In this document: piece after piece, positions 1 to 64,000 of the stretch
Position numbering within the stretch: the first letter of the stretch is position 1
Layout of the letters: each line of letters starts with the position of its first letter
Assembly: GCA_903819975.1 (NCBI GenBank)
Contig: CAIJFI010000007.1
Location: 62,001-126,000 of the forward strand
Reading direction: 5' to 3'
Length of the DNA stretch: 64,000 nucleotides
Origin: an uncultured Bacteroidota bacterium
GTDB taxonomy: Bacteria > Bacteroidota > Bacteroidia > Chitinophagales > Chitinophagaceae
Made by a program: the position numbers and the translations under genes
The notes under the pieces: model-generated
Database searches by the model: none
Seen by the model: only the letters and a program-made list of their open reading frames with translations
What the model was told of the DNA's origin: nothing

Positions 1-1382
1 GGTTTTGCTGGACCAAACACATCCTTCCAGTCATAACGGGACCATCCTTGTGTAAGCATTAAATTATCTATCGCAGCTTCCCTTTCAGCTATTGTATGTT
101 TAGTATCATCAAAATAAGATGCAGCCGATTGAACCAACCCATTCATTTCCTTAGAGAGCATTAAATAACTTTCAATATCTTGAATGGCATAAGGAGTTTG
201 TATACTATCTATTAAAAATACAGAAAGCGATAAATTTGAACTTAGTTGTTCCGACAAATTCGTTTTCGCTAAAAGCCCTAATTGAATTTCAGATTTCTTG
301 CTATAAATTTCTTGACTTGTATTCAACTGAATGGACAATCGTTTACTAGGGAATTTAAAATAACTACGTTCACTTACTGGTTGCAAACTACTATTAAAAA
401 TAGTAATACCATTTACCCCTTCCTTTAAATCTGATTTGTCTACATCAAAAACCGTATTGCCATTAAGTATTTTATGCACCAGTGATTTACCAGTAAACTG
501 AGGGCCATGTAATAATAAATAGACATTTTCATCAACAGCACCTCCCAGTTGATGTATTGAAATATTTAGCTTGTCTGAATTGGTATCAAAAATTTGCATT
601 GTATACCCAGCTTTTTGAATAATCGGCAGCATCGGACTCATTAAGCTGTCTCCGATTTTTACAAATGCTCTATATAGTTCGCTATTTTTCGGTTTGAAAA
701 TAAAATGCCCCATTCCCATTTTAAAACTCACAAATTTTACAATGGTGTCATTTCGTTCATTTAATACAATACCGCTACAATCAACACCTAATTCGTTCTC
801 ATCGATTGCTTTAAATGCGATTTTATTTTCTACGCCTTCTAGTAAATGGCCACCTTCGGGAAAAAATTGAAAATCTATATGTGATTTTATTGGAAAGTTG
901 GGCGATTTAGCGCCTTCGTTTATCGTATTGACAATAGTAATAGCTTGTTCAAAAAAAGCATCAGGTCCTTCATTTCTCATCCACTGTGTATAGGCCCTTA
1001 ATGTGTAGTTACCAGACAAGACACTCTCTGGAAGTTTAATATTTCCATCCCCAAAGCCACCCGCTAATTGAATTTTAGCATGTAGCACCGATTGTTTTTT
1101 GTTGTTAATAATTTCCAGATAAACCAGCTTGCTTATACCACTTGGCTTGTGTAATAAAGCATCGGTTACATAAAATTTCATCCATACCTCCTCACCTGCT
1201 ACATAAAATGTCTTGTCTGTATGGACAAATAACCGCTCTTGATAATGATATTTTTGATAGTTGGCCATTTTTTCTCCTATCAACCTACTAGTGTCATTTT
1301 GAGCAAACACTAGATCACTTATGCAAAGTAAAACTGTGCATAAGATAAGACTATTAATATAAGAATTTGTTTTATTTGACAT
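1..1382 (-). CDS. MG2-type (macroglobulin-like) secreted protein, C-terminus beyond window
   Basis: The reading frame starts at an ATG at 1380-1382 and runs off the left edge, giving about 460 residues. A signal peptide of about 28 residues ends near LVFAQ. A motif HTDKTFYVAGEEVWMK follows, which is typical of the MG2 macroglobulin-like domains that Bacteroidota encode beside TonB receptors. Beta-rich sequence continues to the edge. The start lies 17 bp after the stop of the DUF4249 gene, so it is probably the last known gene of the TonB-DUF4249-MG2 operon. Such proteins are thought to act at the outer membrane with the receptor; the substrate is unknown. Confidence 0.75.
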   Translation of the reverse strand, partial: MSNKTNSYINSLILCTVLLCISDLVFAQNDTSRLIGEKMANYQKYHYQERLFVHTDKTFYVAGEEVWMKFYVTDALLHKPSGISKLVYLEIINNKKQSVLHAKIQLAGGFGDGNIKLPESVLSGNYTLRAYTQWMRNEGPDAFFEQAITIVNTINEGAKSPNFPIKSHIDFQFFPEGGHLLEGVENKIAFKAIDENELGVDCSGIVLNERNDTIVKFVSFKMGMGHFIFKPKNSELYRAFVKIGDSLMSPMLPIIQKAGYTMQIFDTNSDKLNISIHQLGGAVDENVYLLLHGPQFTGKSLVHKILNGNTVFDVDKSDLKEGVNGITIFNSSLQPVSERSYFKFPSKRLSIQLNTSQEIYSKKSEIQLGLLAKTNLSEQLSSNLSLSVFLIDSIQTPYAIQDIESYLMLSKEMNGLVQSAASYFDDTKHTIAEREAAIDNLMLTQGWSRYDWKDVFGPAK

Positions 1383-1399
1383 GTTGAATGGATAAATCA

Positions 1400-2563
1400 T
1401 TACCAAAAATTAGGTTTTGCATTGGTGCCTCCCTTTACCCTACAGTCGACACAAGATTTTTTAATGATCACTAAATAAGGAATATTATTTCCTGTGAAAT
1501 ACCAAGGCGCATAACTTGTGTCTGCATATTTATAAATTCTAAAATCAGCAGGATCCGTATCTATTAACTGTGAACTACATTCAAAACCAGGCAATTGCTT
1601 TATCCAATTATTCACTTCACTATTACTTATAAAGAGCCTTTTTTGTTGTATACTGGATGCAGAAACATAGCCAATAACTTGTTCAGTTGGGTCAGAAATG
1701 CAAGTAATATTGCTTGTTAACTGTGAAGGCATTAGATCAAACAAAGAGCCAAGATTTTGAGAATTATTCTGTACCAATTGCCAGTAATTATAAGCTTCTT
1801 GGCTAAGCGCATATTGACTCACTAAGACACTATATCTAATGGTTAGTCTTTCATCATTAAAAGGAATAAAATGTAACGACTGCAAGCTTATAATATCCTT
1901 CGCAAGACCTGTAGAATTGCCTACTACAATTTTAGGAGATGCATTTGTAGTCCAACATTGGTGAATTTGTAAAGGATCATTTAAAAAATCAATCCCCAAT
2001 GAATGTATATAGCCATTCACATTTACCCATTGGGCAATTTCCTTTGTATTGTGTTGCCAGGTTTCCACAAAATCCCATCTATAATATTTGGTGGCATTTT
2101 CGGGATCATGTGTACTCACTTTAATATTCACCCCATTGTTGATCAAGTCCTGATTCCAACTAATACTGTCAATAGAAGGAGTTGTTTTGGGAATAACAAA
2201 TGCAGATTGATATTGATGCCCATTCGCTGTTGTGATTTGAATTTTATACTGGTCTGCTGTATTTAAATGCAAGGGCTGACTGGCATATTTTCCTAAGTTA
2301 TTTGAATCCACTAAATTATAAATCACACCAGCTCCGCTAACAATTTTAATTTTTGCATTTAATTCAGGGATAAAACTTACAGTATCGGACAAATTTTTAC
2401 TTCTACTTAAAACAACGGTTGTTACTCCATTATTGCCTGTATTAATAACTCCATCAATCACTAAATAATTATTACTTGCTTTAATAGCAGGAGGGTCATA
2501 TGGCTTTACACATGCACTCAAAAGTAGCATCATAAAAACAATATATGAAAGGGGCTGCTTCAT
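1400..2563 (-). CDS. DUF4249 domain outer-membrane lipoprotein
   Basis: A 387-residue protein with a lipoprotein signal peptide (lipobox LLLSAC, Cys18) followed by PYDPP and the beta-rich DUF4249 fold, beginning with a conserved YLVIDGVINTG segment. It starts 5 bp after the stop of the TonB receptor gene and is followed closely by the MG2 gene, so the three are very probably one transcript. DUF4249 proteins are regularly paired with TonB receptors carrying a carboxypeptidase-D-like N-terminal domain and probably sit on the receptor as an accessory lipoprotein. Substrate unknown. A second such pair lies at 20474-24010. Confidence 0.85.
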   Translation of the reverse strand: MKQPLSYIVFMMLLLSACVKPYDPPAIKASNNYLVIDGVINTGNNGVTTVVLSRSKNLSDTVSFIPELNAKIKIVSGAGVIYNLVDSNNLGKYASQPLHLNTADQYKIQITTANGHQYQSAFVIPKTTPSIDSISWNQDLINNGVNIKVSTHDPENATKYYRWDFVETWQHNTKEIAQWVNVNGYIHSLGIDFLNDPLQIHQCWTTNASPKIVVGNSTGLAKDIISLQSLHFIPFNDERLTIRYSVLVSQYALSQEAYNYWQLVQNNSQNLGSLFDLMPSQLTSNITCISDPTEQVIGYVSASSIQQKRLFISNSEVNNWIKQLPGFECSSQLIDTDPADFRIYKYADTSYAPWYFTGNNIPYLVIIKKSCVDCRVKGGTNAKPNFW

Positions 2564-2567
2564 CTAT

Positions 2568-5351
2568 TTAAAATTTAACATTGTAAGTGATAAATGGAAT
2601 CATGGTGCCAAATAAGGAGAGTTGGTTGCCTTGTACATGACCATTGGTATTAATAAAATACACGGAATATGCATTTTGCCTTGCGGTCAAATTATACACG
2701 CCGAATGACCAAGCATTATGCAATTTTTGTTTCACTTTATGATTGCCCTCTATGTTTATAGAAATATCTGTTCTAAAATAATCTGGAATTCTGTATTGAT
2801 TTCGCTCAGAATAATACAAGGAACTCGCACCTCCAATATTAAATTGTGCCAATGGAAGCGTGATAGGCCTTCCAGTACTATATACCAAATTGCCGGATAT
2901 ACTTATACGATGCGAGAACTGATAGTTCGCTATTACACTAACATTATGTGGCTTATCAAAATCAGCTGGATAATATTTTCCATTATTAATCGACTCCCCC
3001 TGCCCATTTGAATTGTCCGTCTTTAAAAAAGTTCTTGAATAAGTATAACTAAGCCACCCATTTAATTGACCTGCATTTTTCTTAACCAAAAATTCAATTC
3101 CATAGGCTTTACCATTGCTATTTAACACATCTGTTTCAATGTGATGATTCAATACTAAACTTGCTCCACTTTTATAATCAATATAATTTTCGATCGTTTT
3201 GTAATAAACTTCTACTGAGGTTTCAATAGTATTTCCGGCCAAATTTTTATAGTACCCCATGGCATATTGTGTTCCCTTTTGTGGTCGTATATTAGGGTCA
3301 CTTAATTTCCAAATATCTGTGGGAGAAATGGCAGTAGTATTGGAAAGCATGTGAATATATTGACTAGTGGTATTATAACTTAGTTTCATTGAGCTATTAT
3401 TCCCTAATTCATACCTCATAGAGAATCTATATTCAGGAGCACTATAAGTTTTAACCAGGCTTCCAGCATGATAATGCAAAGTGTCCATAATGCTTGCTAA
3501 TGATCTTGACATATTGGGCAAATAGGTATACACGTCATGGGCACCTAAATAATTAAATACCCCATAGTGTACTCCTGCATTAATGGATAACTTCGAGTTA
3601 ACAGTATAACTATCGCCCAAATAAATTGCAGATTCTAAAGCCTGTTCAATGGGTACAACATTAGGAACTACAAGGGAAGCTGCTCCAAATGGCTGATAAG
3701 TTCCTGGATGTAATAAATATTTTATACTAGTCACCCCAAAATCTAATGCATGTTTATTGCTTAATTTGTAATTATAATCTGCCCTAAAATTAAGTTGATT
3801 AATGTCAAAACTTAATTGATACCCATTAATAGGTACATACTTACTTGAAACACCATACTGATATTGATCTTCTCCAATCAGTACAACACCATTTAACCTG
3901 TTGTTATAAACATGGCGCCATTTTAAATTAATACTTTTGTTGCCATATTGATAAGCAGTATCATTATTGAAATTAAAATTGTCATTACTCATGTATCCAG
4001 TCAGGTACAAATTATTTTTAGCATTAATGGTATGGGTAACATGTAAATTAAGGTCATAAAAATTGGCATCACTCCTATTATAAGCTTCATTAGGAAGGCT
4101 ATGCAAAATCCAATTTGAATACGTAGTCCTACCACCAACAATCACGGTTGTTTTGCCGTCATTTAATGGACCTTCTAAAGTAAGCTTACTTGTCAAAGGG
4201 CTTATACCCGCAACGCCAGTCCATTTTTTATTATTCCCTTCCTTCATTTCTACATCTAATACCGACGATAAACGCCCGCTGTATTTTTCAGGAATGGCGC
4301 TTTTATACAACTCAATACTTTTAACAATATCAGGATCAAAGGCACTAAAGAATCCAAAAAGATGAGATGGATTATAAATTGTCGCGTTGTTAAACAATAT
4401 TAAGTTTTGATCTGTTGATCCACCTCTAACATTAAATCCTGTAGTCGCTTCGCCAACCGAAGTTACGCCAGGTAAAGTCAAAACCACTTTCATTATATCT
4501 GCTTCTCCAAAAACCATGGGTACCGACTTAATAGATTTAATATTAAGTTTAACTATACCCATTTGCATACTCCTTACATTCGCACTCTTTTCTTTATTGT
4601 AAACAATGATTTCTTTTAAATTTTCAACAAAATCAGAAAGCTCAATATTTAATTTTCCGTCCTCATGTAAACCCAATTGTAACTTAACTTCTTTTTTCCC
4701 CATGCTAGAAACTTTAAGCAAATGTCCTCCCTTGGGCAAGGACAAAGAGTAATAACCAAACTGATCGGTATGGGTGCTAATGAATGGGGAGTCGATGTAA
4801 ATAGTTGCACCCGAAATGGCTTCTCCATTGCTAATATCTTTAACATAACCCGTAATGATAGCTTTACCAATATCTCTTCCTACATTTTTACCAATTTCAA
4901 TTAATTTTTGTTCCGAAGCAATTTTAAGTTTGTCATTGTTGCGAACTCTATTATAATCCACATTAATTACCTCTCGTGCAGTATCTAACCAATTGCCGTT
5001 TTGAATAAATAAATTGGCAGGTAGATTTGTTTTTATTTTACCTTGTAAAGAGACAAATGCCCTGTTAAAAACATCTATGGAATACTTGTATTTTGTTGTA
5101 GAAAATATTTGGGAAAAGACTTGTTCAATGGTAGCATCTTGTACATTGATCGAAAATGAAAATTCATCAAACTCCCTTACATCATAAAATAACTGGTAAT
5201 GATATTTTGCTAAAACACTGTCGCCCAAATCCTGCATACGACAAGCAGTACATTTGAAATTTGCATTTAATCCAGCTTGAGCTGCAGTGCCATTGGGTGA
5301 TAAAAACACCCCTACAATTAGGCCAATCAATACATATAGTTTTCTAGTCAT
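2568..5351 (-). CDS. TonB-dependent receptor with CarboxypepD_reg-like domain
   Basis: A 927-residue outer-membrane receptor. After a signal peptide (ending near GTAAQA) comes a divergent secretin/TonB N-terminal-like region (about 30-150). A carboxypeptidase-D regulatory-like domain (ITGYVKDISNGEAISGATIY, about 165-245) and a plug (SVPMVFGEADIMKVVLTLPG, then FNVRGGSTDQNLILFNNA) follow, then a long 22-strand-type barrel ending in aromatic-rich FITYNVKF. The start codon overlaps the stop of the upstream gene by one base (TAATG), which indicates translational coupling. It belongs to the class that pairs with DUF4249 rather than SusD, so polysaccharide import is unlikely. Ligand unknown. Confidence 0.9.
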   Translation of the reverse strand: MTRKLYVLIGLIVGVFLSPNGTAAQAGLNANFKCTACRMQDLGDSVLAKYHYQLFYDVREFDEFSFSINVQDATIEQVFSQIFSTTKYKYSIDVFNRAFVSLQGKIKTNLPANLFIQNGNWLDTAREVINVDYNRVRNNDKLKIASEQKLIEIGKNVGRDIGKAIITGYVKDISNGEAISGATIYIDSPFISTHTDQFGYYSLSLPKGGHLLKVSSMGKKEVKLQLGLHEDGKLNIELSDFVENLKEIIVYNKEKSANVRSMQMGIVKLNIKSIKSVPMVFGEADIMKVVLTLPGVTSVGEATTGFNVRGGSTDQNLILFNNATIYNPSHLFGFFSAFDPDIVKSIELYKSAIPEKYSGRLSSVLDVEMKEGNNKKWTGVAGISPLTSKLTLEGPLNDGKTTVIVGGRTTYSNWILHSLPNEAYNRSDANFYDLNLHVTHTINAKNNLYLTGYMSNDNFNFNNDTAYQYGNKSINLKWRHVYNNRLNGVVLIGEDQYQYGVSSKYVPINGYQLSFDINQLNFRADYNYKLSNKHALDFGVTSIKYLLHPGTYQPFGAASLVVPNVVPIEQALESAIYLGDSYTVNSKLSINAGVHYGVFNYLGAHDVYTYLPNMSRSLASIMDTLHYHAGSLVKTYSAPEYRFSMRYELGNNSSMKLSYNTTSQYIHMLSNTTAISPTDIWKLSDPNIRPQKGTQYAMGYYKNLAGNTIETSVEVYYKTIENYIDYKSGASLVLNHHIETDVLNSNGKAYGIEFLVKKNAGQLNGWLSYTYSRTFLKTDNSNGQGESINNGKYYPADFDKPHNVSVIANYQFSHRISISGNLVYSTGRPITLPLAQFNIGGASSLYYSERNQYRIPDYFRTDISINIEGNHKVKQKLHNAWSFGVYNLTARQNAYSVYFINTNGHVQGNQLSLFGTMIPFITYNVKF

Positions 5352-6118
5352 TAATTGGAAATTGAATCATAATATTTTAATACTTTAATGGTAGCGAACT
5401 CGAAATTTTGGATAAAATCCACTGCTTCCTTTTTTACATAGTCCTGCACCTGCTGTTTTTTATCTGCACAAAAACTAAAAACATCTTTTTCTGATTTTAT
5501 TTTAGTCCAAATGCCGCTTCGCTCAATTGCAAATTGATCATAGTTTGTATAAGTTGCTGTTTGCTCTTCGGCCTTTTTTGTTGGCTTTAATATTTTATCA
5601 TGCAGCTTCCAAAAAGATATTTGACCCTCTAAAAGTCGCTCCGCATAAATTTGTTTACTATTAGTCAGTTTTACCAACCCTGTGGGGATCTTATAAAATT
5701 GATGCTTGCCAATGCTAAAGTAATCGACACGTTCATTGAATAACTCAATAAGTGTATGGGTAACCGGATGGTTGATTAAAACCTTTTGATCCAACAGTTG
5801 AAACTTAACAGGCAATGTATAGCTAACCCCTCCATAACTCACCATCCCATCAACTAGTGAGTCCGTCATAAAAAAAGGAGTTCCATTAATATTTTGATGC
5901 AAAGATTCTAATGAGACAAATTCAACATACTCATTGCCGGAATATAATAATGCATTTTCATTTACACCCCGTTTGAAATAGTTGATTGCCTCCAATTTTG
6001 ACTGCTCCATAAATAAGGAATCCTTAGTAGTTTGAGATAGCACTACATTTACACTCAATACCCAAAAAATAAAGGTGGATATTGAAAAAAGAACACTGGT
6101 GATGCATTTTGATTTCAT
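5351..6118 (-). CDS. Unknown secreted protein coupled to TonB receptor
   Basis: A 255-residue protein with an N-terminal hydrophobic stretch (about residues 8-28, ending near VVLSQ) that fits a signal peptide. No family is recognised. The body is mixed alpha/beta, with a central segment on VLINHPVTHTLIELF and a charged C-terminal part. Its stop overlaps the ATG of the downstream TonB receptor by one nucleotide, so the two are almost certainly made together, and it may be an accessory factor or sensor for that receptor. Function not assigned. Confidence 0.7.
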   Translation of the reverse strand: MKSKCITSVLFSISTFIFWVLSVNVVLSQTTKDSLFMEQSKLEAINYFKRGVNENALLYSGNEYVEFVSLESLHQNINGTPFFMTDSLVDGMVSYGGVSYTLPVKFQLLDQKVLINHPVTHTLIELFNERVDYFSIGKHQFYKIPTGLVKLTNSKQIYAERLLEGQISFWKLHDKILKPTKKAEEQTATYTNYDQFAIERSGIWTKIKSEKDVFSFCADKKQQVQDYVKKEAVDFIQNFEFATIKVLKYYDSISN

Positions 6119-6153
6119 CTAATAATAGTATGAGGCCTAAAAGTAGTGAATTA

Positions 6154-7116
6154 CTAATATGTTGCTTCAATTTTCTCCCCTTTAATAGGAGAATATTCCA
6201 ATTTCAAAACTCCATTTACTTTTAGTTGATCAAAATAACATTTAGCACCAGTTGCCTTTGTCATGTCCTCCGCATTTTGTAAATGAAAATGTAAATGAGC
6301 TTCTGAAGAATTTCCAGAATTTCCACACAAACCTAATAATGCTCCTGCGCTTACTTTTTGACCCTGCTTCACAACGATGGAATGTTGTTTAAAATGCGCA
6401 AAAAAAGCAAACTCGCCATTTGATGTTTTAATGATGACAGTATTTCCAGGGATATAAATAGGATTTAGCACTCCTGGAATATTATCCTTTACGCCATCAA
6501 CAACCAATACTACTTCACCATCACATGGTGCATATAATTCCTTACCAAAAGCATAATAGTCCTCATTAGTCTCCCCTGTACCTTTGTGGGTATAACCTTG
6601 CTCATCTTTAATCAAGATATCAAAAGCATTTTTTTGAGCAAGACTTTCTACATGATAGTTTTGCTCCTTTGTATCTCCACCCCATGTAACTGTCCACTCC
6701 CCTTTAAACGGCAATTGCATTTTGGTAGTATTCCTTATAATTTCTTTTGTTTCGGTATAGGGTTTAAATAATAAACCTGCAATTTCATTCTTTGGATTCA
6801 ATGTTAATGTCATTCCTAAAACAGCATTATCAAAAGTAGTTTCGTATAATGCTGAAGAACTTTGTAATCTAACAAACCTTATTTTCTTAATAGATCCTAG
6901 TTGTAATTTTAACCCTGCACTTACCTGTGTAAATTTTTCAATTGGTAAGGCTGCATTCATTTCAGAAGAAAACAACGCTACAATACTGTCATTTTTACTT
7001 GCATTAAAAAAAGACACAAATTTTGTTGACACTTGTTTATAGTTGTCTTTTTCAGTCTGCGAAATAGCAGAATTGAAAATTGATAAAAAAGCAATAAGAA
7101 TGAGTAAGTTTTTCAT
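6154..7116 (-). CDS. M23-family metallopeptidase with N-terminal DUF3887-like domain
   Basis: A 320-residue secreted protein with a signal peptide of about 19 residues. Residues about 25-120 resemble the DUF3887/NTF2-like domain that precedes peptidases and hydrolases. Residues about 150-300 form a LytM/M23 domain with ELYAPCDGEVVLVV, the conserved GNSGNSSEAHLHFHL segment and its HxH zinc ligands. The first zinc-binding motif is less canonical (THKGTGETNEDYYAFG), so activity should not be assumed. M23 enzymes cut peptidoglycan cross-bridges or act as scaffolds. It precedes the TonB cluster on the same strand with a 35-bp gap. Confidence 0.85.
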   Translation of the reverse strand: MKNLLILIAFLSIFNSAISQTEKDNYKQVSTKFVSFFNASKNDSIVALFSSEMNAALPIEKFTQVSAGLKLQLGSIKKIRFVRLQSSSALYETTFDNAVLGMTLTLNPKNEIAGLLFKPYTETKEIIRNTTKMQLPFKGEWTVTWGGDTKEQNYHVESLAQKNAFDILIKDEQGYTHKGTGETNEDYYAFGKELYAPCDGEVVLVVDGVKDNIPGVLNPIYIPGNTVIIKTSNGEFAFFAHFKQHSIVVKQGQKVSAGALLGLCGNSGNSSEAHLHFHLQNAEDMTKATGAKCYFDQLKVNGVLKLEYSPIKGEKIEATY

Positions 7117-7162
7117 GGATGCAAATTAGTGTAATTTGGACTGATGTTTTCATGACACAACA

Positions 7163-7190
7163 AAGGACCCACGATTTAACGTAAGTCCTT
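7163..7190 (-). repeat. Leftmost remnant of the tRNA-Met att unit (terminator hairpin only)
   Basis: An exact copy of the 28-bp hairpin that terminates the tRNA-Met gene at 36036-36063: stem AAGGACTTACG pairing with CGTGGGTCCTT on the minus strand. The sequence to its left (GATGTTTTCATGACACAAC) resembles the flank of the real tRNA terminator (GATGTTTTCCTCACACAAC). The tRNA part is missing here. It sits upstream of the M23 gene in the otherwise gene-free stretch 7117-7334 and marks the left end of the visible cassette array. Confidence 0.75.
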
Positions 7191-7292
7191 AGAACTAGTT
7201 CTAAAAATTAGGTAAGTTATTTAAAATGCTTAAAATCAATGATTTTGACCAAAATAAACAGGGTGATTAATGAAGAACAGTGCACCAGCAGA

Positions 7293-7516
7293 ATGATTGA
7301 AATAATTGATTAACTTTGCTTAACTAAATACTGCATGAGAGATGACATACAACATATCCTTTCTGGAAAGAGCCAAGTTAAGCACCATCATCTTATCCAA
7401 GCAGCCTGCAGTTACCTTAAAGGAAGCCAAGGAACAAGCACAATGGCTAAAGACCACCAGCAGCACAAAGAAGAAGAAACAAAGAGCTTAGTTCAATTTG
7501 CAGATGACAATAATCT
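7293..7516 (+). repeat. Direct repeat copy 1: promoter plus N-terminal module
   Basis: About 220 bp matching 8221-8444 at roughly 92 percent by eye. It covers a putative promoter and the first 55-60 codons of the gene at 7335. Similarity stops near the codons for DNNLW, after which the two genes diverge completely. Both copies lie a short distance into their cassettes. Confidence 0.85.
7311..7318 (+). promoter_or_regulatory. Bacteroidota -7 box TAACTTTG
   Basis: Matches TAnnTTTG, 16 bp before the ATG at 7335, and is conserved in the second copy at 8239-8246. No clear TTG at the -33 distance. Suggests that the cassette gene carries its own promoter. Confidence 0.5.
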
Positions 7517-7952
7517 TTGGGTGAAGAATATCAGTATAGATTTATACGTTTCGCAAGGTGCCGAACAGAAGGTCTACTTAAAAGATGGCTCAACTGTTCT
7601 TAAATTGAATGATGCAATTTACTACGCAAGTTGGGTTGATTATTTTCACAACCTCTTACTGAATAATTTATTTTTCCCTGATACTTCATATCAACTATTG
7701 GGTTTTCACAAAGATTTGGATGTATTATATGCTGTGGTTGAACAGCCTTTTGTAAAAGCAAATGAAAAAACAGATTTAAATATGGTAAAAGCCTTTTTAG
7801 AAAATAATGGCTTTATTAATAAAAAGAACCACGACTATTATAATGAGGAGCTAAATTTGATTCTAGAAGATCTTCATGACGAAAATGTATTAACACAAAA
7901 TGGTATGCTCTATTTTATAGATACTGTGTTTTATATCGTTAGTCCCAAATAA
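7335..7952 (+). CDS. Polyvalent-protein-type Ser/Thr/Tyr kinase-like protein
   Basis: 205 residues in two parts. Residues 1-60 form a short module (MRDDIQHILSG, then KEEETKSLVQFADDNNLW) that is duplicated at 8263. Residues about 70-200 match the kinase-like domain of polyvalent proteins: GAEQKVYL (75-82) with the following VLKL lysine as candidate ATP-binding residue, VEQPFV hinge (135-140), DLHDENVL (179-186) as catalytic loop and FIDTVF as the metal-binding segment. In the family these domains are linked to mobile elements and conflict systems; no substrate is known. It is the only gene of its 0.9-kb cassette and ends in a strong terminator. Confidence 0.75.
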   Translation: MRDDIQHILSGKSQVKHHHLIQAACSYLKGSQGTSTMAKDHQQHKEEETKSLVQFADDNNLWVKNISIDLYVSQGAEQKVYLKDGSTVLKLNDAIYYASWVDYFHNLLLNNLFFPDTSYQLLGFHKDLDVLYAVVEQPFVKANEKTDLNMVKAFLENNGFINKKNHDYYNEELNLILEDLHDENVLTQNGMLYFIDTVFYIVSPK

Positions 7953-7980
7953 TCACTTTCCAAAAAAGTTCCTTAAAAAC

Positions 7981-8009
7981 AGAAAGTCGGCCCTTAAAGC
8001 CGACTTTCT
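7981..8009 (+). terminator. Hairpin terminator after kinase-like gene
   Basis: An 11-bp perfect stem AGAAAGTCGGC / GCCGACTTTCT with a 7-nt loop, 28 bp after the stop of the kinase-like gene. A second perfect inverted repeat (GTTATTTTATAAAATAAC, 8039-8056) follows, immediately before the tRNA-derived repeat. It occupies the place where other att units carry the shared tRNA terminator. Confidence 0.75.
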
Positions 8010-8060
8010 GAAGTCATAGGTTATTCTTTAAAAAAATAGTTATTTTATAAAATAACATTG

Positions 8061-8206
8061 TAGCGAGACCGGGATTTGAACCCGGGACCTCAGGGTTATG
8101 AAGATTTTTTGAGAAAATGAAAGCGTTGATTTGTAATGCGTTATATTTTGACAAAACCGAAAACAACCGATTACAGTCGAATTCAGGGGGTGTTTTCCTC
8201 ACACAG
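8061..8206 (-). repeat. att unit A1: tRNA-Met 3' fragment plus conserved arm
   Basis: 8061-8102 is identical to the last 42 nt of the tRNA-Met gene (anticodon loop TTCATAA to position 73). From 8103 the sequence leaves the tRNA and enters the conserved arm of about 104 bp (ATTTTTTGAGAAAATGAAAG onward), which ends with GGTGTTTTCCTCACACAG. The tRNA 5' half is absent, so no tRNA is made here. This copy lacks the common AAGGAC terminator hairpin on its left side and has different hairpins instead. Confidence 0.85.
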
Positions 8207-8220
8207 GGTATGCTAAATTT

Positions 8221-8444
8221 ATGATTGAATTAATTCATTAACTTTGCTTAACTAAATACTGCATGAGAGATGACATACAACATATCCTTTCTGGAACGAG
8301 CCAAGTTAAGCACCACCATCTTATCCAAACAACCTGCAGTTACCTTAAAAGAAGCCAAGGAACAAGCTCAATGGTTAAAGACCAACAGCAGCACAAAGAA
8401 GAAGAAACAAAGAGACTAGTTCAATTTGCAGAAGAAAATAATCT
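8221..8444 (+). repeat. Direct repeat copy 2: promoter plus N-terminal module
   Basis: Second copy of the 7293-7516 repeat, starting only 15 bp after the end of the att arm. It contains the -7 box TAACTTTG (8239-8246) and the N-terminal module of the gene at 8263. Confidence 0.85.
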
Positions 8445-8565
8445 TTTAGATAATATAATGATTGGAGGCGTTAGTAAAAATATTGGATATACAAATTGGT
8501 GGGACATATTCTATAATTGGGATGATGCAAAGAGAAATAAAACAAAATTATATTTCTTAAAATAG
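8263..8565 (+). CDS. Truncated relative of the 7335 protein, kinase domain lost
   Basis: 100 residues. The first 60 are nearly identical to the 7335 protein (MRDDIQHILSG...EEETKRLVQFAEENNL). The remaining 40 (GGVSKNIGYTNWWDIFYNWD) are unrelated to the kinase domain and resemble nothing recognised. The start ATG, promoter and upstream spacing match the intact copy. It may be a degraded copy in which a deletion joined the N-terminal module to foreign sequence, or a small protein that reuses the module. No kinase motifs remain. Confidence 0.55.
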   Translation: MRDDIQHILSGTSQVKHHHLIQTTCSYLKRSQGTSSMVKDQQQHKEEETKRLVQFAEENNLLDNIMIGGVSKNIGYTNWWDIFYNWDDAKRNKTKLYFLK

Positions 8566-8614
8566 AACATAATTAAAGAGCTCAATTTATTAAAGGAAAA
8601 AATACTTAGAATTC

Positions 8615-10783
8615 ATGAGAAGATTACTATTTGTTTTAGCAATTTTATTTGTAAATAATATCTACTCTCAATCTTTCAATATAGATTCAGTAATTAAAAA
8701 CTTTAAGGGTTATAAAGTCCCAAACAATGTTAAATCATTGGGTACTAATTATTGGAAAAGGAATACGCCAGTAATGAAAGATTTAATCATACAGGCTTAT
8801 CAAAAACCTCTTAGTTTTTCACAAATTGCAAATCAACAAAATTGTATTCAGGGCGGCTGGGGTGGATCTATTTGTGGAGATTTTAACAATGATGGATGGA
8901 TAGATGTTTTTACTCCAGGTGGCATTGACTCCGCAAGCTATAAAGATAGAAATAGAGGAGTAGGATTCTCTTTTTTACTTTGGGATACAGTAAACAAAAG
9001 CTTTAAAGACACCAATTTGGTTAATCAAAAGAGTTTAGAAGTTTTAATCTCTGCAATGAAAGCAGTTCCAGTCTATTTGAATTCAGATAATTATGTGGAT
9101 ATAGTAATTTTCCCAGGAGATGATGCTATAGCTCCAGTTAAATTAATGGTGAGTGATGGGAAAGGTGGTTATGATTATTCTGAGATCATAACTAATGAAA
9201 ATGACACCTACCCAAATGGGGTACCTGGTGGCAAACCAACAATTTTCAAAGGTGCAGGTGATATTGACGACTTAAATGGTGACGGGATCCCTGATATTTA
9301 CATTTCAGGCAACAATTTTGCATACATACTCTGGGGTTTAAATAGCTATCCTTATTTCGATTCAAAAAATCACCCAAAATTTGTTTACGACACATCAAAT
9401 TTTCCTGGGTTTAATAATAATGGATTTGGTGAAATTTGTACAAATTGTACAAATTCTTATGGAGGAGTAATTGCAGATGTAAATAATGACGGGAAAAATG
9501 ATTTAATAGTTTAAGGAGCAAACCCAACTGAAGATAAAATAATTTTAAATCAAGGCAGTGGGCGATTTAATGATAATAGCGTTATATCCATTCCAAGATA
9601 TATTCCTCAAGGTGATGGAGGTGATTATCTTTTAATGGATTTAAATAATGATGGATTAAAAGATTTTGTTACTGTTACAGGCGGAGGACTGAATGGCAAA
9701 AATTCATATAATAACATTTATGCAGTAGTTCAGAAGCAAGATCATAGTTTTCAATATGATACTTCAATAATTCAATTTTCCACATCTTTTAAAACAAAAT
9801 TTTTAGGTGGCTCAGGCGGTTCTGGAACCCACTTATTTAATTATGATTTTAATAATGATGGAAAAATGGATATTGGATATATAAACTCTGCATGGGGAGA
9901 TGATTGCGGTTTATATGATTCTGTGAGTAATAGAGGTAATATACTACCTTTTAAAACGGTTTTCATCAATGAAAATAACAAATATGTAGAAAAAGATTAT
10001 TACCAATATGACTTATTTGCAAAAGCAATGTTAGAGGTACTGAAAAAAAGATTTTTATGTATTCCTATGAAATTACAAAAGCCAACCTATAATACATCCA
10101 ATTTTACATTTTGTTCCGGAGACAGTATAAAGTTAAATATAACAAATGTAAACAAAGACGATAAGTTCAAATGGTACTCAGGACCTAATATAGACAGCAC
10201 TAGTGGGACTAGTAAAACTTTCAATGATAATGCAATATTATTTGTAACAAGAACTGACGTAGCTAATTGTGTTATTTCGTCAGACACTGTTCAAATTAAA
10301 AAATTAGCAAAACCATCAGCACCTATAATTTCTCGCGACACTGCTAATAATCTTGTTGCAAATGCAAACAATTTAATTTGGTACAAAGATGGCACTGCAA
10401 TAAGCGATACAGCTCAAAGAATCAAACCAACAGCAGCTGGATCATATACAGCAAAAACTACTCAAAACGGATGCACAAGTACCATGAGTAATCCGTATTA
10501 CTACCTAGTAACTGATATAATAAATTTAAGTGCAGATGAATTTATCAAGCTTGCTCCAAATCCATTTAGCGCCTTCTTAAATTTTGATTTTATAATTAAT
10601 GGATATCAGAGGTTAAACATGGACGTTTTTGAGATTACTAGTGGTTTAAAGGTGGCCTCAAGACAAAATCTGGTTGCAGGTAATCAGATCAATCTAGGAG
10701 AGCTTTTACCTGGAACTTATATTGTTAAAGTAACATCCCAAGACAATAAAATAAGTTACCAGTTCAAGATGGTGAAACTTTAA
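8615..10783 (+). pseudogene. FG-GAP/VCBS-repeat secreted protein with T9SS sorting domain, split by in-frame TAA
   Basis: One continuous frame of about 722 codons interrupted only by a TAA at 9512-9514. It has a signal peptide (ending NNIYSQ) and five calcium-binding-loop motifs of FG-GAP/VCBS type (DFNNDGWIDV, DLNGDGIPDI, DVNNDGKNDL, DLNNDGLKDF, DFNNDGKMDI). An Ig/PKD-like part follows, then a type-A T9SS C-terminal sorting domain (LAPNPFSAFLNFDF to YQFKMVKL). An intact protein would be exported across the outer membrane and anchored at the surface. The motif just before the stop and the coding sequence just after it belong to the same repeat, so a single nonsense change (for example TCA to TAA) or a sequencing error is the simplest reading. 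The stop-proximal product lacks the sorting signal. Confidence 0.85.
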
Positions 10784-10796
10784 AATTTGAAGTACT

Positions 10797-10940
10797 CCTC
10801 ACCCATTTCCTCACTCACTTCCTCACTCAATGAATTAGCACAAAAGAAAAAGGACCTACGATTTAACGTAAGTCCTTTTTTTTCAACGCTTTCCGCGGTA
10901 GCGAGACCGGGATTTGAACCCGGGACCTCAGGGTTATGAA
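10797..10940 (-). repeat. att unit A2 (diverged): CCTCAC repeats, terminator, tRNA-Met fragment
   Basis: Left part: CCTCACCCA, CCTCACTCA, CCTCACTCA at 10797, 10809 and 10821 (12-bp period). Then a variant of the shared hairpin (10850-10876) followed on the plus strand by eight T, so it also terminates plus-strand transcription. Then the 42-bp tRNA-Met 3' fragment at 10899-10940. The linker between hairpin and tRNA part differs from other copies, and no conserved arm follows 10940, so this is an older or rearranged unit. The gene-free stretch 10941-11239 after it shows nothing further that can be assigned. Confidence 0.8.
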
Positions 10941-11239
10941 ACAACTAATAATTCAAGTCTATTTGGTTTTCAATTAGTTATAAATTTTGCTGCTTACCTA
11001 AAGTGTTTCTTTCTATGCTAAAAGAGGCGCAAAAAGGGAGCGCACACTTTTCACAGCCCAGGTTTTAATTATGTAAAATATATTTACTATTTTTACAGCA
11101 TCATCAAGAACTCTTAAATGAGTACCAACCGAGAGCAGCAACTCTACGGTGGTAATACGATGAGGACTTACTGTCAAAATAAAAGGTAAACCTCTCCTAT
11201 TTTCTTTGATGTGCTTTTTAAACAATAAAAAAACATGTC

Positions 11240-11590
11240 ATGTCATTCATTAGAAACAAAGAGCAATCTTTAAAACAATTAAGAGATTTTTGTTCTCGTA
11301 ACAAAGTATATGGTTGGTGTTCAAATATGTGGTATCACGGATTAAAGAATGCATATCCATTAGAATTTCTATTGTTTACACAATATTCAACTAACCATCC
11401 TAACTCTAGGGAATTTGCCAAAAACTTATTTACTAAAAAAGTGAATCTGAAAATCCAAAAATTATTAGATTACCAATTAGAACAAAAAGATGTAGATTAT
11501 TTTAATTCAATTATAACCGATTTGGATGATAGAATAACACTAAAAGAAAAACAATTAAAAAAAGGGCATAATTTGAAAATTATGCCCTAA
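11240..11590 (+). CDS. Unknown 116-residue protein
   Basis: No family recognised. It contains WCSNMWYHGLKNAYPLEFLLF near the N-terminus and a lysine-rich, helix-prone C-terminal half. The second of two overlapping ATGs (11240) gives the open frame. The last codons lie inside an inverted repeat that serves as a terminator for the opposite strand. It stands alone between a diverged att unit and the metal-efflux operon. A real but uncharacterised accessory gene is likely. Confidence 0.5.
   Translation: MSFIRNKEQSLKQLRDFCSRNKVYGWCSNMWYHGLKNAYPLEFLLFTQYSTNHPNSREFAKNLFTKKVNLKIQKLLDYQLEQKDVDYFNSIITDLDDRITLKEKQLKKGHNLKIMP
11563..11588 (-). terminator. Terminator of the czc-side minus-strand transcript
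   Basis: An 11-bp stem AGGGCATAATT / AATTATGCCCT with a 4-nt loop. Read on the minus strand it is followed by TTTTTTT, so it ends transcription arriving from the small basic gene and czcA. It overlaps the 3' end of the plus-strand gene at 11240. Confidence 0.7.
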
Positions 11591-11619
11591 AAATATAAAA
11601 AATGGTAAGGTTCTAAAGA

Positions 11620-11787
11620 TCAACTACCCCTTGATCCTCCAGTCTTAATTGGTTTTTTATTCGCCCCTCCACTTGATTTAGTGTTGGCTTTAGCGATAAA
11701 TTTTGAACTACCTCCCGCTTGTGGAGAGGTCTTGGTTGTAGCAGCCGCTTTTTTATCAGCTACCTTTTTATTAATTGCAAATCCCAT
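11620..11787 (-). CDS. Small basic Gly/Lys/Ser-rich protein (55 aa)
   Basis: ATG at 11785-11787 and TGA at 11620-11622 enclose 55 codons: MGFAINKKVADKKAAATTKT, then Gly/Ser-rich sequence ending KKPIKTGGSRGS. It is strongly basic, low in complexity and probably disordered. No domain is recognised. It lies 53 bp downstream of czcA on the same strand and upstream of a good terminator, so it could be co-transcribed with the efflux operon. Size and charge would suit nucleic-acid or polyphosphate binding, but that is speculation. Confidence 0.5.
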   Translation of the reverse strand: MGFAINKKVADKKAAATTKTSPQAGGSSKFIAKANTKSSGGANKKPIKTGGSRGS

Positions 11788-11840
11788 AGTTAATTAATTT
11801 GATTATAAAAGTATAAAAATTAATTCATATTAAATTTTCA

Positions 11841-14800
11841 TTAGGAAACAGCTCCCATCTTTTTTAACAATTTTACATTGGATCTTCTATGCAATAAAGT
11901 ATGAACACCTGCATATAAAATCGGCAAAATAATTAATGTTAAAATAGTTGAAGTAATTAAACCTCCAATTACCACTGTAGCTAAAGGCTTTTGGCTTTCA
12001 CTACCAATACCTGTAGAAACTGCTGCAGGCAATAATCCAATTGCAGCCATAAGTGCTGTCATTACTACCGGACGCACTCTGGAGATGACTCCTTTTTCCA
12101 AAGCATCCCTTAAAGACATTTTAGCTTCTAAATTTTTTCGGAACACAGTGATTAAAATAACTCCATTTTGAATACATATTCCGAACAATGCAATGAAGCC
12201 AATCCCAGCACTGATACTAAAATTCATTCCTCTTAAATGCAATGCCAATATACCTCCTATTAAAGCAAAAGGCACATTCAAAATAGTGAGTGTAGCATCT
12301 TTTACATTGCCGAATAGCATAAATAAAATTAAGAAGATCGCTAATAAACAAACTGGTACTACATTCATTAAAGTCTTGGATGCTCTTTGTTGATTTTCAA
12401 ATTCTCCATTCCATGACATTTTATAACCGTCTGGCAAATGCACATTCTTATTCACCTTTGCTTGAGATTCTTGAATCGTACTTCCTAAGTCCCTACCTCT
12501 TACTGAAAACTTAACAGGAATATATCGGTAGTTATTGTCACGGTATACAAATGCTGGACCTGTTAAAGTTTTAATATTGGAAATTTCACTGATCGGAATT
12601 TTAGAACCATTTTGAGTTGGGATCATTAAGTCCTGTACCTTTTCCTTGGTGTCTCTAAAATTCTTTTGATAGCGAATTCGAATATCAAATTTTCTTTCTC
12701 CTTCGTACAATTGTGTTACAGCTTTACCACCCAATGCCATTTCAATCACACTTTGTGCATCAGTTGTAGTTATACCATATAAAGCCATTTTTTGTTGATC
12801 CAATTCAATTCTAAATTCAGGTTGACCCAAATTTCTTAAAACCCCTAAATCTTCTACGCCTTGCACTGTACTTAATTCGTGTTGTACTTTGTTTGCTAAA
12901 TTATCAAGTGTGTCAAAATTAGGACCAAAAATTTTCACGGCTAAGGATGCAGGAACTCCCGCAACAGCTTCTTCCACATTGTCTCTAATGGGTTGAGAAT
13001 AATTCAATAATAAACCAGGATACTTTACCAACTGCACATTCATGCTGTCGATTAAATTTTCGGTGGTCACTCCTTTCGGCCACTCCGATTTGGGTTTTAA
13101 ATCCACCGCAATCTCCACATTAAAAAATCCTTTTGGATCAGTACCGTCATTGGTACGTCCAATTTGTGCCATCGTGTGATTCACTTCGGGAAACTTTCTA
13201 AGCGTCTCCGTCATTTTATCTGAAATCTGCTTGGACTGCGTTAATGATGCACTCATTGGCAATTGTGCCTTTACCCATAATGCGCCTTCGTCCAATTCAG
13301 GTAAAAATTCATTACCCAAAAATTTAGCCGAGAAGAAAGTTAACATCATGAAAGAAAGTGCAATTAACAAACTTGATCTTGGGAATTTATAAGCACGTGC
13401 AAACAATTTTTGAATGCCGTTTTCAAAAAAGGCAACCACAGGATTGTGTTTTTCTCTTACATTCTTTCTTAATAAAATACTCGATAATGCAGGTACCAAG
13501 GTTAAGGTAAATATCAATGCACCCAACAAAGCAAACCCTAATGTGTATGCTAATGGAGAGAACATTTTACCTTCTACTTTTTGGAAAGCAAAAATCGGAA
13601 TCAAACAAGTAATGATAATTAATTTAGAGAAGAAAATGGCTTTACCCATTTCCGAACCCACTTGTTTAAATAAACCGAGCTTAGCGAGCTTGTTAAACTT
13701 CTCCATGCCCACTTCACGCGCCTTATGATCCAACGCTACATACAATCCTTCCACCATCACCACGGCTCCGTCAATTATAATACCAAAATCAACAGCACCC
13801 ATAGAAAGTAAATTCGCTGTCATGCCTTTTAAACGCATGCAGATAAAGGCGAACAACAAAGCCAATGGGATAATAATACTCACTGTAATGGTTGTTCTCC
13901 AGTTGGCCATGAACAACAATACGATACAGGTAACTAAAATGATGCCTTCAATTAAATTATGAATTACCGTTTCGGTAGCATAGTCCATTAAAGTTGTACG
14001 ATCATAAAAAGGAACCAACTTTACGTCCTTTGGTAAAATAGAATTATTAAGCTCTTCTACTTTTGCATGAATATTTTTTAATACCTGCTCGGCATTTTCT
14101 CCTTTACGCATTACTACAATACCTTCAATCACATCCGATACCGTATCCTTTGAAACAATACCTAGCCTTGGCTTACCTGCTTCATGTACCGAAGCCAAAT
14201 TCTTCACTAAAATGGGCACATTGTTGATTTTTGTAACAATGATATTGTTGATCTCGTCAATATTATTAAGTAACCCAATACCACGCACCACATAGGCTTG
14301 ACCATTTTTTTCAATAATATCTCCACCTACATTAATGTTACTTTTTGCGACTGCATTGTATACGTCAATGGAGGTTAATCCATATTTTAATAATAAATCG
14401 GGATTTACAGCAATTTCAAAACTACGCTCCTCGCCACCAAAACTATTTACATCGGCCACACCTGGTACCGATTTAAATTGACGATCTATCACCCAATCCT
14501 GAATCGTGTACAATTCTCTAATATTACGAATCTTACTTTTTAATGTATAACGATACACTTCCCCTGTTGGGCCATAAGGAGGTTGTACTTCGGGCTTAAT
14601 GCCTTCTGGTAAATCCACATTGGCAATACGGCTCATAATTTGCTGTCTTGCAAAAGCATCGTCAACATCGTCGTCAAATATTAAACGCACATAACTTAAT
14701 CCAAAACTGGAAGTAGTTCTTAAATTAATTTTCTTTTGTACCGAGTTTAACACTGTCTCCAAAGGAATGGTTACAAATTTTTCTACCTCTTCGGCACTTC

Positions 14801-14975
14801 GCCCAGGCCATTGTGTAATAATAATCACCTGCGTATTGGTCACATCGGGGAATGTTTCAATTGGGGTGTTTTCGTAGCTTATAAATCCTATTACACCTAC
14901 CACTAAAGTCATAAAAAACACAAAGTATCTATGCCTTAAAGAGAAGTGAATAATATTCTTAATGAATTTGTTCAT
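11841..14975 (-). CDS. czcA: Heavy-metal efflux RND transporter, CzcA/CusA family
   Basis: A 1044-residue inner-membrane proton antiporter, full length for the family. It has the N-terminal TM1 (RYFVFFMTLVVGVIGFISY), two large periplasmic loops, and the heavy-metal-RND TM4 signature MGAVDFGIIIDGAVVMVEG near residue 400, whose acidic residues belong to the proton path. The C-terminal half carries FIALFGICIQNGVILIT and VRPVVMTALMAAIGLLP. It is the third gene of a C-B-A operon (60-bp gap after czcB). The DFG..D form of TM4 is typical of divalent-cation (Co/Zn/Cd/Ni) pumps, but the metal cannot be fixed from sequence alone. Confidence 0.9.
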   Translation of the reverse strand: MNKFIKNIIHFSLRHRYFVFFMTLVVGVIGFISYENTPIETFPDVTNTQVIIITQWPGRSAEEVEKFVTIPLETVLNSVQKKINLRTTSSFGLSYVRLIFDDDVDDAFARQQIMSRIANVDLPEGIKPEVQPPYGPTGEVYRYTLKSKIRNIRELYTIQDWVIDRQFKSVPGVADVNSFGGEERSFEIAVNPDLLLKYGLTSIDVYNAVAKSNINVGGDIIEKNGQAYVVRGIGLLNNIDEINNIIVTKINNVPILVKNLASVHEAGKPRLGIVSKDTVSDVIEGIVVMRKGENAEQVLKNIHAKVEELNNSILPKDVKLVPFYDRTTLMDYATETVIHNLIEGIILVTCIVLLFMANWRTTITVSIIIPLALLFAFICMRLKGMTANLLSMGAVDFGIIIDGAVVMVEGLYVALDHKAREVGMEKFNKLAKLGLFKQVGSEMGKAIFFSKLIIITCLIPIFAFQKVEGKMFSPLAYTLGFALLGALIFTLTLVPALSSILLRKNVREKHNPVVAFFENGIQKLFARAYKFPRSSLLIALSFMMLTFFSAKFLGNEFLPELDEGALWVKAQLPMSASLTQSKQISDKMTETLRKFPEVNHTMAQIGRTNDGTDPKGFFNVEIAVDLKPKSEWPKGVTTENLIDSMNVQLVKYPGLLLNYSQPIRDNVEEAVAGVPASLAVKIFGPNFDTLDNLANKVQHELSTVQGVEDLGVLRNLGQPEFRIELDQQKMALYGITTTDAQSVIEMALGGKAVTQLYEGERKFDIRIRYQKNFRDTKEKVQDLMIPTQNGSKIPISEISNIKTLTGPAFVYRDNNYRYIPVKFSVRGRDLGSTIQESQAKVNKNVHLPDGYKMSWNGEFENQQRASKTLMNVVPVCLLAIFLILFMLFGNVKDATLTILNVPFALIGGILALHLRGMNFSISAGIGFIALFGICIQNGVILITVFRKNLEAKMSLRDALEKGVISRVRPVVMTALMAAIGLLPAAVSTGIGSESQKPLATVVIGGLITSTILTLIILPILYAGVHTLLHRRSNVKLLKKMGAVS

Positions 14976-15034
14976 AATATTTTTTGAAACTTAAATGAAA
15001 AAAGCAGCTCTAGTTAATTAAAAGAAGGACAGCT

Positions 15035-16135
15035 TTATTGATTCAATAGTTGTTGAAATACCAATAATTGATTTTTTACAATTACTTTTTCTCCTGCTAT
15101 AATACCGGCATCCAAATAAGTAATATCGCCTGCTGTCTTATTTACATTTACTTCCGCAATACGCATTTCACATTTGCTTTTGTATACCACTACATAATTC
15201 TTGCCATTCAAATCAATTAATGCACTTGTAGGAATCGCCAATACATTATGAGTAGTTTTGCTTTTTACAAATATTTTCGCAAACATTTCGGGCTTTAATA
15301 AAAATTGCGAGTTGTCTAACATAATTCTTGCTCTTAAAGTTTTATTCATTGGGTCTAAAACTTCACTTAGTTTTTGAATGGTACCATCAAAAACTTTATC
15401 GGGATATGCCAATACCCTTACTTCCACATGATCTCCCTCTTTTACTTTTGGAATATCAATTTCGTACACATTGGCATTTACCCAAACATCATGTAAATCT
15501 GAAATGGTATATAAATAGTCGCCCATATCTGGACGGATATAATTTCCTTCGCTTACTTTCTTTTCAACAATATAGCCATTAATGGGTGCGGCAATACTAT
15601 AACTACCTCCTGCATTGCTATTTGCACCTCCGTTTATATGCAAAGCACTTTCTAATTTTGTTTTAACTGATTTTGCTTTTTCGTAATTCTGCTTTGCTTC
15701 AGTGTATTCTTTTTCACTAGCAATCCCATTCTTAAACAAGCCTTCTTGATTATCCAATTGTCGTTTAGCAATAATTACATCGGCATTCGCACTTGTAATG
15801 TCGGCATAGTTGCCTGCAATCTCGGCACTTTTAACCACAGCTAAAGTTTCTCCAGCTTTGACCTTATCGCCTAAAGACAATTTAGCTTCTACTACTTGTC
15901 CACTGCTTCTTGGAAATATTTTTACCACTTTATTCTCGTCAAAACTTATTTCACCACTTAATTGTAAATCTTCGTTAGAAACAATAATTTTTGCAGTATC
16001 CAAGGAAATAATTTTTTCCATTGAATCACTTAAACAAAATTTAGCATCCTCTTTAGCCGCTTCGGGTTTTTTACTTTCACAACTGTTAAGCCCTACTAAA
16101 GTCAAGGCACAAAAAACATATACTATTCGCTTCAT
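15035..16135 (-). CDS. czcB: Efflux RND periplasmic adaptor, CzcB/CusB-like lipoprotein
   Basis: A 366-residue membrane-fusion protein with a lipoprotein signal (VGLNSC, then ESKKPEA). It has a split biotinyl-lipoyl-like domain (FPRSSGQVVEAKLSLGDKVK and IAAPINGYIVEKKVSEGNYI), an alpha-helical hairpin (about 115-165) and the beta-barrel/membrane-proximal part (KPEMFAKIFV). It couples the inner-membrane pump to the TolC-type channel. No His-rich metal-binding extension is present, unlike some CzcB proteins. It sits between czcC (9-bp gap) and czcA. Confidence 0.9.
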   Translation of the reverse strand: MKRIVYVFCALTLVGLNSCESKKPEAAKEDAKFCLSDSMEKIISLDTAKIIVSNEDLQLSGEISFDENKVVKIFPRSSGQVVEAKLSLGDKVKAGETLAVVKSAEIAGNYADITSANADVIIAKRQLDNQEGLFKNGIASEKEYTEAKQNYEKAKSVKTKLESALHINGGANSNAGGSYSIAAPINGYIVEKKVSEGNYIRPDMGDYLYTISDLHDVWVNANVYEIDIPKVKEGDHVEVRVLAYPDKVFDGTIQKLSEVLDPMNKTLRARIMLDNSQFLLKPEMFAKIFVKSKTTHNVLAIPTSALIDLNGKNYVVVYKSKCEMRIAEVNVNKTAGDITYLDAGIIAGEKVIVKNQLLVFQQLLNQ

Positions 16136-16144
16136 AAATTCTTT

Positions 16145-17428
16145 TTATTTTTTAATTATATCCATTCCAGCGTGGTAATTCAACTCCTCGCTAACTAATT
16201 GTAAATTTAATTTTGATTGAAAATGTTGGTTCTGCACATCCTTATAAGTATCGAAAAAGTCCATAAACTCTAATAAGTTAATTTGTTTGTGCTCATAGCT
16301 AGTCAACACATTATTAAACATTTGAGTATACTTATTATAAAAAGTTTGCTCGTCATTATTGGCCACTTTTAATACTACCAATAACTTACTAAATGCGTTA
16401 CTGATATTGTTTTGCAGTTCAATATCGGCATTTTGTGCAATTGCTTGCTGTTGCTTCACTGTATAATCGGCCGACTTAATGTTGCCTTTGTTACGATTAA
16501 ACACAGGTACAGGAAGTGTGATTCCCAATCCTACATAATGCGGAATATAGTTACTATTGTGGTCGTACTCTGGGCCAAATGTAATATCAGGCACAGCCAA
16601 TGCTTTTTGATAACTCAAATTTTGTTGCTGATATAATAATTGCATTTTTTGCAATTCATAATAAGGATTGTTTTGTTTTGCAATGGCTACAATTTCTTGG
16701 TCACCTGAAAAACCCACTTTTACCGAAACAAAATCATCGGTAGGTAATAAAAACACATCTCCTTTTATTTGCAAAGTTGTTTTTAAACTATTCTCTGTAT
16801 CAGAAATTTGAGTTGTTAAATCCGCAATTTCTTTTTCTAAGGAAACCAACAATGATTGAATTCTTAAGTATTCTTTTTGTGAAATATTGCCTGCATTAAA
16901 TTGACCAGTCATCCCTTTAAACAATACTGTTAATTGCTGATAACTTTGCTGTGCAATTTGTTTGTTTTTGATTAACTGCATTAAAGTAAAATAATTCGAT
17001 CTTAGATCATATTTTAAATTACGCATTAAATCATTCAATTGCAATTGACTCATTTTAGCATTGGTACTTGCCAAATTAATGAGCTTACCTCTCTTGCCTG
17101 CCGTTTTTACCAATTGTTGAAACTGCACAAAATATTGTCCCATAGGTTGGCCTGTAATGGGATCCTTACCATGTTGAAAAAACTTATTGTTGGTATACAC
17201 GTTCTGATCGGTTACTAATATTGGGTTGTCCCAAACCTTAGCTTGCTCAATAAGTGCTTTATTGGCATCTACATTATAACCTGCAGCAATTAATAACAAA
17301 TTGCTATCTAAAAACATCTTTTCGGTCTGCTTTAAACTCACTCTTATCGTATCCGCTTGTGCATTTAAATTCAATAATCCAAAACACATCAATAGTACGA
17401 ATCCGACTTTAAGTTTCACTTTACACAT
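16145..17428 (-). CDS. czcC: TolC-family outer-membrane efflux protein, CzcC-like
   Basis: A 427-residue protein with signal peptide (ending NLNAQA) and the two helical/beta repeats of outer-membrane efflux proteins (coiled-coil segments at about 165-235 and 325-400; GLGITLPVPVFNRNKGNI in the second half). It forms the outer-membrane exit duct of the CzcCBA pump and is the first gene of the operon. A -7 box lies 56 bp upstream and an inverted repeat lies in the leader. Confidence 0.9.
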   Translation of the reverse strand: MCKVKLKVGFVLLMCFGLLNLNAQADTIRVSLKQTEKMFLDSNLLLIAAGYNVDANKALIEQAKVWDNPILVTDQNVYTNNKFFQHGKDPITGQPMGQYFVQFQQLVKTAGKRGKLINLASTNAKMSQLQLNDLMRNLKYDLRSNYFTLMQLIKNKQIAQQSYQQLTVLFKGMTGQFNAGNISQKEYLRIQSLLVSLEKEIADLTTQISDTENSLKTTLQIKGDVFLLPTDDFVSVKVGFSGDQEIVAIAKQNNPYYELQKMQLLYQQQNLSYQKALAVPDITFGPEYDHNSNYIPHYVGLGITLPVPVFNRNKGNIKSADYTVKQQQAIAQNADIELQNNISNAFSKLLVVLKVANNDEQTFYNKYTQMFNNVLTSYEHKQINLLEFMDFFDTYKDVQNQHFQSKLNLQLVSEELNYHAGMDIIKK

Positions 17429-17453
17429 AATGGGATAATTTACAAAAAACTAA

Positions 17454-17472
17454 GGCGCTGATAGTCAGCACC
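17454..17472 (-). promoter_or_regulatory. Inverted repeat in czc operon leader
   Basis: GGTGCTGACTATCAGCGCC on the minus strand: an 8-bp stem (one G-T pair) around CTA, between the putative -7 box and the czcC ATG. It could be an operator or an RNA hairpin. No regulator gene (ArsR, MerR or two-component type) lies beside the operon. Confidence 0.4.
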
Positions 17473-17483
17473 ACTCGTTTTTG

Positions 17484-17491
17484 CAAAGCTA
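17484..17491 (-). promoter_or_regulatory. Bacteroidota -7 box TAGCTTTG for czcCBA
   Basis: Matches TAnnTTTG on the minus strand, 56 bp upstream of the czcC start. No matching -33 TTG at the usual spacing. Confidence 0.45.
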
Positions 17492-17564
17492 CGCCATATT
17501 AAAAGAGTTGCCTTGACTATCCATTACAAATGACAGAAAATTAACAAAAATCTAAAAAAAATAA

Positions 17565-17579
17565 GGCCAATTTAAGGCC
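17565..17579 (-). terminator. Weak hairpin with T-run after the barrel fragment
   Basis: GGCC / GGCC stem around 7 nt, followed on the minus strand by a T-rich tract (TTATTTTTTTTAGA). Probably the original terminator of the outer-membrane protein whose 3' end survives at 17591. Confidence 0.35.
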
Positions 17580-17590
17580 ATGATAAACAA

Positions 17591-17771
17591 TTAGTTAGCG
17601 GCTTCTTCCATACCTCCGTCTTCTTTTCGATCTTTTTTAAATTCTAGCTTTCCAAAACGCCAATTAAAGCTAATTCCGAAGGATCTTGAAGGGACATATC
17701 GAATGTTGTTTTGTGGCACCCATTTATCAGGCATATCCTTTGAAGGGGTGGAAATCTCTCTAATAAAAGAC
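17591..17771 (-). pseudogene. C-terminal fragment of an outer-membrane beta-barrel (TonB-type) protein
   Basis: About 60 residues. RYVPSRSFGISFNWRFGKLE is the typical last-strand segment of Bacteroidota outer-membrane barrel proteins of the CarboxypepD_reg/OMP_b-brl class, followed by an acidic tail. There is no upstream part: homology begins abruptly at a junction near 17771, where the opposite strand carries an integrase fragment. It is a decayed remnant, not a functional gene. Confidence 0.7.
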
Positions 17772-18185
17772 ATCAGATTATCCTTATCAGGAACTAGAAG
17801 GAATAATATACGTCCTATTGAGGTAGTAATTAACCCAAAACTTCAAAAGTTAATTGATAAAATTGGAGATAAGGAGAGTCAATACGTCATTGGACAATTA
17901 AAACAGGTAAATTATACAGAAGAATACCTATTAGAAAGAAATAAAAAACTAAAAGCAAGATATAATAGTCGACTTAAGAAACTCGGTAAAAGACTTGGAT
18001 TGACTCTGTCTCTTGACATTTCAATGGCCAGAGACGCATACGCCAATACCCATAAGAGAGCAGGTACCAACCCACTAAAAATTAGTGAGAACATGAACCA
18101 TTCAGACCCTCGCACCACTACCCTTCACTACTTGGATAACTTTGAATTTGATTCAGATGTTGATGTGAATGATGTTTTATTATAA
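17772..18185 (+). pseudogene. C-terminal remnant of a Bacteroidota tyrosine recombinase (integrase)
   Basis: The recognisable part begins around the codons for IRLSLSGTRRNNIRPIEVV and runs to the stop. NIRPIEVVINPKLQKLI, then SMARDAYANTHKRAGTNPL, ISENMNHSDPRTTTLHYLDN match the catalytic C-terminal half of phage-integrase-family recombinases, with the late His (MNHS) and the Tyr nucleophile (HYLDNF). The N-terminal SAM-like domain and the first catalytic Arg are missing, because the frame runs back into antisense sequence of the barrel fragment. It cannot be active alone. It is the only integrase sequence in the array. Confidence 0.8.
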
Positions 18186-18213
18186 TATTTGTATATTAGT
18201 ACAAAGAGATTTT

Positions 18214-18657
18214 ATGGAAATCATTACAGCAAATAATATTAGTGAGTTTATAAAAATTATAGAGACTCATACATTCGTAAATGACGATACTCTGTTTAGA
18301 GGACAAAATAATTCAGAATGGTTTTTACATCCTAAAATAGCAAGAAATGGTTTTCAATTTAGAAGGAATATCGACTTAGAAGAAAAAATGCTTGAAACTT
18401 TTAAAAGGCATTCTAACCAATTTATTAGTAAGGATTTAAACAACTATTGGGATTATCTGGTACTTGCACAGCATTATGGAATGTCAACTAGATTATTGGA
18501 TTGGACAAAAAATCCATTAGCAGCATTATGGTTTTGTGTAAATAGAAAGCCAAATAAAGTTGAATTTGGAAGTGTTTGGATTCTTAAAGTTGAAGATGGC
18601 TACTTTTTAAAAGCATCTGAAATCGATTCTGAAATAAAAAGAAGACAACTAGCCTAA
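18214..18657 (+). CDS. FRG-domain protein, short
   Basis: 147 residues from the ATG at 18214 (MEIITANNISEFIKI). It has the FRG-domain signature: LFRGQNNSEWFLHPKIAR near the N-terminus and LAQHYGMSTRLLDWTKNPLA, LWFCV in the middle. FRG domains are usually found in 250-300 residue proteins of phage and mobile regions, several near defence genes, with unknown activity. Here the protein stops soon after the GSVWIL strand, so the C-terminal third is missing. It starts 29 bp after the integrase fragment. It may be truncated. Confidence 0.7.
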   Translation: MEIITANNISEFIKIIETHTFVNDDTLFRGQNNSEWFLHPKIARNGFQFRRNIDLEEKMLETFKRHSNQFISKDLNNYWDYLVLAQHYGMSTRLLDWTKNPLAALWFCVNRKPNKVEFGSVWILKVEDGYFLKASEIDSEIKRRQLA

Positions 18658-18675
18658 CTGACTGATAGACAAAAA

Positions 18676-18697
18676 AAGCCATCATTTCTGATGGCTT
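18676..18697 (-). terminator. Terminator for the GyrI-like/XRE/DUF2975 transcript
   Basis: A 9-bp stem AAGCCATCA / TGATGGCTT with loop TTTC, followed on the minus strand by TTTTTTTG. It lies between the converging FRG and GyrI-like genes. The remainder of 18658-18812 shows nothing assignable. Confidence 0.7.
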
Positions 18698-18812
18698 GTC
18701 CAGTGGGCTCCCCTTACAAACGAAAGATGCAACTATAATGCGATGATTGAGTATGTGACTATCAGGAAATTGAAAGGTTGAACTTCGTGCAAGTTTACAG
18801 GAAGTCTATTAC

Positions 18813-19292
18813 TTATTTTGCTTTTATAGGTATCCAAATTTCTTCCTCTGATGATGGGTCATTGTTTTTGTATTTCTCACCCAAAACTTCAAAATGTGCT
18901 CTATCATCTAGAATATAGTTTTAATTTGGAACCCATTCGGTATAAATGTAATGGAAAAAATATGGGGCTCCTGAACTCATTCCTTTGTAATTAAAAACAG
19001 CATAAAGTCCGCTTGATAAATTATATGTTTCCATTTCATCTGGCACTTTATTGAAATTTTCAACCTCTACCGTGGCCCATCTTTCAAATTCATTAGTAGA
19101 TTTGAAATTTATAAAGTGATTAGGAGCATATACAACTAATGATATTAGATCGTTTGTCAAAGTATTGGTTATTTCTTTTCTTCTTGGCATAAAACTACCC
19201 CATAATTCTCCTATTCTATAATCCGCATAACACATTGTCATTCGTTTTCCAACCAATTTCTTCTCGTTTATTGTTTCTATTTTTGGTATCAT
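18813..19292 (-). pseudogene. GyrI-like effector-binding protein interrupted by in-frame TAA
   Basis: A frame of about 160 codons with one internal TAA at 18921-18923. Before it is a GyrI-like/AraC-effector-binding fold (start MIPKIETINEKKLVGKRMTM, later YNLSSGLYAVFNYKGM and YTEWVPN). After it, in the same frame, comes the conserved family ending NYILDDRAHFEVLGEKY then SEEEIWIPIKAK. The stop falls in the loop preceding the last strands. The first 123 residues could still be made but would lack the final conserved strands. It lies 4 bp after the XRE regulator gene and in the same direction. Confidence 0.8.
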
Positions 19293-19296
19293 TTCA

Positions 19297-19503
19297 CTAT
19301 TTATTTACAAACTCTAATATATCAGCAGGTTGACAATCTAAAACCTTGCAAATTGCCTCCAATGTGCTAAACCTTATTGCTTTTGCTTTTCCTGTTTTAA
19401 GAATAGAAAGGTTTGCCAATGTTAATCCAACTTTTTCAGACAATTCATTTAATGACATTTTTCGTTTTGCCATCATCACATCCAAGTTTACTATAATTGG
19501 CAT
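19297..19503 (-). CDS. Small XRE-family (YozG-like) transcriptional regulator
   Basis: 68 residues, essentially one Cro/CI helix-turn-helix: MMAKRKMSLNELSEKVGLTL with recognition helix LANLSILKTGKAKAIRFSTL and VLDCQPADIL at the end. This short type is regularly encoded beside DUF2975 membrane proteins, as here (3-bp gap). It probably represses its own operon. Confidence 0.85.
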   Translation of the reverse strand: MPIIVNLDVMMAKRKMSLNELSEKVGLTLANLSILKTGKAKAIRFSTLEAICKVLDCQPADILEFVNK

Positions 19504-19506
19504 AGG

Positions 19507-20061
19507 TTATACAGTTAAGTCGTTTTCAGATTGTATTTCAATTCCCTTCTTAAATATCATTGCAAATATCAGAAGAATGACACCCATAAATAACCACACA
19601 TCTCCACCTTCAAATTTTAGTTGTTGAAGAGAAGGTAAAATTTTGTCATTACCCATTATTTTCAACCAATTAGAAAAATTATTCCCCCAATAAATAAAAA
19701 GGCCAATTCCAAATGACAAATAAGATAGATTAAAAATGTATTTACCCATAGTTTCATTGAAAGGTGTTGATAGATTTAATTTCTTTTTGTGAAAAAGGTT
19801 GACAATAAAATAAAACAATATGGACTTCAACACTGCAACAATTATCATTAGAACAACTAATGATATAAAATGACTTTCGTTGAATTGATACAATTCATAT
19901 AAGTTCATCCCACCCCAGAATTTGGAGGATGCTACAGGATTAATAAAAATCGAGACAAAGGCATTTACTATCAAACCGCCAGACTCTATACATAACCCAA
20001 TAAAAATATACCAAGCAAGTACATTTAGCACTTTAAAAAGAAAATCGGTTCCTTTTGACAT
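19507..20061 (-). CDS. DUF2975 membrane protein
   Basis: 184 residues with four predicted transmembrane helices (about 10-35, 55-80, 100-125 and 150-172) in the pattern of DUF2975. First gene of a three-gene unit with the XRE regulator and the broken GyrI-like gene. Function unknown; the pairing with an XRE regulator is widespread. Confidence 0.8.
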   Translation of the reverse strand: MSKGTDFLFKVLNVLAWYIFIGLCIESGGLIVNAFVSIFINPVASSKFWGGMNLYELYQFNESHFISLVVLMIIVAVLKSILFYFIVNLFHKKKLNLSTPFNETMGKYIFNLSYLSFGIGLFIYWGNNFSNWLKIMGNDKILPSLQQLKFEGGDVWLFMGVILLIFAMIFKKGIEIQSENDLTV

Positions 20062-20146
20062 AATTCAAAAAATTTTATGTCACAAATATGCACAATATTT
20101 ATTGCTTATCAATAAATATTTATTTATAAATATAAAATTTTGACAT

Positions 20147-20181
20147 AAAAAAGGGTTATACTATCAAAGTATAACCCTTTT
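20147..20181. terminator. Strong bidirectional hairpin
   Basis: A 15-bp stem (AAAAAGGGTTATACT with AGTATAACCCTTTTA and 5-nt loop), T-rich on both strands. It separates the DUF2975 gene start from the att unit that follows. Confidence 0.7.
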
Positions 20182-20229
20182 ACTTTATTCTGCTCCCTCT
20201 TCTGAACTTGAACTAAGAAATGACAAAAA

Positions 20230-20442
20230 CCTCACGCAAACCTCACCCAAAAACAACAAAGGACCCACGATTTAACGTAAGTCCTTGATTTTCATGTAGC
20301 GAGACCGGGATTTGAACCCGGGACCTCAGGGTTATGAAGATTTTTTGAGAAAATGAAAGCGTTGATTTGTAATGCGTTATATTTTGACAAAACGGAAAAC
20401 GACCGATTTTAACCGATTTCAGGGGGTGTTTTCCTCACGCAG
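20230..20442 (-). repeat. att unit A3 (complete)
   Basis: In order on the plus strand: CCTCACGCA (20230) and CCTCACCCA (20241); the 28-bp tRNA terminator hairpin (20259-20286); linker GATTTTCATG; the 42-bp tRNA-Met 3' fragment (20297-20338); the arm of about 104 bp, closing with GGTGTTTTCCTCACGCAG. The 80 bp from hairpin to anticodon loop equal 36036-36115. Divergence from the tRNA begins exactly where the 5' anticodon stem should start. Confidence 0.9.
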
Positions 20443-20473
20443 GGGATATTTCAAAAATTAAGTAAATAGATAA

Positions 20474-21265
20474 TTATTGTGTAACGTTTAAAATTAGCGA
20501 GTCAACACCAAAAGAGGTAAAAATGCCAAAGCCATTTTGAATATTCGTAACAGGGTTAGTAATGTTTAAAGAACTCGTGCCTGTTGATTTATATAATGCC
20601 GCATATTCTATGTTAGCTTTATATAAATAAACATGATGTAATCCATAATAAGAGAATGAGTTAAATGATAAAGAAGCTGTATTTTCTTGAGTTGGGGGTC
20701 TTGAAAATCTAGGTCTTTGATTGGCCGTATCACTACTAATAGAAACAAGTGAGGATTCCATACATTTAGCAGCTATGAAATAATAGCTTTGGTCATTGTT
20801 GGTCCAGGAGTATACAACAGGGCTAGGAAAAGTCATTCCAGGGGTAAATCTAGAGCCAAATTGAGGAATTGCAATCGATGTAGCACTTCCTGTAAAGCCA
20901 ATAGGCTTTGATGGCACAATAGTCTCTGCTGAAATTGGCATATTGTTATAAGTAAATGATAATTTATAATCATTCCCTTCTTTAACTATTTTAGTAGTGT
21001 CTTGATAAATGCCATTTCCTATTCCTTTTAAAGTGGTAGGTACATTATTTATGTAGACTATCACCGTTTGCCCATCAATATAAGTTGGGTTGGTTGCATC
21101 TTCATTTACAGAAACAGGGAGCGATAGTTTTACCGAAATTGGGCCTCCTGCAATTAAATAGGATTCCACAACAGGCATTTGCAAGGTTGAAATCACCCTT
21201 ACTTCATTTTTGGTACAAGCGGTGGCAAATATAGAAATCAATATTGTATATAAAATATTTTTCAT
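20474..21265 (-). CDS. DUF4249 domain lipoprotein
   Basis: 263 residues with lipobox ATAC (Cys17) followed by TKNEVRVIS, then beta-rich DUF4249 sequence (VESYLIAGGPISVKLS; PTYIDGQTVIVYINN) and the typical ending FGIFTSFGVDSLIL. Shorter than the 387-residue paralogue at 1400 but complete at both ends. It starts 9 bp after the TonB receptor gene; probable surface partner of that receptor. Confidence 0.85.
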   Translation of the reverse strand: MKNILYTILISIFATACTKNEVRVISTLQMPVVESYLIAGGPISVKLSLPVSVNEDATNPTYIDGQTVIVYINNVPTTLKGIGNGIYQDTTKIVKEGNDYKLSFTYNNMPISAETIVPSKPIGFTGSATSIAIPQFGSRFTPGMTFPSPVVYSWTNNDQSYYFIAAKCMESSLVSISSDTANQRPRFSRPPTQENTASLSFNSFSYYGLHHVYLYKANIEYAALYKSTGTSSLNITNPVTNIQNGFGIFTSFGVDSLILNVTQ

Positions 21266-21274
21266 TGTTAATTG

Positions 21275-24010
21275 CTATTTGAATTTATAGGTAAATGTTA
21301 CATTTGGGGTGATTCCTAAATAATTTTTAGTGGTTTCCACTATGTAACTACTTTGAGAAGAGAAAATCTTATACCATTCGTTCTTCCTGTTATACAAATT
21401 AAATACTGAAAAACTTATACTACCAGAACCATGATTTTCAAATTTAATATTATAAGTTGCTGCAACATCCATTCTATGATAATCAGCTAGTTTATTGGCA
21501 TTTTTATCAGATACTATAAAGAAAGTTCTTGTAGTTCCATCTGGTAAATTTTGTGCATAGCCCCCATCGATGGATGTATAGGGTTTACCGGAAGCATAAA
21601 TCCAAGTACTTGAAAAATCCCAATTATGCCATTTGTAAATACCCACAATTTTAAATTCGTTTCTTACATCATTGTCTGCATAATAGTCTCCAACTTTATA
21701 AGCAGGGTAATTATTAGTTACTTGTGCAATAGTATAAGCAATCCAGCCATTTAATTTTCCACTTTTCTTTTGTAATAAAAAATCAACACCTTTTGCTTTA
21801 CCAGTTCCTTGCACATAAGTTTCCACTGGAGTTAAAGTGTTGGTTCTTTCAGGCCCGCCAAATTGCCTATTAATTCTCAATGAATACTCACTCATTCCAT
21901 ATAAATTTTTATTATATGCTTCTACGTCAAATAAGTAGTCTTTATTTTCATAGCTTCCTCCCAAACTCACTTGGTCATTATAGGCAACTGGAAGTTTATC
22001 TCCATCGGATAGAACCCAAAAATCCCTACTGCCTTGTTGAATATCTTCACGTATTACTCTTTTTATGAACTGATAATTTCTTCCAACGGATCCTTTAAGC
22101 AAAATTTTGTCAGTTAAATTAAAAGTGGCGTTAACACGGGGTTCGGTATAATATTGATGTGTAGGTTCAAAATAATTAAACCTGCCCCCAATAGTCATTT
22201 TAAACAACCCATATATTTCAATTTTATCCTGTATATACCCTGCAAGCAAATTTCCATTGGTGTGTCTATCTATAATGGTAGAGGTATCATTTTGAGCATA
22301 TTTATAGCTAACATCAAAATGATTTACCTGTCCACCAAATTCTAATTTATTTAATTCATTGAATTTGTATTCAAAATCTGATTTGACAGAATAATCTAAC
22401 AACTCATTGTTTTCAAAAGTTCCAGTTTTAAAATTAATAGTGGAGTCGTTTCTTATAATTGTTCCTCCATTACTTAAGTTTCGTTCACTGTAATAATTAG
22501 AAAAACTTGCTAAAGTATTTGAATAAAGTTTGGGCGTCCATCTTCTTGACCATTTTGCACTTGCACCAGTATTTCCCCAAGTAGTTAAATCGGAATTATC
22601 AAAACTTAAATTAACGCCAGTATTATTGAAATTGGAAGGGGGGTTAATCTTGGTTGAATTATCTAAATCATCACTTCCGCTAAAATAACTAAATGAGATA
22701 ATGTCTTTTTTATTGGGTCTATAGGTATATTTTGCATTAAGATCATAAAAATAAGAAGCCAATTGTGAGCTGTTAGAAGCTCTAAATCTTCTAAAACCAC
22801 CACCGCCAGCAGGACTAGCTGCAGCAGGATTAAATTGCTTAAAAATCATATCATACAATGGTCCCTTATAGCTTCTTCGTCCAGCAACAAACAATGTTGA
22901 TTTATCATTGAGTGGAGTTTCCACAAAACCATTCACACTCATCATACTAACATCTCCTCCAAAGTTTAACCCTTTGGTAGATCCTTCTTTACCAGTAAAT
23001 TCGGCAACACTACTTAATCTGCCACCATATTTTGCATCAAACGCCCCCTTGTACAATTGGACGTCTTTGATAGCATTAGAATTAAAGGCACTAAAAAAAC
23101 CAAACAGATGATCAACATTATACACTGTGAAACCATCATACATTACTAAAGACTGATCTGGTGTACCTCCACGAACATATAAGCCAGCAGAATTTTCGTT
23201 GGCAGCACTTACACCAGGCATTAATTGTAACGCTCTTAAAATATCTTTCTCCCCCAAATTTGGCAATACATTTAATTTTGCAGGGGTGAGTTTTATTACA
23301 CCCACTTTATCATTTGCTTTTAGAATATTGGGGATTTTAGAAAATACAACCACTTCACTTTGATACATTTGAGGTTGTTCCAATTCAAAAATCATATTAT
23401 TCACCTGCGACTTTGGTGTAAGAAAGTAATCGATTGGTTCGTAACCAACATAACTGATAGTTAGCTTAACAGTATCATTGGGGACATTTGTGATGGTAAA
23501 CAAACCATCCACATTGGAAGTAATGCTTGTTTTTGAAACCGCAATTTTAATATTTGCATAGGGTAAACTTTCCCCAGTTCTTTTATCAATTATTTTACCT
23601 GTTAGCGTGAAATTATTTTTTTCAGGTGCTCCTTTGTATTCTCTTACCGCTTGTTGACTTACAGTAACATTAATTAACTTAGGATCCACATCTTTAAATT
23701 TATCAATTAGATAAATAGTGCCCACATTGTTAATGATATATTTAGATTTCGTGAGATTGCATATTTTTTTAAGTGCATCTGAAAGTTTTAAATCTTCAAT
23801 ATCTAATTGTTGCGGTTCTAAAGCTGAAAATTTTACAGTGTCGTAATTAAATTTTAAATCGTACTTGTTGCTAATTTTTATAATCAAATCGGAAACAGTT
23901 CCAAAATGTATAACAGATATATTTTTTCTTAAGACCGAGTCTATTTTGTTTTGCCCATAACCTGTGACACTTATAACTGCAAACAAAAAAAAGAGAAATT
24001 TTTTTAACAT
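21275..24010 (-). CDS. TonB-dependent receptor with STN and CarboxypepD_reg-like domains
   Basis: 911 residues: signal peptide, STN-like domain (about 30-110; SDLIIKISNKYDLKFNYD), carboxypeptidase-D-like domain (about 130-220; GKIIDKRTGESLPYANIKIA), plug (LGEKDILRALQLMPGVSA; LYVRGGTPDQSLVMYDG), then the barrel ending VTFTYKFK. The STN domain normally allows signalling through an anti-sigma factor, but no FecR/FecI pair is nearby. Same architecture as the receptor at 2568. Ligand unknown. Confidence 0.9.
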   Translation of the reverse strand: MLKKFLFFLFAVISVTGYGQNKIDSVLRKNISVIHFGTVSDLIIKISNKYDLKFNYDTVKFSALEPQQLDIEDLKLSDALKKICNLTKSKYIINNVGTIYLIDKFKDVDPKLINVTVSQQAVREYKGAPEKNNFTLTGKIIDKRTGESLPYANIKIAVSKTSITSNVDGLFTITNVPNDTVKLTISYVGYEPIDYFLTPKSQVNNMIFELEQPQMYQSEVVVFSKIPNILKANDKVGVIKLTPAKLNVLPNLGEKDILRALQLMPGVSAANENSAGLYVRGGTPDQSLVMYDGFTVYNVDHLFGFFSAFNSNAIKDVQLYKGAFDAKYGGRLSSVAEFTGKEGSTKGLNFGGDVSMMSVNGFVETPLNDKSTLFVAGRRSYKGPLYDMIFKQFNPAAASPAGGGGFRRFRASNSSQLASYFYDLNAKYTYRPNKKDIISFSYFSGSDDLDNSTKINPPSNFNNTGVNLSFDNSDLTTWGNTGASAKWSRRWTPKLYSNTLASFSNYYSERNLSNGGTIIRNDSTINFKTGTFENNELLDYSVKSDFEYKFNELNKLEFGGQVNHFDVSYKYAQNDTSTIIDRHTNGNLLAGYIQDKIEIYGLFKMTIGGRFNYFEPTHQYYTEPRVNATFNLTDKILLKGSVGRNYQFIKRVIREDIQQGSRDFWVLSDGDKLPVAYNDQVSLGGSYENKDYLFDVEAYNKNLYGMSEYSLRINRQFGGPERTNTLTPVETYVQGTGKAKGVDFLLQKKSGKLNGWIAYTIAQVTNNYPAYKVGDYYADNDVRNEFKIVGIYKWHNWDFSSTWIYASGKPYTSIDGGYAQNLPDGTTRTFFIVSDKNANKLADYHRMDVAATYNIKFENHGSGSISFSVFNLYNRKNEWYKIFSSQSSYIVETTKNYLGITPNVTFTYKFK

Positions 24011-24023
24011 TAATTTTTTTGTG

Positions 24024-24031
24024 CAAAACTA
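24024..24031 (-). promoter_or_regulatory. -7 box TAGTTTTG upstream of TonB receptor
   Basis: Matches TAnnTTTG on the minus strand, 14 bp before the receptor ATG. No -33 partner seen. The rest of 24011-24224 is AT-rich and shows nothing else. Confidence 0.45.
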
Positions 24032-24224
24032 GTCAAGATTGAATACTATATATAATAATCTTAACATAAAATATTGTTAAGCTAGATTGACCTTAATAAT
24101 AACTTACAAAATACTTAAATTAAACTGAATAAGAGTTATTACAAATAGCTTCTCTAAAAACACATTAAACCCATTGTAGGTTTTTAGGTCAAATAATATA
24201 CCCTAAAAAACTCAAAAGGTATTT

Positions 24225-25115
24225 ATGATTCAAACCTACCGAGAAAGACCTATCTCTGAAAATGCTAAATTTTCAATCATAATACCAAGTTGGAATAATC
24301 TAGAATATTTAAAAATTTGTGTTCAAAGCATTCGGAAAAATTCCAGCTATAATCATCAAATTATAGTACATGTAAATTCAGGAATAGATGGTACACTAGA
24401 ATGGATTGAATTACAACCCGATATCAATTATACTTATAGCTATGAAAATATTGGCGTTTGCTACGCCATAAATTGCGCTAGGAGTATGGTTAAAACAGAT
24501 TATATTGTATACGTTAATGATGATATGTATTTATGTCCAGAATGGGATAAATTTTTGTTAGATGAAATTTCAAAAATTGGACATCAAAAGTTTTTTTTAT
24601 CATCAACTGTTATCGAACCTGTAGCATCAAGTAGTTGTGCTATTGAAAAAAATTTTGGAACTAGTTTTAAAGATTTTAATGAAGATGCCTTATTAAAAGA
24701 ATTCAAGCATTTCAAATTTAATGATTGGGCGGGTGCCACTTGGCCTCCCAATTTGTTACCTACAAAATTGTGGGACGCAGTGGGTGGATACAGTATTGAG
24801 TTTTCGCCAGGCATGTATTCAGATCCAGATTTTTCAAATAAATTATGGAAAGCCGGTGTTAGGTATTTTAAAGGAGTTAGTGCGAGCCGAGCTTATCATT
24901 TTGGATCAAAATCTGTCAAAAGAGCAAAATTAAACAAAGGCTATTATCAATTTATTAATAAATGGGGATATACATCAAGTTTTTTAACTAAAAATATACT
25001 CCATAGGGGGGAAATTTTTAACGGACCAGTTTCTAATTTAATCATCCCATACAATATCAGAATTAAACAATTTTTTAAACGAATTATTTCTTCCTTTAAA
25101 AAGTTAGAAATTTAA
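24225..25115 (+). CDS. Glycosyltransferase family 2
   Basis: 296 residues, GT-A fold: FSIIIPSWNNLEYLKICVQS, HVNSGIDGTLEW, and the DXD-like motif VNDD (97-100) for metal-nucleotide-sugar binding. A later WAGATWPPNLLPTKLWDAVG segment and GMYSDPDFSNKLWKAGVRYF are typical of the acceptor half. No transmembrane segments, so cytoplasmic. It stands alone between a divergent TonB gene and a fossil att boundary. Sugar and acceptor cannot be predicted. Confidence 0.85.
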   Translation: MIQTYRERPISENAKFSIIIPSWNNLEYLKICVQSIRKNSSYNHQIIVHVNSGIDGTLEWIELQPDINYTYSYENIGVCYAINCARSMVKTDYIVYVNDDMYLCPEWDKFLLDEISKIGHQKFFLSSTVIEPVASSSCAIEKNFGTSFKDFNEDALLKEFKHFKFNDWAGATWPPNLLPTKLWDAVGGYSIEFSPGMYSDPDFSNKLWKAGVRYFKGVSASRAYHFGSKSVKRAKLNKGYYQFINKWGYTSSFLTKNILHRGEIFNGPVSNLIIPYNIRIKQFFKRIISSFKKLEI

Positions 25116-25147
25116 CTACAGTAGAAATTTCAGAATTTAGATTTAGT

Positions 25148-25180
25148 GTTTTCGGAAAGAAAAGACAAAAACCTCGTGCA
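25148..25180. repeat. Probable fossil att boundary
   Basis: GTTTTCGGAAAGAAAAGACA followed by AAAACCTCGTGCAG resembles the left flank of att unit A3 (GACAAAAACCTCACGCA) and the stretch at about 27030-27050 (GGTTTTTGGAAAGAAAA). The tRNA part is absent. It suggests that the GT2 cassette and the MgtC-ParB-DUF4337 cassette were once separate. Confidence 0.4.
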
Positions 25181-25273
25181 GAATTAATTAAGAAGTCTTT
25201 ATTACCTTCATTAGAAATTATTTAGTAAATTATGATTTCAAAAGTGCTTATCATTCAATTTAAAACAAACATT

Positions 25274-25903
25274 ATGAATAATGAATTAATAATTCGTTTT
25301 GCATTAGCAATTCTATGGGGTGGTATTGTTGGAGCTGAAAGACAATATCGTAGTAAATCTGCTGGTTTTAGAACAATGATAATGATATCATTAGGTGCAT
25401 GTTTTTTTACTATTATATCCAAAATTATAGGTGGAGAATTAAATGGTGACAGAATTGCCTCGAATATTGTTTCCGGAATTGGTTTTATTGGAGCTGGGGT
25501 AATTTTTAGAGGTGATAATAGAGTAAATGGTATTACAACTGCTGCAACCATATGGGTAGTCGCTGCTGTTGGAATGGGGATAGGTGCTGGCTACTATTTT
25601 GCAGCGTCATGTAGTAGTATTTTAATGATCTTAATTTTAGCAATCCTTCCATATATAGAAAGATTTATTGATGAACTCAATCAATCAAAAGAATATTCAA
25701 TTGTAACATTATATAATAAAGAGTCCATTCATCAAATTGAATCTTTATTTAAAGAAAATGATGTAAAATATAGACTAATTAGAATAAATAAAATTGGTGA
25801 TAAGGTTGATTTTCAATGGGAAATTCAAGCACATAAAAAAAGACATGAAAGATTATCACAATTGCTTATGAATGATGGAAAAATATTAGAATTAAAAAAT
25901 TAA
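25274..25903 (+). CDS. MgtC/SapB family membrane protein
   Basis: 209 residues from the ATG at 25274, chosen because the family motif starts directly there (NNELIIRFALAILWGGIVGA, ERQYRSKSAGFRT). An in-frame ATG at 25232 would add 14 residues without similarity. Four or five transmembrane helices include GIGFIGAGVIFRGDN and GITTAATIWVVAAVGMGIGAG, followed by a cytoplasmic ACT-like C-terminal domain. MgtC proteins modulate Mg-related physiology and F-ATPase in pathogens; the role here is unknown. Five base pairs before the ParB-like gene. Confidence 0.85.
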   Translation: MNNELIIRFALAILWGGIVGAERQYRSKSAGFRTMIMISLGACFFTIISKIIGGELNGDRIASNIVSGIGFIGAGVIFRGDNRVNGITTAATIWVVAAVGMGIGAGYYFAASCSSILMILILAILPYIERFIDELNQSKEYSIVTLYNKESIHQIESLFKENDVKYRLIRINKIGDKVDFQWEIQAHKKRHERLSQLLMNDGKILELKN

Positions 25904-25907
25904 TTCT

Positions 25908-26261
25908 ATGAAAAATCTATGGTTAAAAAACCCCGAAAAACATGACTTCCCTGCTGCAAACGACTTTCTTGAATTATTATTTTCAACAACCAAAGCAAAA
26001 GGTTTTGTTGATAATTTAAAAGAAGCAAATACAGTAAATAAGAAAGCTAAGGATATTTTAAGAGCAAGTGAAATGCAATTGTTACCCAAAAATAATATTC
26101 ACGTAAAAGAAAATATCAAAAAATCAAAAGATGGCATAATGCTATCACCTATCTTACTTGTGAGATCTGAAAATAAATTAATAATTGCGGATGGTTATCA
26201 TAGATTGTGTGCCATATATTATTTATCCGAAGATTTAGAAGTCCCTTGCAGAATCGTATAA
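25908..26261 (+). CDS. ParB-like (Srx-fold) domain protein
   Basis: 117 residues. The C-terminal half has LSPILLVRSENKLIIADGYH followed by RLCAIYYLSEDLEVPCRIV, the ParB/sulfiredoxin-like nucleotide-binding signature. The N-terminal half is charged and helical. Too short to be a chromosome-partitioning ParB: it lacks the HTH and dimer domains. It follows mgtC by 5 bp, so the pair is probably co-transcribed. Function unknown. Confidence 0.6.
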   Translation: MKNLWLKNPEKHDFPAANDFLELLFSTTKAKGFVDNLKEANTVNKKAKDILRASEMQLLPKNNIHVKENIKKSKDGIMLSPILLVRSENKLIIADGYHRLCAIYYLSEDLEVPCRIV

Positions 26262-26421
26262 TAGGATAATTAGTGTAAATTAAAAAGGCATTCAAAGTAA
26301 TCAAAACTATTTTAGTATACCTTATTTCCTTTTGAATGAATATGCTGTTGTAATAACAAATGATTAAAAGTATTTGTATTTTTAATTACCGCACAAAATA
26401 TGCAATTAAAAAATAAAGAAC

Positions 26422-26946
26422 ATGGATGAAATAGAAGTACCTACCGAACACCTACATGAAACAATTCATGAGCAAGTTCATAATGCAAGTAATATCAAAG
26501 AGCAAAAATGGTCAATGCTTGTTGCTATATCTACTGCACTAATGGCAGTACTAGCAGCAATATCAAGTTTATTTGCTGGACACAATTCAAACGAAGCAGT
26601 TATTAATCAGATCAAAGCTTCAGATCAATGGGCTTTATACCAAGCAAAAGGTATTAAAGCTGAAATTAAAGCAATTAAAATTGGGAACATCCCTTTGGAT
26701 ACTGTGGAATATAATAGATATAAAAAGGAGCAATCAACTATTAAAGAAAAAGCGGAAGAACTGCAAAATGAATCTAATTCACATTTAGAAATTGAAAAGA
26801 AGTTTGCAAAAGCGGTTACGTTTTTTCAAATTGCAATTGCTATTTCTGCTATTTCTATTTTAACGAAACGAAAATTCCTTTGGATAATTAGTTTATTTAT
26901 AGGTGCTTCTGGCTTATTATTTTTGATACAGGGAATTGATTTTTAG
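26422..26946 (+). CDS. DUF4337 membrane protein
   Basis: 174 residues. Acidic/His N-terminus (PTEHLHETIHEQVHNA), one transmembrane helix at about 33-55 (VAISTALMAVLAAISSLFAG), the family segment SDQWALYQAKGIKAEIKA, a coiled-coil, then two helices at the C-terminus. DUF4337 is an uncharacterised inner-membrane family. The gap 26262-26421 before it shows no feature. Confidence 0.8.
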   Translation: MDEIEVPTEHLHETIHEQVHNASNIKEQKWSMLVAISTALMAVLAAISSLFAGHNSNEAVINQIKASDQWALYQAKGIKAEIKAIKIGNIPLDTVEYNRYKKEQSTIKEKAEELQNESNSHLEIEKKFAKAVTFFQIAIAISAISILTKRKFLWIISLFIGASGLLFLIQGIDF

Positions 26947-27076
26947 AGTTTAAATTTCAAATTCTAAAAAATATAGTCTAATCGCCATCGACCCTAAAAT
27001 CATGACCACTATTGAAGTTGCTGCTATGAATGTGAGGGTTTTTGGAAAGAAAAAAAATTGATTAAAATAAAATCAA

Positions 27077-27302
27077 TCTCACGCAAAAACCTCACGCAAA
27101 CCTCACGCAGAAACAACAAAGGACCCACGATTTAACGTAAGTCCTTGATTTTCATGTAGCGAGACCGGGATTTGAACCCGGGACCTCAGGGTTATGAAGA
27201 TTTTTTGAAAAAATGAGAGCGTTGATTTGTAATGGGTTATGTTTTGACAAAACCGAAAACGACCGATTTGGACCTAATTGAGGGGGTGTTTTCCTCACGC
27301 AG
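27077..27302 (-). repeat. att unit A4 (complete)
   Basis: TCTCACGCA, CCTCACGCA, CCTCACGCA at 27077, 27090 and 27101; hairpin 27119-27146; tRNA-Met fragment 27157-27198; arm 27199-27302 with CCTCACGCA at 27293. The arm differs from A3 by scattered substitutions, including ones that destroy any shared reading frame, so it behaves as a non-coding conserved element. The gene-free stretch 27303-27474 after it shows nothing else. Confidence 0.9.
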
Positions 27303-27474
27303 GGTGTTTATAATATAAATGATTGATATATAGCTTACCTTTTAAAAGTAAATCATACACTCTATTGCAATTCTAACGCAACAGCTCTATTTACAATTCT
27401 TGTAATCACTATCATTCCTAAGACTCTTATTAAATCATTGAGATAGGCAATACCCTATTTCCAAACCAACACGT

Positions 27475-27978
27475 ATGAAAAAATTCGTTTTATTCTTCAT
27501 TACAACGATATCATTGATGTCTTGTGATACAAAATCAAATGGACATAATGTTCCATCTAATGCTACTGGTTATACCATCGATAGTTCAGCTAATACTGTC
27601 TTAGTTATAAAAGCATCAAATGCATTAATAAATAACGATACAACTGCTTATAAAAGTTGTTATAGCAGTGACGCAATATTTCACGATAATAATGATTCTG
27701 CAAATTTAACCCAAAATGTAGCAGGGATTCAAGCAATGCACGATAAAGGGATTGTTTGGAAGCTAAATAAAATTGGTGCTATTTGGGAGACCGTGGATCT
27801 AAATCCAAAGGCTAATGAAAATACTAGTTATGTAATTTCATACCAAAACTATACGCTTACTAAAGGAGATAAAAGCATTGTTGTTAGATTCAACGTACTT
27901 AATAATATAAAAGATGGTAAACTAATGTCTGAATATTTAAGATATGATAACTCAGGTATTGCAGAATTGATGAAATAA
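27475..27978 (+). CDS. NTF2-like/SnoaL-type lipoprotein
   Basis: 167 residues with lipoprotein signal (SLMSC, Cys17). The body matches the cone-shaped NTF2-like fold: a helix with ASNALINNDTTAYKSCYSSD, the AIFHDN strand, and the sheet-forming segments VISYQNYTLTKGDKSIVVRF and LMSEYLRYD. Members range from ketosteroid isomerases to non-enzymatic binding proteins; no catalytic set can be named. It is the only gene of a cassette of about 1 kb and ends in its own terminator. Confidence 0.65.
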   Translation: MKKFVLFFITTISLMSCDTKSNGHNVPSNATGYTIDSSANTVLVIKASNALINNDTTAYKSCYSSDAIFHDNNDSANLTQNVAGIQAMHDKGIVWKLNKIGAIWETVDLNPKANENTSYVISYQNYTLTKGDKSIVVRFNVLNNIKDGKLMSEYLRYDNSGIAELMK

Positions 27979-28001
27979 TTTTGAGTTTGAAAAATTCGAC
28001 T

Positions 28002-28032
28002 GAGACCTCTAGCAATAGGGGTCTCTTTTTTT
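28002..28032 (+). terminator. Rho-independent terminator of the NTF2-like gene
   Basis: Stem GAGACC / GGTCTC extended by imperfect pairs around a short loop, followed by T7. It lies 24 bp after the stop and inside the cassette, before the next att unit. Confidence 0.85.
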
Positions 28033-28126
28033 AAAAAAAGAATGAAATGTGATAGTCAAGAATATATAAGTTTTTTTAATTTGGGAACTAAGTTTCTAAT
28101 ATTTTATGACGTAAATAATTTGAGGG

Positions 28127-28330
28127 GGTGTTTTCATCACAGAACAAAGGACCCACGATTAAACGTAAGTCCTTGATTTTCATGTAGCGAGACCGGGATT
28201 TGAACCCGGGACCTCAGGGTTATGAAGATTTTTTGAGAAAATGAAAGCGTTGATTTGTAATGTGTTATGTTTTGACAAAACCGAAAACAACCGATTACAG
28301 TCGAATTCAGGGGGTGTTTTCCTCACGCAG
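28127..28330 (-). repeat. att unit A5
   Basis: Left flank GAGGGGGTGTTTTCATCAC lacks the tandem CCTCACGCA motifs and instead looks like the end of an arm, as at 7140 and 36012. Hairpin 28147-28174 has one base change in the loop. tRNA-Met fragment 28185-28226. Arm 28227-28330 ends GGTGTTTTCCTCACGCAG. The gene-free part 28331-28446 is AT-rich with no further signal. Confidence 0.88.
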
Positions 28331-28446
28331 AGGTTTATTAATTATTATAATAGAAAAAATAGGTATTTTAAAAATTTAAAATTGCTATTTTTAAATACTG
28401 GCGAATTGAAGGGAAACAATTATTAAAGCTAATTAAAATCAAAACC

Positions 28447-28983
28447 ATGATTAATAAAACAAATATCATTAATGCACTAAATGATTCTACAGATCAATTT
28501 AATGAATTGATTTCTAAATTAACCAATGATCAATTTGAGATAAATATTAATAACAAGTGGTCGGCAGGACAAGATTTAGTTCATTTAATTAAAGTACTCC
28601 ATATTGTAAATATTGGGTTTACATTACCTAAACTGGTATTACAATTATTGTACGGTATCAATAAAAATGAAATTAGACCCTTTAATGAGCTTCAAACTAT
28701 ATATAAGAACGCTTTAGAAGGTGGTGCAAAAACGCCTAGTATATATATTCCAAAACCAGTATTATTTAAAGAAAAAGTCAATTTGATAAAAAAGCATCAA
28801 TCTTTGAATGAAAGTCTAATTAATAAAATTAATAATCATTCTGAAAAGGAGTTAACTAGTTTTAGATTACCTCATCCAATTTTAGGGAAAGTTACCTTAG
28901 CTGAACTTGCCTTCTTCACCTCCTTCCATACGGCTCATCACATTGAATTATTAAAAACAAAATTGAATTATTCTCTTAATTAA
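28447..28983 (+). CDS. DinB-like (DinB_2) four-helix protein
   Basis: 178 residues, all-helical, with the metal-site pattern of DinB/YfiT-like proteins: KWSAGQDLVHL in helix 2 and FHTAHHIELL in the last helix, giving three candidate His ligands. The family includes thiol transferases and hydrolases with a bound metal as well as many members of unknown role. Cytoplasmic. Sole gene of a cassette of about 0.9 kb. Confidence 0.75.
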   Translation: MINKTNIINALNDSTDQFNELISKLTNDQFEININNKWSAGQDLVHLIKVLHIVNIGFTLPKLVLQLLYGINKNEIRPFNELQTIYKNALEGGAKTPSIYIPKPVLFKEKVNLIKKHQSLNESLINKINNHSEKELTSFRLPHPILGKVTLAELAFFTSFHTAHHIELLKTKLNYSLN

Positions 28984-29041
28984 TAGGCCTAATGAAATTT
29001 CTAAACTTGGATTTTGTTTATAAAACACAATTCTAATAATT

Positions 29042-29234
29042 CCTCACGCAAACCTCACGCAGAAACAACAAAGGACCCACGATTTAACGTAAGTCCTTGA
29101 TTTTCATGTAGCGAGACCGGGATTTGAACCCGGGACCTCAGGGTTATGAAGATTTTTTGAGAAAATGAAGGTGTTGAATTGTATTTAGTTGCATTTTGAT
29201 AAAACCGAATTCAGGAGGTGCTTTCCTCACGCAG
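29042..29234 (-). repeat. att unit A6 (arm shortened)
   Basis: CCTCACGCA at 29042 and 29053; hairpin 29071-29098; tRNA-Met fragment 29109-29150; arm 29151-29234, about 20 bp shorter than in other units through internal deletion but still ending CTTTCCTCACGCAG. The stop codon of the next gene begins at 29240, only 6 bp beyond. Confidence 0.88.
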
Positions 29235-29237
29235 AGG

Positions 29238-31454
29238 TTAAAATTCAAATACCCATCTTGCTTTTATAAAAAATGGAGTTCCAGGAGTAAAATGAATTTC
29301 TTCGACAGTAGCAATTTCATTTTTTAGTTTGCTTTCGGTTAAAAACTGAGTCTCTTTCCATTTAACATTAAAGATATTTTCTGCTGTTAATCCAATACTT
29401 GTTTTATGTGTAAGCTTATAGTTAATGTTAGCATCAAAAACATTATAACCATATGCCTTGACTGAGTTATCCTCATTAGCAGGCCTATCTCCTAAAATTC
29501 TATATCTGAAACCCCATTTAATTTTATTGCCATTGTAATTTAACCCTCCTGTACTACTAAAGACGGGAGCTAATGGTAAATACTGAAATCCAACAGGATT
29601 ATCAATTGAGCGGCCAATGGTATAGTTTGCATCAACATCTGCAAAAAAGTTTTTCACTATCTCATACCTCATTGACAATTCAAATCCTCTTCTAAAAGTT
29701 CTTCCTCCTGGTTCAACCACAGACTCGTCACCAACATAAATAAATTCTTGATCCAGTTTTAATGCCCATAATGCTGCATTGATTATTAAGTTATCAATTG
29801 GCTTGGTTATAACCCCAAAGTCAGCCCCCCAAGCAACTGGCAAAATTTGTCTTCCATTTTCAGGAACCACTACACGAATATCATTGCTATGAAACCCTTT
29901 TCCAATTTTTAGATACAAAGAGGTCGTATTATTTAATTGATATTGCATATTTAATTTCGGACTCAAAATCCCTTTGCTTAAAGATTTATAAGGTATCTTA
30001 TTTAACAGATCATTGTATCCAAAAACTAAATCCTCCAATCTTAGCGCAGCATTTAAAGTCCAACGATTAATTATATAAGTTTCACTTATATAAGTGGCAA
30101 TATTTAACTCATTACCTATACCATTAGATAAAGGAGCAGTAACAATATCTCTATTCAAAGTTCTTGATAATTCTAAATGATTGATATCGTCATATCTTAC
30201 GCTTCCTCCTATTTTTAACTGTAAAGAAGCACCGTTACTAAAATATTCATCTTTGATATAGTATCCGTTATATCCAATAATGTTCCTTGCTTCCTTTTGT
30301 CTTATTTGATCCCCATTAATTGGGTCGAATTTATAAAATGTAAAATTGCTATACAATTCAAAATTGTACTTTGTGAAGTAAAATTGATTTTCTAATGTCG
30401 CATCATTAGGTAATATTGAACTTGATTTAACACTCAAATTAGTTTTTGAAGTTTGTCCACCTTCATTATTATCAATGGCACCAAACCAGCCAATAGACCC
30501 ATCTTTGACAGCTCTTTCAGGTATTTGTCCTGAAGCATTCCATTTACTCAAAAATGTTGAAAATTGAGTAGTAAAAAGGGTTTTGCCCTTCAGAATCTGA
30601 TATTTACTAGTAAAATTATATCGTTTAAATTTCTGCGGTGAATCAAATGGGCCATCAGTATGATAAACCTCAAGACCAACATATGCATTCTCGGATTGTT
30701 TTTGTGGCAATAAATTAAATAATCCAACTGTTCTAATGGTGTTAAACATGCCGCCTTCCACTTTAATCAAATTATTTGGAAGTTTGTCAAATGTTTGAAG
30801 CGACACATAACCCGCTGTTGTAAAATCACCTTTGTCTGCATAATAAGTCCCTTTGCCAAAATCAATTTCTTTGATCGTTTCAGGAATCACAAAATGTAAA
30901 TCGGCATATCCTTGACCATGTGCATGACTAACCATATTTACAGGAAGTCCATCCACAGAAACATTAACATCTGTTCCATGATCCACATCAAATCCTCTTA
31001 AAAATAATTGTTCTGCTTTACCTCCACCTGCATGTTGACCAATAAATAAACCAGGCACCAATCTTAAAACCTCTTGAGAATTATTTAAAGGTCTTATGGA
31101 TAAATCTACTCTATGAATATTACTCAATAATTTAATTCCTAATTTAGAGTTTACCTCAATGTCTTTTAAAGAAGTTGTCGATGGAGTCATTAATATGGTA
31201 GGGATATCATTTATGCTATTGACAACATAAATCATACTTCCATAGCCCAAAGAACGAAGTTTCAGCGTATCACCAACTGAGGCTCTTATTTTAAAGAACC
31301 CATCCTTATCGGAAAGCGCAGTTGATTTATTAGAAAAGACTGTTGCACCATCAATAGGCACGAATTTTTCTTGATCTTTAATTTGGCCAATAAAGAGCTG
31401 AGCATTGACAATAAAAGGTAAAAATAATATAGAAATGAAAGCAATAATTCTCAT
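29238..31454 (-). CDS. TonB-dependent receptor (HAHGQGYAD subfamily)
   Basis: 738 residues: signal peptide, short carboxypeptidase-D-like domain (about 20-90), plug with the subfamily hallmarks QHAGGGKAEQLFLRGFDVDH and DGLPVNMVSHAHGQGYADLH, then a barrel ending FIKARWVFEF. The His-rich plug loop is a candidate ligand site. It follows the PepSY gene on the same strand, separated by an inverted repeat. The 3' end touches att unit A6. Ligand not certain; a metal or metal complex is plausible. Confidence 0.88.
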   Translation of the reverse strand: MRIIAFISILFLPFIVNAQLFIGQIKDQEKFVPIDGATVFSNKSTALSDKDGFFKIRASVGDTLKLRSLGYGSMIYVVNSINDIPTILMTPSTTSLKDIEVNSKLGIKLLSNIHRVDLSIRPLNNSQEVLRLVPGLFIGQHAGGGKAEQLFLRGFDVDHGTDVNVSVDGLPVNMVSHAHGQGYADLHFVIPETIKEIDFGKGTYYADKGDFTTAGYVSLQTFDKLPNNLIKVEGGMFNTIRTVGLFNLLPQKQSENAYVGLEVYHTDGPFDSPQKFKRYNFTSKYQILKGKTLFTTQFSTFLSKWNASGQIPERAVKDGSIGWFGAIDNNEGGQTSKTNLSVKSSSILPNDATLENQFYFTKYNFELYSNFTFYKFDPINGDQIRQKEARNIIGYNGYYIKDEYFSNGASLQLKIGGSVRYDDINHLELSRTLNRDIVTAPLSNGIGNELNIATYISETYIINRWTLNAALRLEDLVFGYNDLLNKIPYKSLSKGILSPKLNMQYQLNNTTSLYLKIGKGFHSNDIRVVVPENGRQILPVAWGADFGVITKPIDNLIINAALWALKLDQEFIYVGDESVVEPGGRTFRRGFELSMRYEIVKNFFADVDANYTIGRSIDNPVGFQYLPLAPVFSSTGGLNYNGNKIKWGFRYRILGDRPANEDNSVKAYGYNVFDANINYKLTHKTSIGLTAENIFNVKWKETQFLTESKLKNEIATVEEIHFTPGTPFFIKARWVFEF

Positions 31455-31473
31455 AAGTATGAAGTTAAATAAT

Positions 31474-31514
31474 AAAAGGGAGGGTTAATATGATTAATAT
31501 CAACTCTCCCTTTT
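31474..31514 (-). terminator. Hairpin between PepSY gene and TonB receptor gene
   Basis: Stem AAAAGGGAG / CTCCCTTTT with additional inner pairs, followed on the minus strand by TTTTATTATTT. It may act as partial terminator or as processing site, setting lower expression of the distal receptor. Confidence 0.6.
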
Positions 31515-31529
31515 GTGTATAATATAAAA

Positions 31530-33116
31530 CTATTTCTTTTTTCTTGATTTAAAATACACCATAAAGCCAACGACTACTAACATGATTTGAGCCATGGCCC
31601 AGAACATAGTGCTAAAATCCCTCCACTCCTTTCCTGCAAAATCCATAAAATGGTGTTTATGAAAGAAATTAAAAATCATAGCCGCATTGTAGTCATGATC
31701 GTCTACCCTAACGGATAACTTTCCACTCGTAGTTTCAATATAAAATCGTTCATTTTGATTTTTTGCATAAGCCACTTTCCAAACTGGCAGACGTTTATTT
31801 ACAAAACCATATTCCCCTTCAAATTTTGTAATAACCGAGTCTGCTATTACATCATTATCGCTATTCCCACTAAAGGTATTTGCTAAGTAATGTGCATACT
31901 TTTGATCCCCATCTTTTAGAATTATGTAATTTGATGTATTGATATAAGCAATTTGCGGCTTTGGCACTTTCATCTCTTTCATCAAATCCTTAGGTTTTTT
32001 ATCTCCGCCTTTAGATCCAGATGCTTTCTTTATTGACACTTGATAGTATTGATTACTATCCATAGTTACCAAAGATATATTTGTGACAGATTTATTAGCA
32101 TATTTAGTTATGCTATCTATATTAAAATGTGTACTTGCAGTTTGATAGACTGCTTTATCAAAAAACTGATCTCTAGTATCTTTATCAAATTTAGTTGTTG
32201 CTTGATAAAATCCGCTAAAACTAAACATTAAGGTGAATAACGAAATGGAAGCCGAGGTATAACGATGTTTTCTTCTTGCAGCTACCAATTCGTTTCCTTT
32301 TACATTTTTGGATTTGGTGGTAAAAAAGATATACAAGCCCATAATACTTGTTATAAAGGCAAGCCCAACTAATAATAATTCAATATAAATACGGCCTACT
32401 CCTAAAAAGCTAAGCCACTCCCAAGTATGAATCACAACAAAGATTCGAGAAAATAATGCTCGCCTATTATCTACCGCAAAAGCAAAACGATCTTGACCTG
32501 TTTCCACATAGACTCTTATGCCATCTTCTCTTTTAAATTCTACTTTATAAACTGGAAGCACCCTGTTTATATTTTTATACTCATCATCAAAAGATGTTAG
32601 TTTCTGAACATCTGTAACTATTGCTCCTTTTTTAGGCTTTAAAACACATACAGTGGCAGCGTCACAACAATCAGCAACTGGAGTTTCTACAATTGGAGCA
32701 GTAGCTATAGCATCTTGTTTTGAACTGTCTTTTTTTGATTCTCCTTCTAAAAAATACCTGGCTAAATATTGGGCATAAATCCAATCCCCTTTTTTTAATA
32801 GTTTCCCGTTTTTAACACTTAAGTATACTAATTCATTTTTGCCAATAAGTTGAACTTGATAGAACCAATTGGTATCAATATGGATTAATCTTACATTTTT
32901 AAAAGAATCAATCTTGTTAATAGATAATGCATTTTCTAATGTTATTTTCTCATAACTACTGTCTATGGCTTTCGCACTTAGAAACTGAGTGGCAACCTTA
33001 GGTCTAAAACTAGACATAATAGGATGCAAAAAACCACTAGCCGCCCATAAAACCACCGGTATTGCAATTACAATTGAAATGATGCGATGCCATTTGTATA
33101 TGTTTTTCTTGATCAT
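31530..33116 (-). CDS. PepSY-domain membrane protein, possible metal or siderophore reductase
   Basis: 528 residues. PepSY-associated transmembrane architecture: TM1 (RIISIVIAIPVVLWAASGFL), two periplasmic PepSY-type halves (about 40-230 and 320-470), central TMs (about 235-265 and 290-310) and a last TM (MAQIMLVVVGFMVYF). Histidines in TM contexts (HTWEW, HKHHFMDF) could bind haem as in PepSY-type ferric reductases. An unusual Cys-rich insert VADCCDAATVCVLKPK occurs near residue 150. It lies between two TonB receptors in one operon, so reduction or transfer of the imported metal is a reasonable inference. Confidence 0.8.
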   Translation of the reverse strand: MIKKNIYKWHRIISIVIAIPVVLWAASGFLHPIMSSFRPKVATQFLSAKAIDSSYEKITLENALSINKIDSFKNVRLIHIDTNWFYQVQLIGKNELVYLSVKNGKLLKKGDWIYAQYLARYFLEGESKKDSSKQDAIATAPIVETPVADCCDAATVCVLKPKKGAIVTDVQKLTSFDDEYKNINRVLPVYKVEFKREDGIRVYVETGQDRFAFAVDNRRALFSRIFVVIHTWEWLSFLGVGRIYIELLLVGLAFITSIMGLYIFFTTKSKNVKGNELVAARRKHRYTSASISLFTLMFSFSGFYQATTKFDKDTRDQFFDKAVYQTASTHFNIDSITKYANKSVTNISLVTMDSNQYYQVSIKKASGSKGGDKKPKDLMKEMKVPKPQIAYINTSNYIILKDGDQKYAHYLANTFSGNSDNDVIADSVITKFEGEYGFVNKRLPVWKVAYAKNQNERFYIETTSGKLSVRVDDHDYNAAMIFNFFHKHHFMDFAGKEWRDFSTMFWAMAQIMLVVVGFMVYFKSRKKK

Positions 33117-33133
33117 AATCTTTTATGTTTACT

Positions 33134-35416
33134 TTATTTTCCGAATTTATATGACAAGCCCAAAGTGATTTCTCTTGGGTCTCCCATATTGTAAGTTCTA
33201 TTATTCACTCCAACAGCAGTTCCTGGGGCAGAAGTTGCACTAACAGCATAATATTCATTCAAGGCGTTCAAAGCATTAACCCACACCTCAGCTTTACCTA
33301 TTTTATAGGAAACTCTAAAATTCGCAATGTCATAACCGCCGTATGTGTATTTATTTAAATCATCCATGAAGTATTTGTCTTGATGTTGCCATTCTGCACT
33401 TACTAATAAACCTTTTATAAATTCAGGTTTATACACTATTTCTGCATTGGCAATGAACTTAGGGGCTCCATTAATTTCTTTCCCATTATAATTTACTCCT
33501 TTTACAATATTATTAATGTATTTGTGTTTAGCATTTGTTCCACTAAATCTAAAATACCACTCTGTATTTGGCTTATAATTAATGCCGTATTCAATTCCCA
33601 TATGTTCTGTCGAACCAGCATTTTGGTTTTGAGAACTACCATCTGGCAATTTCACAGATATAATTTCATTGGTTCCTTGTAAATTATAGATACTCCAATC
33701 TGCATACAATTTATTTCCCCCTATGGCAACCCATCCACCAATTTCATAATTCTTGAAGGTTTGAGGATCTAAATAAGGGACTAATACTGAATTAAATAAC
33801 TCCGTAATCTGAGGAGGCACATAGCCCTCGCTATAATTACTATACAAACCAATCCCTTTGTAGTTATAGGTAAATCCTAATTTTGGAGTTACTCTTTCAA
33901 ATGTTCTTACGCTTGAAGGGGCGCCAGATTTTAATGCATTCTTAAAGTCATAATTAAACGCGTCATAACGAATTGCAGCAACTGCTTTAAATCCTTTAAA
34001 AGGACTAATCTCATAATCTAAGTAAACAGCCGTATTTCTAATATCAGTAGTATAATTACTCAACAATGAATCCGGTGTCTTTTGCGTATAGCTAACATAT
34101 TTGTTGGATACTGTATCCTTTTTAATGGAAATAAATTTAGCATAATAGGTTTGAGGACTAAAGTCCAAAGAGGCACCTGCTATTAATTTTCCATTTAACC
34201 AATCAAACTTTTGAGTATGTTGCGCAATTATTGAATTTGTTTTAAAGGAGTTGTCATTGATTTGTCCATTAAATAAAGTTTTATTGGTGGTGGAAGCTAT
34301 TGAATAAGAAGGGTTTTGTTTTATAGAATTGTCTCTATATAAAAACGAAATGCTTGTATTGCTTTTTTTACTCCATTGTTGAGATAATATTGATTTATAC
34401 CTCAAAGCATACACGCTTCTAAATGTAAAGGTTTGCAAAGAGCTAAAATTCTTTTGAAAATATTTTAAACTATCTAAGGCTCCAGTCATATCGCTATAGT
34501 AATCAATGTATGCTAAAGTGTTTGTCCAAGTTAATTTTTCATTGGCTTTATAATCTGTTCTTAATGAAATAGATGTTTTATTAAAATCACTATGTTCTAC
34601 TGGGCCATCTTTTCTTTTAGCATAATATCCACTTGCTAAAACACCCCATTTACCAATAGTAGTTCCTATCTGGCCATCCGCTCTTTGGTAGCCAGTATTG
34701 TTAAATTGGGCACTTACATTTCCTCCCGTATAAGCAGGTGCAGACTGTGTAATGATATTCACTGCGCCACCTATTGCCTCCCCTCCATATAATGCAGATG
34801 ATGGCCCTTTTACCACTTCAATGCTTTTCGCAGCTGGCAAATTCATTTCCAATAAGGCATTGTGATTGTATACACCCGTTGTTCTAATTGGAATGCCATC
34901 TTCCATATATAGGAAAAGGCTTCTTGTAGTCATTGGCTGGCGAATACTCATTTGATGTTGCTCATTGCCCAAATTCACCATATAAACACCACTCACTTTA
35001 TTCAGTACCGCATCAATTCTTTGTGCTTTTGCATCTTCAATTGTTTGTTTGCTAATGGTAGTAATTGCAATTGGGGCTTCGCTTCTTTTTTCATTTGTTT
35101 TATTTGCAGTAACCACCACCTGGTCTAAAATATTTTGGGAAGGATTTAATGCTATCGCTAAATTTTCGGACGAAATCGAGATAGATTTAGGCTCATACCC
35201 TACTGCAGTAACCGTTATTTTCGTTTCATTTGTTGTTATAGAAAAACTACCGTTTTCTTTGGTGGTAATTTTGTTCTTAGCATCTGCAATAACAGCACCT
35301 TGTATTGCTTCCTTTGTGAATGCATCATACACTTTTCCTGAAATATTTTTTCCTTGTTGAGAAATAGCAACATTACTAATAAGAATACATAATATATATA
35401 AGATCGATTTTTTCAT
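33134..35416 (-). CDS. TonB-dependent siderophore/metal-type receptor
   Basis: 760 residues: signal peptide (VAISQQ), carboxypeptidase-D-like domain (GKVYDAFTKEAIQGAVIADA), TonB-box-like region, plug (DQVVVTANKTNEKRSEAPIA; VKGPSSALYGGEAIGGAVNI) and a barrel ending ITLGLSYKFGK. The plug resembles siderophore and copper-type receptors more than SusC. First receptor of the TonB-PepSY-TonB operon, 17 bp before the PepSY gene. Confidence 0.88.
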   Translation of the reverse strand: MKKSILYILCILISNVAISQQGKNISGKVYDAFTKEAIQGAVIADAKNKITTKENGSFSITTNETKITVTAVGYEPKSISISSENLAIALNPSQNILDQVVVTANKTNEKRSEAPIAITTISKQTIEDAKAQRIDAVLNKVSGVYMVNLGNEQHQMSIRQPMTTRSLFLYMEDGIPIRTTGVYNHNALLEMNLPAAKSIEVVKGPSSALYGGEAIGGAVNIITQSAPAYTGGNVSAQFNNTGYQRADGQIGTTIGKWGVLASGYYAKRKDGPVEHSDFNKTSISLRTDYKANEKLTWTNTLAYIDYYSDMTGALDSLKYFQKNFSSLQTFTFRSVYALRYKSILSQQWSKKSNTSISFLYRDNSIKQNPSYSIASTTNKTLFNGQINDNSFKTNSIIAQHTQKFDWLNGKLIAGASLDFSPQTYYAKFISIKKDTVSNKYVSYTQKTPDSLLSNYTTDIRNTAVYLDYEISPFKGFKAVAAIRYDAFNYDFKNALKSGAPSSVRTFERVTPKLGFTYNYKGIGLYSNYSEGYVPPQITELFNSVLVPYLDPQTFKNYEIGGWVAIGGNKLYADWSIYNLQGTNEIISVKLPDGSSQNQNAGSTEHMGIEYGINYKPNTEWYFRFSGTNAKHKYINNIVKGVNYNGKEINGAPKFIANAEIVYKPEFIKGLLVSAEWQHQDKYFMDDLNKYTYGGYDIANFRVSYKIGKAEVWVNALNALNEYYAVSATSAPGTAVGVNNRTYNMGDPREITLGLSYKFGK

Positions 35417-35518
35417 TCCGATTTAGATTTAAATAATAAGATAGCCCTATACGCAAGTGACCCTAGTAATGCATAATTGCACTAAGGACATTGGTTAGGG
35501 AATAAGATAAAAGATAAA

Positions 35519-35944
35519 CTAAGCTCCTGGAGGATGGAATATTGAACCTAAATAGTTTGATGAAAATTCATCATTATAGGTGTAAAAAGAAGTTATGTCA
35601 TGAGTTGAGATAACATTAAGAGAAGGAAAAAAAGATTTTGAAGACAACACTACTTCAATATGATTGAATTTAAGCGCAGGTGCATTTGTACCATTGCTGC
35701 CTTCCTGCTTTTTCATTTTTTTAAGCATCTGACACTTACCATTACAATGCAGCATGGGTTTAGCCTTGTTCACACAATTCTTCTTATAGGTCTCTAAATT
35801 AACTAAATAATCAGCCATTGCTAAAGACCTTGAAAAGGTCTGAGCAATGAGTGCTGTGAATAATAATATGACTATCGTGTATTTCAAATCATCGCAAAGG
35901 TAATTAGAAATATTGCTACAATTTATAATCTTAATCATATTCAA
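35519..35944 (-). CDS. Cys-containing membrane-anchored or secreted protein, metal-related candidate
   Basis: 141 residues. A hydrophobic stretch at about 22-40 (YTIVILLFTALIAQTF) is followed by a segment rich in conserved-looking residues: KKNCVNKAKPMLHCNGKCQM, i.e. C-x8-C-x3-C, then KKMKKQEG and a C-terminus with HPPGA. No named family is assigned. It precedes the TonB-PepSY-TonB genes by 102 bp on the same strand, so a role in handling the same metal is inferred. Alternative ATG at 35938. Confidence 0.6.
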   Translation of the reverse strand: MNMIKIINCSNISNYLCDDLKYTIVILLFTALIAQTFSRSLAMADYLVNLETYKKNCVNKAKPMLHCNGKCQMLKKMKKQEGSNGTNAPALKFNHIEVVLSSKSFFPSLNVISTHDITSFYTYNDEFSSNYLGSIFHPPGA

Positions 35945-35967
35945 ATCGATTATTAAAAGTTTAATTT

Positions 35968-36063
35968 CCTCACGCAGTAAAACCCAATGATAGCATGTGT
36001 TTCAAGATAAAAAGTGATGTTTTCCTCACACAACAAAGGACCCACGATTTAACGTAAGTCCTT
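35968..36063 (-). terminator. tRNA-Met terminator and its CCTCAC flank
   Basis: 36036-36063 is the 11-bp-stem hairpin (loop TTAAAT, two G-T pairs) that follows the tRNA by 10 bp on the minus strand and is copied in the array. Beyond it lie CCTCACACA (36024-36032) and CCTCACGCA (35968-35976), the same motifs found at the att units. This is the right end of the last cassette. Confidence 0.8.
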
Positions 36064-36073
36064 GATTTTCATG

Positions 36074-36147
36074 TAGCGAGACCGGGATTTGAACCCGGGA
36101 CCTCAGGGTTATGAATCCTGTGCTCTAACCAACTGAGCTACCTCGCC
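36074..36147 (-). tRNA. tRNA-Met (CAU), elongator type
   Basis: A complete cloverleaf: acceptor GGCGAGG with TCTCGCT (G-T at 1-72 and 7-66), D arm GCTCAGTTGGTTAGAGC, anticodon loop TTCATAA with CAT anticodon, T arm CCGGGTTCAAATCCCGG, discriminator A73. CCA is not encoded. GTAGCTCAGTTGGTTAGAGC matches the elongator tRNA-Met pattern, not the initiator. A tRNA-Ile with lysidine cannot be fully excluded. It is the only intact copy; seven partial 3' copies or remnants lie to its left and derive from its 3' half. Confidence 0.93.
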
Positions 36148-36180
36148 ATGACCTTATTGGTTATACCCTTAAAAGGGTGG

Positions 36181-36188
36181 CAAAACTA
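36181..36188 (-). promoter_or_regulatory. -7 box TAGTTTTG for the tRNA gene
   Basis: TAnnTTTG on the minus strand, 33 bp upstream of the tRNA 5' end. A short inverted repeat ACCCTTAAAAGGGT (36166-36179) lies between and may end the upstream FAH gene or mark processing. Confidence 0.4.
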
Positions 36189-36204
36189 CTTAATTTTTTT
36201 GAAA

Positions 36205-36834
36205 TTATGAGTTCACTTTTAGACTAAAAACGGACTGTCCTTCAAAAAATCCCTCAAACACATCTCCTTTTGCTGTTGGACCAACGCCAGCAGGGGTTCC
36301 AGTGTAGATTAAATCGCCAGGATAGATAGTAAAATACTCCGTTATGGCTGCTAGAATCTTATCCAAAGGATAGATCATTAAACTAGAGTCTCCTGTTTGT
36401 ACAGTTGTTCCGTTTTTTGCCAATGTGTAATGAATTGGGCCAGATAATATTTCTGCTGTTAAAGGATGCCATTCCCCTAGGATGGCTGCATTGTCAAATG
36501 CTTTTGCTTTTTCCCAAGGAAGCCCTTTTTCTTTTAAAGTATTTTGTAAATCACGCGCAGTAAAATCTATACCCACAGTTATAGCATCACAATATTCGAT
36601 TACAGGAATCCCATTTGGATGTTGTTGCATTAAAGACTTTCCTTTCTTATTCACTCGCAATACCAGCTCCCCTTCAAAATGCAAGTCATTGGTGAAACTA
36701 GGAATACTAAAATTTTCACCTGCCGGCAACAATGCAGTGTCTGGCTTCATAAAAATGATTGCTGTAGTTGGCACTTCGTTTCCTAATTCCTGAGCATGTG
36801 CTACATAGTTACGTCCAATACAAAATATACTCAT
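36205..36834 (-). CDS. Fumarylacetoacetate hydrolase (FAH) family protein
   Basis: 209 residues, a compact FAH fold close to acylpyruvate hydrolases. HFEGELVLRV supplies two of the metal-binding acidic residues, GIDFTARDLQNTLKEKGLPW the third Asp and nearby, and WEKAKAFD the catalytic Lys. GDLIYTGTPAGVGP closes the active site. It would cleave a C-C bond of a beta-diketo acid or decarboxylate oxaloacetate in the cytoplasm, with Mg or Mn. It follows pth by 27 bp on the same strand. Confidence 0.88.
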   Translation of the reverse strand: MSIFCIGRNYVAHAQELGNEVPTTAIIFMKPDTALLPAGENFSIPSFTNDLHFEGELVLRVNKKGKSLMQQHPNGIPVIEYCDAITVGIDFTARDLQNTLKEKGLPWEKAKAFDNAAILGEWHPLTAEILSGPIHYTLAKNGTTVQTGDSSLMIYPLDKILAAITEYFTIYPGDLIYTGTPAGVGPTAKGDVFEGFFEGQSVFSLKVNS

Positions 36835-36861
36835 AATAAATACTTTTAAATTTTGATAATA

Positions 36862-37443
36862 TTATTCTACTTTAATATCCATCCCATTCGCTAAAGTCAT
36901 TGTTCGAGATAATCCTATTGCAGCAAAGGATTCAATTACCTCTACGCATTTTTGAATCTTGATATCTATTAATTTTCTTTCGTCCTGTGCCCACTTTCCT
37001 AATACAAAATCTACCTGTTGGCCTTTTGCAAAATTATTTCCAATACCAAAACGCAATTTAGGATATGCGTCTGTTCCTAATGTTAATTGAATATCTTTTA
37101 AACCATTGTGTCCTGCATCAGAACCAGAGGCACGTAATCTTATTTTAGAAGTAGGCAATGCCAAATCATCTACTATTGTCAAAGTATTTTCTAAATCACA
37201 CTTTTCTTTATCCATCCAATACTTAAATGCCTTTCCACTCAGGTTCATAAATGTAGTTGGCTTTACACATATAAATGTCTTGCCTTTCCATTTAACCTCT
37301 GCTACTTCTGCTAATCGATCTAATTTAAAAAAACCACCATGCTTAATCACAAATGTATCCAATACGTCAAACCCGATATTGTGTCGGGTGTGCGCGTATT
37401 CGGCACCTACATTTCCTAATCCTACTAATAAAAATTTAGACAT
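36862..37443 (-). CDS. pth: Peptidyl-tRNA hydrolase
   Basis: 193 residues, normal length. LLVGLGNVGAEYAHTRHNIG with the catalytic His (RHN), KPTTFMNLSGKA (substrate Asn), TIVDDLALP (catalytic Asp) and GHNGLKDI are present. It releases tRNA from stalled peptidyl-tRNA. In many genomes pth sits beside rplY and prs, as here. A -7 box TAAATTTG lies 22 bp upstream. Confidence 0.95.
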   Translation of the reverse strand: MSKFLLVGLGNVGAEYAHTRHNIGFDVLDTFVIKHGGFFKLDRLAEVAEVKWKGKTFICVKPTTFMNLSGKAFKYWMDKEKCDLENTLTIVDDLALPTSKIRLRASGSDAGHNGLKDIQLTLGTDAYPKLRFGIGNNFAKGQQVDFVLGKWAQDERKLIDIKIQKCVEVIESFAAIGLSRTMTLANGMDIKVE

Positions 37444-37464
37444 ATGCTATTATCCGTTCAGGTT

Positions 37465-37472
37465 CAAATTTA
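37465..37472 (-). promoter_or_regulatory. -7 box TAAATTTG for pth
   Basis: Exact TAnnTTTG match on the minus strand, 22 bp before the ATG. No -33 element at 19-21 bp. Confidence 0.5.
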
Positions 37473-37521
37473 GGCAAAAATGGCTAGCCCTTGAAAACAA
37501 AATCACAACAGACATAAACCA

Positions 37522-37625
37522 AAAATCCCGTCAGGGATTTTAAAAATCATTAGCGGTTTTTTAGGGAGCCTTAAATTCTTAAAGGCTTCCTAAAAAACAA
37601 ATCCCCCCAATTGCTTGGAGGGATT
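37522..37625. terminator. Three consecutive hairpins between rplY and pth
   Basis: 37599-37625: AAATCCC-type stem with T-rich tail on the minus strand, ending rplY. 37557-37597: a 14-bp stem TTTTTTAGGGAGCC / GGCTTCCTAAAAAA, symmetrical and able to act on both strands. 37522-37541: an 8-bp stem AAAATCCC / GGGATTTT. Together they insulate pth from rplY. Confidence 0.7.
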
Positions 37626-37646
37626 TGATATTCAAATAATATTAAA

Positions 37647-38234
37647 TTATTTTTTAGCTGTCTTCGCTGCCTCAGACTCTTCTTGTTTTAACTGACGAGT
37701 CATAACAATAGAAGCAACTGGGATACGTGGAGGGTTCAATACTTCAATGTTTGGAACATTAATATCTTGAATACGTATGTTTTCATTCAATTCTAAGTTC
37801 GTAATATCTAGTTCGATAAACTCTCTTAAATCTTTTGGTAACGCTTTAACTTTAACTGCTTTTACTTTAGAAACTAATTTACCACCGGCTTTAACACCTG
37901 CAGCAGATCCTACTAATTTTAAAGGTAAAGTTGCGATTACTTTTTTATCGTCAACTAATTCTAATAAGTCAACGTGCAATAAAGCATCTGATACTTTATG
38001 AAACTGTAAATCTTTCAAGATACACTTGTAAGTTTTACCGTCTACTGTAACTTCTGCTAATTGGAATTCACTTGTGTACACCAATGGCTTAAACGCCTTT
38101 GCAGAAGCATAAAAATTTACTTCTGTAGCACCCCCGTAAATTACACCTAGCACATTTTCCTGAGAGCGTAGTTGGCGGGCGGCTTTTTTGCCAGCTTCGG
38201 TCCTCAAGTGGCCTTCGATTGTAACTGTCTTCAT
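37647..38234 (-). CDS. rplY: 50S ribosomal protein L25 (bL25, CTC form)
   Basis: 195 residues: the 5S-rRNA-binding N-terminal domain (EGHLRTEAGKKAARQLRSQE, VLGVIYGG) plus the C-terminal CTC/TL5 domain (VKVKALPKDLREFIELDITN), and a short charged tail. The long form is usual in Bacteroidota. It lies downstream of prs, as in many bacteria, but with a terminator between them. Confidence 0.93.
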   Translation of the reverse strand: MKTVTIEGHLRTEAGKKAARQLRSQENVLGVIYGGATEVNFYASAKAFKPLVYTSEFQLAEVTVDGKTYKCILKDLQFHKVSDALLHVDLLELVDDKKVIATLPLKLVGSAAGVKAGGKLVSKVKAVKVKALPKDLREFIELDITNLELNENIRIQDINVPNIEVLNPPRIPVASIVMTRQLKQEESEAAKTAKK

Positions 38235-38309
38235 TTGAGATCTATTTTGTTTGAAAAAAATTTCCCATTATTCTTTCTCAATAATGGAGCGCGAAGATAT
38301 GCAATAAAA

Positions 38310-38332
38310 AAGGAGAAACCAAAGTCTCTCCT
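38310..38332 (-). terminator. Terminator after prs
   Basis: A 7-bp stem AAGGAGA / TCTCCTT followed by TTTTTT on the minus strand, 25 bp after the prs stop. Confidence 0.75.
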
Positions 38333-38356
38333 TAATTTTATATAACTTATTGATTA

Positions 38357-39310
38357 TTAGCCTCTTGCCTTTAATTGTGAATGTACAAATAAGCTTGTAA
38401 TACTCTTGTTTTCATATGCATTTCGGATAGCAATAGCAAACAGGTCGGCTACTGTAACCACTTTAATTTTTGGAGATGAATGGGCCAATGGAATCGTGTC
38501 ACAAACAACCAATTCTTCTAAAATAGAATTTTCGATGTTTTCGTAGGCCTTTCCACTTAAAACCGGATGTGTAATTAAAGCACGAACGGTTCTTGCTCCT
38601 TTTTCTTTTAATAAAGCAGCAGCTTTTACTAAAGTGCCCCCTGTATCGCAAATGTCGTCAATCAGAATAATATCTTTTCCGGTAACATCTCCGATAACCA
38701 CCATGCTAGCAATTTCGTTAGCACGTTTACGATGCTTGTCACAGATTACCATTTCGGCATTAAAATAGTTAGCTACTTCACGCACACGGTTGGTACTTCC
38801 TACGTCCGGTGCAGCAAAGCAAAGGTTTTCTAGTTTTAAAGATTCAATATAAGGTATAAAGATAGCCGAGCTGTCTAGGTGATCAACTGGCACATCAAAG
38901 AAACCTTGAATTTGTGCAGCGTGTAAATCCATAGTAATAACTCTATTCGCTCCTGCTGCTTCCAATAAAGTTGCTATTAATTTCGCTCCTATTGCAACAC
39001 GAGGTTTATCCTTTCTGTCTTGACGAGCAAAACCATAATAAGGAATTACTACTATAATTTTATAAGCACTTGCTCGTTTTGCAGCGTCAATCATTAATAA
39101 TAACTCAAACAAATTATCGGTAGGCGCATAAGTGCTTTGCACTAAAAAAACATAGTCTCCACGCACACTTTCTAGGAAAATGGGCTGAAACTCGCCGTCG
39201 CTAAATTTTTGAATGTTTATTTTTCCGATTGGTGCACCAAAACGTTGGGCAATTTTCTCTGCCAGGGCCGTAGAGCCTGTTCCAGCAAATATTTTAACAG
39301 AAGGGTTCAT
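38357..39310 (-). CDS. prs: Ribose-phosphate pyrophosphokinase
   Basis: 317 residues from the ATG at 39308-39310, chosen because homology begins there (MNPSVKIFAGTGSTALAEKI) and a -7 box lies just upstream; an in-frame GTG at 39394 would lie upstream of that promoter. Motifs: KFSDGEF, PYYGFARQDRK, TMDLHAAQIQGFF, and the PRPP loop DIILIDDICDTGGT. It makes PRPP from ribose-5-phosphate and ATP for purine, pyrimidine and His/Trp synthesis. Confidence 0.95.
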   Translation of the reverse strand: MNPSVKIFAGTGSTALAEKIAQRFGAPIGKINIQKFSDGEFQPIFLESVRGDYVFLVQSTYAPTDNLFELLLMIDAAKRASAYKIIVVIPYYGFARQDRKDKPRVAIGAKLIATLLEAAGANRVITMDLHAAQIQGFFDVPVDHLDSSAIFIPYIESLKLENLCFAAPDVGSTNRVREVANYFNAEMVICDKHRKRANEIASMVVIGDVTGKDIILIDDICDTGGTLVKAAALLKEKGARTVRALITHPVLSGKAYENIENSILEELVVCDTIPLAHSSPKIKVVTVADLFAIAIRNAYENKSITSLFVHSQLKARG

Positions 39311-39328
39311 GGGATTTTGAATGTGGTC

Positions 39329-39336
39329 CAAAGTTA
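39329..39336 (-). promoter_or_regulatory. -7 box TAACTTTG for prs
   Basis: TAnnTTTG match, 18 bp upstream of the chosen prs start; supports the shorter reading of the protein. Confidence 0.5.
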
Positions 39337-39456
39337 TCATTCTGTGAAGCATTTTTGTTAGAATAAGCGGGGTACTTTTCAACAACTCATTCACTTAGGT
39401 AAAAATTCTATTTTTTTCCTAGTATTTATACCCTTATAGCAGGCATTGAAAAAAGA

Positions 39457-39464
39457 TAGATTTG
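39457..39464 (+). promoter_or_regulatory. -7 box TAGATTTG for radC
   Basis: TAnnTTTG ending 9 bp before the ATG at 39474. An in-frame TTG at 39462 lies inside the box and is therefore unlikely as start codon. Confidence 0.4.
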
Positions 39465-39473
39465 CTCAAAAAG

Positions 39474-40169
39474 ATGTCAAGTCTCATGTCTATAAAATGC
39501 TGGGCGCTAAATGACCAGCCCATTAACAAATTGTATAATAAAGGTGCTAAATATCTAAGTGATGCCGAACTAATTGCCATTTTGTTGCAACACGGCACGC
39601 CGCAAAATAACGCTGTTGAATTAGCCAGAGCACTATTAAATAAATGTAATAATGATTTACAAAAATTATCAAAAATGTCTGTTCCTGATTTAATGTCTAT
39701 GAAAATTAAAGGCATTGGAAAAGTAAAAGCTATTAGAATTATTGCGGCAATTGAATTAGGCTCTAGAAGAATTTTCAAGCCTGTTACAAATAAAAATATT
39801 TTTCAAAGTAGTGATGTAATTGCTCACTTAAAATATAGTTTGCAATTTGAATCACGTGAAATATTTATGGTGCTTTTATTAAATCAAGCTAATAAAATTA
39901 TACATGAACAAATATTAAGCGAAGGCGGGATAACTGGCACTGTAGCAGATCCTAGAGTATTATTTAAGCTAGCTTTAAGTCATGAAGCAACTGGTGTGAT
40001 TATTTGCCACAATCATCCTAGTGGACAATTACAGCCTAGCAGAATGGATGATATGCTTACCGAAAAAGTAAAGAAAGGCGCAATACTTTTAGATATTAAA
40101 CTAATAGATCACATTATAGTAAGTACCGAAGGTTACTATAGTTATGCAGAACAAAGTAATAATTGGTAA
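39474..40169 (+). CDS. radC: RadC family JAMM/MPN-domain protein
   Basis: About 231 residues from the ATG at 39474 (a second ATG at 39486 is possible). N-terminal helix-hairpin-helix region (LSDAELIAILLQHGTPQNNA; MKIKGIGKVKAIRI), then the JAMM metal site ICHNHPSGQLQPSRMDD. The family was named for DNA repair, but that role is doubtful. Convergent with the DUF3467 gene and divergent from prs. Confidence 0.9.
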   Translation: MSSLMSIKCWALNDQPINKLYNKGAKYLSDAELIAILLQHGTPQNNAVELARALLNKCNNDLQKLSKMSVPDLMSMKIKGIGKVKAIRIIAAIELGSRRIFKPVTNKNIFQSSDVIAHLKYSLQFESREIFMVLLLNQANKIIHEQILSEGGITGTVADPRVLFKLALSHEATGVIICHNHPSGQLQPSRMDDMLTEKVKKGAILLDIKLIDHIIVSTEGYYSYAEQSNNW

Positions 40170-40193
40170 GTGAAAGTCTTGCCCAAGTAATAA

Positions 40194-40502
40194 TTAAGCT
40201 TGTGCAGTTGGACCTCCAAAATTCATTGGAATTTCCATTGGAGAAATGTCACCAATAGGCCCATTCGCTTCCTCAAATCTTTCAATATTTTCTACCAATG
40301 CTTTCATAAATCTTTTAGCATGCATTGGGGTTAAAATCACACGAGACTTTACCTTGCTTTTTGGCGTACCAGGCATTACGTTAACAAAGTCTATTACAAA
40401 TTCAGCATTGCTGTGGGTTATAATAGCTAGGTTAGCATAAGAGCCTTCGGCGATTTCCTCGCTAATTTCAATATTTAAGGGTTGATTCGGGTTTTGTTCC
40501 AT
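40194..40502 (-). CDS. DUF3467 protein
   Basis: 102 residues, cytoplasmic: IEISEEIAEGSYANLAIITH, FVIDFVNVMPGTPKSKVKSR, VILTPMHAKRFMKALVENI. This is full length for the family, which is widespread and uncharacterised in Bacteroidota. A -7 box TATCTTTG lies at 40519-40526 on the minus strand, 16 bp before the ATG. Confidence 0.88.
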   Translation of the reverse strand: MEQNPNQPLNIEISEEIAEGSYANLAIITHSNAEFVIDFVNVMPGTPKSKVKSRVILTPMHAKRFMKALVENIERFEEANGPIGDISPMEIPMNFGGPTAQA

Positions 40503-40518
40503 GGTTATAATTGAGCTG

Positions 40519-40526
40519 CAAAGATA
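40519..40526 (-). promoter_or_regulatory. -7 box TATCTTTG for DUF3467 gene
   Basis: Exact TAnnTTTG match on the minus strand. Confidence 0.45.
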
Positions 40527-40576
40527 CAGGGGATGAAATGTTTAAAAAAAAATTCTAACCCTGCATTTCAATGAAC

Positions 40577-40584
40577 TAAATTTG
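40577..40584 (+). promoter_or_regulatory. -7 box TAAATTTG directly before folD
   Basis: The box ends four bases before the folD ATG, so a transcript started at the normal distance would begin at or next to the start codon. No -33 TTG is visible. Confidence 0.45.
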
Positions 40585-40588
40585 CGGC

Positions 40589-41479
40589 ATGTTAGTATTA
40601 GATGGCAAAATAGCCTCCGCAGCCGTAAAAGCAAGCCTTTTACAACAAACTCAAGCACTTAAAGCAGCTGGTAAAAGAACTCCACACTTGGCCGCCATTT
40701 TGGTAGGCAATAATGGGGCAAGTGAGACCTATGTAGCTAGTAAAGTGAAAAATTGTGAAGAAACAGGATTTGGAAGTTCCCTAATTCGCTTTGGCGATGA
40801 TGTTACCGAGTCTGAATTATTAGCAAAAATTGGCGAGTTAAACGCAGATTCAAATGTAGATGGAATTTTAGTGCAATTGCCTTTGCCAAAACATATTGAC
40901 GACGAAAAAATAATTGAAGCGATTCATCCCGACAAAGACGTGGACGGTTTTCATCCTATGAATATTGGAAGAATGGTGCAAGGATTTGATACTTTTATTC
41001 CTGCTACTCCTTATGGCGTGTTGTTAATGTTGGAGCATTTTAAAATTGAGACTAAAGGAAAACATGCTGTTGTTGTAGGTCGAAGCAAAATTGTAGGCAG
41101 ACCCATGAGTATATTATTAAGTAGCGGTCATCCTCAAGGAGACGCGCATGTTACTTTATGTCACCGCTTTACACCAAAAGAAGAATTAATAAAGCTTACA
41201 CAGCAAGCAGATATATTAGTAGTTGCTGTTGGTATACCTGAATTTATTACTGGAGATATGATTAAGCCAGGCGCTGTAATTATTGACGTTGGAATTACAA
41301 GAGTAGAAGATGCTACTGCAAAAAAAGGCTTCCGCATTAAAGGAGACGTCAATTACGAGCAAGCAATCACTAAAGCATCGGCTGTAACACCTGTTCCGGG
41401 CGGCGTTGGATTAATGACTATTGCTGGTTTATTAATGAATACCATGAAGGCTTACGAAGGGAAATTTTACCACAACTAA
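40589..41479 (+). CDS. folD: Bifunctional methylene-THF dehydrogenase / methenyl-THF cyclohydrolase
   Basis: 296 residues, usual length. Catalytic Lys in TYVASKVKNCEETG, GILVQLPLPKHID, VVVGRSKIVGRPMS (NADP site) and VTPVPGGVGLMTIAGLLMNT are all present. It interconverts one-carbon units on tetrahydrofolate in the cytoplasm. queE follows 22 bp later. Confidence 0.96.
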   Translation: MLVLDGKIASAAVKASLLQQTQALKAAGKRTPHLAAILVGNNGASETYVASKVKNCEETGFGSSLIRFGDDVTESELLAKIGELNADSNVDGILVQLPLPKHIDDEKIIEAIHPDKDVDGFHPMNIGRMVQGFDTFIPATPYGVLLMLEHFKIETKGKHAVVVGRSKIVGRPMSILLSSGHPQGDAHVTLCHRFTPKEELIKLTQQADILVVAVGIPEFITGDMIKPGAVIIDVGITRVEDATAKKGFRIKGDVNYEQAITKASAVTPVPGGVGLMTIAGLLMNTMKAYEGKFYHN

Positions 41480-41480
41480 T

Positions 41481-41488
41481 TAAGTTTG
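41481..41488 (+). promoter_or_regulatory. -7 box TAAGTTTG for queE
   Basis: TAnnTTTG between the folD stop and the queE ATG, 13 bp upstream of the latter; no -33 element. Confidence 0.4.
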
Positions 41489-41501
41489 TACTCCTTATAA
41501 T

Positions 41502-42116
41502 ATGAGCAACACTATCACTCAACAATATCCAGTAATGGAAATGTTTTATTCTTTGCAAGGCGAAGGATATCATCAAGGCAAAGCAGCGTATTTCATTCGC
41601 TTGGCCGGATGTGATGTGGGCTGTGTATGGTGCGATGTAAAGGATAGTTGGGATGCAAGCAAACACCCAGTTTTGACAATAGAGGAGATTGTAAATAGTG
41701 CATTACAACACCCAGGTCGTTTAGCGATTGTTACAGGCGGCGAACCGTTACTTCATAATTTAGATCCTTTAACTGCAGCACTAAAAGCAGCTGGTTTTGA
41801 AACGAATATAGAAACCTCTGGTTCTAGCCCTATGTCGGGAGATTGGGACTGGATATGCTTATCGCCTAAAAAGTTTAAAGCACCATTGCCAGAAAATTTG
41901 CCGTTAGCTTCGGAATTAAAAGTGGTTGTATTTAATAATTCCGATTTTGAATGGGCCGAATTACATGCAATGCAAACGGCATCTAATTGCAAATTATACT
42001 TACAACCAGAGTGGGACAAACAAGTACAAAATACACCACTTGTTATTGAATATGTTAAGGCAAACCCTAAATGGGAGTTAAGCGCTCAACTACATAAGTA
42101 CATTCAAGTACCTTAA
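41502..42116 (+). CDS. queE: 7-carboxy-7-deazaguanine synthase (radical SAM)
   Basis: 204 residues, the short Bacteroidota form. MEMFYSLQGEGYHQGKAAYF is the substrate motif and LAGCDVGCVWCDVKDSW holds the Cx3Cx2C cluster ligands for the 4Fe-4S centre. VTGGEPLLH and IETSGSSPM follow. It makes the deazaguanine core of queuosine from carboxytetrahydropterin. No other que genes are in the window. Confidence 0.92.
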   Translation: MSNTITQQYPVMEMFYSLQGEGYHQGKAAYFIRLAGCDVGCVWCDVKDSWDASKHPVLTIEEIVNSALQHPGRLAIVTGGEPLLHNLDPLTAALKAAGFETNIETSGSSPMSGDWDWICLSPKKFKAPLPENLPLASELKVVVFNNSDFEWAELHAMQTASNCKLYLQPEWDKQVQNTPLVIEYVKANPKWELSAQLHKYIQVP

Positions 42117-42145
42117 TAAGTATATTTACATTACAAATTAGCAAT

Positions 42146-44035
42146 ATGAAAAATAGGCTTGTACTATTTTTATGGGTAGTGATATTTTCCTGTGGAATTG
42201 GAACTAATTTGTATGCGCAAAATAATGTAGCAGCACAAAAAATTTACGAGAAGGCAAGGATAGCTATAGACAAACAAGAATATGAAAACGGGATTCAATT
42301 ATTAAAAACTAGTTTACAAAAAGACAGCAATTTCGTAGATAGTTATATTAGTTTATTTCAACTATACCTAAGCCAAAAGCAATATGAAAATGCAATTTTA
42401 AATTTTGAAATCGCCAAGGGTAAGGATATTGAGAGTTGCCTACCTTATATTGTAAAATACGCGAATGCTTATGCCAGTTTGGGTAATTATACAAAAGCAT
42501 ATGATATCATAGCGCCTTATACAAATACCGCTCCAGTATATTTAAAAAAAGATATTGCAGCGTTAATAAATATATGCAAATACGCAAAGCAACACCCCGC
42601 CGATTTAAGCATACGTGTAACTAATATTGGGGATAGTATTAATACAAATGAAGCTGAATACTTCCCTACCGTAACTGTGCAGGATAGTTTATTACTCTTT
42701 ATGCGAAAAGATGGGGTTACAAGAGAGGATTTTTATTATAGCATTATTGGTACAAATGGATATTCAAAAGCAAAACCATTATCGGATACTTTAAACTTTG
42801 CGTTTAAAAAAGGAGCTCCAAGTTTAAGTGCCGATTTAAATACACTATATTTTTCTGCGGAATATGCAGAGACAGGATTTGGTAGATATGATATATACAA
42901 AGTTTCTAGAACAAAAAATGGTTGGACAAAACCAAAAAATTTAGGCCCTAATATTAATACCGACTGGTGGGAAAGCGCACCTAGTATTGCCCCCGATGGA
43001 CAAGCCTTATATTTTTGTAGTAATATGCCAGGCGGGTTTGGAGGTATAGATATTTATGTTTCATATAAAAATCAACGTGGTGGATGGGGCGAAGCGGTAA
43101 ATTTAGGCCCCAATATTAATACTGCTGGCGACGAGCAAACACCGTTTATTCATGCTGATAATAAAACCTTATACTTTGCTTCTAATGGATGGCCAGGATA
43201 TGGTGGAGCGGATTTATTTGTGTCACATAAAAAATTTGATGGCACCTGGAGTAAGCCAACGAACCTAGGCTTTCCAATTAATACCAATGACAACGAGGGA
43301 AGTATTGCTATATCAGGCAATGGCATGGAAGGTTATATTGCGAGTGACAGAGCTGATAGTAGAGGTGGGCTTGATTTGTATAAAGTAACATTACCCGAAA
43401 ATGTTCGTGCTAACAAAACGGTTTATTTTAATGGATATATTTCAGATGCGGTTTCTTTAAAACCATTATCAGGTAATGTAAAATTAGCAGACGTTTCGGA
43501 TTCAAATAAATTCATGTTAATTAATGTAGACAGTACTGGTTATTTTGTTTTAGCACTTCCCTACTTTGACAGTTTAGGTATTCAAATAAATAGCCCTCAA
43601 CATGAATATGCTAGCATGTTATTAAGTAAAGAAATGCTTAGTCAAATTGCAAGTAGCACTATTCCATTTAAATTAAACCCAATACAAAAACAGTTTACTA
43701 AAAATTTCAATAATGTATTTTTTGAAATTAATGCAGCAAAGTTAATGGCCAAGTCTAATGTTGAATTGAATGCACTAGTTGCTTATTTGGAAACTACGCC
43801 TGCTGCAACAATATTAATTGAAGGACATACCGACAACACAGGCATTGCGTCAAATAATATAACCCTATCTGCAAAACGTGCCGATGCAATTGCGCAATAT
43901 TTATACAACAAAGGTATCGCACCTAAAAGAGTTACTACAAAAGGATACGGCGCTAGCAAACCTATAGCAGACAATGGTTCCGAAGCAGGACGTGCACAAA
44001 ACAGACGCACAAGTTTCACTATTACGATTCCATAG
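42146..44035 (+). CDS. PorE-like protein: TPR, WD40-like propeller, CRD, OmpA domain
   Basis: 629 residues. Signal peptide (ending NLYAQN), tetratricopeptide repeats (about 30-140), PD40-type propeller blades (GAPSLSADLNTLYFSAEYA; SAPSIAPDGQALYFCSNMPG; TPFIHADNKTLYFASNGWPG), a carboxypeptidase-D-like insert (about 430-500) and a C-terminal OmpA peptidoglycan-binding domain (ILIEGHTDNTGIASNNITLS; GYGASKP). This layout is that of PorE, which links the type IX secretion machine to peptidoglycan. A T9SS-sorted protein in the window agrees with this. OmpA family members of other function are possible. Confidence 0.85.
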   Translation: MKNRLVLFLWVVIFSCGIGTNLYAQNNVAAQKIYEKARIAIDKQEYENGIQLLKTSLQKDSNFVDSYISLFQLYLSQKQYENAILNFEIAKGKDIESCLPYIVKYANAYASLGNYTKAYDIIAPYTNTAPVYLKKDIAALINICKYAKQHPADLSIRVTNIGDSINTNEAEYFPTVTVQDSLLLFMRKDGVTREDFYYSIIGTNGYSKAKPLSDTLNFAFKKGAPSLSADLNTLYFSAEYAETGFGRYDIYKVSRTKNGWTKPKNLGPNINTDWWESAPSIAPDGQALYFCSNMPGGFGGIDIYVSYKNQRGGWGEAVNLGPNINTAGDEQTPFIHADNKTLYFASNGWPGYGGADLFVSHKKFDGTWSKPTNLGFPINTNDNEGSIAISGNGMEGYIASDRADSRGGLDLYKVTLPENVRANKTVYFNGYISDAVSLKPLSGNVKLADVSDSNKFMLINVDSTGYFVLALPYFDSLGIQINSPQHEYASMLLSKEMLSQIASSTIPFKLNPIQKQFTKNFNNVFFEINAAKLMAKSNVELNALVAYLETTPAATILIEGHTDNTGIASNNITLSAKRADAIAQYLYNKGIAPKRVTTKGYGASKPIADNGSEAGRAQNRRTSFTITIP

Positions 44036-44081
44036 TATTTTTACGCTTATTCTATCTTTATAAATTAGCGAAGTTTATGTA

Positions 44082-45149
44082 ATGACTCATAAAGAAGATG
44101 AATTATTGTATGCCATCGCATTCAGTATTTTAAAACAAGTACCCGAAACCCATAAAGTAAATTTGTTACGCCAATATGGCTCGGCACAAAATGTGTTTAA
44201 ATACTTTGATCACAAAAATATTAGCTGGCCATTGCATGAGGCAGAACAAGAACTCAAATTTATTGACAAACATACTATTCAATGTTTTTCAATTTTAAAT
44301 AAATTTTACCCTGACCGACTTTCGCAAATTATTGACGCTCCGTCTCTCTTATACTTAAAAGGCTCAGACCATTTTAATTTGCCGCAACTAATTAGTATCA
44401 TTGGAACCAGGCAACACACACATCAAGTACAAAAAGTTGTTCAAGAATTATTAGAAGGGCTTAAACATTTAAACATAGGTGTTATAAGTGGTATGGCACT
44501 AGGCGTTGACGGCATTGCGCATGAGACTGCTTTGGAATATAATTTGCCTACCTGGGGCGTACTTGCTCATGGACTTGATACTATTTATCCAAATCAACAC
44601 CGACGCCTTGCAATAAAAATGTTAGACAACGGAGGTCTCTTAACCGAGTGCAGACAAAATACAATAACTATGCCATATCAGTTTCCAAAACGAAATAGGA
44701 TTGTTGCAGGCATGAGTGATGCTACCATTGTCATTGAAAGTGATATAGAAGGAGGCAGTATGATTACAGCTAAATTAGCAAGAGGATATGATAGAGAAGT
44801 TTTTGCTGTTCCAGGAAAAATTCATGATGCAAAAAGCAAAGGATGCATGTGGCTCATAAAAAATCAAATTGCAACATTGTATCATGATCCCATTCAATTA
44901 TTACAAGACATGCGTTGGCCTGAAATAGTAAACGAACAAAATGTTCATCAAAATATTCAAGCACAAATTGTCTTAGACCCTATTCAACAATCAATCTTTC
45001 TATTGATTCAATCACAGGGCCCCATTCATAAAGACGCAATTGCTAGTGAAATTGGTATAGAAAATGGCGTTTTGGCGAGTCATCTGTTACAACTTGAGCT
45101 AAACGGTCATATCCATTTACAAGCAGGAAATCTGTATTCTTGCACCTAA
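44082..45149 (+). CDS. dprA: DNA-processing protein DprA
   Basis: 355 residues. Rossmann-like DprA core: ISIIGTRQHTHQ, VISGMALGVDGIAHETALE, THGL-type variant LAHGLDTIYPNQHRRLA, PKRNRIVAGMSDATIVIES and AVPGKIHDAKSKGCMWLI; winged-helix-like C-terminal domain at about 290-350. It loads RecA on incoming single-stranded DNA during transformation. Confidence 0.93.
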   Translation: MTHKEDELLYAIAFSILKQVPETHKVNLLRQYGSAQNVFKYFDHKNISWPLHEAEQELKFIDKHTIQCFSILNKFYPDRLSQIIDAPSLLYLKGSDHFNLPQLISIIGTRQHTHQVQKVVQELLEGLKHLNIGVISGMALGVDGIAHETALEYNLPTWGVLAHGLDTIYPNQHRRLAIKMLDNGGLLTECRQNTITMPYQFPKRNRIVAGMSDATIVIESDIEGGSMITAKLARGYDREVFAVPGKIHDAKSKGCMWLIKNQIATLYHDPIQLLQDMRWPEIVNEQNVHQNIQAQIVLDPIQQSIFLLIQSQGPIHKDAIASEIGIENGVLASHLLQLELNGHIHLQAGNLYSCT

Positions 45150-45181
45150 GTAACTGAAAATCAGGACTTATAAAAAAGGAT

Positions 45182-45212
45182 TTTGCCTAAATGCTCCAAA
45201 AAGCTACCTTTG
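45182..45212 (+). promoter_or_regulatory. Complete guaB promoter, TTTG-N19-TACCTTTG
   Basis: -33 element TTTG at 45182-45185 and -7 element TACCTTTG at 45205-45212, spacing 19 bp: a full Bacteroidota promoter. It ends three bases before the guaB ATG, so the mRNA may lack a leader. Confidence 0.7.
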
Positions 45213-45215
45213 CCT

Positions 45216-46697
45216 ATGGCAACAAGAAATTCTACAAACAACTCCCGCATTTTTGGTCAAGGCTTAACATTCGACGACGTATTGTTGATGCCGGCTTATT
45301 CTGAGATACTTCCATCGGAGGTTAAAATTTATTCTCAGCTTACCAAAAACATCCAATTAAATGTTCCTATTTTATCTTCTGCAATGGATACCGTTACAGA
45401 AGCAAGTTTAGCAATTGCACTAGCGCGTGAAGGCGGTATAGGTATTTTGCATAAAAACATGAGTATCGAACGCCAAGCCGAGCAAGTACGCAAGGTTAAA
45501 CGTAGCGAGAGTGGAATGATTGTGGACCCTATCACATTAGAAGTAAACGCGACTATTGGTGACGCTTTAATTTTAATGAAAGAAAATAAAATTGGCGGTA
45601 TTCCAATTGTTGATAAAGGAAATAAACTAGTTGGCATCTTAACCAATAGGGACTTGCGTTTCGAGACAGACCGTTCTCGTAAAGTAAGTGAAGTAATGAC
45701 TAAAGAAAATTTAATTATTGCTCCAGAAGGAACCGATTTAAGAAAAGCAGAAAAGATTTTAAGACAATATAAAATTGAAAAATTACCTGTAGTAAGCAAG
45801 CAAGGAAAATTAATTGGCTTAATTACTTACCGTGATATTTTACAATTAAGCGCATTCCCTAATGCAGTTAAAGATAAAATTGGTCGCTTACTAGTAGGTG
45901 CCGCATTGGGTATTACAAAAGATTTATTAGATCGCGCGGCAGCTTTACAAGCCGTAGGTGTTGATATTGTTTCATTGGATAGTGCGCATGGACATAGCAA
46001 GGGTGTGATTGAGGCATTAAAATCATTAAAAAAGAATTTCAAAAACTTACCTGTTATTGCAGGCAACGTTGCAACAGCGCAAGGCGCATTGGCTTTAGCA
46101 AATGCAGGCGCCGATGCCGTGAAAGTTGGTATTGGACCTGGCTCTATTTGCACTACAAGAATTGTTGCAGGTGCAGGTGTACCTCAGTTGACAGCAATTA
46201 TGGAAGCTACTAAAGCATTGAAGGGAAAAAATGTTCCAGTAATTGCAGATGGTGGTATTAGATATACAGGTGATATGGTTAAAGCATTAGCTGCAGGTGC
46301 AAACTGCGTAATGATGGGAAGCATATTTGCAGGTACCGAAGAAAGTCCTGGCGAAACCATTATATATGAAGGCCGTAAGTTTAAAGGATACCGTGGCATG
46401 GGAAGTATTGGTGCCATGGGACAAGGTAGCGGTGACAGATATTTCCAAGAAGGAACAGATAGCAAAAAATTTGTACCAGAAGGAATTGAAGGTCGTGTTG
46501 CTTATAAAGGTAATTTAAGTGAAATTATATATCAATTTGTGGGTGGATTAAAAGCTGGTATGGGATACTGTGGCGCTAAGACCGTTAAGGATTTACAAAA
46601 CGCAACTTTCGTTCAAATTACCAACGCAGGTATGAAAGAAAGTCACGCACATGATATTGATATTACAAAAGAGGCTCCTAATTATAGCCGCAAATAA
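45216..46697 (+). CDS. guaB: IMP dehydrogenase
   Basis: 493 residues from the ATG at 45216. An in-frame TTG at 45183 overlaps the -33 promoter element and is rejected. Two CBS domains lie at about 95-215 within the TIM barrel. The catalytic loop [15 protein letters not shown] with its Cys, the IMP-binding [20 protein letters not shown] and the flap [17 protein letters not shown] are all present. It oxidises IMP to XMP, the first step to GMP. Confidence 0.96.
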
Positions 46698-46703
46698 ACC
46701 TCA

Positions 46704-47864
46704 ATGAAAAAAGTATTGGGGAAATTGTTTTTCATCATATTAATAGTTAGCCTTTTCCAACCAAAGGCTGCTACAGCGCAGGATAGTACTCAAAATACTA
46801 AACTGCGTTTTAGTTTAATTACATGTGATGCAGGCGACGATTTGTATAGCATTTGGGGGCATACAGCAATACGTGTTGTTGATAGCATTAACAATACCGA
46901 CATAGTATACAATTACGGAAGTTTTGATTTTAACACGCCTAATTTTATTGCCAAATTCATGAAAGGCAACTTAAGGTATTTTATTAGCGCAGACAATTAC
47001 TCCAATTTTTTATACGAGTACCAATACTATGGAAGAGATGTGCATGAGCAAGTTTTAAAATTAACAGCAATAGAAAAACAAAAATGGTATGCACAATTGC
47101 AAACCAATATGATGCCAGGAAATCGTTTTTATCTATATAATTTTATTACAGACAACTGCACAACTCGAATCAAGGATGGCCTATTTACACATGCCGCCAT
47201 CAATAACTATAGCATTGGTATTAATTCATTTAGAGAGGAAGTAGTAAGCGCACCCTATAAAAACGGATTAGGATGGGTAGGACTTGGTATTGATTTATTA
47301 TTAGGCTCTGTTGCTGACCAAAGTCCTAACTTAAATCAAGAAGCTTTTTTACCTGCATTATTATATAAGAAAATTGCATTAAACCCACACATCATTTTGG
47401 CCAGCAATGATATTAAATACAATACAAAAACAATAGAAAGAGGATGGATCCCAATTAACCAATTAATTGTTTTATTATTGATTTACATATTTGTAGCTAG
47501 CTGGAATACATTAACAACACAACGTATCGCAAGAGTAATAGACATAAGTTTATTATTTGTATTTGGAATTGGTGGTTGTTTAGTATTGTATATGAGTCAA
47601 TACTCCATGCACACAGCATGTCACGAAAACTATAATTTAATTTGGTTGCACCCTTTGTATTTAATAGCTATCCCTACTTACTTTATTTCAAAAAAATGGA
47701 CTGGGTATTTAGGCTGGATATTTTTTGCATCTACAGTAGTACTCATGTTTGCGAATCATTGGATACCACAACATTTTTCAAAGTCGGTGATAGCAGTTAT
47801 GATACTTGGATTGTTTTTACAAACAAGACTTATTAAAACAGGCAGTTTAGCAAAGTACAAATAA
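46704..47864 (+). CDS. DUF4105 (Lnb N-terminal-like) membrane protein
   Basis: 386 residues: signal peptide (ATAQD), a periplasmic DUF4105 domain (SLITCDAGDDLYSIWGHTAI, YNYGSFDFNTPNFIAKFMKG, YNFITDNCTTRIKD) with conserved His and Cys residues, then five transmembrane helices from about residue 255. The domain is shared with Lnb, a lipoprotein intramolecular acyltransferase; whether this protein has that activity is unproven. Seven bp after guaB. Confidence 0.82.
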   Translation: MKKVLGKLFFIILIVSLFQPKAATAQDSTQNTKLRFSLITCDAGDDLYSIWGHTAIRVVDSINNTDIVYNYGSFDFNTPNFIAKFMKGNLRYFISADNYSNFLYEYQYYGRDVHEQVLKLTAIEKQKWYAQLQTNMMPGNRFYLYNFITDNCTTRIKDGLFTHAAINNYSIGINSFREEVVSAPYKNGLGWVGLGIDLLLGSVADQSPNLNQEAFLPALLYKKIALNPHIILASNDIKYNTKTIERGWIPINQLIVLLLIYIFVASWNTLTTQRIARVIDISLLFVFGIGGCLVLYMSQYSMHTACHENYNLIWLHPLYLIAIPTYFISKKWTGYLGWIFFASTVVLMFANHWIPQHFSKSVIAVMILGLFLQTRLIKTGSLAKYK

Positions 47865-47900
47865 AAGCCACTCATTTATCAACTCCTTAAAAGGAAAGCC

Positions 47901-48728
47901 ATGTTACATTATTACGATTACGGCGAGGATCAATTGGCTTATTTTGATGAGGGTACTAATTCGCCTAACAATAAGACAACCCTATTATTAATACATGGTT
48001 TTGGAGAGGATCATTGCATATGGAAAAGACAAATTGAATTTCTTTCACAATACTATCGGGTAATTGCACCCAATTTGCCTGGTGTACATTGTAAGCCTTT
48101 AAGCATACATCATACCGAAGCGCCAAGCATTAGAAAGTATGTAGAAGTGATGCATGAACTTATGCATCATTTGCACATTGAAAAATATTATGTGTTAGGA
48201 CATAGCATGGGTGGCTATATTGGATTGGCATTTGCCGACTATTATGTTAACCACGTAATTGGACTAGGCTTGATTCACTCAACTACCTTTGAAGATAGCC
48301 CTGCTAAAAAGGAAAGCCGTTTAAAAGTTGCCGAATTTATTCAAGAGCATGGCACATTAAAGTTTTTAGAAACTAGTACACAGAATTTATTTGCAAACGC
48401 TTTTAAAAAAGCGCATCCCGACCAAATCCAGGATGTAATTGACAGCGTAAGTGATATTAATTCAGAGGCAATGGTTCAGTTTGTAATGGCCATGCGTAAT
48501 CGTAGGTCCTACCAACATATGCTAACCGAAAACCGCATTCCTATTTGGATGATTGTAGGAGAAGAGGATATTGCCGTACCAATTGAAGATTCTTTACAAC
48601 AAACTCAACTTTTGGCTCCTAATAATGTTATAATACTTAAGCATGTGGGCCATATGGGCATGCTAGAGGCAACTGAACAAGTAAACAACGCGCTACTTGG
48701 ATTTATTCAAGCAGCAGAAAATAAATAA
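47901..48728 (+). CDS. Alpha/beta hydrolase
   Basis: 275 residues. LLLIHGFGEDHCIWKRQIEF (oxyanion loop), nucleophile elbow YVLGHSMGGYIGLAFAD with Ser, acid PIWMIVGEEDIAVPIED and the final His in KHVGHMGMLEATEQV form a complete catalytic triad. Cytoplasmic. Substrate cannot be told; it forms a run with the SDR gene 18 bp downstream. Confidence 0.9.
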   Translation: MLHYYDYGEDQLAYFDEGTNSPNNKTTLLLIHGFGEDHCIWKRQIEFLSQYYRVIAPNLPGVHCKPLSIHHTEAPSIRKYVEVMHELMHHLHIEKYYVLGHSMGGYIGLAFADYYVNHVIGLGLIHSTTFEDSPAKKESRLKVAEFIQEHGTLKFLETSTQNLFANAFKKAHPDQIQDVIDSVSDINSEAMVQFVMAMRNRRSYQHMLTENRIPIWMIVGEEDIAVPIEDSLQQTQLLAPNNVIILKHVGHMGMLEATEQVNNALLGFIQAAENK

Positions 48729-48746
48729 ACGTACAAATAAAATTTT

Positions 48747-49502
48747 ATGTCAAAAACAATATTAATAACAGGAGCAAGTTCGGGATTTGGCAAAGCAATC
48801 GCTGAAAAATTTGCAGCAGGTGGATGGAATTTAATTTTAACTGCACGCAGAAAAGAGAAACTAGAAGCGGTAGCTGCAGATTTAGAAAAACAATTTGGCG
48901 TAAAAACGCTTTGTTTGGTTTTTGATATTCAAAACAAGGAAGATGTATTTAAACATTTAGGCAATCTACCAGCTGAATGGCAAGCTGTTAATTTATTAGT
49001 AAATAATGCAGGGCTTGCACTTGGACGTGATTCATTCCAAGATGCCAATTTAGAAGACTGGGAAACAATGATAGATACCAATGTAAAAGGATTGTTATAC
49101 GCTTCAAAAGCTGTACTTCCTTATTTAATTAAACAAGAAGGTCATATTATAAATATTGGAAGTACTGCTGGCAAAGAGGTTTATAAGGATGGCAATGTAT
49201 ACTGTGCAACAAAGCATGCAGTAGATGCAATCACTAAAGCACAAAGAATTGATTTATTGCCACATCACATTAAAGTAACAGCCATACATCCTGGTGCTGT
49301 TGAAACCGATTTTTCTTTAATTCGTTTTAAAGGAGATGCGACAAAAGCAGCTGCAGTTTATGCCGGCTACGAGCCATTAAAAGCCGAAGATATTGCTGAT
49401 ACTGCTTGGTATGTAGCTAATTTGCCAAAGCATGTATGTATTAATGATGTGGTAATGACCTGCGTTGCGCAAGGTAATTCAACAATGATTCACAAAGACT
49501 AG
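48747..49502 (+). CDS. Short-chain dehydrogenase/reductase, YdfG-like
   Basis: 251 residues. Cofactor motif TGASSGFGKAIAEKF, NNAGLALG, catalytic YCATKHA with upstream Ser (NIGSTAGKE), and HPGAVETDFSLIRF. The whole resembles the 3-hydroxy acid dehydrogenase (YdfG) group, which acts on serine, threonine and 3-hydroxy acids with NADP. Confidence 0.9.
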   Translation: MSKTILITGASSGFGKAIAEKFAAGGWNLILTARRKEKLEAVAADLEKQFGVKTLCLVFDIQNKEDVFKHLGNLPAEWQAVNLLVNNAGLALGRDSFQDANLEDWETMIDTNVKGLLYASKAVLPYLIKQEGHIINIGSTAGKEVYKDGNVYCATKHAVDAITKAQRIDLLPHHIKVTAIHPGAVETDFSLIRFKGDATKAAAVYAGYEPLKAEDIADTAWYVANLPKHVCINDVVMTCVAQGNSTMIHKD

Positions 49503-49558
49503 ACCAATAATTTATAATAGTTGAAAGCAACTTCACTCCCATTATGTAGCATCTAAAA

Positions 49559-50524
49559 TTAAAAGGATCTATTTAATGGGAGTGCTTTTATATGTTCCAC
49601 ACCAGCATTAAAGTCTTTCCAAATTTCTTGTACTATTTGAGCAGCAGGTTTTATTTTATCAATCATGGCACTCACTTGACCAATCTCTAATTCACCCTCC
49701 TTCATATCTCCTTCATACATTCCTTTCTTTGCTCTTCCTCGACCTAAGAAGGCAGCTAATGCTTCTTTACCCTCTCCTTCTCTTTCTAAATTCAATATAC
49801 TATTTGCAAAATCGTTTTTCAATAAACGCACAGGTGCTAATTGTTTTAAACCCAATTGTGTATCTCCTTCTCCTGCTTCTAAAATGGCTTGTTTAAAATG
49901 TATATGTGCGCAGGATTCCATACTACAAACAAAACGTGAACCTATTTGAACCGCTTCAGCACCTAATACAAATGTGGCTAACATTTGAGCCCCAGTAGCA
50001 ATACCACCAGCGGCAATCACAGGAATCTTAACAGCCTTATGTACCAAAGGAATCAATACCATGGTTGTAGTTTCTTCCCTACCATTATGCCCGCCAGCTT
50101 CAAAACCTTCGGCCACCACTGCATCACATCCAGCTGCTTCGGCCTTTTGCGCAAACAAGGCACTACTTACAACATGCACAACAGTGCAACCTGCTGCTTT
50201 TAATGTTGCCGTCCATGTTTTAGGATTGCCTGCACTTGTAAAAACAATGGGCACTTTTTCTTCAATAATAATATCAATATGGGCTTGCAAATCGGGATAT
50301 AACATTGGAAGATTTACTGCGAAAGGTTTACTAGTTGCGGCCTTTGTTTTTTGTATTTGTTCTTTTAAAATAGCAGGATACATACTTCCGGCTCCTAAAA
50401 TACCAAGCCCACCTGAGTTACTTACTGCACTTGCTAATTCCCATCCACTGGCCCAAACCATGCCAGCTTGAATAATAGGTAATTCAATTTTAAAAAGTTG
50501 CGTGATTCGATTTTCAAATGACAT
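49559..50524 (-). CDS. Nitronate monooxygenase-like FMN enzyme
   Basis: 321 residues, TIM barrel of the 2-nitropropane dioxygenase/NMO family: IVFTSAGNPKTWTATLKAAG, VAEGFEAGGHNG with the catalytic-site His, PVIAAGGIATGAQMLATFVL and GSRFVCSMESCAH. Related enzymes oxidise propionate-3-nitronate or act as trans-2-enoyl-ACP reductase (FabK). The FabK role is less likely but not excluded. Confidence 0.88.
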   Translation of the reverse strand: MSFENRITQLFKIELPIIQAGMVWASGWELASAVSNSGGLGILGAGSMYPAILKEQIQKTKAATSKPFAVNLPMLYPDLQAHIDIIIEEKVPIVFTSAGNPKTWTATLKAAGCTVVHVVSSALFAQKAEAAGCDAVVAEGFEAGGHNGREETTTMVLIPLVHKAVKIPVIAAGGIATGAQMLATFVLGAEAVQIGSRFVCSMESCAHIHFKQAILEAGEGDTQLGLKQLAPVRLLKNDFANSILNLEREGEGKEALAAFLGRGRAKKGMYEGDMKEGELEIGQVSAMIDKIKPAAQIVQEIWKDFNAGVEHIKALPLNRSF

Positions 50525-50610
50525 AACAAAAGTTTAAGCAATGAATAAATCTACAAACACCCAGTGCTGTATCTACTTCTAATAATTAATTTAGAAAAAC
50601 ATTGTAAGTG

Positions 50611-51603
50611 CTACCCAAAATTTATTTCGGTATTATCTCCAATATTTAAAGTACGACTTAAGCCTTTAACTGCAGCATCACTTCCAATTAATGAGTTATC
50701 CAAAACTACTTCGTCAAGTGAAGTATAAGTACCAATAATACTTTCCTTAACTACCGAACTTTTAATGGTAGTATTGTTTCCAATTGTAACGTGCGGGCCA
50801 ATAATTGAATTTTCAATCACACAATTATCTGCAATACTTACAGGAGGAATGATAATACTGTTAACATATAACTCAGGATTCACGGTAAGCCCACCAGTCT
50901 TTTTCAACAATACCGCATTGGCTTCTAGCAAAGATTCTTTCTTGCCACAATCATACCAATGCTTTACTTTAAAGGAATTAAATACCACTCCTTTTTTAAC
51001 CATGCACTCTAAGGCATCGGTTAAATTATATTCGCCATGTGATTTAATATTTTCAGTTACCAATTGCTGGAAACAGTTAAATAAAATTTCTGATTCTTTA
51101 ATCTTATATAAACCAACCAAAGCATTATTGCTTTTTGGTATAGAAGGTTTTTCAACAGCATGCAATACTTTTCCTTCTTCATCAATTTCTACTACGCCAA
51201 ATTGTCGTGGATCGTCTACTTTTTTAATACCCAACATGCTAGTTGGACTAGAAATCACATCTCTAATATCAAACTCGCAAATAGTATCGCCCAGTGCAAT
51301 AAAAACTTCGTCATTGCCAACAATTTCTTTAGTTAATTGAATGGCATGTGCAGTTCCCTGACGATCGTTCTGATATACAAAATGGGTTTTTAAATTAGGG
51401 TAAGTTTGCTCCACATAATCTTGAATCTTCTCTCCTAAATAACCAACAATAAAAATATATTCTTCAATCCCTACCTCCTTAAGCTGATCAACAATAAAAC
51501 TTAAAATAGTCTTACCTGCTATTGGGATTAACGCCTTTGGTTGTGTATATGTATGTGGTCGCAATTTAGTACCTGCACCTGCAACCGGTATAATAGCCTT
51601 CAT
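50611..51603 (-). CDS. Sugar-phosphate nucleotidyltransferase with hexapeptide repeats
   Basis: 330 residues from the ATG at 51601-51603, where the motif MKAIIPVAGAGTKLRPHTYT begins. Followed by PKALIPIAGKTILSF, ALGDTICEFD and, from about residue 245, left-handed beta-helix hexapeptides (VIENSIIGPHVTIGNNTTIK). It transfers NMP to a sugar-1-phosphate (glucose, mannose or GlcNAc type), supplying NDP-sugar for envelope glycans. The exact sugar cannot be decided. Confidence 0.85.
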   Translation of the reverse strand: MKAIIPVAGAGTKLRPHTYTQPKALIPIAGKTILSFIVDQLKEVGIEEYIFIVGYLGEKIQDYVEQTYPNLKTHFVYQNDRQGTAHAIQLTKEIVGNDEVFIALGDTICEFDIRDVISSPTSMLGIKKVDDPRQFGVVEIDEEGKVLHAVEKPSIPKSNNALVGLYKIKESEILFNCFQQLVTENIKSHGEYNLTDALECMVKKGVVFNSFKVKHWYDCGKKESLLEANAVLLKKTGGLTVNPELYVNSIIIPPVSIADNCVIENSIIGPHVTIGNNTTIKSSVVKESIIGTYTSLDEVVLDNSLIGSDAAVKGLSRTLNIGDNTEINFG

Positions 51604-51746
51604 TAGTTTCCTTTTTGGGGACAGTAAAAATAGCAAATAACCGTTAGTAATACCCCAATTTTAATCTCAAATGGCCCATTTTGACTCATTTTACTCCAAA
51701 CTCATTGTAAATGTGGATATTACACCCCCAACTGTTGAAAGAAAGC

Positions 51747-51778
51747 TTTGCATAGGCCTGAGAATGGATTTATTTTTG
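51747..51778 (+). promoter_or_regulatory. Complete glyA promoter, TTTG-N20-TATTTTTG
   Basis: -33 TTTG at 51747-51750 and -7 TATTTTTG at 51771-51778, spacing 20 bp; leaves a leader of about 20 nt before the ATG at 51807. The remaining 51604-51746 shows nothing else. Confidence 0.7.
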
Positions 51779-51806
51779 CCAAATATTCTACTCTAAAACT
51801 CCAAAT

Positions 51807-53087
51807 ATGCAAAGAGATACCCTTGTTTTTGACATCATCAATCAAGAATTACAACGCCAAAGACGTGGCATTGAATTAATTGCGTCTGAAAACTTCACCA
51901 GCTTACAAGTAATGCAAGCAATGGGTGGTGTGATGACCAATAAATATGCCGAAGGTTATCCTGGTAGAAGATATTATGGAGGTTGCGAAATTGTAGACAA
52001 AACTGAAACATTAGCAATTGATCGTTTAAAGGAAGTATTTGGTATTGAGTATGCCAACGTACAACCACATAGTGGTGCGCAAGCAAATGCTGCAGTAATG
52101 TTAGCTATTTTACAACCAGGTGACGCAATCTTAGGTTTAGACTTAAGCATGGGCGGTCACTTAACGCACGGAAGTGGTGTGAACTTTTCGGGTAAAACAT
52201 ACACTCCGCATTTTTATGGAGTGGTAAAAGAAACAGGATTGATTGACTATGATATGCTAGAAAGTCAAGCAAGAACACATAAGCCTAAATTAATTATTTG
52301 TGGAGCAAGTGCCTATAGCCGTGATATTGACTATGCAAGAATTAGAAAAGTAGCAGACGAAGTGGGTGCATTTGTATTAGCCGATATCGCACACCCAGCA
52401 GGCTTAATTGCAAAAGGATTATTAAGTTCTCCATTTAATCATTGTCATTTTGTAACCTCTACTACCCACAAAACATTACGTGGACCTCGTGGTGGTGTAA
52501 TTATGATGGCGAAAGATGGCGAGAATACATTAGGATTGAAAGACGTGAAAGGCAATTTAAGATTGTGGTCAAACGTGATTGATATGGCTGTGTTCCCAGG
52601 TACACAAGGTGGACCACTAGAGCATGTGATTGCTGCAAAAGCAATTGCATTTGGTGAAATCTTAACCGACGAATACACTGTGTATGCTAAGCAAGTACAA
52701 AAGAATGCACAAGCCATGGCTGCAGCATTTGTTGCAAAAGGATATGAAATTATCAGTGGCGGTACCGATAACCATTTAATGTTAATTGACTTACGTAATA
52801 AAAACATTAGTGGTAAAAAGGCAGAACAAGTTTTAGGACATGCCGATATTACTGCGAATAAAAATATGGTGCCTTACGACGATAAGTCGGCTTTTGTAAC
52901 TTCGGGTATTCGTTTTGGCGTAGCAGCAATTACAACACGCGGAATGAACGAAGGACATATTCCATTTGTTGTTGAAGCAATTGATACGGTATTAATGAAT
53001 GCTGATAACGAAACAGTATTAGCAAACACTAAGAAGGAAGTAAATAAGTTTATGGAGCAATTTGTATTGTATCCTGAACTTGGCTAA
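51807..53087 (+). CDS. glyA: Serine hydroxymethyltransferase
   Basis: 426 residues. [55 protein letters not shown] and the PLP-Lys motif [15 protein letters not shown]. Converts serine and THF to glycine and methylene-THF; supplies the substrate of FolD, encoded 10 kb away. Own promoter and terminator. Confidence 0.97.
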
Positions 53088-53126
53088 TAACACGATATAG
53101 CCATTGAAGAATCCCCCAAATTACAG

Positions 53127-53155
53127 GCCCTTCCCTTATACGGAGGGGCTTTTTT
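53127..53155 (+). terminator. glyA terminator
   Basis: An 8-bp stem GCCCTTCC / GGAGGGGC with one G-T pair and a 7-nt loop, followed by T6, 39 bp after the glyA stop. Confidence 0.85.
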
Positions 53156-53213
53156 GTGTTTAGACATCAAAGTGAGCGCATTACAACATTAAAAAAAGGG
53201 TTAACTTTATATT

Positions 53214-53615
53214 ATGATACAAAGAATACAAACCATTTGGTTATTACTAGCAAGCGTTGCTGCATTTTCGGTATTACGCTTTCCTTTTTATTATACACCA
53301 GCTCCTGTTCCTTTTGAAATTACAGGCAGTGCTCAATACAGTACACTAATTTCATTGGCATTTAGTGCTTGCTTAAGCTTTATCACTATCTTCTTATATG
53401 GCAATAGAATGTTGCAACTAAAAGTAGTGATTGTAAATTTTTTATTATCTGCCTTAATTGGCTTCTTTATTTACAAAGTTGTTATTGCAAACCCAGGCGG
53501 TGGATTTACATTGCCTTCTGCAGCATTATTTTTAATCCCTGTTTTACAAATTTTAGCGATGGTTAAAATTTACAAAGATGAGCGATTGGTAAAGAGCGCG
53601 GACAGGTTAAGGTAA
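53214..53615 (+). CDS. DUF4293 membrane protein
   Basis: 133 residues, starting [20 protein letters not shown], with four transmembrane helices and the ending [16 protein letters not shown] typical of DUF4293. Bacteroidota-specific inner-membrane family of unknown role. Its stop (TAA) overlaps the ATG of the next gene by one base. Confidence 0.88.
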
Positions 53616-53941
53616 TGGAAATGTTAATTCAAGAACTAAACGACCGATTAAATAAAGCTGGTATTATTATTACCGATGCGCGTATTAGCCACTTAGCCTA
53701 TGCCGCTGAAATTGCTGGTGCGATGTTACAACGTCAGCAAGCTACTGCGATTGTCGCTGCTCGAACTAAAATTGTGGAAGGTGCTGTGGGCATGGTGGAA
53801 ATGGCATTAGCAATGCTTTCAGAAAAAGATATTGTGGTGTTAGATGATGAAAAGAAAGCTGCAATGGTTAGCAATTTAATGGTGGTTTTATGTGGCGAAA
53901 AAGCAGCATCTCCTGTTATTAATGCCGGTACCCTTTATTAA
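53615..53941 (+). CDS. SPFH/Band-7 protein reduced to its C-terminal region
   Basis: 108 residues that match only the C-terminal part of Bacteroidota SPFH proteins: [63 protein letters not shown]. The membrane anchor and the SPFH domain itself (about 180 residues) are absent, yet the remaining frame is open, begins with a coupled ATG (TAATG with DUF4293) and keeps the conserved ending. It may be a stable small protein derived by deletion, or a decaying remnant. Confidence 0.7.
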
Positions 53942-53958
53942 TTAAATAATTTAGTGCT

Positions 53959-54156
53959 ATGTCATTAACTAAGAAAAATTTTGTACTAAGAATAAACGAA
54001 GACACTTTTTCATCCTTGGCTAAATGGGCCGAGGATGAATTTAGAAGTGTGAACGGTCAAATAGAAATGATTTTAGATAAGGCGTTGAAAGAAGCTGGGA
54101 GGAAAAAGGAAATAAAAACAACTATAAATAACAAAAAAATTGTTCAAAAATCTTAA
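53959..54156 (+). CDS. Arc-type ribbon-helix-helix-like small protein
   Basis: 65 residues: KKNFVLRINEDTFSSLAKWA, EDEFRSVNGQIEMILDKALK. This fits the Arc-family ribbon-helix-helix fold (beta strand FVLRI, then two helices), followed by a basic tail. In Bacteroidota such genes commonly follow SPFH genes. Probably DNA-binding; target unknown. Confidence 0.8.
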   Translation: MSLTKKNFVLRINEDTFSSLAKWAEDEFRSVNGQIEMILDKALKEAGRKKEIKTTINNKKIVQKS

Positions 54157-54186
54157 ATTCATACTTCCATTATAAATAGGAACCCT

Positions 54187-55323
54187 ATGAAACTTAAGTT
54201 CTCTTCAATAATTGCTTGCTTTTTTTTCGTTGCTTTATCAGCTACAGCTCAGGATTCAATTTATTATTATGACAACAACAATAAGCCTTCAAACCCAGAA
54301 GCAGCTGCAATAATTAGCATTGCTCGAAAAGAAGATAGTGGTTGGATGAGAATGGACTATTTTACTTATTCAAAAAAAGTAAGCAAAGTTGGTCATTATA
54401 AAGACCATGACTTTAAAATAAAAAATGGGCCATTTACTTCCTATTTTGCAAATGAACAACTTCATTCAACAGGCGACTATAAAGATGATTTACTAATTGG
54501 ACTTCATGTGTCATTTTACCCAGATGGAATGATGATGGACTCTTGTAAGTTTACTAACAATATACCAACTGGAAATTGTAGTTTTTGGTATCCTGACGGC
54601 TCTATAAAACAAGTATTTCAAATGGACACTTTAGGTGATGGATCGGGAGTTATAGTTGGCTATTTCCCAAATGGCGTGGTTTCATATAAAGGAAAAGTAT
54701 TAAAAGGAATGCGTAAGACAGGTGCTTGGACTTATTATCATGAAAATGGAAACAAAGCTTCTATACTTAAATTTCCAACAATTGATGAAACTACTTTAAG
54801 CCAAGTTCCAGAATTAAAATTAGATACCTTAGAGGGTGCTAGATATGATTCGCTTGTAGAATACAGTTCTGCAATTTGTTTTAACGAGGATGGAATTGAA
54901 CAAGCTGGTTGTGAATTTAAAAATAAACTATCTGAATTTAATGGCGGGCAAAAGCAATGGACTAGTTACTTGACAAGAAAATTATACGGTGTTGCTGACA
55001 ACTATTTAAAAGACAATAGATCAATTATCTATGAAGTCTATTTTACTACAACAACGGAAGGTAAAGTTTCAGATGTTTTATTGACAAATAAAATTGATCC
55101 AGGATTAGATAAAATTATAAGTAATATTTTCAATGGCTCAACAAAATGGGCTTCCAGTATGCACAACAACAGGAAAATTCCATTTATGCATAAACAAGCT
55201 ATTGTATTGTCTGCAGTAAATGCAATGGACCCTATAACCAATATGAAGCCAGTAAAAGTCACAACAACAATAGAAAGAAGATCTTCTGGAGGGAACCCTT
55301 TGAATAGAAATCAATTCCAATAA
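54187..55323 (+). CDS. Secreted MORN-repeat protein with TonB-C-like C-terminus
   Basis: 378 residues. Signal peptide (SATAQD), then MORN_2/YwqK-like repeats (GPFTSYFANEQLHSTGDYKD; GLHVSFYPDGMMMDSCKF; GNCSFWYPDGSIKQVF; GAWTYYHENGNKASILKF). The C-terminal 100 residues (IYEVYFTTTTEGKVSDVLLT, NKIDPGLDKIISNIF) resemble a TonB C-terminal domain. Likely periplasmic. Database names calling such repeats an antitoxin are not informative here. Confidence 0.7.
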   Translation: MKLKFSSIIACFFFVALSATAQDSIYYYDNNNKPSNPEAAAIISIARKEDSGWMRMDYFTYSKKVSKVGHYKDHDFKIKNGPFTSYFANEQLHSTGDYKDDLLIGLHVSFYPDGMMMDSCKFTNNIPTGNCSFWYPDGSIKQVFQMDTLGDGSGVIVGYFPNGVVSYKGKVLKGMRKTGAWTYYHENGNKASILKFPTIDETTLSQVPELKLDTLEGARYDSLVEYSSAICFNEDGIEQAGCEFKNKLSEFNGGQKQWTSYLTRKLYGVADNYLKDNRSIIYEVYFTTTTEGKVSDVLLTNKIDPGLDKIISNIFNGSTKWASSMHNNRKIPFMHKQAIVLSAVNAMDPITNMKPVKVTTTIERRSSGGNPLNRNQFQ

Positions 55324-55331
55324 TTGATATG

Positions 55332-55670
55332 CTAAGCCGCTTCTATCTCTCTTTCAATAGCTTTTTGAACTAGTTGATTTAAACTTATCCCTTTCATAGT
55401 GGCTAAGCGCGCAGCCCTTTGGTGAACATCTGGTTTTACACGTACATTAAACGAACCTTTAAAGCTTTTCAAAAGTGGTTTATCGAAATGCTTACAATCT
55501 TCAATATATTCGTTTACCGCCTCTTTAAACATTTCCTTTATTTCCGTAACTGAAGTTCCCTCATACATAATAGTGTCATAAATGCCTTCAATTTTTCCAA
55601 ATAAAACTTGGTCTTCGTCACAATAACATACTGATCCAAGAAAACCTTTATAGCTAATAGTATTATTCAT
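55332..55670 (-). CDS. HicB-family protein without HicA partner
   Basis: 112 residues: RNase-H-like HicB domain (YKGFLGSVCYCDEDQVLFGK, TIMYEGTSVTEIKEMFKEAV) and a C-terminal ribbon-helix-helix (GSFNVRVKPDVHQRAARLAT, GISLNQLVQKAIE). HicA (about 60 residues with a catalytic His) is expected next to it, but 55671-55765 and the downstream side contain no such frame. Orphan regulator or relic. Confidence 0.85.
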   Translation of the reverse strand: MNNTISYKGFLGSVCYCDEDQVLFGKIEGIYDTIMYEGTSVTEIKEMFKEAVNEYIEDCKHFDKPLLKSFKGSFNVRVKPDVHQRAARLATMKGISLNQLVQKAIEREIEAA

Positions 55671-55765
55671 TGCATTTGCTTTAAGTATTAAATTTAAAGC
55701 ATAATAATATACAACAACAATTTTATTAGTTGTAAATATATGTTTTTCAATATGTTAGATAGAAA

Positions 55766-58567
55766 TTAATCTAAGTACTTCCCAGTTTGAGAAGCCTTGC
55801 ATTTAGATAAACCTTTGGGAACTCCTGCGTAAACGACTGTTCCGCCAGCATCCCCTGCTTCTGGACCCATGTCTATTACCCAGTCAGATGCTTTAATTAC
55901 ATCGGTATTATGTTCCACTACTATTAAGGAATGGCCTTGGTCAATTAAAGCATTAAATGCTTTTAATAATTTATGGATATCATGAAAGTGCAAGCCTGTC
56001 GTTGGCTCATCAAATATGAATAACATTTTTTGATTCGCTTTTCCTTTACCTAAGAAGCTTGCTAGTTTTACTCTTTGTGCTTCCCCACCACTTAAGGTGC
56101 TACTGCTTTGTCCCAATTTTACATAACCCAACCCTACTTCTTGCAATGGACTAATAGCAAGTACTATATTTTTTTCTTCATTAAAAAATTCAATCGCTTC
56201 ATCTACACTCATTTCCAATACATCAAAAATACTCTTGCCTTTATAATGCACTTCTAATACCGATTCCTTAAATCGCTTCCCTCCACAGTCTTCACATGTC
56301 AAATGTACATCCGCTAAAAATTGCATCTCTACTAATTGTTCTCCCTCTCCCTTACAAGTATCACAACGTCCTCCGTCTACATTAAAAGAAAAATGTTTGG
56401 GTAGGAATCCTCTTATTTTTGATAAAGCTTGTTTTGAATATACATCTCTGATTGCATCGTAGGCCTTGATATACGTTACTGGGTTACTTCTTGATGATTT
56501 CCCAATTGGATTTTGATCCACCATTTCAATGGCATCTATTAAGTGCAAGTCCCCTTTTATATCCGCATAACCACCTACCATTTCTGTAGGTTGCTGCTTT
56601 GATTTTAATAGAGCGTTATACAATACCTTTTTTACTAAAGTTGTTTTTCCACTTCCACTCACCCCACTCACTACACATAAACTTTGTAATGGGAAATCAA
56701 CATCTACATTTTGTAAATTATGTAAATGCGCTCCCGTTAATTTTATAAAATGTTTTGCAGGTCTTGTCTTAGCAGGAATAGGGATAAACATTTCCCCCTT
56801 TAAATATTTACCCGTTAAACTTTTCTTGTCCTTCATTAGTTCTGCAGCGTTCCCTACTGCCACTACCTCTCCGCCTAAGTGTGCTGCTAGTGGGCCCATG
56901 TCAATAATGTGGTCGGCTTTGCGCATAATTTGTTCGTCATGCTCTACCACCACCACAGTGTTGCCTAGGTCTCTTAGGTTTTGTAATACTTTTATAAGTC
57001 GCTCTGTGTCTCTTGAATGCAAGCCAATACTTGGCTCGTCTAAAATATATAAGGAGTTGGTTAAATTACTACCCAAACATCTAGTTAATTGTATTCTTTG
57101 ACTCTCGCCTCCACTCAAACTATTGGCCAAACGACTTAATGTTAAATAGCCCAATCCAACATCCATTAAGGTTTGAATGCGTTGTTCTATTTCAATTAAA
57201 ATTCGCTTTGCAATTTCTGCATCATGTGCAGATAATTTTAAGTCTTTAAACCATTGTTGTAATTCTCTCACTGGCATTGCACATAATTCTCCAATATGCA
57301 TGCCTCCAATTTTCACATACATAGCTTCCTTGCGTACACGATATCCATTACAATCTGGGCAATTGGTACGGCCACGGTATCTACTTAATAATACTCTAAA
57401 CTGTACCTTATATAAATGCGCTTCTACGTCTTTGAAAAAATCGTCAATACCCAAGGCTTTCCCTGTTCCTTTCCAAAGTTGCGCATACTGCGCTTTTGTT
57501 AATTTATTAATTGGTTGATGTATTGGAAATCCTGTCTTGCCCGCTTCCTTTACAAACTGATCCTTCCACCAGCTTAACTTCTCTCCCTTCCATGGTGCTA
57601 CACCTCCATCATAGACTGATAAAAATGGATTGGCAATTACTAAGTTCTCATCTATTCCTAAAACCTGACTGTAGCCTTCGCAGGTTGGGCAAGCTCCATA
57701 AGGATTGTTGAAGGAAAATAAATTAGGAGTGGGCTCGTCAAAATCCATTCCATCCAAACTAAACTTATTGTTAAAATCCTGTAAAGTATTGTTGTTCTTT
57801 TCTACCCACAAAACACCTTCACCTTCATAAAATGCGGTGCCAATAGAATCGGTTAGTCTGTGAATGTCATCCTCGTCAAATTCTTTTACAACAATTCTAT
57901 CAATTAAAACATAAACATCGTGCGCCTTTACTTTTTTATTTAATTCGGCTTTTGAGAGTTCCAAAGCATCTTCAATTCTTAAAATCTCTGATTCTTTTTT
58001 ATCTGCCCTTAAATAAATACGTGTAAATCCTTTTTGAACTAGGATATTTAATTCTTCGGCAATATCTCGTTTGGATTGTTGTTTAAAAGGAACCAATATG
58101 ACCATTTTATCTCCTGCCTTCCCTTTTTGGATATATGCAAGCACATCCTGTACGTCATGCTTTTTTACTTCCTCTCCACTAATTGGGGAATAAGTCTTAC
58201 CAATACGTGCAAAAAACACCCTAAAGTAATCATATATCTCGGTCATACTTCCTACAGTACTTCGCGGAGTTCTAGTTGTTACTTTTTGTTCAATCGCAAT
58301 GGCTGGGCATAATCCTTTAATATAATCCACATCTGGCTTGCCCATTCTTGACATAAACTGACGTGCATAGGAAGAAAGGCTTTCAGCATAACGTCTTTGC
58401 CCCTCGGCAAATAAAGTATCTATGGTTAATGAGGACTTACCACTACCCGAAACCCCCGTCACCACTATAAATTGGTCACGCGGAAAGTCAACAGATACAT
58501 TTTTTAAATTATGTACCCTTGCTCCTACTACTTCTATTGAATCCTTTGCTTTTTTACTCGCAGCCAT
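55766..58567 (-). CDS. uvrA: Excinuclease ABC subunit A
   Basis: 933 residues from the ATG at 58565-58567 (MAASKKAKDSIEVVGARVHN). Two ABC modules: Walker A GVSGSGKSSLTIDT and GVSGSGKTTLVKKV; signature LSGGESQRIQLTRCL and LSGGEAQRVKLASFL. Zinc-binding CxxC motifs (CPTCEGY; CPDCNGY; CDTCKGEG; CEDCGGKR) are present. Damage-recognition subunit of nucleotide excision repair. Normal length. Confidence 0.97.
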   Translation of the reverse strand: MAASKKAKDSIEVVGARVHNLKNVSVDFPRDQFIVVTGVSGSGKSSLTIDTLFAEGQRRYAESLSSYARQFMSRMGKPDVDYIKGLCPAIAIEQKVTTRTPRSTVGSMTEIYDYFRVFFARIGKTYSPISGEEVKKHDVQDVLAYIQKGKAGDKMVILVPFKQQSKRDIAEELNILVQKGFTRIYLRADKKESEILRIEDALELSKAELNKKVKAHDVYVLIDRIVVKEFDEDDIHRLTDSIGTAFYEGEGVLWVEKNNNTLQDFNNKFSLDGMDFDEPTPNLFSFNNPYGACPTCEGYSQVLGIDENLVIANPFLSVYDGGVAPWKGEKLSWWKDQFVKEAGKTGFPIHQPINKLTKAQYAQLWKGTGKALGIDDFFKDVEAHLYKVQFRVLLSRYRGRTNCPDCNGYRVRKEAMYVKIGGMHIGELCAMPVRELQQWFKDLKLSAHDAEIAKRILIEIEQRIQTLMDVGLGYLTLSRLANSLSGGESQRIQLTRCLGSNLTNSLYILDEPSIGLHSRDTERLIKVLQNLRDLGNTVVVVEHDEQIMRKADHIIDMGPLAAHLGGEVVAVGNAAELMKDKKSLTGKYLKGEMFIPIPAKTRPAKHFIKLTGAHLHNLQNVDVDFPLQSLCVVSGVSGSGKTTLVKKVLYNALLKSKQQPTEMVGGYADIKGDLHLIDAIEMVDQNPIGKSSRSNPVTYIKAYDAIRDVYSKQALSKIRGFLPKHFSFNVDGGRCDTCKGEGEQLVEMQFLADVHLTCEDCGGKRFKESVLEVHYKGKSIFDVLEMSVDEAIEFFNEEKNIVLAISPLQEVGLGYVKLGQSSSTLSGGEAQRVKLASFLGKGKANQKMLFIFDEPTTGLHFHDIHKLLKAFNALIDQGHSLIVVEHNTDVIKASDWVIDMGPEAGDAGGTVVYAGVPKGLSKCKASQTGKYLD

Positions 58568-58775
58568 ATAGCAAAATAACAGATTACTTGTCAATTGGTT
58601 GTACCAAATCCGATATTCTTTTCCTATTAGTGGTTAAAATTTAATGTGGATATCCTTGAGCCTCATTTTTCGTTTTCAACAAATGAAAAATGGATTGCAT
58701 TAGGGGGTAATTTTCCATTACTAACCCAACTAAGTACACCCTTACTTAGCCTTCGAAGACCTATAAAAAACAAAA

Positions 58776-59357
58776 ATGAACAAAACCGTACAACTAACAG
58801 ACAACGAATTAATCCAATTATTTCAGCAAGGAAACACACGCGCTTTTGACGCTTTAATTGACCGTCACCAAGAAAGAATTTACAACGCTATTTTATTTAT
58901 GGTTAAGGATAGTTACTTAGCCGAAGATTTAATTCAAGATATTTTTATTAAAATCATCAATAACTTAAAGCAAAACAAATACAACGACGAGGGAAAATTT
59001 TTGCCTTGGGCTTTACGTATTGCACATAATTTTTGTGTGGACCATTTTAGAAAAGTAAAAAGAACCCCAACTATTAAAACAAGCGACGATCAGGATTTAT
59101 TTGAAATTATTAAACACTCTGACCATCCTGCTGATTATAAAATGACGCGTACACAAACGCATAAGAATATTCAAGAGCTAGTAGACTTATTACCAGAAGA
59201 ACAAAGAGAGATTATTGTTTTAAGACACTACGCAAATTTAAGCTTCAAAGAAATTGCGCAAATGACCAACTGTAGCATTAATACCGCTTTGGGAAGAATG
59301 CGTTATGGCTTAATTAACTTAAGAAAGATGATGAACGAAAGAGGTATGAGTTTATAA
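58776..59357 (+). CDS. RNA polymerase ECF-type sigma factor
   Basis: 193 residues. Region 2 (AFDALIDRHQERIYNAILFM, DSYLAEDLIQDIFIKI, LPWALRIAHNFCVDHFRK) and region 4 (ELVDLLPEEQREIIVLRHYA, NLSFKEIAQMTNCSINTALG). No anti-sigma gene (FecR or zinc-binding) lies next to it, and it resembles the stand-alone group that controls general growth or stress genes. Divergent from uvrA. Confidence 0.9.
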   Translation: MNKTVQLTDNELIQLFQQGNTRAFDALIDRHQERIYNAILFMVKDSYLAEDLIQDIFIKIINNLKQNKYNDEGKFLPWALRIAHNFCVDHFRKVKRTPTIKTSDDQDLFEIIKHSDHPADYKMTRTQTHKNIQELVDLLPEEQREIIVLRHYANLSFKEIAQMTNCSINTALGRMRYGLINLRKMMNERGMSL

Positions 59358-59376
59358 TTTTATTAGCACTATTAAA

Positions 59377-61347
59377 TTATTTATTTTTTCCTTTAGCAAC
59401 ACCACACTGTAACCATTGCAAATAAGTTGTTACGTCTGGCGTATACCCAACTGGATTTGATAATAAATTTTGATCAGGACTCATAACTACATACAATGGT
59501 TGCGTTACTTGATTAAAATTTTCTGCCTGGAAGGTTGCCCATAAATCGCCTACACTATTAATTTCTTTTTCAGTGCCTGCTTTGCTAACATATTTAAAGC
59601 GTTTGTCCACTGGCAACATTTCTTTATCATCTACATATAAAGAAACTAAAATAAAGTTGTCTTTAATATAACTACTCACTGCCGGGTCGGTCCAAACATT
59701 CTCTTCCATTTTACGACAGTTCACACATGCCCATCCTGTAAAGTCTATTAATATTGGCTTGTTTTGTTCCTTTGCCATTGCCAATGCTTTTTGATAATCG
59801 TTCACCACATTGGCATGTACACCTCTATTGTCGTCTGTTGGTTTTGCTAATAAGCTATAATGACTTGGAGGAGGAAATCCGCTTAAGAATTGAATGTAGT
59901 TTGCGTTTTTAGGGAAGATGCCCATAATTAATACCACCGAAAAAGCGATTGCTACTATACCACCTAGCTTACGCCCTAAGGAAATTTTAGCCCCTTTGTT
60001 GTCATGTGGCAAATGTATTTTACCCCATAAGTACAATGCTAATCCTACACTTATCAAAGCCCATAAGCCTAAGAACACTTCACGCTTTAACAATCCCCAA
60101 TGTTGCACTAAGTCCGCATTGGATAAAAATTTAAAGGCTAATGCTAATTCTAAAAAAGCTAATATTTTTTTAACCGTATCCAACCATCCACCCGATTTTG
60201 GCAAACTATGTAACCATTGCGGGAAGATTGCAAACAAAGTAAACGGCAATGCTAATGCTACACCAAAGCCTGCCATACCCATTGTTAAAGCCCATGCTCC
60301 TCCTTGTAAAGAACCAACTAGTAAGGTTCCTAAAATAGGGCCTGTACATGAAAAAGAAACAATTGCCAATGTAATGGCCATGAAAAAGATACCACCTAAA
60401 CTTCCCAATCCACTTTTTGAATCAGCCTTATTTGCAATGCCACTTGGCAATGTAATTTCAAAATATCCAAAGAAGGAAATGGAGAAGAATATAAAAATTA
60501 CAAAGAAGATTAAATTTAAAACTGGACTAGTTGAAATACTATTAAAAATTTCTGGTTGCACATTTCCCAATAAATGGAAAGGTACACTTGCTAAAACATA
60601 AATTAGAAAAATGCTTAAGCCATATAATAAGCCGTTCTTAATTCCTTGCTTTCTTGTTTTAGATCGCTTGGTAAAGAATGATACCGTTACTGGAATCATT
60701 GGAAACACACAAGGAGTAATTAAAGCAATTAACCCTCCTAAAAATCCTAAAACAAACACGGTCCAAAAGCTAGATTTCTTACTATCATGTGCTGCTTCTC
60801 CGCAAGCATTTGCTGGCGGGGTTGTTGCTGTTGATGGCAATAATATTTGAACACCAGAAGATTTTTTACCGTTTACTAAGAATATAGCTACAGGGATTTC
60901 TTTTTCATAAAACTCATCACCTTTTGAAACCTGAACATCCATTATTGTTTTTAAAGTATCAGGTTGGAAGCCAGCTATTTTAATACCTATACTTGCATCC
61001 ACCATATTAGGTAAAACAATAGCCGATTGAAATATAGCATCCTTTAGTTTCTTGCCTGTTGAGGAATATTGCATTCCAGTATTTCCAATAAATTTTACAG
61101 ACTCTAACTTTATACCAGCGCTAGGGCCCGTTGTAATAGGATCTCCTAAAGGTTCCACTGGTGGCGTATTTCCATAAACCCTCCATCCTTCTTTTACTTG
61201 CAAATGATAATGCAAAGTATACATAGTATCATTAATGGGCGTTGCAGTTCCCGTTACTTGGACCAAACTATCCGTTTGTGCCATAGCAGTATTGTGCACA
61301 GTGAATATTAAAACAACTGTAGCAATAAAAGAGAGAATCTTATTCAA
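59377..61347 (-). CDS. dsbD: Thiol:disulfide interchange protein DsbD-like, transmembrane plus thioredoxin domain
   Basis: 656 residues. Signal peptide; N-terminal DsbD-alpha-like domain (about 25-165) without any Cys; eight transmembrane helices (about 195-485) with membrane Cys in LITPCVFPMIP and FSCTGPILG; C-terminal thioredoxin-like domain with WACVNCRKMEENVW. Carries electrons from cytoplasmic thioredoxin to the periplasm. The missing alpha-domain cysteines are present in the separate protein encoded 51 bp upstream. Confidence 0.9.
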   Translation of the reverse strand: MNKILSFIATVVLIFTVHNTAMAQTDSLVQVTGTATPINDTMYTLHYHLQVKEGWRVYGNTPPVEPLGDPITTGPSAGIKLESVKFIGNTGMQYSSTGKKLKDAIFQSAIVLPNMVDASIGIKIAGFQPDTLKTIMDVQVSKGDEFYEKEIPVAIFLVNGKKSSGVQILLPSTATTPPANACGEAAHDSKKSSFWTVFVLGFLGGLIALITPCVFPMIPVTVSFFTKRSKTRKQGIKNGLLYGLSIFLIYVLASVPFHLLGNVQPEIFNSISTSPVLNLIFFVIFIFFSISFFGYFEITLPSGIANKADSKSGLGSLGGIFFMAITLAIVSFSCTGPILGTLLVGSLQGGAWALTMGMAGFGVALALPFTLFAIFPQWLHSLPKSGGWLDTVKKILAFLELALAFKFLSNADLVQHWGLLKREVFLGLWALISVGLALYLWGKIHLPHDNKGAKISLGRKLGGIVAIAFSVVLIMGIFPKNANYIQFLSGFPPPSHYSLLAKPTDDNRGVHANVVNDYQKALAMAKEQNKPILIDFTGWACVNCRKMEENVWTDPAVSSYIKDNFILVSLYVDDKEMLPVDKRFKYVSKAGTEKEINSVGDLWATFQAENFNQVTQPLYVVMSPDQNLLSNPVGYTPDVTTYLQWLQCGVAKGKNK

Positions 61348-61398
61348 AATAAAATGATTTTATAAATCGTATTAAAAACAATCTAGTCTAAGACTGAA

Positions 61399-61848
61399 TT
61401 ATTGAATTGCAACTTCAAAAGGAATCTTTGTTGGAGGTAAACATCTTTCGTCGTTACAAACCATATATTCAATTTCACCCGAAACACTTGTTTTACTCGC
61501 GGCTCTTAAAGTGATGGTTTGAACAAATTGTACTTTGTTGCTAAAATAAGCAATGTCTGCACCAAAGTTTTTATCGTAATGTTTTTCTAGTTTACCAATT
61601 TCCTTTGCAGCACCTTTAACAATAACCAATGCATTCTTTTTAAATACAATACTAGTTGGAACTGGACCTTTTTTCACAAACTGAGAATAAATGTGCCAAG
61701 GGGCTTCTACATTAGCTGTAAATATCACATCATATTGCTTGTCCGACTTTTTCACTGCTTCAAAAGTCCACTTCACAGGATTTAATCTTTGTGCATTTGC
61801 ATTTAGTGCAATTGCAATAGTCAAACAGAATACAAATATTTTTTTCAT
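61399..61848 (-). CDS. Stand-alone DsbD-alpha-like periplasmic protein
   Basis: 149 residues from the ATG at 61846-61848, which begins a good signal peptide (MKKIFVFCLTIAIALNANAQ). An ATG at 61869 would add seven residues. The domain has WHIYSQFVKKGPVPTSIVF and the redox pair VCNDERCLPPTKIPFEV, the C-x5-C-xPP pattern of DsbD-alpha. Co-directional with the DsbD-like gene, so it probably acts as its terminal electron acceptor. Confidence 0.85.
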   Translation of the reverse strand: MKKIFVFCLTIAIALNANAQRLNPVKWTFEAVKKSDKQYDVIFTANVEAPWHIYSQFVKKGPVPTSIVFKKNALVIVKGAAKEIGKLEKHYDKNFGADIAYFSNKVQFVQTITLRAASKTSVSGEIEYMVCNDERCLPPTKIPFEVAIQ

Positions 61849-61874
61849 AGCCAAGTTGTTATAATTCAAACCAA

Positions 61875-62537
61875 TTATTTAGATAACCCTAGTAATTCAA
61901 AAACTTTCTTACCGTCAATATTACTTAAAGCACTATTTGTAGCACGCTCAGGATGCGGCATCATGCCAAACACATTGCGTTTGTCGTTACAAATACCTGC
62001 AATATTATTAGTTGAACCATTTGGATTTGCAGCACCACCAATATTACCTTCCGCATCGCAATAACGGAACAACACTTGATTGTTATTTTCTAAATGTTCT
62101 AATGTTGCTGCGTCCGCATAATACCTTCCTTCACCATGCGCAATTGGAATTTGTAATGCATTGGTGCTTTCAGATTTAATAAATACGTTCTTACATATAA
62201 ATTGTTGATTCTCGTTTTGTAATAAAGCGCCTGGCAATAAACCACTCTCGCATAAAATTTGAAATCCATTACAAACACCTAATACCTTGCCTCCTTTGTT
62301 TGCGAATTCAATTACCGATTGCATCATTGGACTAAATTTTGCAATGGCGCCACAACGTAAATAATCGCCGTAAGAAAAGCCTCCAGGAAGTACCACACAG
62401 TCTTCGGTTGTGAAATGCGACAAGTCGCTATCCTTATGCCAAAGCATTTCCACTGGCGCTCCTAAATCCTGAGCTAAAGCGTCTTGCATGTCTCTATCGC
62501 AATTTGATCCTGGGAATACAACTACACCAAATTTCAT
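61875..62537 (-). CDS. purQ: Phosphoribosylformylglycinamidine synthase, glutaminase subunit
   Basis: 220 residues, class-I glutamine amidotransferase: [33 protein letters not shown], nucleophile Cys in [20 protein letters not shown] and the His/Glu pair in [11 protein letters not shown]. Supplies ammonia for purine step 4; the separate synthetase (purL) and purS are not in the window. Confidence 0.95.
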
Positions 62538-62622
62538 CTGATTTTATTTTACGTATTAGGGTATAAATATTGAAGGCCAAAGTTACCAAAAACCCATAAA
62601 AGGAAACTGTTAAATTCTTCAC

Positions 62623-63594
62623 TTAACCAAGGTGGTTATACACAATAACTGCTACTGCAGACCAAAACAATAAGTTGGGAATAAACAGCCTTTTGGGCAC
62701 TGAATAAGCAAAACTTATAAAACATGCCAACGGCGTCAATACAATAGCAGAGGCATAAAGGGCCTGTGCTGAGAATATAATTGGCTGAAATAAGGTTAGA
62801 ATTAATACTAATAACAATACACCCCAGTATTTTCTAACCTGAATAATGAAACGGGACTGCTGTTCCTGCCAAAAATACAAGCCTACGAACAACTGTACGC
62901 TTATAACTACCAAAGATAATACCACATTAGCATCGGGTCGCACTAATGGATTTTTCCAATCTAGTCTTGGTAAAAAATGCCTAAAGTCTCCTGCTCCACT
63001 AGTTAAAAAAACATAAGTGAAAATAAAATAAAAAGGAAGCATAACACCCATTAACAATACCAGCCATTCCGCTAATTTAAATGGTCTTATGATGGTTAAG
63101 GCAAACAATACCACAGGAATTAATATGGCTATTGGCTCATATAATAAAATTGAGCCCCCTAATATTAAACCAATGTTAAACTCCAAGGACTTTGGTTGGT
63201 TTTGATCGTAAAGCCTTAATAGCTTTACCATGATCCAAATAACCAATGAATTTGCAACTAAACCCGAGCTAATTACATCCCAATATGGAAACAATGCTGT
63301 TAAAATAATATAAGTGAAGCCTGGCAAATAACTAACCTGTTGAAACATTTTTAGCTTGCTCATTAATACATTCAAGCGTATGGCTTGACTCAAAATAATA
63401 ACCTGAAAAAGAATCATTAAAGCCAATGGCGACAAGGGTTTAATGTAATGGACTAAAACATAGGCCAATAATCCATCGGTTTCATTTGCAATGACAAGTG
63501 GCGGGTGCATCCAAATATGAAAGTGTAGTGCAACACTAAGTAGCACTAAAAACAGCAAGTTAATATCGGACCTATCTCTGAATAAAAAAACCAC
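62623..63594 (-). CDS. DUF6427 polytopic membrane protein
   Basis: 323 residues with about ten transmembrane helices, beginning MVFLFRDRSDINLLFLVLLS. The sequence matches the DUF6427 family of Bacteroidota; no catalytic residues are evident. Six bp after the preceding partial gene on the same strand. Function unknown. Confidence 0.75.
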   Translation of the reverse strand: MVFLFRDRSDINLLFLVLLSVALHFHIWMHPPLVIANETDGLLAYVLVHYIKPLSPLALMILFQVIILSQAIRLNVLMSKLKMFQQVSYLPGFTYIILTALFPYWDVISSGLVANSLVIWIMVKLLRLYDQNQPKSLEFNIGLILGGSILLYEPIAILIPVVLFALTIIRPFKLAEWLVLLMGVMLPFYFIFTYVFLTSGAGDFRHFLPRLDWKNPLVRPDANVVLSLVVISVQLFVGLYFWQEQQSRFIIQVRKYWGVLLLVLILTLFQPIIFSAQALYASAIVLTPLACFISFAYSVPKRLFIPNLLFWSAVAVIVYNHLG

Positions 63595-63600
63595 GCTTAA

Positions 63601-64000
63601 TTATTTAATTTGGATTTTAGCAAACCCAATTCTGTTTTTATATTGATACGGAACAATAGCTTCATCGTCTCCAACTTGTTTTAACGAACGTGGCATCCAT
63701 TCATTCTTTTTCTCTGCTAAAATTACGGTTGCCCCTTTTGCTAATTGACCATTAGTTAGTAAAGTATTTATTACAAATTGACTAACACCTTTTTCTTTCT
63801 TTTGATAAACAAAAGTGGTTCCTGTATTATTTTGAATAGTACCATAGCCAATAAACTGATCAACATTAACATCTGATTGTCTTTTGTCAATAGTTTTAAC
63901 CCACTGAATATTCCCTTTTGTATCTAAGGATATAAGCGCCACTTTATCTGCATTATAAGTGACAGAATTATATCCAAAACCTGCATATGGATTCATCCAT
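63601..64000 (-). CDS. Unknown protein, N-terminus beyond window
   Basis: The last 133 codons of a longer frame that is open at the right edge. The ATG at 63994-63996 is preceded by an in-frame TGG, so it need not be the start. Beta-rich: VALISLDTKGNIQWVKTIDK, TGTTFVYQKKEKGVSQFVIN, YKNRIGFAKIQIK. The repeated strand-turn pattern suggests a propeller-like C-terminal part. Family not recognised. Confidence 0.55.
   Translation of the reverse strand, partial: WMNPYAGFGYNSVTYNADKVALISLDTKGNIQWVKTIDKRQSDVNVDQFIGYGTIQNNTGTTFVYQKKEKGVSQFVINTLLTNGQLAKGATVILAEKKNEWMPRSLKQVGDDEAIVPYQYKNRIGFAKIQIK

Follow-up and report, generated by a model that had tools for sequence, protein, structure and literature searches.

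The lake bacterium considered here is a Sediminibacterium-type member of the Bacteroidota with a genome of 2.3 Mb. The window, the whole 64,000-bp stretch of DNA that was analysed (G000:C7:62001-126000), was compared with genus neighbours, namely Sediminibacterium and other Chitinophagaceae metagenome-assembled genomes (MAGs). It contains one functional tRNA-Met gene, the 3′ half of which is found in seven exact 43-bp copies, comprising six pseudo-cores and the real gene. Read on the plus strand, this core extends from the 3′ end of the tRNA to the anticodon loop and is repeated at 8060, 10898, 20296, 27156, 28184 and 29108; its length had originally been given as 42 bp and is corrected here by one. 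Most of the repeated units, referred to below as att units, also carry a copy of the tRNA terminator hairpin, and an orphan copy of this hairpin lies at 7163. Tandem repeats of the CCTCACGCA type, which we call arms, stand to the left of the core in four units of the window, and a single right-side copy is present in five. The tRNA gene, the att units and the associated traces of an integrase gene are as follows.

36073 to 36147, minus strand: functional tRNA-Met (CAT) identified by ARAGORN, the putative attB target; 36073-36115 is the 43-bp core common to all units.
36036 to 36063, minus strand: tRNA terminator hairpin (fold -16.3 kcal/mol, z -5.1).
8060 to 8206, plus strand: pseudo-core 8060-8102, an exact 43 bp of the tRNA-Met 3′ half, and right arm 8103-8206 with CCTCACACA at 8197.
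10797 to 10940, plus strand: att unit with variant arms at 10797, 10809 and 10821, terminator 10850-10877 and core 10898-10940, without a right arm.
20215 to 20445, plus strand: the att unit originally flagged, with arms at 20230 and 20241, terminator 20259-20286, core 20296-20338 and a right arm to 20445, with CCTCACGCA at 20433.
20215 to 20223, plus strand: integrase-end trace AAGAAATGA (K-K-stop), adjoining the arms at 20230 and 20241.
25100 to 25183, plus strand: internal att relic in cassette C (20296-27155), consisting of an integrase tail KVRNLTTVEISEFRFSVFGKK and a decayed arm CCTCGTGCA.
26981 to 27046, plus strand: the final ~20 codons of a 422-aa integrase, preserved as a remnant (IAIDPKIMTTIEVAAMNVRVFG; tblastn E 7e-4, aa 401-420, 60%), directly 5′ of the arms at 27077.
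27077 to 27302, plus strand: att unit with arms at 27077, 27090 and 27101, terminator at 27119, core 27156-27198 and right-arm CCTCACGCA at 27293.
28143 to 28333, plus strand: att unit with a degenerate left arm, terminator at 28147, core 28184-28226 and right-arm CCTCACGCA at 28321.
29042 to 29237, plus strand: att unit with arms at 29042 and 29053, terminator at 29071, core 29108-29150 and a shortened right arm with CCTCACGCA at 29225.

The cores delimit six cassettes of unrelated content, listed here without strand.

8060 to 10897: cassette A (2.8 kb), FG-GAP and secreted proteins.
10898 to 20295: cassette B (9.4 kb), a CusA/CusB/TolC-type efflux operon (11841-17428), FRG, GyrI-like, HTH and DUF2975 proteins.
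20296 to 27155: cassette C (6.9 kb), fused from two; DUF4249, a TonB receptor and a glycosyltransferase, then MgtC and DUF4337.
27156 to 28183: cassette D (1.0 kb), a single lipoprotein gene (27475-27978).
28184 to 29107: cassette E (0.9 kb), a single DinB-family gene (28447-28983).
29108 to 36072: cassette F (7.0 kb), two TonB receptors and a PepSY protein; a homologous cassette is found in G112 (L192).

The array continues leftwards past the window to about C7:56069, reaching a total of ~42 kb, and one relative (G010) presents the corresponding empty site, in which the tRNA and its terminator are present and the arms are absent. The locus thus has the composition of an additive tRNA-associated island, in which variable cassettes have gathered at a tRNA gene and every cassette border carries a copy of the tRNA end. 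Between the orphan terminator and the core at 8060 (7154-8060) there is a gene for a polyvalent-protein kinase (7335-7952); a duplicate of its start lies at 8263, with 94% identity over 226 bp.

The original prediction was that the short repeats on both sides of the core are arm-type sites of an attP. The tandem left copies that it placed at 10797/10809/10821, 20230/20241, 27077/27090/27101 and 29042/29053 are all present, some of them as variants (CCTCACCCA at 10797 and 20241, CCTCACTCA at 10809 and 10821, TCTCACGCA at 27077), as are the right-arm copies at 8197, 20433, 27293, 28321 and 29225, the first of which reads CCTCACACA. Two further copies, at 35968 (CCTCACGCA) and 36024 (CCTCACACA), had been overlooked, and both lie beside the real tRNA. 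Not every unit is fully flanked: the core at 10898 has no right arm, those at 8060 and 28184 lack clean tandem left arms, and the right arm of the core at 29108 is 20 bp shorter. With at most one mismatch, the window holds 19 occurrences of CCTCACGCA where 4.05 are expected, and none of 100 shuffles reaches 19. It had been laid down beforehand that a motif common genome-wide would count against the prediction; exact CCTCACGCA occurs 17 times in the genome (2 for the reversed control motif), and 14 of these copies belong to att units, 12 in the array on C7 and 2 in a solo cassette on C13, leaving 3 at unrelated places. The C13 cassette (L024:5796-10888), 5 kb in size, lies outside a tRNA and encodes a BlaI-type regulator and an M56 peptidase/amidase; its junctions carry the anticodon-arm sequence GACCTCAGGGTTATGAATCCTG, the left one retaining only GACCTCAGGGTTATGAA. 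No empty site was found for it, as no relative spans both of its flanks.

A search of 300 relatives with the 221-bp unit yielded matches at E <= 1e-20 that extend past the tRNA core in ~65 of 147 same-genus genomes, by our own count, and 66 distinct cores were gathered from all fetched loci. Upstream, the arm copies are placed at distances of 55, 66 and 78 bp from the core (gaps 11 and 12), the commonest upstream 9-mer being CCTCACGCA itself (36 of 66 cores), and the right-arm copy is found exactly 94 bp past the core in 41 of 49 cassettes. In non-redundant alignments, the two inner left arms hold ~1.9 bits per column against 0.3-0.4 just outside, and the right arm 1.7 against 0.5; the rows were picked by their arm columns, which biases the arm values upward and leaves the sharp drop outside unbiased. 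Because conservation falls so sharply beyond the outer arms, the motif marks the left and the right border of the conserved cis region. The layout is that of a lambda-type attP, with a crossover core between repeated arm-type sites that differ from it in sequence. T-stem pairing is retained in 69 of 71 cores through several base-pair sets, which fits a requirement that every core, once inserted, make up a functional tRNA.

A recombinase gene that lies beside these sites was found in the relatives. When matches to Phage_integrase other than Xer were inspected in 15 array-bearing genomes, they included a 422-aa tyrosine recombinase; the end of its gene is followed, after 5-12 bp, by three arm copies and then by the terminator and the tRNA core. 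This arrangement, an attP beside its cognate integrase gene, occurs at L098, L099, L100 and L102-L105, and the integrase loci occupy the same chromosomal place, beside genes for an FAA hydrolase and a peptidyl-tRNA hydrolase. Scanning the genome collection gave 16 integrase loci, and the arm motif tracks the integrase tree, being CCTCACGCA in L098, L099 and L105, CCTCACACA in L100 and CATGACACA in L102-L104. Recombinases with exactly CCTCACGCA at their own attP, which the prediction had called for, are thus available in L098/L089, L099/L087 and L105. At L102:3057-3089, coding sequence and arms overlap, the three CATGACACA arm sites being formed by the last codons of the integrase (HDTIHDTIHDTE). 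A profile of the family matched in 40 of 147 genomes, some of the matches being weak Xer hits, and a full or near-full copy is present in ~13 by our own count. Many of the matches span no more than the final 10-31 codons, immediately 5′ of the arms. The same profile search found no copy of the family in the host genome, and the integrase was not found in IMG/VR or in phage or plasmid collections. Tandem CCTCACGCA copies in seven viral contigs were taken as chance, as tRNA core and right arm are absent there. Among the PF13102 integrases listed across the genus, none could be paired by eye with att units on the same contig. Several autonomous elements are accompanied by a 189-aa minimal tyrosine recombinase consisting of the catalytic domain only (L087:3976-4545, L089:5202-5771, L095:9868-10437), which also occurs in the host genome, on C18.

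The Pfam Phage_integrase score of the 422-aa protein is just under the cut-off, and the protein has no sequence match in the PDB. R262, R369 and Y400 are invariant, position 366 is S or K and the usual box-II His is absent. Four residues of the N-terminal domain, C18, C21, C28 and H30 (C-x2-C-x6-C-x-H), are also invariant and could possibly form a metal knuckle. An AlphaFold2 model, built on a 15-row alignment and of moderate confidence (pLDDT 73.5, pTM 0.46), has an N-terminus of three strands followed by a helix, and a Foldseek search with this model returned full-length lambda Int complexes as the top PDB matches (E 1e-9). The N-terminal domain would bind the arm sites, for which the covariation of arm motif and integrase clade is indirect evidence. 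Sites for recombination directionality factors (Xis/RDF) are typically also tandem direct repeats at helical spacing, and the CCTCACGCA copies could accordingly be read as bound by an RDF or another accessory protein rather than by the integrase, while still forming part of attP. The element genes could encode such a protein, for instance in a 126-aa ORF just upstream of the integrase, and a wHTH RDF has been described at the attP of another integrative element (PMC11963761). We consider this reading improbable, since the motif flanks the core left and right and varies along the integrase tree, and since the modelled N-terminus, moderate as the model is, resembles an arm-binding domain and has its best fold match in full-length lambda Int.

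The arm-site reading is also favoured by a second system. An integrase paralogue clade (L107-L112), ~41% identical, carries CTAGCGCA-like arms and is located at the initiator tRNA (tRNA-fMet). The order in these loci is integrase stop, CTAGCGCA-like arms, hairpin, 5′ half of the initiator tRNA and its upstream region, with a further TAGCGCA copy beyond the upstream region in four of them. Measured from the middle of the anticodon loop, arm centres lie at -110, -98, -87 and +105 in the tRNA-Met system and at -102, -89 and +103 in the initiator-tRNA system, so the spacing is nearly conserved despite another motif and another tRNA. In L112, the other end of the element is an intact initiator tRNA (duplicated parts are, for example, L112:25-163 and 10414-10625), and the element therefore appears to replace the 5′ half and the upstream region there. 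This second system also bears on whether the motif has a function of its own. The 221-bp unit is 71-95% identical among its five window copies, which makes RecA exchange plausible, and the host genome lacks the integrase; the motif might then be a passenger of ~220-bp att repeats that were copied or spread by homologous recombination. Such a reading has very little probability in our estimation, given that conservation stops sharply at the outermost arm, that the integrase gene abuts the arms and that nearly equal spacing recurs with a different motif and tRNA. The integrase-adjacent arms, the motif shift between subclades, the paralogue spacing and the fold match to lambda Int together uphold the proposed likeness to arm-type sites of lambda-like integrases.

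The array, its arms, the integrase beside arms in relatives, their covariation, the integrase remnants and the sharing of cassettes between species can all be read from the sequence. On this basis, it is highly probable that CCTCACGCA represents the attP arm-type sites of a lambda-type tyrosine recombinase with two-site binding, and that the locus is a tRNA-built array of trans-mobilisable cassettes. Each unit border would be an att site, and the joined ends of a cassette would give an attP with three arm sites, the tRNA terminator, the tRNA-Met 3′ half up to the anticodon loop as the crossover region, ~100 bp and one arm site. In autonomous elements of related species, the integrase gene stands immediately beyond the triple arm; its product would recombine this attP with the anticodon-loop sequence of tRNA-Met, and the incoming element would swap in a tRNA 3′ half and terminator, so that the tRNA stays functional. 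Strand exchange within the anticodon loop is suggested by the end positions of the repeats and, weakly, by the left junction of the C13 cassette. The array would have grown by repeated insertion at the tRNA, and neighbouring cassettes would fuse as the att sites between them decay. RecA recombination between the ~220-bp repeats may reshuffle arrays too, and the host array may be immobile at present because the genome has no integrase copy. Also weighing against the proposal are the moderate model, the absence of PDB sequence matches, the missing box-II His, the units armed on one side only and the C13 cassette, which lies outside a tRNA and for which no empty site was found.

The cassettes have the hallmarks of cis-mobilizable elements (CIMEs), which have lost integration and transfer genes, keep attL and attR, and can accrete in tandem at one gene end through later insertions (PMC5704250, a review). 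Here and in many relatives, they are flanked by attL and attR and have no functional integration genes, and no relaxase or transfer genes were noticed among the annotated element and cassette proteins. Integrase remnants of 2-31 codons adjoin the arms in many cassettes, including the three traces in the window. As only these tails remain of the integrase gene beside the arms, the cassettes would be deletion derivatives: cargo would have taken the place of most or all of that gene, both sets of arms would have persisted, and movement would depend on an integrase provided in trans, as in CIMEs. Cassette B also contains, at 17703-18185 and adjoining the FRG-domain gene, a C-terminal piece of an unrelated tyrosine recombinase; it aligns poorly with the 422-aa integrase and was therefore rejected as a remnant of that gene. 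Fusion is visible in cassette C, where the relic at 25100-25183 sits exactly where a separate cassette of G048 (92%) ends (window 25183), which indicates that two cassettes were joined and the inner att lost. Copies of the second half of cassette C in G025 and G052 show 98% identity; for its first half the figure is 96% (G050), as it is for cassette E (G020). The chromosomal flanks beside the same tRNA are only 84-93% (G025) and 74-82% (G050) identical, and those cassettes have therefore moved between species, which is consistent with CIME mobilisation in trans or in cis.

A row of small single-gene cassettes with unrelated functions, all at one locus, also recalls an integron, with IntI acting on attC sites. 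This possibility is negligible, as the junctions are built from a tRNA half, a terminator and arm repeats rather than attC, lambda Int ranks above VchIntI in the fold search, the recombinase is not IntI and cassettes can measure 7-23 kb; an integron cassette array was accordingly rejected on junction structure. An element in G112 is 23 kb long and bears an integrase and restriction-modification genes. In G080, a NiFe-hydrogenase cluster of ~12.7 kb (L188:4380-17177) lies between tRNA-Met cores and CCTCACGCA sites. More tentatively, and with the balance tipped slightly against it, the tRNA and arm sites might sustain an integron-like economy across the genus, in which an integrase family found in few genomes serves a shared pool of non-autonomous cassettes. 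Cassettes would be born when DNA joins the integrase 3′ end beside the arms and would grow by fusion when an inner att decays, and the sister system would act likewise at the initiator tRNA, where the part exchanged would be the 5′ half with the promoter.

Tandem tRNA cassette islands are, to our knowledge, known in several streamlined aquatic bacteria, where integrase-less cassettes usually have no assigned recombinase or recognition sites. The additive flexible genomic island fGI1 of Alteromonas (PMC4119200) and fGI-2 of ‘Ca. Methylopumilus’ (Methylophilaceae), with its repeated tRNA-Lys ends (PMC10872708), share with the present array a tRNA target, a variable number of cassettes and, in part, their cargo (metal efflux and hydrogenase clusters); going by the parts of their descriptions available to us, the identification of arm sites and the pairing of integrase to site distinguish the array described here. 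Tycheposons, as far as they are outlined in PMC10872708, are likewise tRNA-bounded, with a tyrosine recombinase and variable cargo, but the cassettes arrayed here are much smaller, and the likeness is one of description, not of integrase kinship. The ssrA islands of Dehalococcoides are tandem, bounded by short copies of an RNA-gene end, variable in cargo and equipped with an integration module in some cases only (PMC3146451), as here; they depend on a serine recombinase and a tmRNA target, in contrast to the tyrosine recombinase, arm sites and tRNA-Met of the present system. The CIMEs of PMC5704250 are also att-bounded remnants stacked in tandem at a gene end, the difference being that here many, often single-gene, cassettes (0.9-9.4 kb) form one array, that the phenomenon is genus-wide and that integrase remnants reveal the origin. 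In lambda Int attP and in the sites of IntDOT/NBU1-type integrases of Bacteroides, too, directly repeated arm-type sites flank the core crossover on both sides, and these integrases have a separate N-terminal arm-binding region, which the present protein may share, to judge from the moderate model. Set against them, the present family has a sub-cut-off Pfam match, no sequence homologue in the PDB and the N-terminal C-x2-C-x6-C-x-H, and its arm sites are common to many non-autonomous cassettes. Our literature search found no paper on Sediminibacterium integrases, tRNAs and genomic islands together. What is new here is thus an integrase family with covarying arm sites, a deletion series and visible cassette fusion; tandem tRNA cassette islands as such were already known.

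The presence of sites, matching integrase and deletion intermediates in one genus makes the spread of single-gene, integrase-less cassettes directly testable, and the co-changing pairs of integrase and arm, with near-fixed spacing at two tRNAs, constitute a natural data set on how arm-binding domains choose their DNA. The integrase gene beside this platform of arms and tRNA core in close relatives would also largely account for the role of the short repeated motif. In the units of some relatives, a hairpin-rich repeat of ~200-320 bp is found between tRNA terminator and core (L132:8689-8915; L136 ~3723-3990, minus strand; L123 ~799-1060, minus strand; L135:2580-2924), and it ends in a terminator-like hairpin of its own, AAAAAGCCTGTCAC..GTGACAGGCTTT.

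Follow-up and report, generated by a model that had tools for sequence, protein, structure and literature searches.

Two one-gene intervals in the 64,000-nucleotide stretch of DNA analysed here (the window; bases 62001-126000 of contig 7 in a genome of 2.3 Mb and 18 contigs, G000) are probably separate mobile cassettes. Comparison of their sequences with those of related genomes suggests that both, referred to as cassettes A and B, are CIME-like satellites without an integrase, arrayed in tandem at the tRNA-Met 3' end and served by an integrase acting in trans. Dozens of related freshwater genomes contain identical types of unit and cassette.

A tandem array of tRNA-derived repeats ends at tRNA-Met

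ARAGORN identified a single tRNA gene in the window, a tRNA-Met (CAT) (Table 1). A 43-nt core, corresponding to this tRNA from the anticodon loop to the 3' end, is present in seven exact copies starting at 8060, 10898, 20296, 27156, 28184, 29108, and 36073, which is far beyond chance. The seventh is the 3' half of the intact gene, and the array ends there. As in integrative elements, a tRNA 3' repeat marks each boundary of the array, with an intact tRNA at one end.

Most cores are surrounded by a unit of approximately 220 bp, composed in order of direct repeats of CCTCACGCA, a hairpin, the core, approximately 100 conserved bases, and a last CCTCACGCA. We named the hairpin side of the unit the left arm and the opposite side the right arm. 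The hairpin is conserved and oriented to terminate the tRNA-Met transcript. A left arm, core, and right arm in this order is the layout expected of the attP of a lambda-type integrase, or of the joint between tandem elements.

Cargo differs from interval to interval in the window, and none is duplicated along the array. The array also shows decay, in the form of core-less junctions, a fused 6.9-kb segment, and a split FG-GAP gene, and four right arms without cores lie to the left of the window. A block at 20253-25183 is 91.9% identical to one that forms a single intact cassette adjoining tRNA-Met in a relative (G048); the block common to both ends close to a possible integrase-tail ghost.

Table 1. 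Features of the tRNA-Met array in the window.
Feature	Position	Strand	Basis
FG-GAP cassette; gene split by a stop in the window	8103-10940	+	92.7% to G139
Junction with divergent left arm	10782-10940	+	Second class of right arm to its right
RND efflux block	11548-17577		Array in G050, 99.3% over 6,032 bp
Junction unit at core 20296	20201-20458	+	Arm comparison
Composite cassette	20339-27198		Alignment to G048
Possible second integrase-tail ghost at a lost junction (weak)	25085-25168	+	E 0.34
Remnant, last ~20 codons of relatives' integrase	26987-27046	+	55% over 20 aa, E 2.4e-4; directly before left arm
Junction unit before cassette A: left arm, hairpin, core 27156-27198, right arm	27058-27319	+	Repeat and arm comparison
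Cassette A, 1,028 bp	27199-28226	+	Core boundaries
Cassette A gene: lipoprotein, 167 aa, predicted NTF2-like fold	27475-27978	+	ORF, predicted structure
Terminator-like hairpin of cassette A	28002-28025	+	3' of NTF2-fold gene
Junction unit A/B: atypical left arm, core 28184-28226, right arm	28109-28344	+	Arm comparison
Cassette B, 924 bp	28227-29150	+	Core boundaries
Cassette B gene: DinB_2 protein, 178 aa	28447-28983	+	ORF, Pfam
Junction unit after cassette B: left arm, core 29108-29150, right arm	28995-29253	+	Arm comparison
tRNA-proximal cassette: 738-aa ORF, PepSY_TM, TonB receptor, 141 aa	29151-36115		Pfam, alignment
tRNA-Met (CAT), intact, attachment target	36073-36147	-	ARAGORN; 3' half 36073-36115 = core

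At 10941-11010, after an identical core, we observed a second class of right arm, which also occurs at L061:14132 and in L063, L067, L138, and L142, hinting at a second integrase lineage that uses the tRNA-Met site. A 226-bp stretch is duplicated (94%) at 7293-7518 and 8221-8446, in neighbouring genes flanking a core; the first of these genes is Kinase-PolyVal.

A degraded C-terminal piece of an unrelated integrase was found at 17697-18182, with 73% identity to an intact integrase in the same genome (G000:C4:328335). Neither was retained as driver of the array: the intact protein had no match above 35% identity to the tRNA-Met family, and no CCTCACGCA occurs within the surrounding 18 kb. Immediately after the piece comes an FRG-domain protein with a match to the candidate defence family PDC-S15 (17697-18657 in all), and a protein at 18921-19292 matches GyrI-like and also Cass2, an integron-associated effector-binding family.

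Cassettes A and B carry one gene each

The preliminary description had placed two intervals of about 1.0 and 0.9 kb between units, each with one gene and both genes in the same direction, and both the lengths measured between cores and the clear plus-strand ORFs agree with it (Table 1). The product of cassette A matched no Pfam family at E<=0.001, while its structural model (mean pLDDT 80) matched NTF2/SnoaL-like folds (best E 8e-7), consistent with the NTF2-like lipoprotein proposed earlier. The DinB-like protein of cassette B was confirmed as DinB_2 (Pfam, E 1.4e-8), and the terminator ascribed to the first gene corresponds to a terminator-like hairpin.

No integrase or recombinase was found inside A or B, nor any integration or transfer gene of their own, and none of their sequence matched phage-derived packaging, capsid, or hijacking genes. 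An autonomous tRNA-integrating element with its own tyrosine integrase was rejected for both. In holding one gene each and no such functions they are like CIMEs, and, as attL and attR of a related integrase element would be, their arms and core are the same as those of integrase elements in G166 and G105. The earlier statement that integrase and phage genes are missing stands for A and B themselves, but not for the neighbouring interval, 20339-27198, which holds an integrase-tail remnant. The left arm of cassette A (28109-28187) contains no exact CCTCACGCA repeat, so its left end may be impaired.

Integrase elements in relatives share the arms and core of the cassettes

We searched 15 array-bearing relatives for Phage_integrase domains, and several matches lay within a few hundred bases of units. 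In three relatives (G048, G044, and G030), the integrase gene, int, is immediately followed by a left arm, core, and tRNA-Met, and the genes past the tRNA can be aligned with their counterparts past the tRNA-Met of the window. An intact integrase element at a tRNA-Met locus had been suggested as a check, and elements with the same left arm and core lie directly at a tRNA-Met, called by ARAGORN, in G044, G048, G030, G166, G051, and G105; those in G172, G019, and G120 adjoin a left arm and core. The ARAGORN check covered the 11 close integrases described below other than those of G123, G172, and G019.

Using the G044 protein (P0001) as query, we detected a close homologue (>=65% identity, whether as one piece or several) in 11 of 147 genomes of the genus (G044, G172, G051, G048, G123, G105, G166, G019, G139, G030, and G120), and more distant relatives at 41-47% identity in others. 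The same search detected no cognate integrase in the genome of the window.

The integrase scored 25.5 bits against a Pfam cut-off of 27.1. The HxxR box of tyrosine recombinases usually has a His, and this residue was not conserved in the alignment of these integrases. Because the structural model was weak (pTM 0.40), we used only the ranking of folds, in which lambda integrase was the best match (E 5.7e-10). At the N terminus, C18, C21, C28, and H30 are invariant (residues 18-30 of P0001), possibly forming a zinc-binding arm domain. Arm-DNA-bind_5 (PF17293) was tried as a marker and set aside; it matched 25 of 61 genomes, but not the integrases at tRNA-Met.

A 126-aa ORF precedes int in the integrase elements, and those of G166 and G105 also encode a second tyrosine recombinase of 189 aa. 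Replication-initiator-like proteins were matched in the G166 and G044 elements and restriction-modification genes in some (G139 and G105), while no relaxase, conjugation, or virion family matched in the subset of element ORFs tested. Carriage by a phage or plasmid was rejected: the integrase had no match in phage, plasmid, or viral-contig collections, the cassettes had none in phages and plasmids, and the junction pattern was absent from viral contigs.

The elements of G166 and G105 have a right arm at the far end and a left arm with core at the tRNA, the same as in the cassettes. In G105, a complete integrase element of 23.3 kb runs from right arm to core at tRNA-Met, and cassette arrays lie on other contigs. 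A single contig of G120 carries, in order, the integrase, left arm, core, right arm, a gene of 122 aa, left arm, core, and the 5' half of tRNA-Met; its one-gene cassette, between integrase element and tRNA, measures 807 bp. In G048, two loci (L071 and L072, on C58 and C47) share the same tRNA-Met and 5' flank and continue into a cassette array and an integrase element, respectively; they may represent two genotypes at this locus.

The last codons of int were recognized near the left arm of integrase-less cassettes at 13 distinct places (E<0.01, overlapping rows merged), one of which is 26987-27046 in the window. Because many of them keep these codons, the integrase-less cassettes resemble cis-mobilizable elements accreted in tandem, and deletion of an integrase element down to its ends appears, from such traces, to be their likely origin.

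Cassettes are widespread and mostly lack an integrase

We catalogued 61 distinct right-arm-to-core segments, 52 of them without a leftover right arm inside. Forty-two of those 52 are bounded by cores on both sides (median 2.8 kb); among the 42, lengths do not exceed 1.1 kb in 6 and 2 kb in 16, and just one ORF of 80 aa or more is present in 17. The integrase of the elements at tRNA-Met was present in 2 of the 61. The catalogue covers the loci that were fetched rather than all genomes, leaves out L001-L051 (overlapping short stretches) and loci fetched later, and was freed of duplicates with a 200-nt key.

Of the 147 genomes of the genus, 55 had a detectable right arm (43 at E<=1e-20), and 7 of those 43 also had the close integrase, many of the assemblies being fragments. 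The number of matches in any one genome is a minimum, since only a few candidates were scored in each (8, 6, or 2 depending on the search), and most relatives are fragmented metagenome bins whose contigs often end at repeats. In 396 genomes drawn from the order, 8 had right-arm matches: G000 and G047 within the genus, G398 and G385 in other genera of the family, G457 and G318 in other families, and, marginally, G423 and G242. In G398 and G457, a cassette ends at tRNA-Met. As in additive islands, variable cassettes lie at a tRNA gene and are marked by repeats of part of the tRNA.

Among 79 units with a right arm we counted 22 core variants, 4 of which correspond to the 3' half of an intact tRNA-Met seen in the set, and single contigs of G014 contain cores of two types. 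One 122-aa gene family, which matched no Pfam entry, is found repeatedly as cargo (L059, L060, L262, L263, and L266; G014, G120, G105, and G113).

Ectopic insertions point to a 7-bp exchange site

In 93 of 95 distinct right arms with a readable start, the arm follows immediately on TTATGAA, which is complementary to the seven-base anticodon loop of tRNA-Met. Cassettes were also found at ectopic sites, where the insertion shares as little as this 7-bp sequence with the unit (about 7 to 22 bp), and all four right flanks examined begin with NCCTG, like the tRNA. The two flanks of L106 together form a hairpin, CGCTGACAGGG-TTATGAA-CCCTGTCAGCG; the left flank of L127 shares only TTTATGAA with the unit, and one left junction in L125 is shifted by a base. 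No tRNA gene was found in the stretches of L106, L125, and L127. In the genome of the window, contig 13 carries an ectopic cassette; the only tRNA gene detected there by ARAGORN is a tRNA-Glu at a distance of 9 kb. L052 (G000:C13:45796-50888), at an ectopic site in this genome, is a three-gene cassette with ORFs of 120, 636, and 771 aa, which we take to be BlaI/BlaR-like.

Such insertions would be expected of a tyrosine integrase whose overlap is 7 bp and whose core site is an inverted repeat. The pattern of junctions fits site-specific recombination, and not slippage or ordinary homologous recombination.

Cassettes are more similar between genomes than their flanks

Cassette DNA is 89-99% identical between genomes, compared to mostly 72-83% for the chromosomal flanks, which could not be aligned in the case of one other genus. 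The RND efflux genes are 99.4% identical to G050 over 5,588 bp, with flanks at 72-79%. The TonB-glycosyltransferase cassette is 92.3% identical to G048, with flanks at 78.7% over 12.5 kb and 83-88% in the two best pieces; it stands first beside the tRNA in G048 and is internal in the window. For the FG-GAP cassette, identity to G139 is 93.2%, with flanks at 75.5%. A 4.6-kb stretch beside the tRNA-Met of the window (31523-36093) is 89.5% identical to a cassette at tRNA-Met in G398, which belongs to another genus, and no alignment of the flanks was found within 15 kb.

The preliminary description had also asked whether the two genes occur with att units in other strains, and both do, at least with remnants of units. 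The DinB gene is 97.0% identical at the DNA level to one in G020 (flank 80%, from 195 bp only), where it has different neighbours and arm remnants only, with no cores. The NTF2 gene is found in G152 (80.6%) with unit remnants nearby. It is also found in G154 (91% over 509 bp) with no recognized unit, so it can move or persist in other ways.

Alternative explanations

Cells that take up foreign DNA could have acquired and shuffled the cassettes by ordinary homologous recombination at the conserved 220-bp units, with the integrase having only founded the array. The units are long and similar enough for this, MAG contigs break at them, and most array-bearing genomes are without an integrase. We nevertheless consider this unlikely, as the ectopic sites have only about 7 to 22 bp in common with the unit, the homology of the FG-GAP cassette with G139 stops exactly at the core end (10940), and a cassette is shared with the tRNA-Met of another genus without homology in the flanks. 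Among cassettes already in arrays, homologous recombination between the 220-bp repeats could also cause shuffling. A fossil array, in which separate integrase elements decayed in place and the one-gene intervals are their last remains, never mobile as cassettes, appears quite unlikely. Near-identical integrase-less cassettes occupy other positions in other species, as with the TonB-glycosyltransferase cassette of G048 and the window, and integrase-less cassettes were found ectopically and, in G120, separating the tRNA from an integrase element. Such an array would nonetheless account for the integrase tails within cassettes, the fused and core-less junctions (for example, the four core-less right arms left of the window), and a genome without a cognate integrase.

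The preliminary description had set against its own proposal the case that both genes belong to one larger element that lost its integrase, with slippage producing the att units; we considered tandem duplication together with it. Units do repeat head to tail and one neighbouring interval is composite, but the cargo differs in every interval instead of being duplicated, the units differ in both arms, and core variants differ in relatives. Elsewhere the two genes are separate and have other neighbours (DinB in G020, NTF2 in G152), and ectopic sites that share as little as 7 bp with the unit need a site-specific recombinase. We regard this explanation as highly improbable.

Two known arrangements were also compared and rejected. 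An integron cassette array, which would have an integrase gene and attI at its head, does not fit, because the head of the array is tRNA-Met and no cognate integrase was detected in the genome; the junctions, too, derive from a tRNA. A Dehalococcoides-type ssrA island would have the serine recombinase DsiB at ssrA, whereas here a tyrosine integrase is found at tRNA-Met.

Discussion

We propose that A and B are integrase-less satellite cassettes, each made of a right arm, its gene or genes, a left arm, a terminator, and a tRNA 3' half. In a circular form, the joined ends of such a cassette would make a complete two-armed attP. The integrase of a resident or incoming element could then excise and insert cassettes in trans, with strand exchange probably taking place across the 7-bp anticodon loop, TTATGAA, so that each insertion would swap the tRNA 3' half and terminator for the copy brought by the cassette. 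Many cassettes may have begun as integrase elements that were deleted down to the last int codons and the arms, and later loss of cores would fuse cassettes and freeze them. Since no cognate integrase could be detected in the genome of the window, the array there is probably inactive, pending the arrival of an integrase element.

Arrangements of this kind are already known, and CIMEs, ssrA islands, and additive islands, as presented in the available excerpts of the literature, belong to it. CIMEs have lost integration and transfer genes, keep attL and attR, and accrete in tandem by their att sites at the 3' end of a gene (PMC5704250). The array described here is similar in its tandem integrase-less units that keep att arms; judged against that excerpted account, it differs in having units of down to one gene and 0.73 kb, many per lineage, in sharing cassettes between species, genera, and families, and in a helper integrase that is usually undetected in the same genome. 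Dehalococcoides ssrA islands, as excerpted, number more than 12 in tandem, are bounded by RNA-gene 3' repeats, and occur with or without an integration module consisting of a large and a small recombinase, and the authors suggest that they are CIMEs (PMC3146451). Those islands use a serine recombinase and tmRNA, whereas the cassettes here are associated with a tyrosine integrase and the anticodon loop of tRNA-Met, and also show, relative to what that excerpt describes, two arm regions, integrase tails in cassettes, and spread between genera and families.

Small cassettes with tRNA 3' repeats have been described at tRNA genes of streamlined aquatic bacteria as additive islands (Actinomarinales, PMC7771536; Methylopumilus, PMC10872708), those of Methylopumilus ranging upward from 330 bp and 1 CDS (PMC10872708). 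In the portions of these two reports available, neither the cognate integrase nor the full att site was identified, whereas both are found here together with ectopic insertions. Tycheposons carry tRNA-bordered cargo with a tyrosine recombinase in aquatic bacteria, with tRNA-Met among their sites, and measure 4-200 kbp (PMC10872708, in part). Compared to these large cargo carriers, the units here are mostly integrase-less and span 0.7-9 kb.

The array also invites comparison with integrons. In an integron, cassettes are arrayed at one docking site by an integrase encoded outside the cassette. The cassettes here are alike in being mostly promoter-bearing or single-gene, with one docking site and an integrase outside the cassette, but the array itself does not encode that integrase, half a tRNA with arms takes the place of attC, and the enzyme is lambda-like. 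We see an even chance that exchange is integron-like on a wider scale, with genera and families of freshwater Chitinophagales-like bacteria drawing on a shared pool of one- or few-gene cassettes with a two-armed attP, a lambda-type integrase supplied in trans by a minority of genomes, and tRNA-Met as docking platform.

We found no paper on this tRNA-Met cassette system in open-licence PubMed Central, and consider the new element to be the combination, in Bacteroidota-like lake bacteria, of a tyrosine integrase at tRNA-Met with integrase-less satellite cassettes, some of which hold a single gene. Islands of tRNA-associated cassettes have been reported from several aquatic bacteria, and in the available parts of those reports the enzyme that adds cassettes was not identified. 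Because arms, a 7-bp exchange site, an integrase, and satellites have now been identified in one group, mobilization of one-gene cassettes in trans is directly testable. If the proposal is correct, lake bacteria with small genomes would exchange transporters, efflux pumps, and lipoproteins nearly one gene at a time, with no integron involved.
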